Source: Sipunculus nudus (taxonomy: Eukaryota; Annelida; Sipuncula; Golfingiida; Sipunculidae). Taken from it: a stretch of DNA of 64,000 nucleotides. The DNA lies in NCBI GenBank assembly GCA_026874595.1, contig CM049319.1, positions 1,619,501 through 1,683,500 of the forward strand, read 5' to 3'. The notes under the pieces are model-generated. The model was not told where the DNA came from. It did no database searches and saw nothing but the letters and a program-made list of their open reading frames with translations. Every line of letters begins with the position of its first letter. The stretch's first letter is position 1. Positions 1 to 64,000 of this stretch are shown here, piece by piece. The position numbers were made by a program, and so were the translations under genes.

Positions 1-130
1 TTGGGTTTTAGGCTGCCTAAAACCTGTTTTCGGCAGGGCAGAGCCTAAAACATGCCTTTAACTGCCTAAAATAGGTTATAACCTGCCTAAAACTGCCTTT
101 AACTGCCTAAAACCTTATTTACCCTTACCT
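1..130. repeat. Dispersed GCCTAAAACC-type repeat, copy 1
   Basis: Many CCTAAAAC/GTTTTAGG words (TGCCTAAAACCTGTTTT, GGTTATAACCTGCC) are packed here, with local self-complementarity. A related copy in the same orientation is at 1408-1520. Type of element unknown; the window starts inside it. Confidence 0.6.
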
Positions 131-1407
131 ATGACTTTTAGTTTAACTATGTTTTATTGTTAAACATCTAAATGCATTAAAGAAATATGCTCAACAAATT
201 ATAATTGAGGATCATTTTATTCAAACTAAACAAATTAAACCATGACACAAAAAAAAGCAACAAATGAATTCAACACTACTTCAGGGATTTCCTTATGAAC
301 ACAGTTCTCCGACTCTCCTACCTCCATTACTGCCAATTTATAAAAAAATGCTCTTACTTTAAGCTTATAACCAGATACTTTTATTGGCTTTTTGATCACA
401 AGGGATTAAATTTTGTGATAAATGGAAAAGAAGTTTTCCTGGATTTAAAATGTTGTTCCATTTACACTGATGAATAGTTCTTTATACTGTAGCTTCACTA
501 ACATAACATGTTTATTTTGTATGCCTTTAGCTTCAATGGCAAAAAGCATTGGATTGGATTTATAAATTATTACATATCTTTTATGCTAGCCATAAAACTA
601 AAAATATGATAATATCTGATAATGAACAAGAATTTCCACTATTTGTTTATTCCCTTAGCTAGGTCATCCCTTGTCAAATTTTAAGATTTTGTGCACATAC
701 TTATCTTCTATATAATGATGGATATACTCTGTTAATTGTATGATGAAATTGTAAAAATGGAACCCTCATTAAACACTATAATTAGTATAAAACTGAAAAT
801 GTGAAAATATTTTGCAATGAATATGTTGCAAACCACAGAATATTCATAATTACTCAGGGGCTGTGTTAAACCTGAAGGCCTGAGGGGCACTGACTGCATC
901 ACTCAGTAAAATGTTTGCTCAAGAACAGTCTTCAGGGCAAGGGCTTTGATTGCATCCTCCTAGTCATGTATGAAAGTTGACATGAACATCTACTAGGACA
1001 CAGTAGTAGGACTTATGACCATTAGGTCTTATGACCCCATCACCCTGATAAATTGTAATTAACTTGTCTAATCAAGTAGTCCTCCCCTCTGATAGTGATA
1101 CCCTGTCTTACAAGGGCAAACTGGAGGCTGTATTACATCATTCAAGGTAGCTGGGCACTCATCAGGAAACCCAAAAGGTCCTGATAATGTCATTACCTTG
1201 GCCAATAAAACTATGTGCCACACAAACATGGTCTCATGTTCAGACACCTATACAGGCTCTTTGAAGACTGCATGGTACCAGCCAACAGGAAATCATGCAT
1301 TTCTAATACTTGATAGCTTCCAGAAGCCCAGCAAAGCCTTGTGACTGCTTCACCCCAGCCAGTATGGTAGTTTTACAGATCTTTAAGTAAAAAATGTAAA
1401 CAAATAT
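131..1407. other. Intergenic, no gene seen
   Basis: AT-rich sequence between the two GCCTAAAACC repeats. The only open frame (60 codons at 295-477) has no recognisable motif and looks like chance. Confidence 0.5.
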
Positions 1408-1520
1408 AGGTTTTGGGCACTTTTGGTGCCTAAAACCTGCCTAAAACCTGTTTTAGGCGGGGCGGTTTTAACCAGGTTATAACCTATGGTTAAAACCTTC
1501 ATGCCTAAAACTTGCCAACC
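1408..1520. repeat. Dispersed GCCTAAAACC-type repeat, copy 2
   Basis: Shares TGCCTAAAACCTG, GTTTTAGGCGGGGC and AGGTTATAACC with the copy at the window start. It could be the other end of one 1.5-kb element or a separate copy; the intervening DNA shows no coding potential. Confidence 0.6.
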
Positions 1521-2400
1521 CTGGTAATTAGCACAATGATATTGTTTGTCCCTCATTCAACCAACAATGTGTATACTTGATTTGAAAAGATGTTTTATTT
1601 ATCAAATTTACTGAATCTTTTATTTTATATCAGTGAATAAAATTAAGCATGTACTGAAAACTCCAATGTGCAAAACTTTTTAATAGTGATTTAAGGAATA
1701 ATCTTGTAAATGCCATGTTGTGGCATTATTTTCCTTTAAATTCTGTTTAAACATTTGTGATTTAAAAATAATAAAATATATGTGTATGCATAATATGACC
1801 CAATATGAGCTACACCATGGATATATAATGATTGCAACAATTCTAATATTTTAACTTATATTTCAGTTTTTTACTCTTGATATATAGTGATTGCAACTTT
1901 TTAATGGAAAAAGTGGATATGCTATAAAAATAGGCTTATATATAAACTTAAATGCATTATTACCATGAAAGTGAAATAAAGGTATTAGTCAATATTGTCC
2001 ACTTGCCTGTCCATCTGTAAATTTTCATATGAATCACAGTATCTCAAAACTTTTACTGTTTTTCTTCATGACAGTCTTGTCAGAGTATTAGTTTGCAATC
2101 ATATATTTAGAACTTTACTATAACCAAGTAGGAGGGCCCCATTCCTCTTAGCTTCTCATATTCTTATATAAATAAAAAAACATTACAATAGAATATTTTG
2201 CTCTTGCAAAAATTTCAAACTTCAGCTGAGCGCCGTGACCCATTGGTCTCTTGTTTTCTATCGAACAATATTGAAGTTGTTTGCTAAAGTAAATTCTAAA
2301 TATAAGTATAAAGTATATTATTACACTGATGGCTTGCTGATTATTTTACACTACAGGTAATCTTATTTTAAAACTTAAAGAAGAAAAAAAATAAAAATAT
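1521..2400. other. Upstream region of the PRR12/QSER1-like gene; intergenic or 5' UTR intron
   Basis: AT-rich, no open frames of note. Because coding exon 1 has a splice acceptor, this stretch may be a 5' UTR intron. No promoter could be identified. Confidence 0.5.
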
Positions 2401-2407
2401 GAAAATA

Positions 2408-2550
2408 TACCTGGAGTACCTTGTACCAGGTACAGGTACTTTAGTTCCAGGTACAGGTATAAGGTACTTCCTACTCATGACCGGCAGGTACAGATACAGG
2501 TACTCTGAAATGTGTACCCAGGTACAGGTACAAGTACCTGGCCCCATCCC
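2408..2550. repeat. GGTACAGGTAC-rich repeat just upstream of exon 1
   Basis: About ten copies of AGGTAC/GTACC words in both orientations within 140 bp (for example CCAGGTACAGGTAC). The motif is nearly palindromic, so the tract can fold on itself. It ends about 50 bp before the exon 1 acceptor. Confidence 0.8.
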
Positions 2551-2597
2551 TGATTCATATCAAGGACCTTAACATGAGTTTTCTCTGTGTCCCACAG

Positions 2598-2764
2598 GTG
2601 AACTGTGCGCTAGTGTCCTCAAAGAATGGATCCGATCCGATGGCATGGACTCGGCCAGTCATTTGGCCATTTGCCTTCTGGATCTCAACTCCCAAACACG
2701 GCCTCATCTGGGATGCCAAGTGGTTATGATATACCCAGCATGACTCAACTTGGATTTCCACAAG
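2598..2764 (+). CDS. Coding exon 1 with 5' UTR (start codon at 2626)
   Basis: A pyrimidine-rich acceptor ending CCCACAG precedes 2598, so an untranslated exon probably lies upstream. The coding frame has a TAG stop at 2611, which places the first possible start at ATG 2626. Its context is good (A at -3, G at +4). The exon encodes 46 residues (MDPIRWHGLGQSF...) and ends at CAAG|GTGAGT in phase 1. The remaining G joins GG of exon 2 to make a glycine codon. The start could instead lie in an unseen upstream exon if the true acceptor is just before 2626. Confidence 0.65.
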
Positions 2765-5700
2765 GTGAGTTCAAACACCTGTCATTTAATGGAGATTCCT
2801 GGTATGATAGTAGATTCAAAACTATCTGCATATGTAGATAAAAAAGTGATATGAGCAGCTGGTATAGTTGTAATATCAGGATGATGTAACTCTTTGGTCA
2901 CTTAAATCAGATTTTATATTTTTGTGCATTGTTTGATTATCACACAGAATAAAAAGTCACACATCTGCATGTCATGCTTCCATGTTTTTTAATTTTTTTT
3001 CTGCATGGGCTAGTACTTCTGTAATGCACAATATATTTAAATTTTTAATGCAGGATAATAAATTCCAGAAAACCTTAATATTCAAGTGAAAATGAAATTA
3101 GGCTTTCATTGCCTCAATTTATTTTTTTATCTTGAGGTTTATTTGGATTTAGGATGGAATTTTTCCCTACATTAGCACATGCAAAATCTCTCTTTTGGTT
3201 TCACATAAAAATTATTTCTTTTGGATTTTCACAAACATTTAGAATGATTGATTATGTGTACATTTGTTCAGCATACAATATGCATGAAGATATAACACTG
3301 CTTTAAGTTTGCATACTTTCAGAATGGTGAATTATCTATGCTTAGATTTGCCAATCATTTAGAATAAGGTGTAAGACATATCTGTGCTGCGGCCCTGCAT
3401 TCATCTGGCATTATGTGAATATATTGCAGGGATATCACCCCTGTCCATGCCAGACCTTGCAGGGCAGTGCCCGATGTCACAGGAACAGATGATCGGAGGG
3501 AACCTGGGTCAGAGTACTTCAGGACTTGAATCATTGACAAGTCTTCACTCTCCTTACAAGTCTGTGCCGGTGGGACAGCCTGCATTCAGCCTCGAGTCAC
3601 CAGGTCATATGAACCCATCTTTTTCCCGACACCCCTACGCTGAAGTGGAAGCCGCTGCTCGGTCACTCTCCTACAGCACAGACGTGAAAGGATCTCTCAA
3701 TGACCAGAAAGCAGATTTAGGCCTCCCGGATGATCTGTCTAAAAGCTGGGCTCTGTCAGGTGGTGGTGGTTTACTGCATAATTCCACTCTACAGTTTCCA
3801 TCCAGCAGCTCAGTGCATGAAGGGATAAAATACCCTGCCAGCAACCAGCCTCATAGCCAAGCATTACCAGTCCACTCACAGCACAACGTCATCCACAGAG
3901 ACCAGCACATGGATAAATCAGTAGGCATGTATGGAGATGCCGGGTTATACAAGCATGAATTAGCACCAAGTCTCTCCTTGGACATGAAATATGGATTCGG
4001 GGACAAGCAGCCTCAGCCGTATTCCGACCATTCCTCTGGAGTGTACCAGTCCCCGCCAATCAGCACTGGATTACCTTCACTTAACCTGTTATCACCGTCA
4101 TCCAGTAACGCCTCGTCCCATGTCAGCCTGTTTGGGCAGCAGAAAGGGCTGTCATCCAGCCAAGAACTGCTTGGATCAATGTCATCACTAAGTCAGCCAA
4201 GGTCAGAGGTTATTCGCAGTGGTTTTTTGTCTCCAGAAGTTGAAACTAAAAATAAGACACCAACTAAACCAGTGATTCCAGTACCTGTAAGTCAGGAGCT
4301 GCCCCAGAATAACTTCCCTCTTCCTCAGCCCAACAGATCTGTCCCTCCGTCTCCAAACATCAAAGAAGATACAGGTCCATTTCTGCCTCAGATGTCCCCA
4401 GCTAAGTCAGAATATTCCCCATTTACTTCACAGATTCGTACACCAAGTGGGCAGAGCTTTGACCACATTTTAGGTCAGACTGGTGTGAGGCCCCAAGAAA
4501 GCAGTATACGTAATATTTCACAGGAGTTAAACCAGATACTGGACAGAGCAGACTTTGATGCGGACAGAGCTGGTGTGTCTCTTTCAAATGATGAGCAAGA
4601 TTTTCAGACACTCTTGGCAAGCACCGACTTCGAGCAGGACCCAGAACCTGCAATAAGCAGTGACCAAGACATCAATAACTTGCCGTCAAGCATGAAATTT
4701 GAAGAAGAGTCTTTGCCTGGACCAGAACCTCGGCCAGAAACACAAGAGCTGAAAACACCACCGGAAATTGCACCTGAAAGTGAGACAAAAACGGAGACTG
4801 CCACTGATGACTCCCCGGCCAATAAACCTGGCGATTCAGTGCTGATCAATGAGAAAGAAACTGAGGACCTTGTCTCATCAGAAAATGTTGTTTCATCTGA
4901 AGCTGACGATTCACAGGACAGCACCAACAGACAGGTAAAGTGCACTCTGGTGGAGACAAAATCAATGCTGAAAATAAAGTTAGACCGAGGAGTGGTGGAG
5001 AATTTCAAAGCACAGAAACAAGAAACAACAGAAGACTTGATCAAGTCTGATCAGGATGAAGAGTATACTCCAGGACGAAGTGTTGCCAGAACCTCCAGAA
5101 GGGGGCGTGGTGGTAAAAAGAAGAGGGGCGGCAGAGTTGGACGACCACCTAAACAGCCAAAAAAAGAAGAAGCCTCCACGGCTGATTTAATTGCAGAAGC
5201 TGACCGCAGAGCACAAGAAAACCCAGGATTGCAAGCCGACATGTTTGGTTTAGAGTCAGTTGAACATGGGCTTCCAGATTTTGAACGTGATTCAAGTTGG
5301 TTCTCAGTTAGAATGTATGGAGGTGGTCCAAAGACCAAAGCTGAACAGAAACAGATGACCTTTAAGCCCAGCAAGGTCACTGTCGCAGCAGTCGATGACG
5401 ATGATGATGAGTTTGCCCATCTTAGTGCTCCACCAGATGTAACGGCATTCCCTCCAGTTGTAGAGAAAAAAGCGATTAGCGATGACGAGTTTGCTGGACT
5501 TGATGAATGTGTGGTTGAAGATACCACTCGTGTTGCTGCAAAACCAAAAGCAGAGATAAAACCAGCATTTGATGCGTCTTTCCAGAGCTCATTTTTGAGT
5601 TTTATCCAAGGAGATAAACAAGAAACTTTGGACAGTGTAACAAACAGCCATGTTGACAGAAAGCCCATCCTGCCAAAATACGTTCCTGAGCCACAAAAAC

Positions 5701-8700
5701 CAAAACAGGTCTTTAGAAGGGTTAACAAACCAAAAGAGATTAAAAATCCCATTGATTCTGAGGTAGCTAAAGAGCGTGCCAGTCCAAAATTGGTGTCTGG
5801 CACTGTTAGCCACTCAACAGCACCATCTAGTGTGGAGTTTTCTGATGATGAAGCCTCTGTGGACAGTAACTTACAAACACAAGGATTAAGTAAAACTGTG
5901 GAGAGTGTGATTTCTAGTCTTGGTAAAGATGATAGTAGTGAGGTCTCAAGCAATCCACCATCCGTGAATCCTGGTGCCAGCTTGGAGAGTAAAGAAGAAG
6001 GCATGGAAAGACCAAATGGAGTAGTGGCGCCATCTAATGGTGAAAATACCAGGGAACAAATCGTGGAGAAGGCGGAACATTTTACCCCAAGAGGGAGAGG
6101 GAAAGGAAAACGGGGAGGAACGGCCCGGCGAGGTCGTAAACCGAAAAACCATCACTTGCACTGGAAAAAATTTGAGAGTTCTACAGCATCATCAGATTCA
6201 GAGAACTTTGAGATGGAAGTGGAAGAAATCAAGGAAGAGAGGCCAGTTATAGAAGAGGTTGAGTCAGATGGGGAGGGTATTCCCACAGCAACCACAACCC
6301 CGGTGAGAAGATCTGCTCGAAAAGCATCCAACAAGATGAGGGAGCACACTGTAAACCTGCTGGAGGGTGAGTTATATAATGTTGTATAATTGTTACAGGC
6401 ACTTGATAGTTGTGTAAAATTACTTATTGTTGGTCTCATACGATAAACTGCCCTTTTACATGTAAATATAACTAAAAATGACAAAGATAATTAAATACAA
6501 CCTTCATAGTTTACCAATATGTTCATTGTCAGGAGACTGGTCTTTTCAGTAGAAGATTTGAAGAGAGAATGTTACTTGAGATGGCTCCAAGAAGCTGAGC
6601 ATCCTCAATTCAAAGTCCTATTTCTCTATTAAAAAAAAAATTTCTCTAAATAATTTATTTTTTTTTTTATATGAATAATGTAAATGAAAAAAGTATGAAA
6701 TTGTTCACTGACCAACCTCTGTTAAAAAGATTTGAAAATGGTCTTGGGAGCCATAACAGTGATTAAACCAGCAATCTGTTGACAGTATTGAGTCATGATG
6801 TGGTCTTATTCTCATCCATTAAGACTTAAGGATATATGTATGAAATAATTTAAAATCGGAGAATTATTTCTTTGCTATGCATGATTTAAGTATAATCATT
6901 GAGCAGTAGTAAACCAATGATATGAAATTCAAAATAGCAATAAATTGTAAAAGCCCTTGTGTATTGCAAAAGATCCTGAATGTTGAACCAGGTGATATAT
7001 GTAACACTGTTTCCATATTTTTTTCCATTTTATTTATATTTTAAAAAGTTCAGTAATAAAAAATATCACAAATAAAATTTCCTCAATTAAGAGGAACTGT
7101 CAGAGAAGTATTAAAAACCTATTACCAATATGTATACATTTAATTAAACCAATATGACAAAATAGGGACTGCCATAATCACATGATGTACAGACTGCAAA
7201 CATACCTTGAAGGAGTCCAATAGTAATGTGATAAACAAAGTTTTAATGATGACTAAAAACAACTTTCACTAGACAAGATCTGTAAGACCTGTGCAAGTGT
7301 GACAGTTAAAAGAGAAATTTAAATGTAAGTCGTTTAATGTAAATTAGACATGTCAAAATAGTTTAAATGTGATAATGTACAATTTTATATTAACATTTTG
7401 CTCTTGAATTTTGATACAACATCATTTGATTGAACATCATGTTATTTATTTATTTCCCAGAGTCCATTGATATAAAGAAGGCTCTGAAGGATGAAGTGGA
7501 GGTTGCCATGAGCACCGAGTCTGACGTTGAATCAATCCATGAGGCTGACTCCGATAGCGACCCGTCATGGATGCCTCAGGGACATGGACCTGTGTCTGTA
7601 TGTATCTTTTTCATGTCCAAGCCTTATATAGCTATGTGGAGTGTAAAATATCACATCTTTCAAAAGGTCTGATTAGGCTAGCTTTGATTAATCTAGCCCT
7701 GGGCCAAGAGTGTGTATGAGTTCTTAAATATCACTAGTGCTTATCTATGTATTCCCAAAAGCCTTAGTTAATCGTTACATTGTCAGCCAGGAGAATTTGT
7801 TTAAAATTATTTTTATAATTTTGGCACTTATCATTATTTCCCTAATAGTATGCAATCTCAGACTAAAATTTCAGTTACTAGATTTTTAGATCTCATGTAT
7901 TTAAATTGTTGTGCCTTCATTAATTAACAATTAAGAAATTCAGAAAAATAATTAAATTATGGGACTATCAGATTTAATGTTTGGTGTAGTAATTTTCTTT
8001 TAAATTTGATAATCATCTATATGTAATACTTCATTGTACTTTCTTCATCAGCGACGACTCCGAGCAAGCTCTGATTCAGATGAAGATCGTAGAGAAAAGA
8101 ACCGAGTGAAAAGAATGCGCGGCAGCGGTCATAGAGGGAGGTTGGTGCATATGCATGTCATTGTCCTCTGTTCGTGATTAGTCAGTAGTGTTTCATGATA
8201 AACAAACTTCCTTAGAAAATTCCTGGAATGTAATAGTTAACCATTATACACCATGGCATCATTTGCCCTTCCAGCTGTTCTGCATTTAGCAGAAAGTCTG
8301 GTAGCTGAGTTCTTTGAGGAAATGTTGGGTCTTGGATTTGAAACCTCATTAGAATGAACTTAACTTTTATTCTCATTAAACAATGTTCAAATTTTCAGTC
8401 TGCTCTTTGCGACCTTGATCAGGTTTTCTCAGTGGCAGTCCTTCCTGCCAGAACACACTTCCTGCTCTAACCTTTTTGGGTATAAAGGGACACCTTCCTC
8501 CCCTTACATACTATAACTCTGCCAATGCCTCTTCCTGTCTGTTGGATACCAAGTCACACTTTTAAACTCGATGTTGCAAAAATATATTTCACTTTAAGTC
8601 CTGTAGCTATTTTGTAGGGGCAGAGGGTCAAGTTCTATCGTTATTTTGTGTCCAATTTTTATTTTCTGCTTAAATAGAACAGGAAAGCTAGCTGAAATCA

Positions 8701-11700
8701 ACTCTTCTGTTCCAGAAACACACAATTTTATTTTTAAAAGTAGGCATTTTTAATATATAAAATAAACCATGACCCTTCCCCCCCCCCCCCCTCAGGCAAA
8801 TAGCCCCCAGTATGCATAGAGGGTTGTTGAAAAGGGTCTGAAATGTTTCTGCCTTAAACAATTAAATAAATGGCTGTATGCCAAATTTTCACTAATTTGT
8901 AGGTCAGTAAGATTATTTATTACCATGAACAAAATTTTCGTTCATGTGTGCTTTTGCAGATAATCCACAGTAGGGCCATTCTGCCTCTGGCTTTTCTGGT
9001 TTAATATTAATATTGATTTGATTGTGGTATATTTTAAGAATACTACAGATCTGTTCCAAGGTCTGATTTAGGAGCGTCACCAACAGTATCATAAACATTA
9101 ATGGGCGACCAACAGCTGACACTGCAATACAATGTGAATACTTTCACAGTGCAAAAATTGCCAGGGCAGGAATGTGTGTATTCATGGCCTAACAGTAAGG
9201 GCATGAAGCACTCCCTTTCTCATTGATCTTCCTGGGTAGGACCTCCTTTTCCAAACTCCTGAGATAATTTTTGCATTTACTGATTCTGTTTTTCCTGACA
9301 TGACCACAGAGTCAACTGTTGTCTCTAAGTACAGACATAGCTGTAGTGAGGAAGTCATTGGTGATCATGCACAATGCCATGTCAAAGGTAGAAGCATAAG
9401 CTGTGGGAGACAAAATTGTAGTACGTATATTGAACTTTTAATAAAATAAATACAAAAAAATATTTAAGGTCAGATATCTTTGTTTATGGCTAAATACCTG
9501 ACACGATGTCTTCTTGTTTGTGTGACAGCGCCAGCTGTTACCTTTTTACAGACTTCCTCAGAATGTGCCGTGTACTGCTGGCCAGCTGGTGGTGTTATGG
9601 CATGCCTGGCTTGCCCAGGTGTTATTAAATGGCCATGTATGATATCACCCAGATACAGAGTCTGGCATGCGTGTAGGCTCCGCATGCAGCAGTTGTACAC
9701 CCGAGTCGTCCTAGATCTCTTTTTGTGCAACCCCTGCTTTGTGTCAGATTTGCTCTCACTGGTCTGATAACACCGGGACATAAGCTCTGAGCCACAACTG
9801 GTGGTATCAGACCAACAAAAGTGGATGTCACATGTTTAAAATTTGGAGCTGGATGCACATTGTGATACCACACTCATTGGTCTGATTACACTTCTTTGCT
9901 CTGTGCCCACCCTGGTGTTCAGACCCAGAGAATCTTGCTATGCAAACAGTGGATACAGGATAGAGATCTGGGATCACTGCAGTATCTAACCGCGTTGTGA
10001 GGAGCGTGGCATGCCTGATACCACACATCACTCAAGGTTTATATCAATACCTGTGGACGATATGGCTTATACATTGATTTAATACAGAGGCCTCATATCA
10101 GCCCAGCATTCAGTGACTCAAGGCCTCAGAATGAAATTGATCAATGTCAAAATTAATGTGATGTCAGTGTGCATTGTGACTCATCACCCTTGAATGAAAT
10201 TGACAAGCAGCATAGGGCATGTGACATCATTATGCTGTGACACACAGGTCAGGAATGAAACTGACGGAAAGTTGTCTCAAGTGTGTGATGTTGTTGGGGC
10301 GCCTGCCTTTTGAAGAGTTTTGTTTAAAATAGGGTGAAAATAGGGTGACTATACCAGTACCCAGTGGGTTGTGCTGATAACATGCGTGGCCATTTAATAA
10401 AAATATTATGAACCGGCTTGTTAGAACCAGATTGCCTTTTTATTTGCCAATACAAAGGTAATACAGGGCCAGCTGGTTAATGAAATATCAATATTGCCTT
10501 CCTGGCAGGCGTTAAGGATCTTTCATTGTAACACTGTGATGTGACACACCTTGGGAACAAGCTGGTCAGTAATTACACCAGCAGCAGTGACGGTCAGACT
10601 GATTAGAGATGAAATATGAAGATCTATCAGTGTGTCTTCATGTGACAAGAAACAGCTATGATAATGCTAAAACAACCAACACTTGATAATTGAGAGAGCT
10701 CTAAATGTGCACATCACTTACCATCAAGAAACGTTACATTGAATAAGTTACATAAAAGCAGAGTTACATAATGCCAGTTTTGTCCCTCCATGTTACTGCT
10801 GTTGTTATTTTAAGGGTATACACTCTTTGTAAAAGCAGTAAGCACTTGTCAGATTAAAACCTTTATGGCAGCAGTAAATTTGTACCGAGAAATAAAAACT
10901 GCCACATTAGAGACAGACATGTTCCTGTGTGGAATTTTTGGCGTTTCATGTTTAATACTTTACTGGTCATAGAAGTTTGCACATTAAAGGTTACATGGAC
11001 CACATGAAAATCTCTTTATTCCATCTCCCTATTAATTTCAACTGTTAATCTGGAAAATATTATAAATTTCGTAAGTGGAATCCATCATTTTAACCCTGAT
11101 TTATAGATAGGTTTTGCCTTCATTTGAATGTTATTTCTAATGTTTTAATTCATTACTAGTGAAAAGTCAAACAGAGCGTATGATGTAGCTTTCAAAAATG
11201 AAGTGGTACAACATGCAAGGAAGTCAGGTAGCAACAGGAAAACAGCAAGACATTATGGGATTAATGAAAAGCAAGTGCGCAGATGGTTAAAACAAGTTGA
11301 ACAGTTTGATCAAATTGACAGTTCAAGAAAGCGTCTCAGTGGTGCTGGTCACCCTGTTCAGTACAAAGAGTTGGAATCAAGGCTAATGGCTTGGGTCATT
11401 GAAACGCGCAAAAAGGGGCGACCTATAAAAGGTAAAGACCTGAGAGTACAAGCGCTGCTTATGGCGTCAGGCTCATCCTTCAGGGCGTCTAACGGCTGGC
11501 TAACACGTTTTATGAAGCGCTTTGGTCTGACTGTTAGCAAGCTCAGATCCACATCGCAAGATTGGGATTCTAAAACAGTGAAAAAAAGTACTTTCCAAGA
11601 TAAAAATGGCAGTGGACTCATGCTTAAAGGGGAGGAACAGTTGCTTCCCATTTCAAATTCAAATACCCCAGTGCCAGGTAACAGTACTAGCCAAGATGAC

Positions 11701-14700
11701 CTGATTCTGAGGTCTGATGCGGGGGGACAGATGAGCATTTTAAAAAAAGAGGCAGATTCAGTTTTAAAGTCTGACACGCACACCTCAGAACTGCCTTCTC
11801 ATACTGGTCAGACTGAAAAACCAGAGGTCACAAAACTGGTTCCGGAGCAGAGTGAGGAGGAAGAAGTGATAGTGTCCATGTCAGACATAGATGATCATGA
11901 AATAATTCCTCAGGAAACTGTGTCTGCTGTATCGGCCTCAGATGATGCAAACCAAGTCACCCAATTTGCTCAAAAGGAAGACCTACTTTCTAGGTTGCAA
12001 CAAAGTTTCAAAGACAGGGTTCAGAATTCTGTCCAAGGTACAGAGGAACTGGTACCATGGTTAAAACAAAGACACTCACAGCAGGATAAAAGCTCAAACC
12101 AAAATGAAGGAGAGGTTCTGAGTTCAATCATGAATACACCAGAGCTAGTGACCAAGTCAGAGCGGCCACATGTACCAGAGTCAGTCCAAGATGATCCTGA
12201 AGTGGTCGGGAAATCAGTCCAAAATCAGGAAAGACAAACTCCCTGTAATAGGCAAGGAGACCAAGGTCCTACGTCAGACCGTGATACACAAGGTCCTCCG
12301 TCAGACCGTGATACACAAGGTCCTCCGTCAGACCGTGATACACAAGGTCCTACGTCAGACCGTGATACACAAGGTCCTACGTCAGACCGTGATACACAAG
12401 GTCCTCCGTCAGACCGTGATACACAAGGTCCTCCGTCAGACCGTGATACACAAGGTCCTCCGTCAGACCGTGATACACAAGGTCCTCCGTCAGACCGTGA
12501 TACACAAGGTCCTCCGTCAGACCGTGATACACAAGGTCCTCCGTCAGACCGTGATACACAAGGTCCTCCGTCAGACCGTGATACACAAGGTCCTCCGTCA
12601 GACCGTGATACACAAGGTCCTCCGTCAGACCGTGATACACAAGGTCCTCCGTCAGACCGTGATACACAAGGTCCTCCGTCAGACCGTGATACACAAGGTC
12701 CTCCGTCAGACCGTGATACACAAGGTCCTCCGTCAGACCGTGATACACAAGGTCCTCCGTCAGACCGTGATACACAAGGTCCTCCGTCAGACCGTGATAC
12801 ACAAGGTCCTCCGTCAGACCGTGATACACAAGGTCCTCCGTCAGACCGTGATACACAAGGTCCTCCGTCAGACCGTGATACACAAGGTCCTACGTCAGAC
12901 CGTGATACACAAGGTCCTCCGTCAGACCGTGATACACAAGGTCCTCCGTCAGACCGTGATACACAAGGTCCTCCGTCAGACCGTGATACACAATTGCAAG
13001 GTCCTACAAGTGAAAGAGAACAAGGGGAGAGTGTCTCCTCATACCATGAATCAGGAGATAAGGCAAACCAGCATCCAGTTAAAGGTGTCCCACCCATGTC
13101 TGACCAGGATCCAGCAGTCCAGAAGGACCAACATCCAGTTACCAGGTGTGATATATCAAGCAGTTTTGAAGTAATAAATGATAGGTTGAAATGATTATAC
13201 AAGCTTAAAACTAAAATGTAGTTTTCTAGAAAAAAACAATAAAACGGGGGAAGCACTGAATTTTTTCAGATATGCTGTTTTTAGGAAACTACAATTGACT
13301 TTTGATCTGGTTCTTTGTTTCTTATCTTTGCAACTTAGCAGGTCAATTTGAATGTACCTCCCAGTGATCAATTGATCTTTAATACAAATTTTTGTAAAAA
13401 ATGTTCATGTTTATATATTTGCAAATCTTAAATTCTGAATACAGAATGTCATCCTTTGGGAATAACTATTTGGAGTATCTATACCCTGATCATGTATCCT
13501 TAAGAATTTTGGCTATTTATTTGTTATAACCTCGTAATCTTTTGATTGTAAACATTTACTGTACATACTTTGTTCAAGTTATTGCAAGACTACATGGCCC
13601 CAGGCCTGATTTTGTGTTACATTGTTTTATTTGATAGAGAAAAAATGAAGAAACGTTCCTCCTTTGATGTTGCTTTCAAGTGCCAAGTCGTGGAACATGC
13701 TAGGAAGTCTGGAAGCAACAGAAAAACAGCTAAGCATTATGGGATAGATGAAAGACAAGTGCGCATGTGGTCAAAACAAACAGAACAGTTTGAAAAATCA
13801 AAAAGCTCTGCAAAACGCCTGAAAGGAGGTGGTAGACGTGTTCATGATAAAGAGCTGGAACTGTCGTTAATGGACTGGGTGATCACCAAGCGCAAAAAGG
13901 GGATACCCATATCAGGCAGAGCACTCATGCAACAAGCTAGGCATTTATCGACCGACTCGTCTTTCAAGGCATCCCCAACATGGCTGAGACGTTTTAAATC
14001 TCGTCACGGACTCGGAGGGGACAATATGAGGTTCACCTGGGATGAACAGTTTGGGGTGTCAGATGGAGATCGTGATGATAACAAAGATCTTATTAAAAAA
14101 CTGGCACTTAAAGACCAAGAATTGATTTCCAAAGCAGCACAGCAAAGGAACGAACAGATGCCTCAGGACCAACAGGAACAGAATCAGAAATCCCCGAACA
14201 ACCAGGATGTGAAGCGTGAAGTGAGTGACGAAGAAAGCACGAGACCAAGGTGTGCCACAAAACTTCTTCATTTTAACGGAAATTTATTCTTCTGATGTAA
14301 AATGTGTTTAGGTCTGATTTGTTAAGTAAACAAGAAGAAATTTGTGTATATCGCAAAGAATTTGCAAGGATTGCCCTCTTACTTTTGATAAGTGTTAATA
14401 TCTAGAATAGAAAGGAATATTGATTGTTGAAATGGTACTAATATACGTAAAATTTACAAGGACAAATGTATCTCTCTGTATTTTGATTTAAATATTGTGC
14501 TGTGAGCTTAGCAGACTACCAGTCATGCTGAGTTATAGCGATTGATTCTGTCATGTTCCTTCCAGCCAGCCAGCCATTAGCAAAGCACCAGTTATAAGCT
14601 TTAAAGGTCCAAAAAGTTCCTGTATGATGAAATATTGTTAGAATCCCCAAAGTCAATCTGTAAGTTTGTTCTACAAGTCATCAGGCAAAACAGGATATAA

Positions 14701-17700
14701 GGCGCCTTGAACATCAGATTCTCCATAACATGACTGAAAAAACATTTTGCATTAGATCATAAATTAATATCAGGCTTTTCAGTAATACATATATTCTGTG
14801 GTCATACTAAGTTTTAATAAAAGGGATCTGTTCATATACCAGGTATGTTAAATATACTTGGAGCAAAGTGTTTTTCGTTAAAATATTATTGTATCTCCTG
14901 ATATTTGTTCTAAAACTGTTTGCTTTCTCCTGTACACAAGTGGAAATAAATTGGCACTAGGCATGATCAGTGGCACAAAACATAGTGCATGCTGCCTGCT
15001 GGTCATACTGCGCAACTTCACAAATCTAGATTTTTCAAGTTTCCAAACAGTGTTTCTTCTTCCATATTTCCTCTTGTCAAGCATTCAAAAGATTGGACCT
15101 TGGGTCAGTCTTGTTACGGTAAACAGTCGCACATGAACTGTGTTTATTGGGTACTCACAGAACCATAACAAAGTGAAAAACGTGAAGTATTGATAGTGTG
15201 TACCGAAATAGTTTTGTTTGGAAACTTTTGTATTCAGGCAAAATGAACTGTTACAGTGAGAAAATACACATATTTTTGTGTTTATATGTACCTTTAATTC
15301 AAGAGAATCATTTCTTAAAAATGTCATTAACTGTCATGAAACTTTACAGATTTGGCCAGTTATAAATAGATTTACAAGACATTTTACATTTATGGTTGCA
15401 TTGATTGCCTTTGAATTTGATATGCATTCAACTCTAATCTTGGATAACTTTGTTCTGTAAGCACCTGACACCACCTGTAATTTCTACATTTTATTACCCA
15501 AGTTCAATGGTAGTTTTGAGGCTGACAACACTTCTTAGTTCCAAGAATAAGCTTTAGATAAATTTATTATTCTTAAAACAAATATGAATCCCTGAGGTTG
15601 ATAAATGTTTGGTCATTAATTTCTTTTAAAAAAGTATAAATTTTCTTTGTCCATTATAGTTGATAAATTCATGCATTTTGTTGCAGTTACACAAAGAAGC
15701 CTGCACATATCACCAGGCCTTAAAAAGTCTTATTTTTTTATTTTGCATTTTTAAAAGCTTGAAAAGGCCATAAACGAAAATCCTGACACAGGTCTTAAAA
15801 AGGTCTTAAATTTGATTTTACCATCCTGACGTAATGAACGTGCACAAACAGTTCAGTGGTTGAACATAAGCTTGAGACAGTTTAGGAGACGTTGCCGAGG
15901 TTACTTGTCGAAGAAAGATCTCTGTAAATTCTCAGGACACACTACCATGAGACCAGATCCAACTTGTAGTGATCACCATTTGGGATCTTCAGTCGTTTTA
16001 AAGCATGGAAGGGCCACTAAGGAATTTATGTATAAAAGGGTCTGAAATTTTCTGTCAGCTGGTCTTAAAAAGTATTAAAAATGTCTTAAATTGGCTTTGC
16101 CAAGAGGTGCAGGATCCCTGATCACAGTTAATTTTCAAATGTGTCTTGTTGAATCAGAGACTTTTTCAGTTTTATAAGACTAGTGGTGCCACCTACATTT
16201 ACTTAATTTCCTAATTATTTTCTAAAAATACTTGCATTTGTATCTTAATTTTTTGTTTGATCCACTTTAACTAATGGTGTACCAAATCAGAAAATGGAAA
16301 TGATTTGCTTTACCCGTACCTGTATCTATGTCTTCATTTGAAGTCGGATATACAACAAAAATACCAATTCTTCAGTTTCAATGCATAGGCTAAGGTGAGT
16401 CTCATATTCAAATAGGTAATCTCGCTCTTTCTCTAGTCGTACTCCTACAAACTATTTCAGAACGATTTAAAACAATTTATGTACAGATTTTATCTTTCCT
16501 AAAGTAAGATTCATATTTATACTTCCTTTATCTCAGATCTGAAGTTTTCATTGGTGTCACGTCATTGGGTGACTGGCTGTGCTCACCAGCTGAGTGTCAT
16601 GACCCATGGGTCATTTTGTATTTCTTCATGTGTCTGATTCATGTTGTACCATGTGTTGATAGTGAGAAATCAAAGAGAGGCTCCTATGATATAGCGTTCA
16701 AACGACAAGTAGTACAGCATGCCAAGACATCAGGCAGCAACAGGAAAACGGCAAAGATCTTTGGAATATGTGAGCGCCAAGTGCGTGTGTGGTCAAAACA
16801 AGTGGACAAATTCGATGAGATGGAAAATTCAGCCAAACGTGTTAAGGGAGCAGGACGGCGTGTTCAGAATGATGAATTAGAGGCAGCCCTGGTGGAATGG
16901 GTAATCGCTAAACGTAGACAGGGGATTCCCATCAAAGGGACGCAGCTAAAGCTTCAGGCTCATCTGATGTCAAAAGACCCATCCTTCAGAGCTTCCTCTG
17001 GATGGTTAAACAGGTTCAGAATCCGTCACGGTCTGACGGTTAGCAAGCTCAGACGCACCTGGAATGAGGAGACAGCAGCTAACATGGATGTTAAAGCAAA
17101 GGAACAGACAAACAGGTTAGCTCCGAGCTAGTCCCAGCTGTTATGATCAGCCCTAATTCTTATATAACAATAGTTTATTGTGATTGGGTGATAGGTACAA
17201 GCCAGTTAGTTCACTTGTATTGACGATGAGTATACTATACCTCTACACACAGCACTGATCAGCAGCAGACATACTTTGTTGATTTTAAAGTTTGCTCATA
17301 ATACTTTAACATATCATGTTAATAGAATAGCTTTTGGTGAGGATACTGAGGCATGCATCAGATCTGACTTGCTATGACCTGATAAAAACAAGAATTGACA
17401 ATTAATGTTATCTCTAAGGTCTCGCCTGCTAAAGTTCGTTCCACTACTCTGTCCACCTGTTTTTTGGTAAGTCCAGGATGTCAAAACTTTTTACATGAAA
17501 GGCAGAAAGAGTAAAACGTATAATTAAATATTATGAAAATATTAACATACCTCATGTCATTTTCTGTAAAGTTTTATAACAATCTTGTGTGAAACTAGTT
17601 CATTCTGTATTGCTATCAGACCACAAACTATATGAAATGGACTTTGTAGAGATATTGCGCATAAAAGACATAACTACAAGACCAATTTATAAAGATATTA

Positions 17701-19898
17701 GACCCTATTTACAGAGAGGTTTGTCCTCTCATGCACACACTTCATTGTTACATCACATATTACATCATAACCATATCTCTGAAGAACATACAATGATTAC
17801 CTATTAAGAATGCCATGAATCACAGACATGCAACAGACAACTCAATTAGGCCGTAAAGTGAATAATAATTATATCAAAAGCAGGTATGATACAAAAAATC
17901 ACACATTTTCCTCTTTTTCTGCCATTGGTGCAATATTTTTTGTTGGCAAGGTTGACTAATCTTTAAGTATTTAAGAAAAAACAGGTGAACAGGGGTGGTG
18001 GAACTGAATTTAACAGGTGCCATGTAGTAAGTAGGTTTTCCTTCTATATGTCCATCCATCCTTCACACATTTTTCTTGCACTATCTTAGCATATTTCTTG
18101 CACAGTCTCAAGAACTATTTGAAACATTGCCATAAAAGCTTATTGGAGATAGGTACCCATAAGTTTCATGACTGGAGTCCAACATGTCCACTATGCAGTT
18201 ATATTCAGACTTAATTTAAACTCATGAATTATCTCAAGAACCATTTGAGCTTGGCTCTGAATTTTTTTCTCTGAAGATTAATGTGTTAGAGAAAAATGTG
18301 TGCTTTCATTCAGCCAGTGTGGTATGCATGGGGTATGTTGGGGCCCTGATTTAGGACCATATCCTATATGAACATTTAACATTCTGAAAATTTTAAGCTC
18401 TCCATTGTGTTTCTGAGAAAATAAAAAATACAAAAATGTCTTATCAACCCTTTAATATATAACATTATTTTATCTTTTTAAACAAAGACTTAGACCATTA
18501 TAGCCTTAGGTCTGAATGCTTTGTCTGCTTCTGGTGAAAAGTTTGATGTAGACGTGTTCTGTTTTCCTCACTGTATTGAAATGATGGGCTTGTAACTGAC
18601 CCAGAACTAACTTATCTGTGGATTTTATGACATGTTAATTTGATAATGATATTTGTTTGAATAAAAACATGAAGAAATCATCAGGATATTGTTATCAGTG
18701 GGATTTTTTAACCTTGGATTTTTTATAGACCCATGAAATGACTCGTGAAACAATAGGAATTTTGCTAAGCTCCATGGTTTAGGTACAGAATTTTAAAAAC
18801 AATAAATTTTGGTCTTGAACTCACCAGGACACAAGTGGTGAAATGGGAGTGGTATTCCTTAAAATACATATCACATTATGTTGATGGATTCAGCTTATCT
18901 TGCTTTATATCTTGATATTTATTTCTGTGTTGGGTCTAGAAATATGCATGCGATTGCACTTACAATCAGTATCCAGATTGAAAAACCACAACATCTGTGT
19001 GGTTATAACCCCCCTTCCCCCCTCTCAAATAAATACTATGACATAATAATACTGGTTTTGGTACTGGTCTTGCTGAAACAAACCTACTCCTAAAAAAACA
19101 AGGATTTATTCAGTTAGACAGCTCACACACTGGTAACATAGGAATTTTGCCCATGATAAACTAGGTGGCAAACATTCTTTATGGCAAACATGCTTTTTTC
19201 AGCACGTTTTACACTTCTAATTGTTAGATGTTTTAGATGTTAAGCCCCACAGCTGAAGACACCTTGTCTGATCCCAGCACAAAATTGAAAATTTGGATGG
19301 TGGAAGTGCACTTTGATATTTGAATTGCAGATCATATCTTTTGGATTGTTGCTAGCCTTGTGTGTTCTTTATTGTATTGTTTGACATTCATTCATACATT
19401 GTGGTTGTTAAAATAATCAAATACAGAGTCACTGATAATTTTTTACAAGTATAATCTGTATATATGTTATTATATATTAAACGGACACTAATTTTATAAT
19501 CCTGTAAAGTAATTGTATTTGACCATCTTTGTCAATCTGTATCTTCTCTATCTGTATTGCATGTTTGTGTGAAGTCCCCAAAACACCCAAAATCGCTCTA
19601 ATTTGGTACCTGTTACAAAACACCCACTGACCCTCAAATTAGGAGCCAGCACCTAGTATAATTTGATAAATAAACAAATGTTGAATATATTTATGCAGTA
19701 TTCTCATCTTATTTCATATACAGAAAAAACATTGAGTGTCATAGAGGTTTAGTTTTTAAGAAACCTTGTTGATTAATTGTATTTATATAGTTATGTCATA
19801 ATACTACATCTATATTTAACAGGCATTTATTTATAAATTGATGCTAGCTTTTGGTTTCACATTTGGGATTGTTTTTACCTGTCTTTCTCCTGCACACA

Positions 19899-19943
<45 letters not shown>

Positions 19944-22900
19944 CTTTGTTTTATATATTGTAAAACCTTGTTCTGTCAAACTGGTTGAATTTTCAGTAAC
20001 CCTTTTGCATTCAGTTTACTTGTCCCTGAAAATTCAGTTAAATTTGTTTTCAAGTAAATCCAGTGATTTCATTCAGACCTAAAGAACAGTGGAACCCGTC
20101 TCAAAGACCACCTGCCTGATGAGACCACCTGTCTACTAAGACCACCTGTCTAATAAGACCACCTATCTACTAAGACCACCTGTCTAATAAGACCACCTGT
20201 CTACTAAGACCACCTGTCTAATAAGACCACCCTTCAGTGACCCTGACACGTTCATGTTGATTATAACTGACCTAACAAGACCTCCTGTTAATAAGGACCA
20301 CTTTTGTTTTTTTTTTTTTACACAGCTTTCACTGTATATTTCACCATTTCTGAGAGTCCCTTTGGTTAAGGCTGAACAAGGTATTACATTATATAAATTT
20401 AAAATTGTATGACATCTTTACCTACAACTACTTCTGTATTTTTCAGGGGACGTGGACGAGGTAGGGGACACACAGTTACCCATGCAGTACAGCCCAGTCC
20501 CATACAAACAGAACAGACAGAGGTCAGTTCAGAGAAAAATGTTGAGAATTTATTGAGACTTGGGGAATCACTACTCCTAAGTAAATTAGCATCTTTATCA
20601 TAACGTCTTTATATTTGCTACCAAGTATTATAAAAAATGTGACACCTTCTTCTGGAAATTTGGTTGATTTCAAATTAATACACTTTTGTTAAAACAATTA
20701 CTGAAACCTACTGGTATTTATGGAAATGGCATCTTACTAATAGCACTGTCTGAATGGCCTCTTGATTTTGGTTTGTTGCTTTATCCCCAAGAATTGAAAT
20801 TCTGAGTGGAAAGGAAGCTGCACATTGATTTGTTTAATTAAAAAAGGAAGACAAGTCTGTATATTTGCAAATATAAACTATAATGTGAATATACACAATT
20901 ATGCCACAACAATTGATAAAACTATAAAAGATGACTGAAGCATTGATTTGGATGAAATAGGGAAATGTTCTCAAGGTAATGTACAGAACTTTTGATTATA
21001 TAATTGTAGGCTTTACCTGAGTTTGCTTCTGTTCTTTTGTCAGATAATATGTGAGTGATATGACCTCGAGGTCATTCTCAGTGTAGCATACCCTACAGGG
21101 ACTTCTTTGACGGTCCTCCTATACAAAACATCTTATCAGCTACATAAGAATAATGGAAGTGTGTTCACATCAGAAATCAGCCCTGTGTGACCTAGTTTTC
21201 ATTGCAGAGGTGCAGTGGGATTAAGATCAGTTTAACTTATACCTTGATAGATACTTTGTTAATAGACCACTAGATGGTGCTACATATCAATATAGGGCAA
21301 GTTTACTGTGAATATGTGAGCTGTTTCTGTGAAATCAATACTAGATGGTGTTGATTTCTATTCAGAGTGCGTTTTATGCTGGTCAGCACTCTGTTCTGAA
21401 GTTATTCTTTTAGAAGGGCAGAAAATGTATTATATTACTTTATTGTTTCTATACAGGAGGTGAAGAGGAAGGCGATAGTGGGCACCCCTATCCCTGTAGC
21501 CATCGTCAATAAGCCAGGCACCCCAGGACCAAGCTCCACTCATACCACGGATAATGAAGAAGTGTCAGAGATTCTGGATGGCGATGAATCCAATCCTGTA
21601 CACAATTATCAGGTAAATCAGTGATGCCTTTTGTACATCAGCCATCTACACATCTACTAAGTAATATTACAATACTAGTATCCTCAGAAATTTCTTAACT
21701 GAAGATATTACCGTAAGAATCTCAATAGAATACGCCTATTATACTAGGATAATGTCATTAACAAATTGGAGAATTTTGTATGAACTCCACCTGCTTTTTA
21801 TATTTGAGGCATCACTGTGAATCTGATCAGGAGCAGCATGAAAAATGACTAAAGAGTGAGTGATAATAGAAGCATTTAATGGAAACTCTGAAATTTTCTC
21901 TATTTTCTTAAAATCATCATTCTAGTTTCTATATAAAAGGCTGATATTTATGTATAAACTACTTTTAGTTTAAAAGTGTTTCCAGTGGAAGAGTTGTAAA
22001 ATATATGATTAACTTATCATCACTAGCCAATCACATACAGCTTGGCATGTCACATGATTTCAGCAAGCACATCAGTGTTAGTACAGGCACAAGGTGGTGC
22101 AACTCCAGCAGCTACATTCACTACCCTCGGCAGCAAATATTTTTCAATAGCATTTACTTAGTACAGCACATTGTGAAAGAGTACCTCTATTTAAATATTC
22201 ATTTCCAGGCCTCGAATTTGACGACCGACAACCGGCAAATGCTGGTTAAAATGGCTGGTTGCCCTCAGCCATGATCCTGACTGCCAGCAAGCTGTCGGTC
22301 AAATAAATTCCTCACTACGTCCTTCTTGACTGTACACAATCTTAATCGCAGCCACTCCATATGCTTTTTAATTGAAAAAAAAACTTAGTGTTACTGGTTC
22401 CCCGTTTAAGAGGAAACTGGCCTGGGAAACCAGCAAATGAGCCGATAGTCTCTTACAGTGACACACGGTGGCGCTAAGCTAGCCACCATTCGGATCTACT
22501 CAGGGAAAATTCAGGGAACATTTCAGATAAAAAATGGCTACCCGTCTGCAAATCAGAAAAATGATCTTTTATGACCGGCTGTTATCAGCCAATCATAGCT
22601 AAGCATAGAGGTTAAAGCAGCTTGGGCTACACGTCTACATTATGTTACGCGTTATCCGATTGGTTCGCTGTATAAGGATATTGGTAATACAGTTTCGCGG
22701 GAAACTTCATCGTATCCATGCTGTGTTCAGTTGTAAAATCCTGCATATCTGGTGTTTAACATATATAGTATATATATAAATACTGGGAACACCATTAATA
22801 TATCTATTATAAGGTCTATCATCGTCCAAATTAGGCCAGCTATTAAATTATGACCTGGTAAAAAAATTATTCCCATTTCCCAGCCCCCGTCCTTGTCTCC

Positions 22901-25900
22901 ATTACACCCACCATTGTCACAATGAATAAAACATACTTGGATATGTTTTTTTCTTTTTCTTATTTAGACTTTATTCCAAATAAAATAATGCAAACAAATG
23001 AAAAAAATTAAAACTGCCTGTCAAATTTCTTTGTTGCCTGTCAAGATCAAATTTAACAGGCACCAGTAGCTTGTTATTTCCAAAAATGAAATTCGAGGCC
23101 TGATTTGGCCCCACTGTATGTCTTCTATATGAAAGAATACCTCCAATTACATATTCATTTGGGTCCTACTGGATGTCTTCTATGTGAAAGAGTGCCTCCA
23201 ATTAAATATTCATATGGGCACAACTGGGTATCTTCTAGCTTGGCACATATACACTTCAAATATTTCCAGTGGGGGTCATGAAAAGTAATACAGGTAAAAT
23301 ACGGCAAGATACATACATACAAGTATGCATTTTTTTCATGGCTTAAAAATTACTGCCAGGCAGGCATTGACACTTTCCATTCATTAGCTGGGCGACAGGA
23401 AAAGTAGAGGGTTTGAGCTAAATTTGGGAGCGTATTCTGTTAGGGACTTTAATGGAAGAACTGTGTGTGCATCATGACTAAACATTCTGAGCAAAAACCA
23501 GGGTGCTTTTTCCAGTGAGGCAGCGTAATCTGTTGAGAACTTTACAGTAGTTGCACCAAAGTGAAATTAAGGGATCTATGAATGTGACAAGCAGGAGAAA
23601 AACAATTGTGGTTTAACATATTGATAATGTTGGCAAATGTTCGATCTGCAAGAAATAAAGGTTTGGATATATGCGAGTATATTTTGTCTCATGACCTGGA
23701 TTTAATGGTAATGACCGAGACTTGGTTTAAATCGTATGATGAAGCAAAGCGAAATAAATGTGAACCGGATGGCTATACCTTGCATGATTTTCCAAGGAGA
23801 GACCATGTAAATGGAGGTGGGACTGGTATTATCACGAGAAATAATGTTCAAGTCAAATTACTAAAAGCAGAAGATGGGGAAATCATATGAATATTCTGAG
23901 TGGTCGCTGACGTATGACAAGCATGTCATTCACTTGGTTGTTCTCTATCGGCCTTGTTACTCGAAGAAGCATACAGTCACAGTGGGTGAATTTCTGGGTG
24001 ATTTTTCAGAACACTTACAAGATTTACTGATAATTAGTGATCGGCTCTTAATTTTGGGAGATTTTAACATACATATAAACAATCCTTTTGATATTGATGG
24101 GCAACACCTCCTAGATATGTTAGATAGCATGAGTTTGTCGCAACATATAAATTTTCCTACGCATATACATGGTCATTCTTTGGACTTATTAGTCACGCGA
24201 AATTTCGACACCTCTGCTGCGAGTAATGTTCAATCGGACTATTTGATTAGTGATCATTTAACTATTTTGTTCAATTTAGAGATGCCAAAACCACTAAAAG
24301 AGATGAAAACCATCAACTTTAGACCTTTAAAAAATTTAGACATCGCAAATCTTGGTGAAGAGTTATCCAGTGGGTTTGAAGAGGCGATTTCTTGGATATA
24401 CATGATGCAAATTTATTGGCTATTTTGTACAATGATATTATAGTGAATGTTTTGGATAAAGTTGCGCCTGCAAAAACAAAAGTTATTAGGACGCAACATT
24501 CTAGATGTACATGAATTCTCAGAGTGTCCATCCAGCAAAGCGATGCTACCAGAGTTTCAGCTAAGTACACATGAGGAAGTTCGAACATTAATTGCACAGT
24601 TGCCAGATAAACAGTGTTTCTCCGATCCAATACCTACTTCCATTGTAAAAAAGTGCTCAGATGTTTTTACAGGGATTATATCACATCTGATAAACACTTT
24701 GTTAAGCTCTGGTGTGTTCCCCGAGGTATGGAAGCAACCTATTGTGACGCCTTTGCCTAAAAAGCAAGGCATTTGTGAACTCTCAAATTTTCGACCAGTT
24801 AGCGGACTGCAGTTGTGCAGTAAACTAACAGAGAAAGTGTCAGTGTTAAGACTAAATGACCACATGTCACATTACTGTCCATTACCTGACCACCAGTCAG
24901 CATACCGTACCGCACACAGCACCGAAACGGCGCTTGTTAAAATTTGTTCTGATATATTCGACAGCATGGATCGGCAGGAGCTGGTTCTCCTCGTGCTGCT
25001 CGATCTTTCGGCAGCATTCGATACTATTGATGCTCGATTATTGGAAACTTTGCAAAAGGACTTGGGCCTTTGTGGCACAGTAATAAATTGGTTTAAATCA
25101 TATGTTTGATCGGACCCAAAGAATTAAAGTAAATGGAACTCTGTCTTATATATTTGAACTTAAGTATGGGGTTTCCCAGGGATCCTGCTGTGGGCCTGTA
25201 TTGTTTTCTGTGTACTGTCGGCAGTTAATGGGAAATAGTCAAAGGCCATCTTCCTCAGGTACATGGATATGCTGATGATCATCAGCTGTACCTGAGTTTC
25301 CGTCCTGGAAAAGAAGAAATCGCTGTACTGGCTATGGAAAACTGTGTCAGAGATGTACGTCACTGGATGCTACAGAATAAACTGAAAATTAACGACGGAA
25401 AAACTGATGTTTTAGTGTTAGGCACCAGACAGCAATTGGCTAAAGTTAATTTAGATTCTATTAGGATTGGAGAGGATATAGTCAAATGTTCAGTGATGGC
25501 ACGAAATTTAGGTTTTTGGCTGGATTTAAATATGGGTATGAACGGACAGATTAATGCCACATGTAGCAATGCTTTTCATAGTCTTTATAATATCAAGCAG
25601 ATCAGGAAGTATATAACAGATGATTCGGCGAAGACATTGATACATGCGGTTGTGACTAGTCAGTTGGATTATTGAAATGCTTTGTACATTAATTTACCTA
25701 AATGTAAATTAAAGAAATTGCAACGAGTCCAAAACACTGCAGCTCGGTTGATTTGTAAAGTATCTAAATTTGATCACATTTCACCGGTGCTTAAGATGCT
25801 GCACTGGTTACCAGTCAAATACAGATGTGAATACAAAATATTAATTCTTACATTCAAAGCTTTGCATGGTTTAGCCCCGATTTACATCAGTGAGATGCTT

Positions 25901-28900
25901 ATACTGTGTGATCATGCTTGATACTATTTACGTTCAAACAATGCCATCACTTTGAGAGTACCACGAACAAAAACGAAAACAGTTGGTTGTAGTTCACTTC
26001 GATACGCAGCTCCTATATTGTGGAACAACCTACCAGTGCATCTGAGACTCGTGGATAATTATGAACGTTTTAAGTCCGATCTGAAGACATTCTATTTTAA
26101 AACTGTTTCTGAATTTAGATATATATAAATGCTATGCTATGTTTTACTGGTCATATATCATGTGCATATGTTTTAATATCATAGTCTGTTGTATAACTAG
26201 TGCAGTAGAGATCTGTTTATGATGATTAGCGCTATATAAAAAATAAACTATCTATCTAACTATCTAATGTATTTTTATATGAAGTCTTGTTTTTTGTGAT
26301 TTTTTTCCCTGGTTTTTTATGATTTGTATAACAATGGATGATTTTCTTCTCACTGTATGTAAAATGAGCCTCTTTATCCCCATGTTGGTGTTCTGATGTG
26401 ATGTCCCTAAATGATTTCACATAAAAGAGTTGGATGATATGCCTTTAGATGATATATATAGCAGTAATTCATTTGATATAGATGATATTCAATATATATT
26501 TTGGTATTATAATATTAGTTTAAACTGTTTACATGTTATTGTATCCCCAGACAAAGTCGGGGGATACTATGTTTTCATGAAGGTCCGGCCGCCGCAGCTG
26601 CATATTAAATTTGTTGGCGCGATAACTCAAAAAATATTTCACGGATCTTTACCAATCTTGGTATATGTAAAGATATGGGTGAGAGGACGACGCCTAATTA
26701 AAATGAGGTCATGACCTTTTCTAGGAGAGTGTCCTTGACCTTGAATAGATCTAATTTTGGAGAACATCACACAAATTCTTAAATATCTCAAGAAATCTTG
26801 CATGGATTGATCCCAAAATCAAGTTTATCGAAGATCATGGATAGGGTTGTCATGTTCCAGAAACTGTTGGCGCCACCTATTATTATTAACTTGTTTTCGT
26901 GCCTTTTAATACCCCCAAAATTTGCCACTTGACAGTACTGTGAGCATTATAAGTAAAAAATTAATGGACGGATTTCTTTTATATTATGCATTTACATAGA
27001 TATGGGTTATGGGATGATGTTAATTTAAATTGGGGTCATGACCTTTCCTATGAGAGTGGCCTTGACCTTGAATATTCCTATATTTGGTAAAATTCACACA
27101 AAATCTTTAATGTCTAAGTAACGGATACATGGAATGATCCAAAAATCAAATTGACCAAAGATCTTGGATAGCCTTGTCTTTTGCAGAAGACAGGTGGCGC
27201 CACCTCATGTCGTTTTCTTGTTAAAATGATGTTAACGCAATAACTTTGTAAGAATTTGAGGTACAGTCACTTAACCCACAGGTTTGATGCATCTTATCAA
27301 TGACTAGGTCAAGTTCGAACATGGTTGACTTTGATGCATTTTTTCAAGGTCACAGCAGCGATTATGCTAAGATGTTATTAGGACAATAACTCAAAAAGAA
27401 TTTGTGGTACAGTCACCAAACCTACAGTTAAGATGCATCTTATCAAGGGCTAGGCCACGTTCGAATATGGATGACCTTGATGCAATTTTTCAAGGTCACT
27501 GATGCGAAAACGCTGACAAACCCACAAGTTTGATGCATCTTATCACCGGTAGGTCAAATTTGAACATGGATGGCCTTGATACATTTTTTCAAGGTCACAG
27601 CAGCGATAATGTTAAAATGAAATTACAACAATAACTAAAAAAAAAAAATGTTTGTACAGTCACCAAACTTACAGGTTAGATGCATCTTATCAAGGGCTGG
27701 GGGAAGCGGGGGGGGGGGGGGGGGGGTTTAATTGTCTGAGGATACTATGGCACCTGTGGGTCCAAGAAATATCTAGTTTTTAAATGAAATTTGTATGCAG
27801 TCCTTAGTATGCAAACTGTTTTGTGGCACTTTATATCAATGTGGGAAAAGGAAACTACATTATAATACTAAATTCTATTATTATCAATCCTCTGTATTTC
27901 AGGTGTTTGTGTGCATAGTGTAGCATTCACACAGAGTTAACAGAGGGAATTTTGCTGTGAAGATATTTGGTCTTTGTCAGGGATGGAGCTAAGAAGCCTT
28001 CAGCCCCACAATCCTATGCCTTAACCAATAACTTGTATGATTAATTTTTTATTTCTCTTTATTTGCAGAAGGGAGACTTCCTGATAGAGAAAGCAGAGAT
28101 AGAAAAACGATCAGATGATGAACCATTCCCCATTTGGCGCATTGACTCTGCCAACCTGATCCAGAAGTTTGACCCATTTATTAAAGAGGGGAAGACTCTG
28201 CACAAAGCATCGGCCATGGTACGTCCTGATAGGATTGTGAATTGATATATGAAAAAAAGATATTATAATGTAGTATTTTGTAGTTTGTTGGTATTTATAA
28301 AGCTTCTTTAATGAGTTGCTGGACCGACTTAACAAAGTTTTGTTAGATCTAGCACTGCTATCAGATCATTACAGTTGTAATCCTAGCTAATATTCTGTTC
28401 TCCTTTAGTTGTAAAGTGTTAAAAAAATTTGCTCAATCAGACCGGAACGGAATTGTTTTTTGTATGATATAAGTTAAAGTGGCAGGATGCACAGAGAACA
28501 ACTGACAGCTGTGCCACCAGTGAGTGTCACCTGTACCATTGTTAAGGCAGGGCCTGTAGGGAGAGCCCACGGGAGCTGGAGCTAGACGTAGCCATGATCA
28601 CATAAGTAATCATCTGACCATGACGCTGTCAACAGTAGGCTAATTAAAGCTAAGGAAGTAATCACATTCACACCAGTATTCCTCACTTTGGTCAAGTTTC
28701 TTTGTAAGTGATTAGTGTTTCATGGGTCATTTCCCCATGAAAAAATATACCATGGCCCTAAGGGTGCCTAGATGCTACCACATATAGCGCCATCTACCAA
28801 CTAACAATGGTATTAAATGATGTCAATAAGAGATGTGGTCATGCATATTCTAGTTGGCATATCATTAGTTCTCTGGGGTTGCAAGCAATATAAGAGGTAT

Positions 28901-31900
28901 ATATGAAGTATTTTGAAATTAAAGCAATAAATAAGATCAAACTTTATGTTATCTAATTGAAAATTAAACCAGTACTGTTCATTTACTTAAAATTCCTTTA
29001 TTATTGCTCTACACTGGCTGATATTTTTGCGGTCTTCGGCCTTCCAAACGATGTTTCAGTGCAGCAGAAAAGAGTTGAGGAAATTATAACTCCATGTTTA
29101 ATACCATCTAGGTTTTAAGTTTAGATTTTATGATGAAAAAATGATGAAGGGAAGACTATAGTCTCTTGATAAAGATATTAAAGTGCAATATGGGTTAAAT
29201 AGGTTATCATAACCCCATATAGTCTCTTGTGAATATTAGATTTATATAATGCCTTGTTAATATGTTGCTGATGTTTTATCTTTGTCTTCTCTTTTGTCAG
29301 TATTCCAACTGGGCATTAAAGTTTAAGAACAAGTACATAACAACGAAGATCCACATCGTGGACTGTACGCGCAAGAAGGAGGTGGTGGAGCTCAGGTCCA
29401 GCTTACGTCCAGTCGGGAAGATCGATGAGGAGTAAGTGAAAATTATCATCATCCACAGGAGTTAGTCAGCATCAGTATCTACTATGTCATCTATTCAGTA
29501 TCAGCTTCTACAGTATTATTTAGTTGATATCAGTATCTATTTCAGTTACACAATTTTCTTAAATATCTTGATAAACTCTCTCTATATCTGATTTGCAGTG
29601 TTATCTAATAAATCTGTGCTTAAAATCCTGATAGTATTTTTGTCAAGCCATTTGTTTTCATGTTGATTCTTGCCTGAGCCAACAATATTCATATTTATTC
29701 TTGATAAAGGTATCAGTAACAATATAGGTAAAGCTGCATGGATGGATATATCAGTGTATTGCATTAATTTACATAATTTGGTCATGTGTTATTCATAACC
29801 GTTTGTTTTTGTAGATTGGAAGCCAAGCCAGTCATGCAGTCATTTAACATTTTGATACAAGCAATGCTGAGCCAGGCGCTGGACAGCAGGTTCCTGAAAA
29901 CAGCACGCGAGGCAGAAGGTAAGAATCATGCATTAGCCCACTCCTTCCTTAGGTCGTGAAGGAGTTATGCTGCTGAGGTGGTGCTATCAGATGGGCAGGT
30001 TGCACAGATTGCTGGTCTATCGGTCAGTTTCAAATATAATTATTAGCATATCAGAGTGATAAGCTTTCTGGCATTAGATTTGTCACAAGTTTAATGTGGG
30101 AAGTTTGGAGGTTTATCTCACCATGGCTCAGGAGATGACAGACTGTGTGATAGGCATGAATGTTTATACTGGGAGGAACCAGTGACTTACATGTATGTTT
30201 GAATCTGAGTACAAGATGGTAGAGGACCAGGCTGTCAGTTCTCTGAGAGGACTTCTGTATATTATAAAGTGGTGGTTACCTTCACTAAAGGTTCTTCAAA
30301 GGTATTACCACCTGTCATTATCCACCTTAACTGAAAAAATTAAACTAAATGCCTTAGAACTTGCTTGTAGGAAATTTATTTTCTTGTACATTATTCTCTG
30401 CAAAACAAATGCATCAGAACTGGTTATATACGTTCAGTTTGGTCATGTTAATCAAATCAATTATCATTAAAATTCCAAATATAGAGTCTGTGCATAGTGA
30501 GGCTTATTGAAGTATGTTTTGTATTTACAGAGCAGTATCTGTTGTTTTGTATTTACAGAGCAGTATCTGTTGTTTTGTATTCACAGAGCAGTATCTGTTG
30601 TTTTGTATTCACAGAGCAGTATCTGTTGTTTTGTATTTACAGAGCAGTATCTGTTGTTTTGTATTTACAGAGCAGTATCTGTTGTTTTGTATTTACAGAG
30701 CAGTATCTGTTGTTTTGTATTCACAGAGCAGTATCTGTTGTTTTGTATTCACAGAGCAGTATCTGTTGGATCCATTGAAGGAGTTTGAAAAAATAATAGA
30801 GGAAGGAAAAGAGAAAGCCATAGCCAACATCCAACTGGTTGCAGATTTCAAGGTAAGATTTATGTAGGGGTGGAGTGTGGTGCATTTATTAAGCCATGAT
30901 TATACAATTCCCCTGGCAATAAACATGCACCTTAGACCACACTTGTAATCATAATTTGATGCCTTGATGGACTGATTCTCTTCCCACAAACCTGTCCACA
31001 AGTCACAAAAATCTTATGATAACATGGTGGGTGCTGTTAGATATTAAACAGGGCCCAGTTTATTATACGCCTGTCTTATAGACCAGTCACATTTTGGTAT
31101 GGGCAGCAGCTGTCCATCCAATATCTGTTTGTTAACCTTTTGTGTAGCTACAATGATTCACCATGAATATGATGGATTTTTATGAAACTTACTAAGATAT
31201 TTACCAAAAAAAAATCTTGCCAGAGTTTATTCTTGAGAAAAACACACAGAGGTCATCAGACTTCTTTACAGTCTTGATGTGATAACGTGCAAGGAGTTAG
31301 ATTTGGAGAAAAAAAACTTACTAAGAGTATTTATTAATCAGGTATCTCATCAGACTTCAATTCTTGACAAACTCATCAAATGAGGTCAGAGGTCACAGTA
31401 TTAACAGTTATGATGGGTGCATTGTTACCGTCCTCTTGTTTTATTTTTTCATAAAATATTTAAATGGCAAGTGATTTGTTTCTAGCTAAAGATTCCACTG
31501 TCGCTTTTACATTTGTTACTTAAGCTCTGTATATTATGAGTTGGTCAGACTGCCCTGATGTTTGTGTAAACTTCACCCAGATGTTGTGTGGCAGACTTTC
31601 AATGTGAAGGTGCTTAATCAAATTTGAATTTGTTAAATCTTTAATTTGGTCTCATAGTTATGTAACCACTGTAATTTCTATATTATCACCAGCTCTGTGA
31701 GGTAGAGGCATTAACTTTTGCCATACATATAAGCTCTTCCTATGGCACAACATCTGTCCATCTTCTGCTGTTTGTCTTTTAGCAGCTTTTCTGAGCTATG
31801 GGTAGAAAGATCCGCATAAAATTTTCTACATGTATGTATGTTATGCAAACTCTGAAATCCAGAAGACTAGGTCATTAAATAAAGAAGTCACTGTCCTGCA

Positions 31901-34900
31901 GCAAAGAAATATTTGTTGACAGCTCAGTGCCCTGTTCATTAAAAAAATTTGTCACTAAAAATCTGGATTGTGATATAACAAGTTGCTTCAAAAACTATTA
32001 CCAGTTATTACCATTAGGCAATAGGATTTTTTGTGTGAAATTATCAAATATTTGCATATTTGGTTGTGCAGTTTTTTAAGGTGTGTATGTTTTATTTTTT
32101 AGATATAATAATATTTAGATGTTTTAATGATGGGATGTTTTAATGTTGGTATGTTTAATATATATCTGTTTTAATGGTTATAGATGTTTTAATATTTGTA
32201 TGTTTAAATAATGGTATGTTTTAATGTTTAGATGTTTTAATGTTGGTATGTTTAAATGTTGGTATGTTTTAATGTTTAGATGTTTTAATGTAAGTATGTT
32301 TTCCTGTTTACAGAAGAAGCTTGAGATGTACCCACACCTAACAGAATACGCACGCACACACACCACCATCATGTGTCGGGTGAGTTACTTTCACAGAGAG
32401 ATCGCTTATCTCTACAATATCAGTATATGGATTGAAATAAATTATCTCAAAAGAACATGAGTAAGAGTATTTAGAACTTATAATTTTCCATTTAATGTTA
32501 AATTAAACATTAAATGTTGCTTGTACAAGATAATATAGTGTATATAATTAAAAAACAAGTCTGTCCCTGCATATATTTTTTAGCTTTTTTATTTTGGACC
32601 TTTAGTCAAGAGATAAAGGGATTGACCATGATAGTCATACAACAACAACACATGCTATAAACAGTAGATACAAATTAATCATCTTGTACAAAGTATAACA
32701 GAACATTCACTCAGACACATGAATTTTGCATTTTGTGCATCTCATTACCTATGTTATACATGTTTTTCAGGTAACTATGAACCCAGTAGATTCAATTGAA
32801 AAGTTGATCAAGCTACATGGAAAGTCCTACGATCCATCCTCATTTCAGGAAACTGATGAAAACAAGCACATAGGGCTGGTAAGAAAATGAACGTTGTTGT
32901 TCCCTGATTGATATTAATTGACAAATTATTTTGAAGAAAATTTGTGATAGTCCAGGAGAACTGTTTGGGATAAGTTTCTCATTTTAAATTCAATACTTCA
33001 AACCTGTTTTAAACAGATATAATTAGAAAAAAAACTTAAGTATCTATTGATTTGATTAACTTAAATCTGGACTTATGATTTAAGGAGTAATATTAATTTG
33101 ATCTTGATCTCGGCAAAAATTTGTAAGTTCATTTCATAAGCAGTTACTGAATACTTAAGTGGTACTTACATTGTCAGAAAGTTTCAAATAATATCTGAAT
33201 TCAAAAATAATATTACTCATTGGTCTAGTTCGGTTGTTTAACACTTATCCACCAGAGGACAGCTTTGTCATAACAATGTTTATTTTAGATGTATTCATAC
33301 TAGTACATTCCTTTCTTTTGCTTTTTCTTTCTTTAGGAGTTCTTGGTCAGCAGGAAGGCAGCTCACTGCTCGAAAACCTACCATAACCTCCATCACTTCT
33401 TCTATCACTCATTCCTCAAAAGTAAAGATAAGGTAAGAAACATGTTAGATGGTGTTCAGACAGAGGCAGTGTAAATTGTGTACATCATCCCTTATCCATA
33501 ATGTTTCCCCTTTTGAAAAAGGTTGTTATATATAGGTAACATTGTCAGTGAAAACCCAAAGAAATGAATCTGCCTGTCATAAGAAGCTGAAGAGAACTAC
33601 AGTGAAACCTCATTGTGTTTAAGTCAAAGGGACCCTCAGAAAATTTCGACAAATCCAAGGTTCAACACAAGCGGGTTTTATTTGGTTATAATATAACTAG
33701 AGTTATCCGGAATATCAAGTCTGTACGTCAACATAAGCGGGGTATTCGACTTAAGCGAGTTGGACACAACGAGGTTCCACTGTATATTGTGGTATAATAT
33801 TTAATGGATAGTTCTTCTGTATTTGGATTTCAAGTGTTGTTATGCTATGCACAGGGTCAGGAATAATCCAATATTTTTACTTGTCAAGTGCAAATCTTTA
33901 TTGTTCTATCTCCATACTATCTGTCACAGCCAGATCACCTATTAATACAGCACTTTTACCTGTTGTTTATGTTCAAGTATATTGTCAATGTAGTACTATT
34001 TAAAATCACAAGGTGATAGCACAAGTAGAACCAGTAAGGTTGTGTACATTTCCCACAGATATCTGGTATTAATTGAGTCATTTTGTGCTTGCAGATGCAA
34101 ATATTGCAGAGAAAGGACCCAGACATTCAAGGAACAGAACTGGTGGAAATGGCGCTCAAAGATCGACTCTGGGTTCAAGAGGTTAGTAAGGTTCATGTGT
34201 AGAAAAGGATGCGAAGGCTTATTATTGGGGGAAGGGGGGGGGGGGGGGGGGGGGCATTCAACAAAACAACAATATGTAAGCATTTAATTTGATTTCATAC
34301 AGTGATACATTTCCTACTAGTCCTTAACTAAATTTATTAATAGGGCCATAACTACTGCACGCAGCAGACTTGGCTTTCAGTGATCTGCCTCAGTTCAGAC
34401 TATGTGTTGCCAGTTGCCTTCCTCTCGTCTTCAGCACATCTTCATCAAGTTTTCCTCAGTTATCCAACTTTCTTTTACCCCTTTGGGTTCCAGTCTAACG
34501 TCTGCCTGGTGATGTTACTTGGCAGTCAGTGGAGCGTGTGGCCAATCCAACCCCATTTTGATGTTTGGTTGGCTTTCTCCCACAGTTGTAATTGTATCCG
34601 CCAAAACGAAATTTTGCGTATACTCTGTTTTTGACCGGGTTCCGCCGCCGTCGCGTTCGTTTCCGGAGAACTCCTCTGAGACTACTGGACGGATTTTTCC
34701 GAAACTTACACAAATTATCGGGTCACATGTGAACTGTTGCCTAACCAAGTGACCTTGACCTCTGACCTTTCCTCTCTGCCCAGCGTCCGTTTGTGCGTCT
34801 GTTCCACACATAAACCCACATATCTCGAGAACCGTTTGACCGATCAGGAAAATTTTTTTACACAAATGTAGCCCGGGGATAGCTTTATAACATACACAAA

Positions 34901-37900
34901 AAAAGGTGGCGCCACCTGCAACCATGATTGCACAGTGTCCATCTGTTCATCTGCCTTGGGTTAAAATCACTCATATCTCTGCAGTGGTTTGACCAAATTA
35001 CCTGAAATTCGGCATGCATATACATCCCGCATAGCTTTCTTGATTTTATGACAGGTGGCGCCTACTACATTCACGTTCACGCTGCAGGCATTAATGCTTA
35101 TATCACTGGACTTGTTTGACCAATCAGGAAAAAAAATTTACACAAATTTAGCCCTACGATATCTTTATAACATACACAAAAAATGGTGGCGCCACCTTCA
35201 GCCATTTTTGCACAGCGTCCATCTGTTTGTCTGCTGTGGGATAAAATCACTCATATCTCTGCAGTGGTTTGACTTTTCCACATGAAATTTTACATGTGTA
35301 TACATCTTGGATACTTTGTCGTTCAAATAACAGGTGGCGCCACCTACAATCATGTTTATGTGGCAGAGATCCATTTTAATATGTAACATATGTAACTCTA
35401 TTTCCCCTTGCCACTCAATCCATGCCTCACTTCACCCGTCCTTCTCTGATTTTATCGGATACACGTAGTCGCTTGTCGACTACCCATATTCTAGTTTAGA
35501 GATATTGTCCTGCCATTAGATCTTGAGAATGAAGCGTAGACATCTGTTGGTAAAAATATGCAGACTGTTAGATATGGCCTTGTCCTACTTGTCCTTGTGA
35601 GGCTCACAATGGTACCATTAAATTTGACCATGGACTCTAGTAAGGCTATTAGGCTCAAGTCTCATGATGGTACCATTAACTTTGACCATGGACTCTAGTA
35701 AGGCTATTAGGCTCAAGTCTCACGATGGTACCATTAACTTTGACCATGGACTCTAGTAAGGCTATTAGGCTCAAGTCTTACGATGGTACCATTAACTTTG
35801 ACCATGGACTCTTGTGAGGCTATTAGGCTCAAGTCTTACGATGGTACCATTAACTTTGACCATGGACTCTTGTGAGGCTATTAGGCTCAAGTCTCATGAT
35901 GGTACCATTAACTTTGACCATGGACTCTAGTGAGGCTATTAGGCTCAAGTCTCACCATGGTACCATTAACTTTGACCATGGACTCTAGTGAGGCTATTAG
36001 GCTCAAGTCTTACGATGGTACCATTAACTTTGACCATGGACTCTAGTGAGGCTGTTAGGCTCAAGTCTTACGATGGTACCATTAACTTTGACCATGGACT
36101 CTAGTGAGGCTGTTAGGCTCAAGTCTCACGATGGTACCATTAACTTTGACCATGGACTCAAGTAAGGCTATTAGGCTCAAGTCTTACGATGGTACCATTA
36201 ACTTTGACCATGGACTCTAGTAAGGCTATTAGGCTCAAGTCTTAAGATGGTACCATTAACTTTGACCATGGACTCTAGTGAGGCTATTAGGCTCAAGTCT
36301 TAAGATGGTACCATTAACTTTGACCATGGACTCAAGTGAGGCTATTAGGCTCAAGTCTCATGATGGTACCATTAACTTTGACCATGGACTCTTGTGAGGC
36401 TATTAGGCTCAAGTCTGACGATGGTACCATTAACTTTGACCATGGACTCAAGTGAGGCTATTAGGCTCAAGTCTCACGATGGTACCATTAACTTTGACCA
36501 TGGACTCAAGTGAGGCTATTAGGCTCAAGTCTCATGATGGTACCATTAACTTTGACCATGGACTCTTGTGAGGCTATTAGGCTCAAGTCTCACGATGGTA
36601 CCATTAACTTTGACCATGGACTCTAGTAAGGCTATTAGGCTCAAGTCTCATGATGGTACCATTTACTTTGACCATGGACTCTAGTAAGGCTATTAGGCTC
36701 AAGTCTCATGATGGTACCATTAACTTTGACCATGGACTCTTGTGAGGCTATTAGGCTCAAGTCTTACGATGGTAGCATTAACTTCGACCATGGACTCTTG
36801 TGAGGCTATTAGGCTCAAGTCTTACGATGGTACCATTAACTTTGACCATGGACTCTTGTGAGGCTATTAGGCTCAAGTCTTACGATGGTACCATTAACTT
36901 TGACCATGGACTCTTGTGAGGCTATTAGGCTCAAGTCTCATGATGGTACCATTAACTTTGACCATGGACTCTAGTAAGGCTATTAGGCTCAAGTTTCACG
37001 ATGGTACCATTAACTTTGACCATGGACTCAAGTAAGGCTATTAGGCTCAAGTCTTACGATGGTACCATTAACTTTGACCATGGACTCTAGTGAGGCTATT
37101 AGGCTCAAGTCTCACGATGGTACCAATAACTTTGACCATGGACTCTAGTAAGGCTATTAGGCTCAAGTCTCACGATGGTACCATTAACTTGGACCATGGA
37201 CTCTGGTTTGCACATGCCCTTCTGTCAGCATGTCAAAGAGATTGATACTCGTTTTAATAAACAACATAGTTAATTATTTTTTGGTTAAAAATGTGTATTG
37301 GCTGGATCTGTCCTTGAGCTGGCTTTGTGAGTCAGTATAATAGTTATACTAAAATTCCAAGTTAATTGATTACAGTAAATTTAGTATCGTCATCATGAAA
37401 TTTAGATAATAATATTGTTTTGTAACAGTTTAACCTGTAAAGTAGTTTACTTTTTCATTTTAGTTACTTAGTCATTTTTACTTAGTCATTTTCCTATGAT
37501 TTAATCAGAAAGAAGTGGTTTTTTTTTTTTTAACATCATTCATACTTTGATGGGGTAAAGGTGCGTTTGATATATCAAAGAGGGAACACTATCCAGAATA
37601 TGATTAAATTTACATTTTAAGATGCTGTGCTGCTTTTATTACAGTTTACAAACAGAGAAATATATTATTCTTTATTTGTACCATATTATATAAAGAAAAA
37701 ATTGGTCAAAATTTTGAAGAAAGATACAATTATTGGAATTCAGTCATTAACTCTTTTAATTTAGTTTAGAAATGAATCATTGCATATATAGAACAACTGC
37801 CCTCTTTAATATATGGATTTATGAAGTGCTTCTCTGTCTTTTCAGCAACTGCGGAATTTTGACCGGCTGGTGAAAGATTCCGGTATGGAGTCTGTGACCA

Positions 37901-37905
37901 GCTAG
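2626..37905 (+). CDS. PRR12/QSER1-like nuclear protein with AT-hooks and DUF4211-like C-terminus (whole gene, 15 core exons plus 3 cassette exons)
   Basis: Seen: fifteen coding exons with GT-AG borders and matching phases join into one open frame of 4434 nt (1477 codons plus stop) without the cassettes, or 7524 nt (2507 codons) with all three helix-turn-helix exons A, B and C. The first 1025 residues are low-complexity (Ser/Pro/Gln-rich, then acidic) with AT-hook-like GRVGRPPK and RRGRKPK cores. The C-terminal 350 residues are compact and spread over small exons, as in DUF4211 proteins. Known: vertebrate PRR12 and QSER1 are large nuclear chromatin-associated proteins with AT-hooks and a C-terminal DUF4211; mammalian QSER1 is reported to protect unmethylated regulatory DNA together with TET1. 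Inferred: this is the single invertebrate counterpart of that pair. Which cassette combinations are expressed cannot be read from DNA. The family call is from memory of domain features, not a search. Confidence 0.8.
3430..6366 (+). CDS. Coding exon 2: giant disordered N-terminal region with AT-hooks
   Basis: A single 2937-nt exon encodes about 979 residues (47-1025). The first half is rich in Ser, Pro, Gln, Gly and Leu, the usual make-up of a transcription-cofactor low-complexity region. The middle is acidic (DDDDDEFAHL, DDEFAGLDE) with a short conserved-looking FQSSFLSFIQG motif. AT-hook-like segments lie near residues 600-625 (GRVGRPPKQPKK) and 940-950 (ARRGRKPK); such motifs bind the minor groove of AT-rich DNA. 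Acceptor TATTGCAG|GG; donor GAGG|GTGAGT, phase 1. The open frame extends upstream to 3384, but that part is intron read-through, because exon 1 joins in frame at 3430. One exon this large for a disordered region agrees with the vertebrate relatives as I recall them. Confidence 0.85.
6367..7460 (+). other. Intron 2
   Basis: AT-rich, with A/T homopolymer runs near 6630-6670. No further features seen. Confidence 0.7.
7461..7597 (+). CDS. Coding exon 3: acidic linker
   Basis: Enters in phase 1 (E|SIDIKKALKDEVEV...) after TTATTTCCCAG and leaves in phase 0 at TCT|GTATGT. It encodes 46 residues, strongly acidic (STESDVESIHEADSDSDP) and ending SWMPQGHGPVS. The DSDPSWMP segment looks like a short conserved motif rather than filler. 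The protein around it is probably disordered. Confidence 0.8.
8052..8140 (+). CDS. Coding exon 4: basic, NLS-like; splice hub for cassette exons
   Basis: Encodes RRLRASSDSDEDRREKNRVK then RMRGSGHRG, with Arg/Lys clusters typical of a nuclear localisation signal. Acceptor TTCATCAG|CG, phase 0. The donor is AG|GTTGGT in phase 2, a weak match to GTRAGT. This donor must serve four acceptors in the same phase: cassette exons A, B and C and exon 5. A weak donor feeding several competing acceptors would favour alternative splicing; that is inference. Confidence 0.75.
8141..11159 (+). other. Intron between exon 4 and cassette exon A
   Basis: Contains a C14-type homopolymer near 8779-8793. A somewhat GC-richer stretch at 9480-10040 has overlapping open frames on both strands up to 103 codons, but no recognisable protein. 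Repeated GGTCTGAT/ATCAGACC words near 9755-9890 suggest part of a repeat that I could not classify. Confidence 0.5.
11160..13184 (+). CDS. Cassette exon A: Brinker-type HTH + CENP-B/pogo-type HTH + 27 x 9-residue repeat tail
   Basis: Acceptor CATTACTAG|T, in phase 2 with exon 4; 2025 nt (675 codons). Residues 1-50 match the Brinker DNA-binding fold (YDVAFKNEVVQHARKSGSNR, then KTARHYGINEKQVRRW). Residues 60-125 match the CENP-B/Tc5-type HTH (LESRLMAWVIETRKKGRP... ASNGWLTRFMKRFGLTVSK). The rest is Ser/Gln/Asp-rich, contains an LKKE sumoylation-like site and 27 copies of QGPP/TSDRDT. A possible donor GATAG|GTTGAA in phase 2 sits just before a TGA at 13192, and an AATAAA lies at 13238. It may therefore be an internal cassette or an alternative last exon. 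Known: Brinker and CENP-B HTH domains occur together in POGK and pogo transposases. No DDE catalytic domain is present here. Confidence 0.75.
12262..12990 (+). repeat. Coding minisatellite: 27 copies of a 27-bp unit inside exon A
   Basis: The block is exactly 729 bp, that is 27 perfect-length units starting CAAGGTCC and encoding QGPPSDRDT. The only variation I see is P (CCG) versus T (ACG) at position 4 of the 9-mer, with T in units 1, 4, 5 and 24. A degenerate last copy (QLQGPTSERE) follows. No unit carries an indel, so the frame is kept throughout. The near-identity points to recent expansion or homogenisation. The unit length being a multiple of three allows copy-number change without frameshift. 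Long open frames on other strands and frames here are by-products of the repeat. Confidence 0.97.
13238..13243 (+). terminator. Candidate intronic poly(A) signal after cassette exon A
   Basis: AATAAA lies 43 nt after the TGA that closes the frame of exon A. It could make exon A an alternative last exon, giving a protein that ends in the minisatellite tail and lacks the DUF4211-like region. Hexamers are common by chance in AT-rich DNA, so this is only a candidate. Confidence 0.35.
13638..14249 (+). CDS. Cassette exon B: Brinker-type HTH + CENP-B/pogo-type HTH
   Basis: Good acceptor (T-rich, TTTGATAG|A), phase 2 with exon 4; 612 nt, so frame-neutral. It encodes a Brinker-like HTH (FDVAFKCQVVEHARKSGSNR, then KTAKHYGIDERQVRMW) and a second HTH (ELELSLMDWVITKRKKGIP... 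ASPTWLRRFKSRHGL). The Gln/Asn/Asp-rich tail has a VKRE sumoylation-like motif. The second HTH departs most from A and C after RHGL. Candidate donor CCAAG|GTGTGC is in phase 2, 43 nt before the first in-frame stop. The module begins and ends at the same protein positions as A and C, which supports tandem exon duplication. Likely role: extra sequence-specific DNA binding for the host protein. Confidence 0.75.
15110..15330 (+). repeat. Dispersed repeat family X, copy 1
   Basis: Shares an extended, diverged similarity with 49568-49770: GGTAAACAG, GAACTGTGTTTA, CATAACAAAGTG and a CCTTTAAT end. Same orientation. Probably a SINE or MITE; no tRNA-like promoter boxes or clear terminal inverted repeats seen. 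Confidence 0.65.
15700..16120. repeat. Repeat-like stretch bounded by GTCTTAAAAAG words
   Basis: GGCCTTAAAAAGTCTTA at the left, AGGTCTTAAAAAGGTCTTAA inside and GGTCTTAAAAAGTATTAA at the right suggest a degraded transposon. A 61-codon frame (15860-16045) has Arg/Lys-rich residues but no recognisable domain. Confidence 0.4.
16663..17115 (+). CDS. Cassette exon C: Brinker-type HTH + CENP-B/pogo-type HTH
   Basis: Acceptor TGTTGATAG|T, phase 2 with exon 4; 453 nt, frame-neutral. It encodes YDIAFKRQVVQHAKTSGSNR, then KTAKIFGICERQVRVWSKQ, then the CENP-B-like HTH (LEAALVEWVIAKRRQGIPIK ... ASSGWLNRFRIRHGLTVSK). This is the shortest module: almost nothing follows the second HTH except RRTWNEE and a short linker. 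Candidate donor AACAG|GTTAGC in phase 2 lies 13 nt before an in-frame TAG. C shares TVSKLR with A and RxTWxE with B, so the three are paralogues with no obvious ancestral order. The open frame extends upstream to 16565, but that stretch is intron. Confidence 0.75.
19893..19940. repeat. CA/CT microsatellite
   Basis: A short CA run passes into about 20 CT units. Confidence 0.97.
20097..20334 (+). mobile_element. Degenerate MITE with internal 17-bp array
   Basis: Left end CAGTGGAACCCG and right end ...TTTCACTG are imperfect inverted repeats of the CAGTGGAACC type. Inside, about seven copies of a 17-bp unit (GACCACCTGTCTACTAA and variants, 20110-20230) form a tandem array. A TA duplication is not clear on the left. 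Confidence 0.5.
20447..20522 (+). CDS. Coding exon 5: RGRGRGRG linker
   Basis: Acceptor TATTTTTCAG|G, entering in phase 2 (AG+G gives Arg), so it accepts exon 4 or any of cassettes A, B or C. It encodes RGRGRGRGHTVTHAVQPSPI then QTEQTE and ends at ACAGAG|GTCAGT, phase 0. The Arg-Gly run is RGG-box-like, a type often involved in nucleic-acid binding and methylated by PRMTs; its role here is unknown. Confidence 0.8.
21457..21612 (+). CDS. Coding exon 6
   Basis: Phase 0 to phase 0, 52 residues (EVKRKAIVGTPIPVAIVNKP ... ESNPVHNYQ). Acceptor CTATACAG|GAGG; donor ATCAG|GTAAAT. Mostly a Pro/Thr/Ser/acidic linker leading into the DUF4211-like region. Confidence 0.85.
22206..23102. mobile_element. 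hAT-like non-autonomous DNA transposon
   Basis: Perfect 14-bp terminal inverted repeats, CAGGCCTCGAATTT at the left and its complement at the right, span 897 bp. The CAG...CTG ends suit hAT elements. No transposase frame. I do not see an exact 8-bp target duplication; only ATTT is shared by both flanks. The flanks look like a roughly 60-bp minisatellite (GAAAGAGTACCTC...AATATTCAT) that the insertion split. Confidence 0.7.
23110..23230. repeat. Short minisatellite flanking the hAT-like element
   Basis: Two to three copies of a roughly 60-bp unit (TGTCTTCTATATGAAAGA... AATTACATATTCAT), with a further copy left of the insertion at 22170-22204. Confidence 0.7.
23590..26268 (+). mobile_element. 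Decayed non-LTR retrotransposon, CR1/L2-like
   Basis: In order: an endonuclease-exonuclease-phosphatase region (NVRSARNKG, MTETWF, then ILGDFNIH and SDHLTILF), a reverse-transcriptase region (NFRPVSGLQLCSKLTEK, QSAYRTAHSTETALVKICSD, LLVLLDLSAAFDTIDARLL, YADD at 25268-25279), a C-terminal region (QLDY, LQRVQNTAARLI, LHWLPVKYRCEYKILILTFK) and a 3' TATC/AACTATC tail (26248-26267). The tail and the STETALVK/DLSAAFDTID signature fit CR1/L2-group elements. It lies in intron 6, on the same strand as the host gene. The 5' end is uncertain. Confidence 0.9.
23606..25921 (+). pseudogene. Broken LINE endonuclease/reverse-transcriptase frame
   Basis: The ORF2-type frame is interrupted at least four times: frameshifts near 23880, 24443 and 25100, and a stop after QLDY at 25674. 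Some sequence between endonuclease and RT also appears to be missing, since they join within a few bases at 24443-24447. The YADD catalytic motif survives, but the copy cannot make an intact protein. Confidence 0.9.
26545..27780. mobile_element. Repeat element with hairpin start, 146-bp core repeats and CTAGT end
   Basis: Begins with a hairpin (TATCCCC...GGGGGATA). It holds four partly truncated direct repeats of about 146 bp (GATGCATCTTATC at about 27286, 27432, 27532 and 27679) with GGTGGCGCCACC-type words, a G-run at 27711-27728, and ends near ATATCTAGT. A CTAG-T end after an imperfect hairpin suggests a Helitron-like non-autonomous element, but the match is weak. Confidence 0.5.
28069..28218 (+). 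CDS. Coding exon 7: start of DUF4211-like region
   Basis: Phase 0 to 0, 50 residues (KGDFLIEKAEIEKRSDDEPF, then PIWRIDSANLIQKFDPFIKE...). Acceptor TTATTTGCAG|AA; donor GCCATG|GTACGT. The PIWRIDSxxLIQKF segment looks like the conserved opening of the folded C-terminal domain. The 6.5-kb intron before it holds the hAT-like element, the LINE and another repeat. Confidence 0.88.
28219..29300 (+). other. Intron 7
   Basis: No repeat or coding signal recognised. Confidence 0.6.
29301..29431 (+). CDS. Coding exon 8: DUF4211-like region
   Basis: Phase 0 in, phase 2 out (GATGAGGA|GTAAGT). Encodes YSNWALKFKNKYITTKIHIV, then DCTRKKEVVELRSSLRPVGKIDE. Mixed charge with alternating hydrophobic residues fits a folded domain rather than the disordered N-terminus. 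Confidence 0.88.
29815..29918 (+). CDS. Coding exon 9: DUF4211-like region
   Basis: Phase 2 in, phase 1 out. Encodes LEAKPVMQSFNILIQAMLSQ then ALDSRFLKTAREAE, probably helical. Donor GAAG|GTAAGA. The next acceptor is the tandemly copied one at 30.5-30.75 kb. Confidence 0.88.
30515..30766 (+). repeat. 28-bp tandem repeat carrying a 3' splice site, 9 copies
   Basis: The unit runs TGTTTTGTATTTACAGAGCAGTATCTGT or close to it, with only T/C change at -4 (TTTACAG versus TTCACAG). AG dinucleotides end at 30530, 30558, 30586, 30614, 30642, 30670, 30698, 30726 and 30754. Each unit contains the polypyrimidine tract, the AG and the first 14 nt of exon 10, so the array amplified the intron/exon border itself. 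Confidence 0.97.
30755..30852 (+). CDS. Coding exon 10: follows nine tandem splice acceptors
   Basis: Encodes (E)QYLLDPLKEFEKIIEEGKEK then AIANIQLVADFK; phase 1 in, phase 0 out (TTCAAG|GTAAGA). The start is set at the last of nine identical acceptors, because only there does the exon skip repeat-encoded residues. Acceptors three and six units upstream (exon starts 30671 and 30587) would also be in frame, adding 28 or 56 residues of repeat-encoded sequence. Confidence 0.82.
30853..32313 (+). other. Intron 10, with AT-rich tandem tract before exon 11
   Basis: The last 200 bp (about 32100-32300) is a degenerate tandem of TGTTTTAATG(TTGGTATG) units that runs up to the exon 11 acceptor and forms its polypyrimidine-like tract. 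The rest shows no clear features. Confidence 0.7.
32100..32305 (+). repeat. Degenerate TGTTTTAATG tandem tract
   Basis: About a dozen related units (GATGTTTTAATGTTGGTATG and shorter forms) immediately upstream of the exon 11 acceptor. Confidence 0.85.
32314..32379 (+). CDS. Coding exon 11
   Basis: Phase 0 to 0, 22 residues (KKLEMYPHLTEYARTHTTIM, CR). Acceptor CTGTTTACAG; donor CGG|GTGAGT. The acceptor directly abuts a degenerate TGTTTTAATG tandem tract. Confidence 0.85.
32771..32878 (+). CDS. Coding exon 12
   Basis: Phase 0 to 0, 36 residues (VTMNPVDSIEKLIKLHGKSY, then DPSSFQETDENKHIGL). Acceptor TGTTTTTCAG; donor CTG|GTAAGA. Confidence 0.87.
33337..33432 (+). CDS. Coding exon 13: His/Cys-rich helix
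   Basis: Phase 0 to 0, 32 residues (EFLVSRKAAHCSKTYHNLHH, then FFYHSFLKSKDK). Acceptor TTTCTTTAG; donor AAG|GTAAGA. The clustered His and aromatic residues are striking, but the spacing does not fit a classical zinc finger. Confidence 0.87.
33600..33782. mobile_element. MITE of pogo/Tc1-mariner type with TA target duplication
   Basis: Ends CAGTGAAACCTCATTGTG and (complement of the right end) CAGTGGAACCTCGTTGTG are inverted repeats. The element is flanked by TA on both sides (33598-33599, 33783-33784). It is 183 bp long and non-coding. TA duplication and CAGT ends are features of Tc1/mariner-pogo elements. Confidence 0.8.
34095..34181 (+). CDS. Coding exon 14
   Basis: Phase 0 to 0, 29 residues (MQILQRKDPDIQGTELVEMA, then LKDRLWVQE). 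Acceptor GTGCTTGCAG; donor GAG|GTTAGT. Confidence 0.83.
34560..35508 (+). mobile_element. Helitron-like non-autonomous element with tandem core
   Basis: The right end has a stem-loop (GTAGTCG-CTTGT-CGACTAC) followed 7 bp later by CTAG and then T, the classical Helitron 3' signature (hairpin plus CTRR-T). The core contains repeated blocks (ACTCATATCTCTGCAGTGG at 34970 and 35251; GGTGGCGCCACCT at about 34905, 35185 and 35333). The left boundary is uncertain. It lies in the last intron. Confidence 0.6.
35641..37206. repeat. 58-bp satellite, exactly 27 units, in the last intron
   Basis: 1566 bp equals 27 times 58 with no indels, each unit like TAAGGCTATTAGGCTCAAGT... CATGGACTCTAG. A partial unit precedes it (about 35594-35640). 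Units differ at a few sites, mainly CTAG/CTTG/CAAG and CTCACG/CTTACG. Each unit contains the perfect palindrome ATGGTACCAT and a CCATGG. Confidence 0.97.
37846..37905 (+). CDS. Coding exon 15: C-terminus and stop
   Basis: Phase 0 in; encodes QLRNFDRLVKDSGMESVTS followed by TAG at 37903. Acceptor CTGTCTTTTCAG. The 3' UTR begins at 37906. A possible poly(A) signal AATAAA lies at 38014-38019, only 109 nt after the stop, but a longer 3' UTR is equally possible. Confidence 0.83.
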   Translation, partial: QLRNFDRLVKDSGMESVTS

Positions 37906-40900
37906 CAGGACCACCTTTATGTATGAGGGTGTGATCACAGCTGTTCATTACACTAACGTCTTCATTTACTCTATGACGGAGCCCTGGGTCTGTCAGGCAG
38001 CACTGTGGGGATAAATAAATGATTAATCCCTGCACTTAGTGAAGGTGTACTCACCAAACATGCCTGAGAGTCAAGTGCTGCCAAGTATTGCCAAGGACTT
38101 CCTTTGAATACAGTGAGCAAATGTGCACCCCACTTGGGATAGTTGAGGGTCACATATTGCCAAGGTTTGCCATGAACTGCCAAGGAGTACAAGAGAGTTT
38201 GAGATATGTTATTTATCCAGATAAAGGAGGATATTTTGTTATTTACTGAGGTTTTGTACATAGAAAAAAATGTCAACTCTTATATTTAAGATGACCAAGC
38301 TTTTTTTTCAATTTAAATATATATAGACTGAACTGTACCAATATGGTTTTAAAGAGTGCTGTCTTTTTGTCAGATTCATTTCTTATTAAAATCAGCCAAG
38401 GATATTGATGCCATAAACACTATTTTATGTTGCATATCTTCATGGAACATGCTTTTATACAGTGATAAAACTGTAGAACTGAATATCTCTTGATCTGTCC
38501 TCTCAGTTGTTGCTTTTGCATTGATAATCCTTTGCTGTTTCATTTCTGGAGATTTGATCATCAAATTTGATCATCATGGCACCCTTTTATCACGTCAGCT
38601 TCACTTCTTCAGATTTCAGATATGTGCGGATATCTGATGGTTGCTGATGGTACACCTCTGCTAGCCAGAATGCAAATTGCAGATACATGTGCTAAAAGAA
38701 CCAGATTTTGGAAACACACCAGGTTAAATATAATTACATGGGATGATCTTTAGTTAAGTAAAAAAAATGAAATCTAATATGATTAAATACAAATTCTGAT
38801 ACCTGAAACCTTTTCAGAACGCAAAATGCTAGTAACAGATTCATTAAAAAGTAAAGCAAAATGAGAAAACATTTTGTTTAGCAAATGAAAGTTCTTTTGA
38901 TGGTCACAGATTATATCCTTGCAGATTTCACAAATAGCCAGGGATGATGGGGTCAGATATTTGCTTACTAACGTAAATTATTGGCTGCTGCTTGCTGTTG
39001 CTTAAAGGTATATCTGCTACATAGGCATCTGTATGGTAAATTCTTTCAACTGACCATAAATGTTAGTTCTTTAAAAAACGCTCTGGATTTTGAGCTATAT
39101 TAGTATAGCAAGCATTATGTTCTTGAGGCTGTGTCAGTCCAGCATATATTTCACTTACAGTGCTCTGGTTCAACCACTGCCTGCATTGATAAATGTTCCT
39201 GAATTCAGGCTCTGGATGGTGAAGGTTGTGGGCTACAGCACCGTGTATGATTGATTCAACTGTGCATAATCCAGTGTTCATTTGCAGTTTAGTGGAAAAG
39301 CAGTATGCCAAATAAACCCAAATATTCAGCTATGACTTTGAAATTCAACACTTTCTGTAGGCCAGCACAAAAGGCTGATGCTTGCATAGCTCTTCAGTTC
39401 TCCACTTGTCTTGAATGAAATATGGTAGATCCATATTTTCTACTATCAGCTGATCAGCTCAGCCAGTCATAAAACCTGCATTGCAAACTCAGTTTTCTCT
39501 GAATCATCAAAGTCTAATTTGGTCCAGCTTTTCATTCTGACCTTTTGTTGCCAAACCCAGGAAACAAAGCCAAAACAAACACAGCTCTGGAAACTAAGAT
39601 ATAATCTCTAGAAAATATTGTATCTTATTTTATAGGTTGTGATATTTAAAGTGTGCTGATATGAAGCAGAATGCAGAAACATGATTAGCTTATTGGTCAG
39701 TTCAGCACCATTTTCAAATGAGTTTCCAGGGTATTATCTATTCTCAGTAATGCCATATTTATATATTCATGAATGCACATCCATGATGATAAATGCAGTG
39801 GGAAAGGTATCCTGAAATAAGGCGACTTCAGCCATGTTATTTCTGTTTGAATAGACGATTCTTACTCTTGTTGGTAGCTTTGCTGTCGCCCTGTTTACAT
39901 CTGAGGTTCAGGTCTTGAAATCATAACTGTAACCTCATATAAGTGGGATTATGTACTCACAACAGATAAACAAACAGCTGGATAGAGTTTACTTCTTAGG
40001 GCTCTCACATGCTGGAGCCATCCCAAGAAAAAAGCAAGAGGTGCCTATTATTAAGAGGGTTCAGATGTGGTTGCCAGACTTGGATGGCTATAAGTGTCCT
40101 GTGTTATCAATCAGTTACAGACAAACATACTTTAAATCATAGAACAGCTATTGTTGTTCAGAAACACTGCCTGCAACATTACAAACAAGATAACAAAAGT
40201 TCAGATCCATGGCTTCTGTTATGAATTTGCAAATATCCTGTATCATTACTGTCATGACCAAAGCCAATTCAACCCATGTTAAATATTCAAAACAATTAAA
40301 ATTTAATTAGAGAATGAGAAGGTCTTGTTTAGTCAGTTTGAAAAGTTGTTTGCACAAAAAAGGTTGGACAAGTATTATAATTAGATGTAACATAGCAGAG
40401 AAACAGCACAAAAACAACTTACATAGTTGCTATATAATTGTTTAACAATTATAGAACTGAATGATTGTAATAAATAGAAGTTGAATGTATTCTTACATAA
40501 TTTAGCATTTGCATAATTTGTATTAATTTTCACATTGTGAGATTAAGTATCATCGTGATTTGTTGATGTGTGTACATTGTCAGAGATGCCGCCATGTTCA
40601 GTGTGTTGTGAGCTTTTAGTGCATTGATGGATACTTAAAGGGCATACCTGAAAAAAAACATCTGTAATGCTTACCTGAAGATAAGCACAGAATCAGACTC
40701 ACAGATTGATCAGGTACATTTGAGGGCATGGTCTCACCAAATATTTCAGTATTTCAAAATGCCAGTTTGACCACCTGTAGTGTGATTTACAGCTTAGTGT
40801 AGGAAGTTTCTACTCCAGATAATTGAACATAAATGCTGATAACTCCTAAATTATCATTTTCTGTCAGGTTAACAACAAATTTCTTGTTTTATACTCTAGT

Positions 40901-41512
40901 TAAAAAAATGACTATTTGATACTATACACTGTTCCACTGCCCCTGTCCATGTGTTTTTGGTCATCAGTTTTATGCACACAGTTAACCTCAACACAAAGGG
41001 TAATTAAATGTTAAATGCAATAAAAGTGAAACCACCTTGTGAAAAGTCCAGGGCTGTGAAAGATCAACACTTTGAATTTTTGCAAGTTTGACAGGTCATG
41101 CTATGAATATAATTCGGCCCTCACAATGAGTGAGATGGAATTCTATTCTGTATTGAGGTAGAGATTTGTATAGTTCCTGTAATATCACTCCACAAAATGA
41201 GGCAGCTCACCTTACAAAGGATGCCGTGAAAAGAGACAGTCTTTTAAAATAAATATTCTTTGCCTATACATATGCTGTTACACAAAAGTTTTAAAAATAC
41301 TTTCATTTTGAATCTCCTAATATTTATATTGATTTTGGTTTCCAAAACAAAGTAACTAAAAATCAAAGGACAGGGGTAGTTTGTAAGGTAAAATGAATTC
41401 ACAGCCACCTGAGAGGTATGTTAGTGAGAACTCTTACATGCCAAAGAGATATAAAGCTAAATGCTTGCACATAAAGCTGATGGTGGTCATAGTAACCTGT
41501 GCCTTAGGGCAT
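37906..41512. other. 3' UTR and/or intergenic region after the PRR12/QSER1-like gene
   Basis: No coding signal. Part is presumably 3' UTR; its end cannot be placed. Confidence 0.5.
38014..38019 (+). terminator. Candidate poly(A) signal (PRR12/QSER1-like gene)
   Basis: AATAAA in a GGGATAAATAAATG context 109 nt after the stop codon. It is the first canonical hexamer after the stop; others follow further on, for example near 41017. Confidence 0.35.
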
Positions 41513-41722
41513 TAAGAAGGTTATGGTATAACCAATGTTTTATGGTGCGTTTGTCTGTTGGCATAATTACACAAAAACTACTGAAATGATTTTCATGAAA
41601 CTTTGATTAAGGATGGAACATGGACCAGAAGTGATCTCATTAATCCTTGGTATGGATCGAGGTAGAGGGAGGTGCCTTAACCTTGGCAAGGGTGTGCACA
41701 CTTTTGAGTGTCATTCTGGTTT
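41513..41722 (+). repeat. Dispersed repeat family Y (Helitron-like end), copy 1
   Basis: Starts ATTAAGAAGGTTATG, ends GAGTGTCATTCTGGTT, and matches 56218-56434 along its length (TTTGTCTGTTGGCA, ACTACTGAAATGATTT, CTTGGCAAGG). The end has a small stem (ACACTTTTGAGTGT) followed by a CTRR-T-like CTGGT. The family resembles repeats I recall from fish and molluscs; class uncertain. Confidence 0.65.
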
Positions 41723-44700
41723 ATGTTTGTGAGTAGTGGACCACTTCTCATATTATAATTTAAGCTTTTAAAAATAGTAATTTTATGGCTAATTCATTTG
41801 TTAGAATGTTTTTGAGATGTGCTCTTCACAATTTCTTTGACCAGAATTTTTTTAGACCTGGTAAGGTGATTTTTGTTATTTCATATTCTTGTAAGTGTTG
41901 TCTGTGGATAAGGTCAGGTTTTGTCTTTATTATAAAATTAAAGGCACAAACGTTTATAAACAGTACTTGATGAAATTTTAAGTGTATTTGGCACTTGTTT
42001 ATAAAATTTTCGTTTAACATACCAAATCTTGAATTGGAAATAACATGGATTCAGTTATATATCATGAACATGTAAAAATGTGTCCCAATAGGTTTGCCAT
42101 ATTATCTGATAGTGAAATAGATGATTGTGTAATTGGTTGACTAGCAGTACAGAATACATTTATACTAATATATTTTGGCACCATCTTCCTGGGATCCAGG
42201 TGTCAAGCTCAGGTTATCAGAAACCTTGCTTCAGTGAAAGCCAAGCGTGTTATTTCATGAGTTAATAAAAAGATAACTGAATAAAACATGAGATGACTCA
42301 TGAACAGCCTGTCTAGGAAGTGGGGAAAACTTATTGTGAGATCAACAGTCAGGGTATGGGAGACGTCATGCAGAATCTGACCAGATATATAAAGGCTTGT
42401 AAACCTGGTGAGTTTCTGGTGCATGTGTTCTTGTTGATAAGGTATGTAACAGTTTTGTGTACTGTTTACTACTGTAAGGATGGATATTATTGGTCATTAT
42501 GATTTCTGCCCCATTACACCCACATCTGTTCAAAATTCATGATAAAGTAAGTTAGGAGGCCTCCTGACCAAATCCAACTATGGCATAAACAACTGTGTGT
42601 GAACTGATCTTGATAAAATAAGTAAATAAGTATCTTATTCCTACAGAGTGTATACACATTTTGTTATTTTAAAAATAATTTCATTAATATTGTCAACAGC
42701 ATTTCAGTATGAAATATATTTTTTTTAAATATTTCTAAAACATTTTCTTGATGAGCCAGCTTCAGTACCACTACATGTACGTTTGCACCAAAACAGGACA
42801 AATAAAGGGATTCAGGTTAAAATGCAACACAGGTACCTCTAAAGAGCTGACTTAGTCTTAAAGTTGTTCATGCTTGCTTATATCTACTGATGTGTATTTA
42901 TGTTTATTATTAGTTAAGGCTAGACCTAAGTTTCCAGGGTTTATCACCAGTAGGTGGCACACCGCACTCAGTTGATGTTAGCAAACTTTGTGGGTGGTAT
43001 TCTATTAAAATAGTTGCCAAGGTGATTAGGGTTGTTATTGGAAATGAATCTTTACTCAGCTTGAGCTATACTCACTCAGTGGATCATCCTACCATTGACA
43101 GACTCTTGATTGACATCAGAGATTTTGTATGTCAGATGTGTCAAGACTTAGTACCCGTATTCTCCACCATGTATAACTGACTTGGCTCTACACCATGTAT
43201 AACTGACTGGGCTTGTCAGGGGAAAAAAACTATTCTGATTCCTTAGTTTTAACCTACTCAGTCCTGATTTACTTTTGCTGGCTTCAGATAGACCACTGCT
43301 GTGTGGTGCTGAACAATCACTTAAATATCCATGTTACACAGAGCAATGTCACTAAAGACAGGTGTATGTTACTGGGACGTGTCCTAAGTTTAAGGTTTTA
43401 CTGTAAACTGCTATAAATCTGGAAATGATTTGATATAAACCATACACCTTAATTCCTATCATCTCTTGTGGATGGGTGTCTGACTGTATGTATCTTTGAT
43501 ATAAACCATACACCTTAATTCCTATCATCTCTTGTGGATGGGTGTCTGACTGTATGTATCTTTACAGATTTAGTAACATATTGTCCAGTTAACAGTAATT
43601 TACTAGAACTGTTCAATAAATGGTTAGCATTGGCCCGGAGTCATTGTATTTGATTTGGCTGAAAACATAAAAGTACAGAATCTGTTGGGTGCTTCCACTG
43701 CAGGTAGGAGAGTACTAATGTATTTTCTTTACTTTTCTTTTTTTTTTTTTAATATGAATTACTTGGTGTTCTGTTCCCGTGATTTTTACTACATTTTCAT
43801 TATTGCATGTCATCAAAATGTACAGTGTACAGAACTTAGTGGTAGTTGATTATCTGCTGTCCGTGATGGTTATGATGATTATGATGACTACGTAGGATGA
43901 TTAAAAGCTTATATCAGACCAGTTGTTTCTGTTGTGTTTTTGCAGAATGAGCATCTTCACAAATCAGTTGGTGTCACAGAAACGCATAAATTCCTGTTAT
44001 GTATCTCCATGTAAAAATGTCATTCGTGCCCCCCACCCTCCTCCATTTGCTCGGTGGTGAAATTACATGCCCTTCATCAGCTGGGTTGGAGTAAGAGTAT
44101 TACTGGTTATAATATAAATAATTTATATACTCATGGAATACTGGTAGGAGAGCCGCTTAAACATCACTATACTTCAACAACTTCTGATGAGAGTCACTTA
44201 AACATCACTATACTTGAACAACTTCTGATGTTCAATGAAAAAGAGAACTTTATTATAATCATTTGTAAGTACTTGTTCCATATATAAACAATCTTTTATG
44301 AACAATATGTGCATAAATATGAGTCGCAAACTGACTAATTAATTAGCACAATTGACATGTAAAACAGCATTTTAGTGTTATAATAAATATAGATTGTATA
44401 TTAAAACATACACAGGTATATTTATCACATTAAGGCATGGTAACCACAATTTTCTTTTTTTTTTTCCATAAAAGCAGATTACAATAAAAGATGTTATTTC
44501 TAATTAAATTATCTGATTAACTACAGAACTGCCATATAATTCATGACTAATATGAGGTGTAAGGGACTGGCCTAAATGTTGCATGACCTGAATCTTTGGA
44601 ACAAATCTAGCATATTGTACTGTTCTGTGTGTAATTGCACTTAAATCTGTTGGAACACTCCATGCAGAGAAAACAGAAATGGCTGAACCATCTATCATAA

Positions 44701-44730
44701 ATATATACACCTCTGTTTCATTATGATGGA
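41723..44730. other. Intergenic region, no gene seen
   Basis: Short chance frames only. Contains an exact 66-bp duplication (43431-43562) and a 39-bp imperfect duplication near 44155-44230. Confidence 0.55.
43431..43562. repeat. 66-bp exact tandem duplication
   Basis: TGATATAAACCATACACC... to ...GTATGTATCTT occurs twice back to back with no visible difference, so it is recent or an assembly artefact. Confidence 0.9.
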
Positions 44731-44739
44731 ATAACCCGC

Positions 44740-45185
44740 CAACCCCCCCCCCCCCCTTTCACACAGTATGCTGGAAGTCCACCAATGACAATTGATTCTG
44801 GCTTCACCATCTCCCCCCCCCCCCCCCCCCCCAATATCACACAGTATGCTGGAAGTCAACCAATGACAATTGATTCTGGCTTCACCATCTCCCCCCCCCC
44901 CCCCCCAATATCACACAGTATGCTGGAAGTCAACCAATGACAATTGATTCTGCCTTCACCCCCCCCCCCCCCCCTTTCACACAGTATGCTGAAAGTCAAC
45001 TAATGACAATTGATTCTGGCTTCATCACCCCCCCCCCCCCCCCCCCCCCATCAAACAGTATGCTGGAAGTCAACCAATGACAATTGATTCTGGCGTCAAC
45101 ATCCCCCCCCCCCTTTCACACAGTATGCTGAAAGTCAACCAATGACAATTGATTCTGGCTCTACCATCTCCCCCACCCCCCCACC
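44740..45185. repeat. Poly-C tandem array, six units
   Basis: Each unit of about 65-80 bp is CACAGTATGCTGGAAGTCAA followed by CCAATGACAATTGATTCTGGC and a C-run of about 10-20. Only the length of the C-run varies strongly. The unit contains the palindrome CAATTG. The plus strand could form i-motifs and the minus strand G-quadruplexes. Confidence 0.95.
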
Positions 45186-45526
45186 TCAAGGGATCCACTA
45201 GTGGAACTCCACCCTGTGACCCCTGACCTAAGTTCCCTATGGCTAGTTACTGGTTCTACTTTTGCCCCAGTATGTCTCGAGGTAAATTCAATGCTGTCCA
45301 GCCTCAGGTGATAGATTTCACTGAAGGAGATAAGAATGCATTAATTTTAAGGTAGGTTATTTAGTTTAGGTAGTTACAAGGTTTAGCTAAAGTTCTGGCA
45401 GTATAGCATGTTTCAGCTTCAAAATAACATTTATTCCAAATTTGGACAGATCTTCTGATGAAAAAGATATCTTGCAGGAACGTTGTTCTTGCTGTTCAAA
45501 GATGAGTTGCTGTTTCACTATTCTTT

Positions 45527-45590
45527 GATATTTATTTCTAAAATCTTATTCTTTCTGAGGTGTATTGGTCCACAAATACAGATTTATTTT
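45527..45590 (-). terminator. Candidate poly(A) signals of the F-box gene
   Basis: Two AATAAA hexamers read on the minus strand (TTTATT on the plus strand at about 45528 and 45581), roughly 240-290 nt after the stop codon. They would give a short 3' UTR ending before the poly-C tandem block. Confidence 0.35.
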
Positions 45591-45820
45591 AATCCGCAGT
45601 CTTATTGAAATTTTAACAACACTAAAATCCCATTTAGGGAATTTACATATTTGACTAAATCAGAGAGGTGCTTCAATTTACAAACCATGCAATGCCCACT
45701 TACTTGTACTTCAGAGAAACCTTCTTAATGTTGTTTTAATATGTAATTTCTGTATCCATGCTATTGATCTTGCTGGTCAGATAAGAACATATGAAAGCAT
45801 TCTTACTATTGATGCTTTAA

Positions 45821-47638
45821 TTAACAAATACCAGGCACAGACTTTAAATATTTGACAGGAGTAAAATGGAATTCGACAAATGTGCTCTCCTCTCCATCCC
45901 ATCTGGGCTCTCTGTGAACCACACAGTGTCCTCCGTGATGTTCTTTGACCATAGACACCAGCTCTTCCTCAGTGACATTAACCTTTGCAAGGTCAAAGCT
46001 CACAGACTTCAGGGAAGGGCAGTCGGAAAACATTTTACTCAAAGCTTCCTTTGACAGGTTGCCTACAGCCTCACTGAGAGCTAGCTTTCTGATTTTTGTG
46101 CCATGGGTGCACAAGCCATCTACAAAACTGTCATCCAAGGTGTGCAGGAATGATATGTCAAGAGAGCGTAGGTTTTCACTATTTTGCAAGATCTGCACTA
46201 AGCTTTTGACCGTAATGGGGACACCTTCCCTGAGGCTCAGTGAAACAAGGTTAGGACATAGCACAGTCAGTAGTTGCATGAACGCTCCTCCAACGCCCTG
46301 GACATCTATGATTTTCAGAGCGTTTGGCTTGTACTGGAATCCATCTTCATCTATTTGACTGTAAACTTCATCAGCAAGAGGCACCATGTCTTTATAAAAA
46401 GCTTCAGATTTGTTAAAGAAAACGAGACGTTGTAAATACGGGCTCTCTAACACCAGATCAACTATCCCTGCAGGTGACACATCACAGTGCATGAGCACTA
46501 ACGATTTTAAGAAACTTGTGGTTTTCAAGTACTTGAGCCCATCATCACAGATTCTTGGACACTCATAAAGCAGCAGACCCTGTAGATATGGACAGTGCTC
46601 GTGGATGGCTTTCACTGACCTGCTGGTGATGTTTGAACTTTTAAAAATACTCACATGTGTCAGCTTTGGACAGTGCTGCATGAAATCTTTGATGACATCA
46701 TCAGTGAAGTCTTCCTGCTTTGCTGCTTTATTCAGATGTAGCTGTGTTAGATTGGAACAGTTTTCTGCGAGATGCTTTATCCCTACATTGGTTATGTTGT
46801 GGCACCTGGCTATTTTTAGGTTTTCCAACTGACCTAAGTGTTTCGCCCATACAGCGATCCCGGCATCTGTCATGCCAGTAGAACTGTCCAGTACCAGACT
46901 CTTTAGGGGCCCTTCATGTGTAGCAAAGAACTTTTTGAGTCCATCATCTCCAATATCACAGTAGTATAATTCTAACTCAGAAATCTTTGGAAACAACTCT
47001 GCAATAACAGAGACAGTATTATCGTTAACATAGCTCAGGCCGCGCCGGCAGTGGTAGGAGTTGATATCAGGGCAGCGCTGTGCAAGGGTTTCCAAGTTCT
47101 GCTGCCAGGAACGACGCTTCTTGTCATTTTCAAGTTCGGCTCTGAATGCCCGTAGTCTTCCATGAGTGGACACTGGCTTATCATGGACAACTTTCAAACA
47201 TTTAAACAAACTCTGGCAGACCACAGGGTGACATGTATCATCTTCATTTGCACGGACATTTTCTACATTCTCCAGCAACGGACACACCTGAGCAAGTTTT
47301 CTGTACACATGGTCAGGGTATGACCCGGAGATGGGCACAGCAAGATGCTTAAGTCGAGGAAACTTGTACTCTCCAAGTCCCTCAAACGCTGCAACTGTTA
47401 GATTTTCACATTGGCTGCATTCAATTCCTTCAACTACCTTATTAACTTGACGCATCAGCATCAGAAAACGAGTGTCAGAAAAATGGTGGGGGATCCCAAC
47501 GTATTTCCACAAGGCTGCATCATGGGATATAGATCGGAACCTGTGGCATGCCATCCGCACGCCGAGGCACAGCTCCTCATATGGCAGATGCTGAAAGATC
47601 TCCAGCAGGATGCTGTCCGGTAACTCCTCCAGCTTCAT
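45821..47638 (-). CDS. F-box/leucine-rich-repeat protein (FBXL family), 605 aa
   Basis: One uninterrupted coding exon. Residues 4-47 are a clear F-box (LPDSILLEIFQHLPYEELCL ... ALWKYV), the segment that binds SKP1 in SCF ubiquitin ligases. Residues about 190-560 carry LRRs of the cysteine-containing FBXL type (LENLKIARCHNITNVGIKHL, LQGLLLYECPRICDDGLKYL, LRSLDISFLHTLDDSFVDGL). The C-terminus is short and acidic/aromatic. Likely role: substrate receptor of a cullin-1 ubiquitin ligase; substrate unknown. The start ATG at 47638 lies 11 nt inside an exon whose acceptor is TTTCTTGCAG|GAG (exon start 47649), so the 5' UTR is spliced. I cannot assign a specific vertebrate FBXL orthologue. Confidence 0.9.
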   Translation of the reverse strand: MKLEELPDSILLEIFQHLPYEELCLGVRMACHRFRSISHDAALWKYVGIPHHFSDTRFLMLMRQVNKVVEGIECSQCENLTVAAFEGLGEYKFPRLKHLAVPISGSYPDHVYRKLAQVCPLLENVENVRANEDDTCHPVVCQSLFKCLKVVHDKPVSTHGRLRAFRAELENDKKRRSWQQNLETLAQRCPDINSYHCRRGLSYVNDNTVSVIAELFPKISELELYYCDIGDDGLKKFFATHEGPLKSLVLDSSTGMTDAGIAVWAKHLGQLENLKIARCHNITNVGIKHLAENCSNLTQLHLNKAAKQEDFTDDVIKDFMQHCPKLTHVSIFKSSNITSRSVKAIHEHCPYLQGLLLYECPRICDDGLKYLKTTSFLKSLVLMHCDVSPAGIVDLVLESPYLQRLVFFNKSEAFYKDMVPLADEVYSQIDEDGFQYKPNALKIIDVQGVGGAFMQLLTVLCPNLVSLSLREGVPITVKSLVQILQNSENLRSLDISFLHTLDDSFVDGLCTHGTKIRKLALSEAVGNLSKEALSKMFSDCPSLKSVSFDLAKVNVTEEELVSMVKEHHGGHCVVHREPRWDGEESTFVEFHFTPVKYLKSVPGIC

Positions 47639-47649
47639 CTGTAATTCTC

Positions 47650-49000
47650 CTGCAAGAAAAATCAGTCTGTTAACATTAATTATATTGTTAGCTTCATTCT
47701 TTATAGTGTTAGCATCAGTATTATAGCTGGAGTATCAATTGTCGGAGGATTACATTACATTTGCATTCATTTTAGCATCAGAATCAGTCATTATAGTAAT
47801 AAGTATTCTAATCAGATTGCTGACCTACTTTCATTAACTTCAAGAATAAAGTGTATGACACCTTTGGGGAAACTCTTCTGTTCATATATTCAACTGCTTG
47901 ACTAAATGTCCTTTAGTATTCCAACTTCTTCATAATTATATTTAAATAGCCCACTTTCAATTATGCACAGCTATCTTTTGAGTTCTTTTGAGTTTTAGTG
48001 AATTCACGTCTGATTATATCACCATAGAAAAAGTGCAAGTTTTAGTGAGAAATCAAGACTCAATCACTTTTACATTTCAGCAAATTAATACATCAAACAA
48101 CATTTAAGTTATCACTCTTTATTGTTCTATGGTTATTGATTAGATCTGTACCTGCAATTAAAAAAGGTCCTTTCACTTTCAAACTGCAACATCCAGTAAG
48201 CATTATATAATTAACACACTCTGGTCACATATATAAAATTTATATATACATAAACATTTATTTTACATTTTTCAATGCTGTGCATACAATTGTAATGTCA
48301 TTTACACAAGTGATGCAAGCTCTATTCAGCTATTACGTTATAGCTATGATTTGCTCAAGTACAGCATGTGCTATCCAATTTTGCAACTGTAAATCTAAGA
48401 AAAAATACATCACTGCCAGATAAGTATCAGTGTACTGAGAAAGGAAGTCTGAGCAGCAAAATTAGTTTCTTGGTAAATAAGGAGCAGGAACAAAGTGGAA
48501 GTTTAATATGACCTTTTTTTAAGAGTACAATTGTAATGGAGTGGATTGATTCAGACCGAACTGATATAAAAAATAATAATTTCCATAAAGTATTAGCTCC
48601 CTGTTTGTCTTTTACCATGACAATCATGGATTCACTGTAGACGTAGTGTAGGAATGTCAACACATACCTGAAAATTGAGTAAAATTTGAGTAAATTAGAG
48701 TTATTGAACCAAGAAACACGTAATTGGAGAATCTCCACATTATATGCGGAGCAACTTCGGTTGTTGCAAGAATCTCAAACAAAGACTGTACTATTTCATT
48801 ATTCTGACTATATGACCCTATAATTTGTAGCTAATCTAATAATTAATACATATATTAGCACTGTAGATGATAACTCGTTTTACAGAAATCTTTAATGAAA
48901 TGTTAATATGAATGTTATTGTTAGATTTACCTGTATTTAGTACGATTTTCCAAGAAAATGTAAGTATAGCACTCTACGTGTCTCCTGTTACAGTACCTAC
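47650..49000 (-). other. Probable 5' UTR intron of the F-box gene
   Basis: AT-rich, no coding signal. Bounded by an acceptor at 47650 and a candidate donor at 49000, both read on the minus strand. Confidence 0.4.
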
Positions 49001-49060
49001 CAGCGGCCAGCACGCGTCCTGCTAGCTGGGATGTTCTTCAGGTGAGCTTACATAGACAGC
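49001..49060 (-). promoter_or_regulatory. Possible 5' UTR exon / transcription start region of the F-box gene
   Basis: On the minus strand a strong donor, GCTG|GTAGGT, ends at 49001 and could pair with the acceptor at 47650. The interval is more GC-rich than its surroundings. About 20 bp upstream the minus strand reads TATTTATA (49075-49082), and an E-box CACGTG sits at 49119-49124. The true 5' end is a guess. Confidence 0.3.
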
Positions 49061-49567
49061 AAACCCCGTACAGCTATAAATAGATACAACACCAACACAT
49101 ACCCTCACTGATTCACGCCACGTGACTTTGACAGCAGTTTGTTGTTACTTGAGGTCAAGGCCAGCTTAAACAACGAAATATCAAGTCTTCGTGAATAAAT
49201 GAGTACCAGACTGCTACCTGCAACTCTCATTCTTTTAGTCTTGGCATCCTCACCCCCTTTGCCTTATTATACTGGTCACTCCAAAAAAAAAATATTGAAA
49301 CGAAAAAGCTAAACTGCTAAAATATAATTAAATTTCAGATGTAATTAATTTGTTATATGAATGCCAGTCAAATTATTTAAATCTGAAAACTCCAGGACTC
49401 AACACTGAATAAATGAAATCACAACTATAAATTTTAAACATATTTTAATATTTCAATAAATTATTGAGCACAATAAGAAAAGAACACATATTTTTATATG
49501 TCTTTCAGTAATTTCTATATGATATGCTCTGAGGTCACTATCAGACCTCTGGTCATGTGGCCTTTTT

Positions 49568-49770
49568 ATGGTAAACAGACACACGTGGACAGTGTTTACC
49601 TACACGCAGAGCCATAACAAGGTGTAAAACAGCCATATGCGGTACTGAGACTGTGTGCTGGGTTGGTTTCACTGGGAAACTTTATATAAAGCAAAACTGA
49701 ACTGATAGTGTGAAAGAATAGGCATAATATAGCTCCTGATTATGTCCCTTTAATGTTAAAGTTATTGATT
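49568..49770 (+). repeat. Dispersed repeat family X, copy 2
   Basis: Diverged copy of the repeat at 15110-15330 (GGTAAACAGACACACGTGG..., CATAACAAGGTG..., CCCTTTAATG). It lies upstream of the F-box gene. Confidence 0.65.
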
Positions 49771-50064
49771 CTAGGCAGTTTTATTTAAGTTTTCCTTCAG
49801 TAAAATCAAGCTACCCTTACTTTCAGGAATTATGTTGTCAGTTGATATACTAGGTCAGAGGTTCTTCTCACCTTTAGGCAAATTTAGGTTAACCTATAAT
49901 TCTGAACAGATTTTGTTGAAATATTGTAGAGGGTAAGGAAAACACCCAAGGAAAAATCCAAAGAATTTTCAAAGAATTCTGTCCCATTTTTACAGCTGTT
50001 TCAGTAGAGCTATTGATCTGTATTAGTGGGTGGCTTTGTACTGGAGATGACTTGACAACTGACT

Positions 50065-50264
50065 GGGTTGTTAACCATTACAGGTGTGTAGACCTATGGG
50101 TTGTTGAACCATTACAGGTGTGTAGACCTACGGGTTGTTGAACCATTACAGGTGTGTAGACCTACGGGTTGTTGTACCATTACAGGTGTGTAGACCTACG
50201 GGTTGTTGCACCATTACAGGTGTGTAGACCTACAGGTTGTTGCACCATTACAGGTGTGTAGACC
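50065..50264. repeat. 34-bp minisatellite, about six units
   Basis: Repeated GGGTTGTTGAACCATTACAG then GTGTGTAGACCTAC, with small changes (GAACC/GTACC/GCACC). Confidence 0.93.
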
Positions 50265-53200
50265 AACACAGCCAAGTTTCATGAGGATCATGCTGGCAGG
50301 GGTTTGAGGTCTCCAACAACAATTGATAAAGTCTAAAACAACTTTAAAATAAAGTGGATTGCTGTGGATAAAAGTACAGGGTTGGATAATAATTAAAGAA
50401 AGCTCAGTTCCAAAGCTTAAGATCCAGTTTAGCTCTTACCTGAACCACCATGATACTGCTGGGGCTTTTGAGAAGCTAGTATTTAGAACTGCCTTCATTA
50501 CATCAGTCACAAGTAGATCCTTTAGCTTTCACAAGACAATCAATAGTAACAAGTTGAAACCATGTAAAACCTTTCACAGTGAGTGTGCTTGCCTTTTATG
50601 GATAGACATAAAAATATACTGCAACAGACCAACAACAAACAATGCATAATGTACAACAGAAGATCAGTAACAGTATTTGAAGCATATTTTATTCAACAAA
50701 TATTCAGGAGATCATTTTATTTCTCCCTTTATAATTATTATGATTGTTATTATTGCATAGAGGTGGGATTGTGGAAATGATGTACCTACAAGTGTACATC
50801 ACAAACTGAGCATGTCATAAAGGCTCCTATAAGCACCTGTTTAAACAAGGTTACACACACAAAACAGCTGACAAGACCTCGCACAGCTTTACTCTTCAGT
50901 CATTTAACAATTAAATAGGAACTTTTCCTTCACTTTATCATTAATTACAAATTACAAACTGAATTATTTTAAGGTGCCGCTCCTTAACACTACACCAAAT
51001 CTAACAACACAACACAAAATCTACTAGAACTGATTTCAGAATACTTCAATATGTTCATATTTAATGCGCTACTTTAAAACATTTTGATAAAAGTTGACAT
51101 TTTTCAATAGATGATCAGATTTAAAGAAGTTTTTTTCAGAAAGTTATGATTTAATATTATTATTTTATAAAAAGAACCCGAAATAATGAAAAGTATTTTT
51201 CTTGTCTTAATGAACAATTGCTACTCATCAAAGTTGCTCTATACATGTAAACTAGCCGTGCAAACTAAAGAAGTTGGATCCTACTCTACATGACAACACA
51301 GAGAACACTTCAGTATACTATGGCATATGTAATTTTTTCATTTTTAACTGAATTAATTTATTAAAAATAATAAGATTAGAAGCACTTGTGTGTTAACAAC
51401 CACTTGCAATATATAGTGAAGTATTATTACCAACTTCCTAAAATATGTGGCATCTGATGTTAAAATTAGTCTGGTTGTTTCTTTAGAAAAGATGAGCAAA
51501 CACTTAGTTTGCATATCCATATTAAAAGTTAATAAAGTTAAAAATAAAATAAACTGCATAAGAGTTTATTGCAGCATAATCTGTATGCACATGGAGAGGA
51601 AAATATTTTTAAGTTTAAGGATAAAATCCTGGCACAAAAACAAAAACCTATATATTGTGACAAAAATAATTTTGGCAACATAATTTGCATATGGTAAGAC
51701 ACCCAATACCATGTGAACTGCATTGGCTTAAAAATAAGGGTGTAATTGCCTGCTGAGCAATAAACCAACAGACATGCCTGGTTATGCAAAATATACACAG
51801 CTAGTATAGAACAGACATTTGATCCTTAATCAAAACTTAAACACAAAGGTAATAGTTAAAATTAAAGGATCCTAAATAATACAAAATACATGGAACCTTT
51901 TTAATCAAATAATGCTCTTTCTGTGCCTCTATTTGCCAACATAAAAAATGTCTGACAGATTAGCTTGTTTCAAGAGCATTTCATGGGATATGGGACATTT
52001 GATCATTGGCATGTTATGACTGCATTTTTTTTATTGTAAATCAAAATCTAGCAGCATACCACAATATCTACTGTGATGTCATGACTGACATGATAACTGA
52101 TCAAGGTTTCCCACTTGAGCATTAAACATGACTGAGCCACTCCATTCAAAAATGTTTTTCAAAAATGCAATGCTTAACCAACATGCAGCAACTATGATTT
52201 TGTTGCTTCTACAGAATGTATAACCTAATCCTAGTATAATCAAAATGGACTTACTTGCTCATAGCTCTAAATGTTTAATAATTTATGTAGACGTTACCTA
52301 TCAAGTCACAAGCCAGAGCTGTTTTTATATATTATACCTTATAAGTTACACTGATACTGAGATAAAAGACCAGTAGTACTGATTACATCTATGGCCATCT
52401 TACAATGCTAAGATCTGAGTGTGAAGGACCCCAGCATGAACGCTCCCTGTATATCCCACATACATCTCACAGAAACACTACACATAAGGTGTGCAGTAAA
52501 TGCAAAGGTTCAGTCATGGATTGGACTGTTTTAGTCTGAGAACATGAAGTTGCATTAAAGGATCTAATTATGATGCCACTGTATAAATACTTCTGGTACA
52601 AACTTGTTCATTTGGCTTGTGATTGTTTAAATCCTTGTGGAAACTTCTGACATGATATAATATGAAAATAAAAACAAACTTGAAGAATTACACCTGTTCT
52701 GTGTAGCAGATTAAAATTGTACACAAGTTACTGATGTAAATAAAGTATACCAAGTTCAAATAATTACCATTCTTTACCCCAGTTTAAAGTCAGCACCCTA
52801 GTACTCATGTTGCCCAACATGTTAATACATATATTGTACAGTCAGTTACACAGTTATTAATTATTTGGTACTACATGTATAAATTTTTCATAATCAAATG
52901 CTTTGCATACCTCGGACAACCGTGAACATTTTGAGTTGATTGATTGCACAAGGCCACAGTGGGGTTAATATGAACATAACTTGGACAAGAAACTCCTGCC
53001 CTCATCACTAAATGACAATCCTCCCCTACAAAATAATAACATAGGTACCCGGATGTTCCAGGCTGCTGGTAGCCCTTTAAAAACACACACATATCACAAT
53101 GTGACCATCATAAATTGTTCATACACAGCACAGTTGCTGGCATGTTTGGCTTTGACAGATTTGGCTGTGATTCCCTCGTCCAGTAAAATTGGCTTATGCT

Positions 53201-55859
53201 ACATATTCACCATGTTTGTTGGTTTGTGTGTTTACCCACACATGATCTTGATACATGCTACATTAATTAAGATGACACTTTGTGAGAGTGTTACTTTTTT
53301 AGATTATTTAATTTAAGAGACATATCTGGATGCTGATCTTGCTGAATTTACCCCTTTCGTCCTCTTACATCCTGATTGGCCAAAGTTCTCTATTTATTGC
53401 AATGAAACTTTATGGAACAGCGGGTCATGGGCAAAGGAAGAAGTGGTTACATTTGATGGTGGGTTGGTTTAATTTTATGGTAGCGCTAGTACTGGCACAG
53501 GTGTGCACTCCAATAAAGCTATGACAAACCTACTCAGTAGGCATTAAAATTACCAGCCTTACTGGAGTTGAGATACAAGTCACATCAAGGTACATTGCAG
53601 TGGTTTCCATCATGTTGCATTCATATAATGATAAACAGCCCATAATCTTACCATTAGGCTACGAATGATGAATTAACGCAAAAGAATACATGTGAACTCA
53701 CAACCCAAACTGAATCTCCATCTCTATGGTAACAAGTCATTTCCAGTATTGCGTACAAGTTGGCTGCCGTCCAGTAATCTGTGTGGGCCATGCTTGAATT
53801 CATACAATCAAAAAATCAACAAACATGCAGAGGGATTTATCAATATGCTGAGTAAAAATGGAACTTTTTTCGCTTGTGTTAGGAGTTGTTAGAAAGTATA
53901 CTAACTAAGCTAACGATTGGTCTGGTTTTAATTATGTCAAGTAACAGGGTACTTGAAGGCCATGAGGCGGCATCAGAAATGATGAAAAAATTTGCAGCCT
54001 CATTGCACCTTGAAGTGCATTCCTTGCTGAATGATGTAACAGCACTCTGACAGCGAGAACACTGGTTGTAGACACTTTTAATTTCAGAGGGCAAAAATGG
54101 AGCTAACACCAATAGTAATCACATCATCAGTTCAAACTAGGGATATCTTAGTAATTCAGCATTTGAAAAAGACCAGCGTTTAGATGTAGAAAAAAAGACA
54201 CATACTATATTTGGCCATTACTTCTATTCTGTATAGTAAATAGGGCCAGCAACCATCCTCGGTCTATTATTTTCACAATGATATTTAAAATAAATGGACA
54301 ATGAACCATTCTTACATGGTTGTCACATGTGCAAATGAGTATATATGTTCCAACTCCAGAACTGTATATGAGGAATCTATTCTGAAGTCAAGAGTCATAT
54401 AATACACAACTAGCCTCTTGCATGTATATGTACATCATATTTTATAACCACAGAGAATTTTTAATGTTATACATGATACTGCAATGATAATATCATCATG
54501 TCATATTAATTGGGGAACTATATATATTACACAACATTCAGTACATAGAAAACTAAAAAATATTTAACAGTTATATTCTATAATACGATTTGTGATAATT
54601 AGCACATCCTTTGGCCTGGTAAAGCTATTTCCATAAATGTAATTTTTAAATTTCCATTATGCATTTATTTTGACCCAATTAATACTGTAAGTACCATTGA
54701 GGGTGTACAGAAAGCCATTAGCTTAAAAGATTAATCCACTGAATTGACATCTAAAGGTGATAGAAAACTTGGGATAATTTGCACTTAATTAAAATCATGT
54801 CCTTCTAAATAAAGTCATAAACATCATGAACTACTGAAGTATGATTTGAATAACATTTTGCAGTCATCATTTATACACATATACAAACATGGAGAATCAA
54901 TAGTGAGATATAAAAATTGTTTATTGATCCTTACCAAAATTAGCTGAACATTGCATTATATTTGACATTACAGCTGATTTCCTAGAGATATCCGTCAAAG
55001 ACATAACAAAAACTGATTAACAGTCTACTTTCACAAGCTTAATTCAAGTAGGTTGTTTTCAATGCACCTTTAAGGCTTCAAACTACCTACACAAAACTTA
55101 AAACAAACTGTACAACAAATGATGAGCTCTATTTTGTCAAAGAACAACAAAAAAAATAACCATTCCTTGACTGACAGACATCATCAAAATTGTTCTTTAA
55201 TTTATAGAAAAATACATGTAAAGCTAAATAAAAAAATATAAAAACACCAATAAAATGTGCTGCAACCACTTGTTCGATAAACTGCATTTGTAAGAAGAAA
55301 AAAAACCCAAACACACAGAAAAATCCAATAAACTCTTTCGTTTTTAAGTAACTACCAATGCAAATTCAGTGAGCTTTGTTAAACTGTGACACAGTGTGTA
55401 ATGGATAATGCAAACAAAACAATTTTTCTTTGCACCACTTCCCTGTGATACAAAGAAACCACTCCCCATGATTAGTTTTTAGGAGGTCAAACTTTACTTT
55501 TAGTTCTACCATCAACTAACAAATGTCAAGTTCTGTTCATACCAAAGTTCTGGATCATGGAATAATTTACAAGGTGACAGCATATACGTGATTAAAATTA
55601 AATGAAGCCCAGGGAGGAGACCAGTAACCTGTAAACATGGCCGGCAAATAAGAAATCCTAAATGACGTCTCATACCAAAACACCAAAAAAAAAGCAAGAA
55701 AATGCACACACAACCAATCACTGGAACAGCTTAATTGGACAATGCTTTAAGGAGAAATTTATGTATCACAAATGTAGATGTAAAAACATGGTATTTGTCA
55801 GAATTCAAAGGTATCTACCAGAGTAACAAATTTGAAATTACAGGAGTAAAATAAGATTT
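50265..55859. other. AT-rich region: 3' UTR of the TMED-like gene and intergenic DNA
   Basis: No open frame with recognisable protein features on either strand. The minus-strand TMED-like transcript must end somewhere here. Several minus-strand AATAAA hexamers exist (for example near 51355), but none can be singled out. Confidence 0.45.
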
Positions 55860-56096
55860 TCATGTTCTTGATTTCATGATTTTTGTAAAATGTCCCTTTT
55901 CCTCAAAAAGCCCTCTGATCATGAGTACTTGGGTCACAGCGACGGTGATCATAACGAAGAGTTGCACTCCTGACCAAAAGTTGACTCGAGTAAAATTATC
56001 TTCCGCTATACTTCTGTCCCTGCTTTCAATGTTACGCAGTATTGTCATAGTGGAAAAACTGTCTTCAAGGCGGACCTTGATGCGGTCAAAAGCACT
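55860..56096 (-). CDS. Last coding exon of a p24/TMED cargo receptor (TMED1/5-like), partial
   Basis: After acceptor TTTTATTTCAG|AGT the exon runs in frame SAFDRIKVRLEDSFSTMTIL, RNIESRDRSIAEDNFTRVNF, then WSGVQLFVMITVAVTQVLMI, then RGLFEEK... to a TGA. This is the p24 family C-terminus: a coiled-coil end with the RDR-N-RVNFWS signature, one membrane helix, and a short cytosolic tail with the Phe used for COPII/COPI sorting. p24 proteins cycle between ER and Golgi and help carry GPI-anchored and other cargo. The tail ends KSRT, as I recall for TMED5, but has about seven extra residues (GHFTKIM) between FEEK and KSRT. The GOLD-domain exons must lie upstream on the minus strand; none is visible up to 64000, and the interval is mostly transposon sequence. 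Confidence 0.8.
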   Translation of the reverse strand, partial: SAFDRIKVRLEDSFSTMTILRNIESRDRSIAEDNFTRVNFWSGVQLFVMITVAVTQVLMIRGLFEEKGHFTKIMKSRT

Positions 56097-56217
56097 CTGA
56101 AATAAAAAAATAACATTTTTATTTGTCTTTAATGATACCTGTTAATGCACTTATTCATCAGTAAATTTTAAGGACCCACTTATATTACTCAAGGACATAA
56201 TTTACAAAATACCTCTA

Positions 56218-56434
56218 TTAAGAAGGTTATGTTTTCATCTATGTTCACTTGTTTGTCTGTTAGCAGGATTATGCAAAATCTACTGAACTGATTTCCACAA
56301 AATCTTTAAATATATCCAGGGAATATCCCATTCAATTTTGCATCAGATCTGTATATATGGACAGATCACAGAGGAAGGACTTTTGCCTTGGTGGAGGCAT
56401 GCAAACTTCTGAGTGTCATTCTAGCTCACATGCT
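56218..56434 (+). repeat. Dispersed repeat family Y (Helitron-like end), copy 2
   Basis: Same family as 41513-41722 (ATTAAGAAGGTTATG ... GAGTGTCATTCTAGCT). It lies just upstream (minus strand) of the TMED-like exon, in its intron. Confidence 0.65.
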
Positions 56435-57534
56435 GGTTTGATATATTTTTTTGTATACATTCCAGCCTTGCTTAACAAAATATAATACATGAAACTACCT
56501 TCACATGTCAACCAAAAACCAAACTACATTCCATCTTTAGACCCCAAGGAGGTCTGTGTAAAGGTAAAAGTTGTACAACAGTTATAATTGATCAAATGCC
56601 AGGATCACCTAAAAAAAAGTTGGGGGAATTGTACAGAATATGATAAAGGTTTTTTTATTACATGTACAAAATTGGATGAAATCCATTCGGATGAATTAGG
56701 AAAAATTGTGATAGTGGCACCCTGCTTCAAATTTAAGGGTTGTTCAAAAAATTTGTCAATGATTTTTTATTACAGGTTTGACCTATGAGAATTTTTTTAA
56801 TGTTTACAAGAACCAGTGCATCGATTGTACTTTTATCAATGACAGTGGGAACATTGTTCTGATTATCAGAAAGAAGTCAGTATATTTTATTGCTGACATC
56901 TAAATGAGATCTAAATACAGATCCCTGACCATCACTTCCCTCTCCCCCAGTATACTTGTCTAAGGGAGAACCAGAGTCCGTCATATCAAGGGATGCCCAT
57001 TATTTTTTAGAGATTTATTTTAAAAGTCAAATTATTTTAAAAATTATCTGTCAGTAAATCAGTCAGGTATTTATTTATACAGAAGCATCCACCACAGCTT
57101 GTGAATAATTTGAGGGGAACAAATTATTTTAAATTGGAGACTAGATGTGTCGGAACGACACGAATGCCCCTGCCTGGGGCAAATTAGAAACATTTGTTAA
57201 ATTTTGTAAAATTTTTTAAGTTCAGGAAGTGTTGTATGGTCAAAAGTAGGTCAACAAGGGCAAAATGCAAACTCGATCTGTAAAGGGTCATTATCAAGCA
57301 ACACACCAAAAATCAGGCCAGTATCTGCAGGCATTGTGAAAAAAAGTCCATATATGTGCATTTTTCATGAAAATTTCTGTCTTTCATGAAATTTTCTATG
57401 TTCAGGATCTGTCATATGGTGAAAAATAGGTTAACTGGGACGAAACGCGAACTCGATCTGTAAGTGGTTCATTATGCGCCCACAGACCAAACATTATGCC
57501 AGTATCTGTAAGCATTGCATTGCGAAACTAGAAT

Positions 57535-58205
57535 ATTAGCAAAAGTTGATAATCATTTATAAATTTAAATTGGAGAGGTATATACCATTTTTCATAACAA
57601 TCCACCAAATGCTTCCTGAGAAATAAGCTCCTAAGTTTTTTTCTATACTAAGCTCTGTGACCTTGAAAAGTAGGTCAAGATCACCCATCTTTGAACTTGA
57701 CCAAGATTTTGTAAATATAATGCAATAGCACTGAAGAAATGAAGTTCCTGTGTTGAATACCTTTGGAGATATCCTGCACAAAAGGCCAAATTGAAAAAAT
57801 CCGATAAAATTTCATTAAAAAATCAGAAATTGCAGGTGGCGCCACCAAAATTGTGCAGCACATACAGACCATCAGTCCCAATGATCATAGTAAGTTTTGT
57901 GAAAATCCACACAATGGTTCCTGAGATATAAACTTCTGAGTGTTTTTCTATAATCAGCTCTAAAATGTAGAAAAATGGGTCAAGGTCACCCGTCTTCGAA
58001 CTTGACCGAGATTTTATCGATATACATCTTCACTGACAAAATAAAATTCCAACGGTGAATCCTTTTAGAGATATCCCGCTCACAAGGTAAAAGTTAACAG
58101 ACGCGGGACGGACGGACGGACAGACACCGGACAGACAGATGGACAGACGGACAGCTTGGGTGACGACAATAGCCCATCAGCCTATGAGCTGAGGGCTAAA
58201 AACGG
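57535..58205 (+). mobile_element. Inserted element ending in GACGGACGG microsatellite, hairpin and AAAAA
   Basis: Two diverged direct blocks (CTGAGAAATAAGCTCCTAAG and CTGAGATATAAACTTCTGAG; AGGTCAAGATCACCCATCTT and GGTCAAGGTCACCCGTCTTC), a GGTGGCGCCACC palindrome (57836-57847), a GACGGACGGACGGACAGAC run (about 58105-58125), then the hairpin TAGCCC..GGGCTA followed by AAAAAC. Confidence 0.6.
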
Positions 58206-58384
58206 CTGTACATGTGTATTTTTCATGAAAATTTCTATTTTTCATGAATTTTTCTCAGTTTAGGAGCCGTAAAACGGTCAAAAGTAGGTCAACCGGGACG
58301 AAACGCAAACTCTATCTGTAACTGGTCATTATCTGCCCACACACCAAAAATCAGGCCAATATCTGCAGGCATTGCAAAAACAAG

Positions 58385-61020
58385 GGACCTATGGGTCACG
58401 ACGCTCAGCTGTTATATATGATAAAAAAATATTATTTAGAAATGAGGCACATGCTGGTTTTGTGTGGTAATAAATATAAGCTGTATTATCAGTTGTTGTT
58501 GTTTAGCTTATGTATGATTTTGATAGTACCTTTGGAGACAGGGAAGAGGATTGATTTCATTTATTTTATTAACAAATGGAGTACTATTGTCACACAGATT
58601 TTGACTTGGCCATATAACTTATAAGCAGAACATATAATATAAGAGTTTAACTATTTATTAAAAAAAATTACAAATATTGTCCCAAATATAATTTTTATAA
58701 AAAATAATAAGAGAATCATATGATTTTTTAAAATGAAATATAACTGATTTGATTATTAAAATAATATTAAAGAATATATTCATGAATGCATTCATGAATA
58801 CATTTTGAAAGTATTTGCACGAGTATTCATATACTTTCATTTTTACCTGAATTCCTATTCTTTATGCAAGAAATTTTATAATGGAGTACATAATCATATT
58901 CGTATTTAAATACAATTACAAAGTATTCGCACCATGTCTGGTATTTATTCAGTTTCACCAACCAATGATGTTGAGAATCCAGAATATGGAAAATTCATAC
59001 ATTTAAATAATGATCATAAGTACCTGGTTTTATGGCTTTTATTTATATTAAAAAATAACTGTAAAAAATTCATTTTGGACTAATTTCACATCAATGTACA
59101 CACTAGACACAGTAGGAATCTAGATTAATATTATCAACTGCATCTTTGTCTATCATTAATTTCCTTCATATGATCCCTAATGATTAGTAATGAATAATAT
59201 GATTTACTTCTTTATCATTAAAATTGAACTGAAAAATGTCATAGGTGACTGCATGGTGTTATTTGGAATATGTGACATTCTACCCATCGATACAAGATTC
59301 TTATATCATCAGTAACTGCAAGTTAATTTCCTGTTATTATAAACTAACAAATTCCTTTTCTATTTTTCTTTAATTTGTTATTAAAAACCAATAAAAAATT
59401 ATTAATTTATTGTTTATTGTTATGTTGTTGGTTAAAACTACTAGATGAGTTGGGTTGGACACCTGGATCAACTGTGGCTGGCCATAAGCTGCCTGGATTC
59501 TGTGTATGCCTCGCCTCAAGCGTGCATAATTTGATGAAAGGTCAACAAGGTCAACATACAGGTGACTCAAGAGGGGCTGGAGAGAGCCAAAGTCTGACAG
59601 GGTCTCATAAAAAACATTAATAAAAGCTACATAGTTTGGCCAATTTCTTTCAGCTTTCTAAACTAAAAAGCTGAAATCCTAATGTGTGCATGATATGAAA
59701 ATTATATCAACAGTGCTCACAGGACACAAACGTGCCATGGTCACAGTTGGGCAAAATTTAAGGTACTAATTTTATATTTATACTAATAACTTATAAAATT
59801 TGAAAATTCAGAACTAATTTTGGGTATTCAATTGAATCTTGATTAAATAATGTTACATCCCTGACAAAAAAATCTCTAGCTTCAGCAATGCCCTTGTTAA
59901 GGGAGTAAATATATTTCTTGATTTTTTACAAAGTGCATTATGTTTGGGCCCATAACTTAAAACAATTCACAATACTGACATCATTCTGGCATGTGCATAG
60001 AGAATGAAAAATATGTATATTATTTATGATTAAAGTCAGATCAGTGGTTTTGATATTAGGCAGTCTTGAAGTGTATCAATGGGTTTTTAATGGAAAAATG
60101 AAGTTTTTCATTAATATCTCGAAGGTATTAAGTCCTAGTGACCAAATTCTTGGCATGGTAGGGGATTTTGGAGACATCTAACTGTATGCCGAATTTAAGG
60201 AACTAAGAGCTGAAGCTGGGGAGCTGAGCTCTTGCAAACTGCATAACACTAGCTTGATGTAAACAATATGTTACATGGTGCTTGAAAACTTATTAAAATC
60301 TACAGTTTTTGATCAACTGGTTTCAAATTTTTGGTGTTAACAGTTGAAATACTAACAAAAACATGCTGTGAAAATTAAATCCACAGTACTTACAGGAAAA
60401 AAACGTGCCATGGTCAAAGTTGGGCAAAATTTAAGGTACCAATTTTTTATTTTTATTAATATTTTGGAAAATTTAAAAGATTTTCATCTAATTTTGGGTC
60501 TACAATTTAATTTTGATTAATTAAAGTTATATTACTGGAAAAAAGGTCAATAGCTTTAACATTTTTTGTGTTAAGTGATCAAATATCTTTCCTGATTTTT
60601 TACAAAATGCATTATGTTTGGGCCTATAACTTTTTTAAATCAAATAATACAGACATAATTTCTGGCATGTACATAGGAACTATATAGAGGAATATTTATG
60701 GTAAATATGAGGAAAAACAAATGAGTGGTTTTGATATTAGGCAGCCCTGAAGTGTGAAAATAGGTTTTTCATAAAAAAATTGAGGTTTTTCCTTAATTTC
60801 TCAAAGGAACAAAGTCGCAAAGACCCAGTTTTCGGCTTGGTAGGAGATCTTGGGGACATCTAACATTATGCCAAATTTTGGATTCCTAGGTCTTACGGTT
60901 TCAAAACGTGCCACATCTACGGACGGACGGACGGACGGACGGACGGACGGACAGACGGACGGATGACGGACAATGGACCACGACTATAGCTCAGATGACT
61001 TATAGTCAGCTGAGCTAAAA
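58385..61020 (+). mobile_element. Inserted element family Z, copy 1
   Basis: Starts GGGTCACGACGCTCAGCTG and ends in a strong hairpin (TAGCTCAGATGACT-TAT-AGTCAGCTGAGCTA, 60985-61015) plus AAAAA, preceded by a run of GGAC units (60919-60962). It contains two direct repeats about 670 bp apart (TTGGGCAAAATTTAAGGTAC at about 59746 and 60420). The start GCTCAGCTG is complementary to the end CAGCTGAGC. It lies inside the 180-bp array, whose sequence resumes after it. Confidence 0.65.
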
Positions 61021-61954
61021 AGTCTGTACATGTGTATTTGTCATAAAAATTTATATTTTTCATGAATTTTTCTAAGTTTAGGAGCCGTAAAACGGTCAAA
61101 AGTAGGTCAACCAGGACGCAACGCCAACTCGATCTGTAACTGGTCATTATCTGCCCACATACCAAAAATCAGACCAATATCTGCAGGCATTGCGAAAAAA
61201 AATCCGTACATGTGTATTTGTCATGAAAATTTCTATTTTTCATGAAATTTTCTAAGTTTAGGAGCCGTAAAACGGTCAAAAGTAGGTCAACCGGGACGAA
61301 ACGCAAACTCTATCTGTAACTGGTCATTATCTGCCCACATACCAAAAATCAGGCCAATATCTGCAGGCATTGCGAAAAAAAGTCCGTACATGTGTATTTG
61401 TCATGAAAATTTATATTTTTCATGAAATTTTCTAAGTTTAGGAGCCGTAAAACGGTCAAAAGTAGGTCAACTGGGACAAAACGCGAACTCGATCTGTAAC
61501 TGGTCATTATCTGCCAACACATCAAAAATCAGGCCAATATCTGCAGGCATTGCGAAAAAAAGTCCGTACAACTGTTTGATTTCGGAATGACGGAATGACG
61601 GACATGGGTAAAACTATATGCCCCGGCCACTTTGTGGCGGGGGCATAAAAATTGCTGGGTACCCCCCAGTGGTATGTTCCATAGTGGAGGGCATGCAGCA
61701 GCATCAAAACAACCTATTTAACATCAATAGAAAATCAGAAGTTTTGGGCTTTTCTGGCTACTTTACAAATGAAATCTTGTATAAAAATTTTACCCTGAGA
61801 ATACCTCAGTTCAAGATATCAAGGACCAGAAAACAGGGTTTGTTTGACTTATTCTCAAACCTCTGGAACAGGTCAAATCACCCTCTCCAGTCAGTCTCTG
61901 ACAAGCTTTTGCACATCATGTCTTTGACTGAGCACACTCCAAAACACATTTGAA

Positions 61955-63585
61955 CAAGTGACTCATGGGTCATGACGCTCAGCTGACTGACATGTTGATA
62001 ATGTCCTTGCACAGACAACTTATTAAGATAGGTGGCATCATTGTTCATGCATATTAGCTTAAGTTCATCAAGACCCATAAGAACAACAAATTTGATGACA
62101 ATCAAACCAGCCTTTCATGAGGAATCTGACAATTTGTGTGTATTTTGCATTATTTCTGGGGTGCTCAAACATACCCCCAAAACTCTGAGAATATAGGTCA
62201 CTGTGACCCAATTTCAGATTTCTGGGGAGAACTTCTGAGGAAGTCTCAGGATGTTAAGTAAGAAGATTCTGGGCCCCACGGTTACGATTTGTGCCCCTCT
62301 TTGGTATCGAATTTTCAATTATTCTGGGGGGGGGGGGGGGAGGGGGGTACTCCAGAGCCCCATAGCTCAGACAATATGAGTGACAGAGACCTAATTTCAG
62401 GTTTCCAAGGAGACTTTTCAGTAGCCTCCCAGCATGTCAAGAAAGAAGATTCTAGATCTAGCTGTTACCATTTGTGCCCTGTTAATAGATGACCGCATCT
62501 TTTAAGGTCTCAAAAATAGACAAAAAATAGTTAAAAATCGAAAAAATACAGGTGGCTCCACCAGTCTGCAGAAACTGATGAAACACTCCATGATCAATAG
62601 CCATGCAAAAAATCATGGTGATCAATACATTAGTTGTTCAGATATTTGAGCTTTTGTATCAAATTTTTCATTATTCTGGGGGTTCGGAGCCCCATAGCTT
62701 GAAGAATATGGGTAACAGAGACCTAATTTCAGGTTTCCAAGGAGACTTTTCATGGGTCTCCCAGCATGTCAAGAAAGAAGATTCTAGGTCAAGTCATTAC
62801 GATTTGTGCCATGTTAATAGATGATCACATCTTTTCAGGTCTCAAAAGTAGATTAACAAAACAGTAAAAATTCGAAAAAATACAGGTGGCGCAATCAGTC
62901 TGCAGAAACTGATGAAACACTTCATGATTAATATCCATGCAAAGAATCATGATGATCAATGCATTAGTTGTTCATATACTTTAGCTTTTGTATTAAAATT
63001 ATTCATTATTCTGGGTGGTACTTTGGAGCCCCATAGCTTGATGAATATGGGTAACAGAGACCTAATTCCAGGTTTCCAAGAATACTTTTTGTGGACCTCT
63101 CTGGATGTACAGTGAGAAGATTCTAGGTCAAGCAGTTACCATTTGTGCCCTGTTAACAGATGACGGCATCTTTTAAGGTCTCAAAAAATGAGAAAAAATA
63201 TCATAAAATAAAAATTTAAAAAATACAGGTGGTGCCCACAGTCTGTAGAAACTGATGAAACCCTCCATGATCAATATCCATGCAAAAAATCATGGTGATC
63301 AATGCATTAGTTGTTCAGATATTTGAGCTTTCGTATAAAATTTTTCATTATTCTGGGGGTACTTCAGAGCCCCATAGCTTGAAGAATATGGGTAACAGAG
63401 ACTTAATTCCAGTTTTCCAAGGAGATTTTTCATGGACCTCTCTGGATGTAAAGTAAGAAGATTCCAGGTCCAGTGGTTACGATTTGTGCCTTATTAATGG
63501 ACAGCCGGCCGGATGGCCAGACTACAGACAAAGAGTGATCGCTATAGCTCAGATGACTTACAGTCAGCTGAGCTAAAAATGCTGT
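61955..63585 (+). mobile_element. Element family Z, copy 2, with about 340-bp core repeats
   Basis: Starts CTCATGGGTCATGACGCTCAG and ends with the same hairpin type (TAGCTCAGATGACTTACAGT CAGCTGAGCTA) plus AAAAATG at 63544-63580. The core is four direct repeats of about 335-350 bp (TTATTCTGGGG at about 62318, 62669, 63005 and 63349), each with AGCCCCATAGCT, AACAGAGACCTAATT and, in most copies, ACAGGTGGCGC/ACAGGTGGTGC. Short open frames inside are by-products of the repeats. Confidence 0.7.
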
Positions 63586-63945
63586 TGGTTTTATTTGAGA
63601 TTATGCCAAATATATATTAAAATCAAGTAATGGAGCCTTATCAAAGCCAAAAGGTCTGAGCTTCAGGTTATTCATCAATCTTAAATAGTCAATTTTAATA
63701 AAACTTGTTTCATTCATATTAAAGGTACAGCTTTAATATATCACCATCAATATCAGTCTCAGCTGACTTTATCTTTGAGTTCCTCATCTTTCAGCCCTTT
63801 TAGTACTTTAAATTTTCAGGCCTTTTACCCAAACACAAAACCCATACAGCTGGAAGACAGTCAGTGACCCATTCACTACTGCGGGGAAAGGGTGCAATCT
63901 TGTGGTAAAGAATTTGACCAGGGGTTTTATGATGGGGGACAGTCT

Positions 63946-64000
63946 AAACAGGACACAAACCCACAACCATTATCCTTGTGGTCACAAGTCCAGTGTCCCA
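63946..64000 (-). mobile_element. Possible tRNA-derived SINE, cut by window end
   Basis: Read on the minus strand: TGGGACACTGGACTTGTGAC, then CACAAGG... TTGTGGGTTTGTGTCC. The last part resembles a degenerate B-box (GGTTCGANNCC) and the whole looks like a tRNA anticodon-to-T-arm region. The A-box side is outside the window. Confidence 0.4.

Follow-up and report, generated by a model that had tools for sequence, protein, structure and literature searches.

The window, that is, the whole 64-kb stretch of Sipunculus nudus DNA analysed here, harbors a plus-strand gene whose 14-exon model (2626-34181) comprises 1458 codons without a stop (Table 1); no terminal exon was located beyond exon 14 (34181). 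The part encoded by exons 6-14 matched DUF4211 (PF13926) at 46.4 bits against a Pfam cut-off of 27. DUF4211 is the domain common to PRR12 and QSER1, as stated in the accessible text of PMC11050278, and the host gene, judged from its predicted protein, is of the DUF4211 (PRR12/QSER1) type, in agreement with the first-pass annotation of this locus. Exon 2 gave no Pfam family match at E 0.1. Basic GRGGKKKRGGRVGRPPK- and RGRKPK-like stretches were seen in the same exon, which are AT-hook-like by eye only. An RG-rich stretch starts in exon 4 and runs on into exon 5. Leave-one-out scoring of the splice sites gave poor values at both ends of intron 3, with -3.98 bits for the donor of exon 3 and -4.51 bits for the acceptor of exon 4. 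The gene region holds mobile remains, among them a reverse transcriptase in intron 6.

Three candidate exons, designated modules A, B and C, were found within intron 4, separated by gaps of 492 nt (A-B) and 2413 nt (B-C), and no fourth module was found within the window. Each module has AG/GT borders, is entered in phase 2 and can be left in phase 2. As exons 4 and 5 share this phase with the modules, each module could be included or skipped. When exon 4, zero to three modules and exon 5 were spliced in silico, all inclusion patterns (8/8) were free of stops, and the transposase-derived domain was in frame with the host exons in 8/8 frames. This frame neutrality permits eight forms without proving them, and all three modules could be constitutive.

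Table 1. Exons of the DUF4211 gene, its fourth intron and the candidate module exons, in window positions.
Feature	Positions	Strand	Basis
Exon 1 (from ATG)	2626-2764	+	stop-free 14-exon model
Exon 2	3430-6366	+	stop-free 14-exon model
Exon 3	7461-7597	+	stop-free 14-exon model
Exon 4, ends in phase 2	8052-8140	+	stop-free 14-exon model
Intron 4 (12.3 kb), host of all three modules	8141-20446	+	
Module exon A (candidate)	11160-13145 (1986 nt); end in first-pass annotation 13184 (2025 nt)	+	domains, donor score
Module exon B (candidate)	13638-14249 (612 nt)	+	domains, frame, splice score
Module exon C (candidate)	16663-17115 (453 nt)	+	domains, frame, splice score
Exon 5, phase 2 entry	20447-20522	+	stop-free 14-exon model
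Exon 6	21457-21612	+	stop-free 14-exon model
Exon 7	28069-28218	+	stop-free 14-exon model
Exon 8	29301-29431	+	stop-free 14-exon model
Exon 9	29815-29918	+	stop-free 14-exon model
Exon 10	30755-30852	+	stop-free 14-exon model
Exon 11	32314-32379	+	stop-free 14-exon model
Exon 12	32771-32878	+	stop-free 14-exon model
Exon 13	33337-33432	+	stop-free 14-exon model
Exon 14	34095-34181	+	stop-free 14-exon model

The first-pass annotation had claimed the module coordinates, their AG/GT borders, lengths of 2025, 612 and 453 nt, and phase-2 frame neutrality, all of which were reproduced on recomputation. Its choice of donors was then assessed with a matrix built from the gene's own 14 donors. The donor that it had assigned to module A (13184, TAG/GTTGAA) scored 1.18 bits and is probably wrong, whereas the donor at 13145 (CAG/GTGTGA) scored 7.41 bits and ranked in the top 1.6% of the 766 intron GTs; both keep the frame, and module A probably ends at 13145. 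As for module B, the claimed donor at 14249 is indeed in phase, but its 4.73 bits fell below 13/14 of the gene's own donors and below the 8.11 bits of an alternative at 14220, which is stronger but shifts the frame. The in-phase donor of module C (17115, 6.26 bits) scored highest among the donors listed in the C open reading frame. The acceptors of A, B and C scored 3.97, 4.98 and 4.26 bits, respectively, which placed them in the top 3.6-5.1% of the 771 intron AGs, and 11/13 of the gene's own acceptors (leave-one-out) outscored all three. Weak splice sites are often seen in partly used exons, and the rather weak sites of the modules suggest their partial inclusion in the predicted transcripts; they also lower the certainty that the modules are exons.

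Searches against Pfam, which the first-pass annotation had proposed as a check, found both expected domains above cut-off in 3/3 modules. BrkDBD scored 29.9, 37.1 and 27.8 bits in A, B and C (cut-off 23.4), and HTH_Tnp_Tc5 scored 52.3, 53.6 and 57.2 bits (cut-off 22.2). A profile built from the three modules matched the solved structures 1hlv of CENP-B (E 1e-7) and 2glo of Brinker (E 0.009), and the structure nearest to a moderate-confidence model of module C was also CENP-B 1hlv. According to the available sections of PMC7386202, the pair of BrkDBD and HTH_Tnp_Tc5 occurs in Passer-family pogo transposases and POGK, in the order seen in the modules. The results supported the prediction that the DNA-binding pair of A, B and C is the one found in Passer-type pogo transposases. 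Unlike POGK and Passer, which are described with DDE_1 in the same sections, intron 4 (8141-20446) contained no DDE domain, DDE_1 included, when its six frames were compared with Pfam at E <= 0.05; moreover, the helix-turn-helix (HTH) pair here occurs in three copies, embedded centrally in a different protein. The six-frame Pfam matches of intron 4 were to DNA-binding HTH families at the modules. A weak YdaS match was also seen at module A (14.1 bits against a cut-off of 30).

The genome (1.43 Gb, 153 contigs) was searched with modules B and C as queries. At least 100 places matched module B (150 of 155 candidates scored), and at least 107 matched module C (150 of 160 candidates scored). After B itself, query B found C (166.5 bits) and A (143.8 bits) as the best matches, the next scored locus reaching 74.7 bits; likewise, query C found B (166.1 bits) and A (157.4 bits), followed by a locus at 78.0 bits. 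That B and C each retrieve the other two modules as their nearest scored relatives fits the earlier claim of a pogo capture followed by duplication. Among the 100 listed matches of query B, 23 covered residues 3 to 125/126 at 38-40%. Open frames of 465 aa hold three of them; one of the three, L016, was checked and proved to be a Passer-like transposase, its DDE_1 scoring 113.4 bits. The closest outside relatives among the scored loci, at about 50%, belong to an intron-containing Passer-like transposase lineage. Two of its loci, L009 and L010, matched the first HTH of B at 53% and 49% with the word SGSN.KTA in common, carry DDE_1 at 72.0 and 71.5 bits, and have their two HTHs split over separate exon-like blocks. 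In an alignment with L009/L010, the module exons begin within 0-2 residues of the initiator Met of these transposases, gap placement being uncertain there, and such a start would be expected if an acceptor upstream of the transposase open reading frame was recruited. Unlike in L009 and L010, both HTHs lie in a single module exon, so the donor element would not have been exactly like these two.

Comparison of the modules with one another revealed that their differences are chiefly synonymous. Over 133-134 codons, the differences at codon positions 1/2/3 were 33/39/65 between A and B (dN/dS 0.20) and 30/32/76 between A and C (dN/dS 0.10); between B and C they were 41/31/82, with dS saturated and dN/dS without exact meaning. 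The comparison among the three copies shows purifying selection on the captured domain, and the pairwise constraint could partly date from its transposase past. The DNA similarity of A/B and A/C sets in at the exon border or a few bases off, and the match of the three-module profile starts only at the acceptor, with none upstream.

We consider it probable that a phase-2 exon arose here by capture of the DNA-binding region of a transposase and then underwent two duplications; the DNA-binding modules of the resulting DUF4211 protein would be optional or multiple. A Passer-like pogo transposon of the lineage with the SGSNRKTA word would have inserted into intron 4 of the DUF4211 gene, where the use of an acceptor shortly before the former start of the transposase would have turned the Brinker-type and CENP-B-type HTHs into one exon of phase 2. 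The DDE part of the inserted transposase would have been lost. The captured exon would then have been duplicated twice in tandem, the copies diverging under purifying selection. In the predicted protein, the double-HTH module would be inserted at the RG-rich exon 4/5 junction, where it would follow the low-complexity N-terminal part and precede DUF4211.

Two other origins were weighed. Separate insertions of three related transposons, instead of one capture and two duplications, appear distinctly unlikely, even though related transposon copies are dispersed across the genome and a 32-row tree (31 places) did not recover the modules as one group (26% of 200 bootstraps). With B or C as query, the remaining modules score about double what any other scored locus reaches, and the phase and start residue are the same in all modules; furthermore, 15- and 13-row trees joined the modules (87/98 and 93/98), the rows of both sets having been chosen after the 32-row result, with long or fragmentary rows dropped. 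The case for a single capture followed by duplication draws more on the genome-wide best matches, and on the phase and start residue that the modules have in common, than on the tree. The modules might also be unused transposon remains that are open by chance, which we regard as the least probable of the alternatives. The gene region does hold other mobile remains, such as the intron 6 reverse transcriptase, and module A has a long tail that is mostly a 27-nt coding minisatellite of 27 repeat units. However, the stop-free runs at A, B and C span 681, 247 and 207 aa, exceeding the longest runs in 200/200 random sequences with the length and dinucleotide make-up of intron 4 (mean 114 aa, maximum 194 aa). 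The third-position bias in 3/3 module pairs also argues against chance, as does the fact that the fetched relatives L012 and L013 contain stops while 3/3 modules are open.

With regard to how the modules would be used, they could serve as alternative last exons with local polyadenylation, which would give short proteins lacking DUF4211 and ending in a DNA-binding domain. An AATAAA at 13238, only 44 nt past the stop of A, is in line with this, and so is the splicing of CSB exons 1-5 to a transposase exon in primates reported in the available part of PMC3459987. We nevertheless think this arrangement unlikely: with 15 AATAAA in the 12.3-kb intron, one near A is unsurprising; the next ones lie >500 nt past the stops of B and C (14816 and 18420); and the in-phase donors ahead of all three stops would be left purposeless. 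It is very improbable that the modules are nested genes with their own promoters, separate from the DUF4211 gene. ATGs do occur in the open reading frames of B (13594 and the third codon) and C (16628), but the first ATG of A (11386) falls inside the second HTH and none precedes the first, so that A needs splicing to be whole and could not be made entire from A alone. In addition, the module profile match begins only at the acceptor, and A, B and C have their phase and start residue in common.

To our knowledge, the vertebrate members of the PRR12/QSER1 family are devoid of HTH domains. The host protein predicted here resembles them in having DUF4211 near its C-terminus, along with the basic AT-hook-like stretches noted by eye. 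PRR12 is described with AT-hooks, proline-/glycine-rich parts and DUF4211 in PMC11050278, in the accessible sections of which HTH domains are unmentioned. The first-pass annotation had advised looking for the same exons at PRR12/QSER1 loci of other molluscs, annelids and brachiopods; the two DUF4211 relatives found (2/2) were without modules and gave no support from other species. Transposase capture as such is already known, as the available portions of PMC3459987 and PMC12062965 attest. In fusions of the CSB-PGBD3 type, intronic transposon coding sequence is spliced to host exons (PMC3459987), which resembles the candidate splicing at this locus; there, one near-complete transposase forms the last exon, whereas here three tandem modules have in-phase donors and are predicted to be spliced. 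The F-box A2 family of Caenorhabditis is likewise a host gene family that captured a transposase HTH domain, in that case one N-terminal Tc1/mariner HTH, for which the text available in PMC12062965 proposes protein rather than DNA binding. CENPB-type genes have been independently domesticated in molluscs (PMC10027918), in a report from which the terms fusion, DUF4211 and Brinker are all absent. The modules also resemble clusters of mutually exclusive tandem exons in that homologous exons lie in tandem within one intron; unlike in such clusters, frame and spacing here force no single choice, and all combinations are open. Three tandem skippable modules in a DUF4211 gene were not seen in the literature at the level of titles and abstract openings, which included few subscription papers.

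New regulators are known to arise through the capture of DNA-binding domains from transposases. At this locus, the captured exon was seemingly multiplied within its host gene, and splicing could then shift the binding sites of a chromatin protein. As far as we know, the way in which members of the PRR12/QSER1 family choose their genomic sites is poorly understood. Human QSER1 associates with TET1 and antagonises DNMT3A at bivalent domains, according to the available part of PMC10903468, and if the host protein acts like QSER1, the modules would, by analogy, steer it to chosen sites. We tentatively propose, as a possibility that we hold to be somewhat short of even, that alternative splicing of the three double-HTH exons sets the DNA-binding specificity of the DUF4211 protein, with up to eight forms (0-3 modules) and a separate target for each module. 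If this were true, one gene would direct the same chromatin activity to different sites, possibly including transposon ends. The reason for proposing separate targets is that several positions of the recognition helices vary among the modules, and distinct DNA targets for A, B and C are possible from the predicted residues. Many residues of the recognition helices are identical across the three modules; others differ, in C numbering, at positions 36, 38, 42, 44 and 47 in the first HTH, and at positions 109, 112, 113, 116, 119, 120 and 122 in the second.

Within module A, the exon-shaped open frame with Brinker-type and CENP-B-type HTH domains in intron 4 of the DUF4211 (PRR12/QSER1-type) gene, each unit of the coding minisatellite encodes QGPPSDRDT or QGPTSDRDT. 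Since 23 of the 27 units are identical, this minisatellite is probably young and variable in length. A second array carries repeated acceptors of exon 10 of the same gene, and the reading frame is kept and open at three of the nine (30587, 30671 and 30755), which makes isoforms with 28 or 56 added residues possible. The broken element in intron 6 contains an RVT_1 match of 35.8 bits at 24447-25106.

Elsewhere in the genome (G000), the open frame of locus L039 comprises two pogo-transposase-like halves and contains recurring KRPVGRPRK words, judged by eye to be AT-hook-like; this locus is perhaps a further domesticated gene of the same genome. Four diverged matches of the Brinker/CENP-B type were also observed on one strand within 16 kb (G000:C4:52274362-52290783), where related genes or copies are perhaps clustered.

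Features of the window and of locus L039
Feature	Position	Strand	Description
Module A coding minisatellite	12262-12993		27 units of 27 nt
Reverse-transcriptase element	23588-26125		broken; intron 6, DUF4211 gene
28-bp tandem array	30515-30768		nine copies of the exon 10 acceptor plus the exon's first bases
Satellite-like array	35603-37204		58 bp unit, 27.6 copies
Open frame	45821-47734	-	637 aa; F-box and leucine-rich repeats
Satellite-like array	62343-63498		332 bp unit, 3.4 copies
L039 (G000:C6:25789500-25799000)	1787-6085 of the locus	+	single 1432-aa open frame
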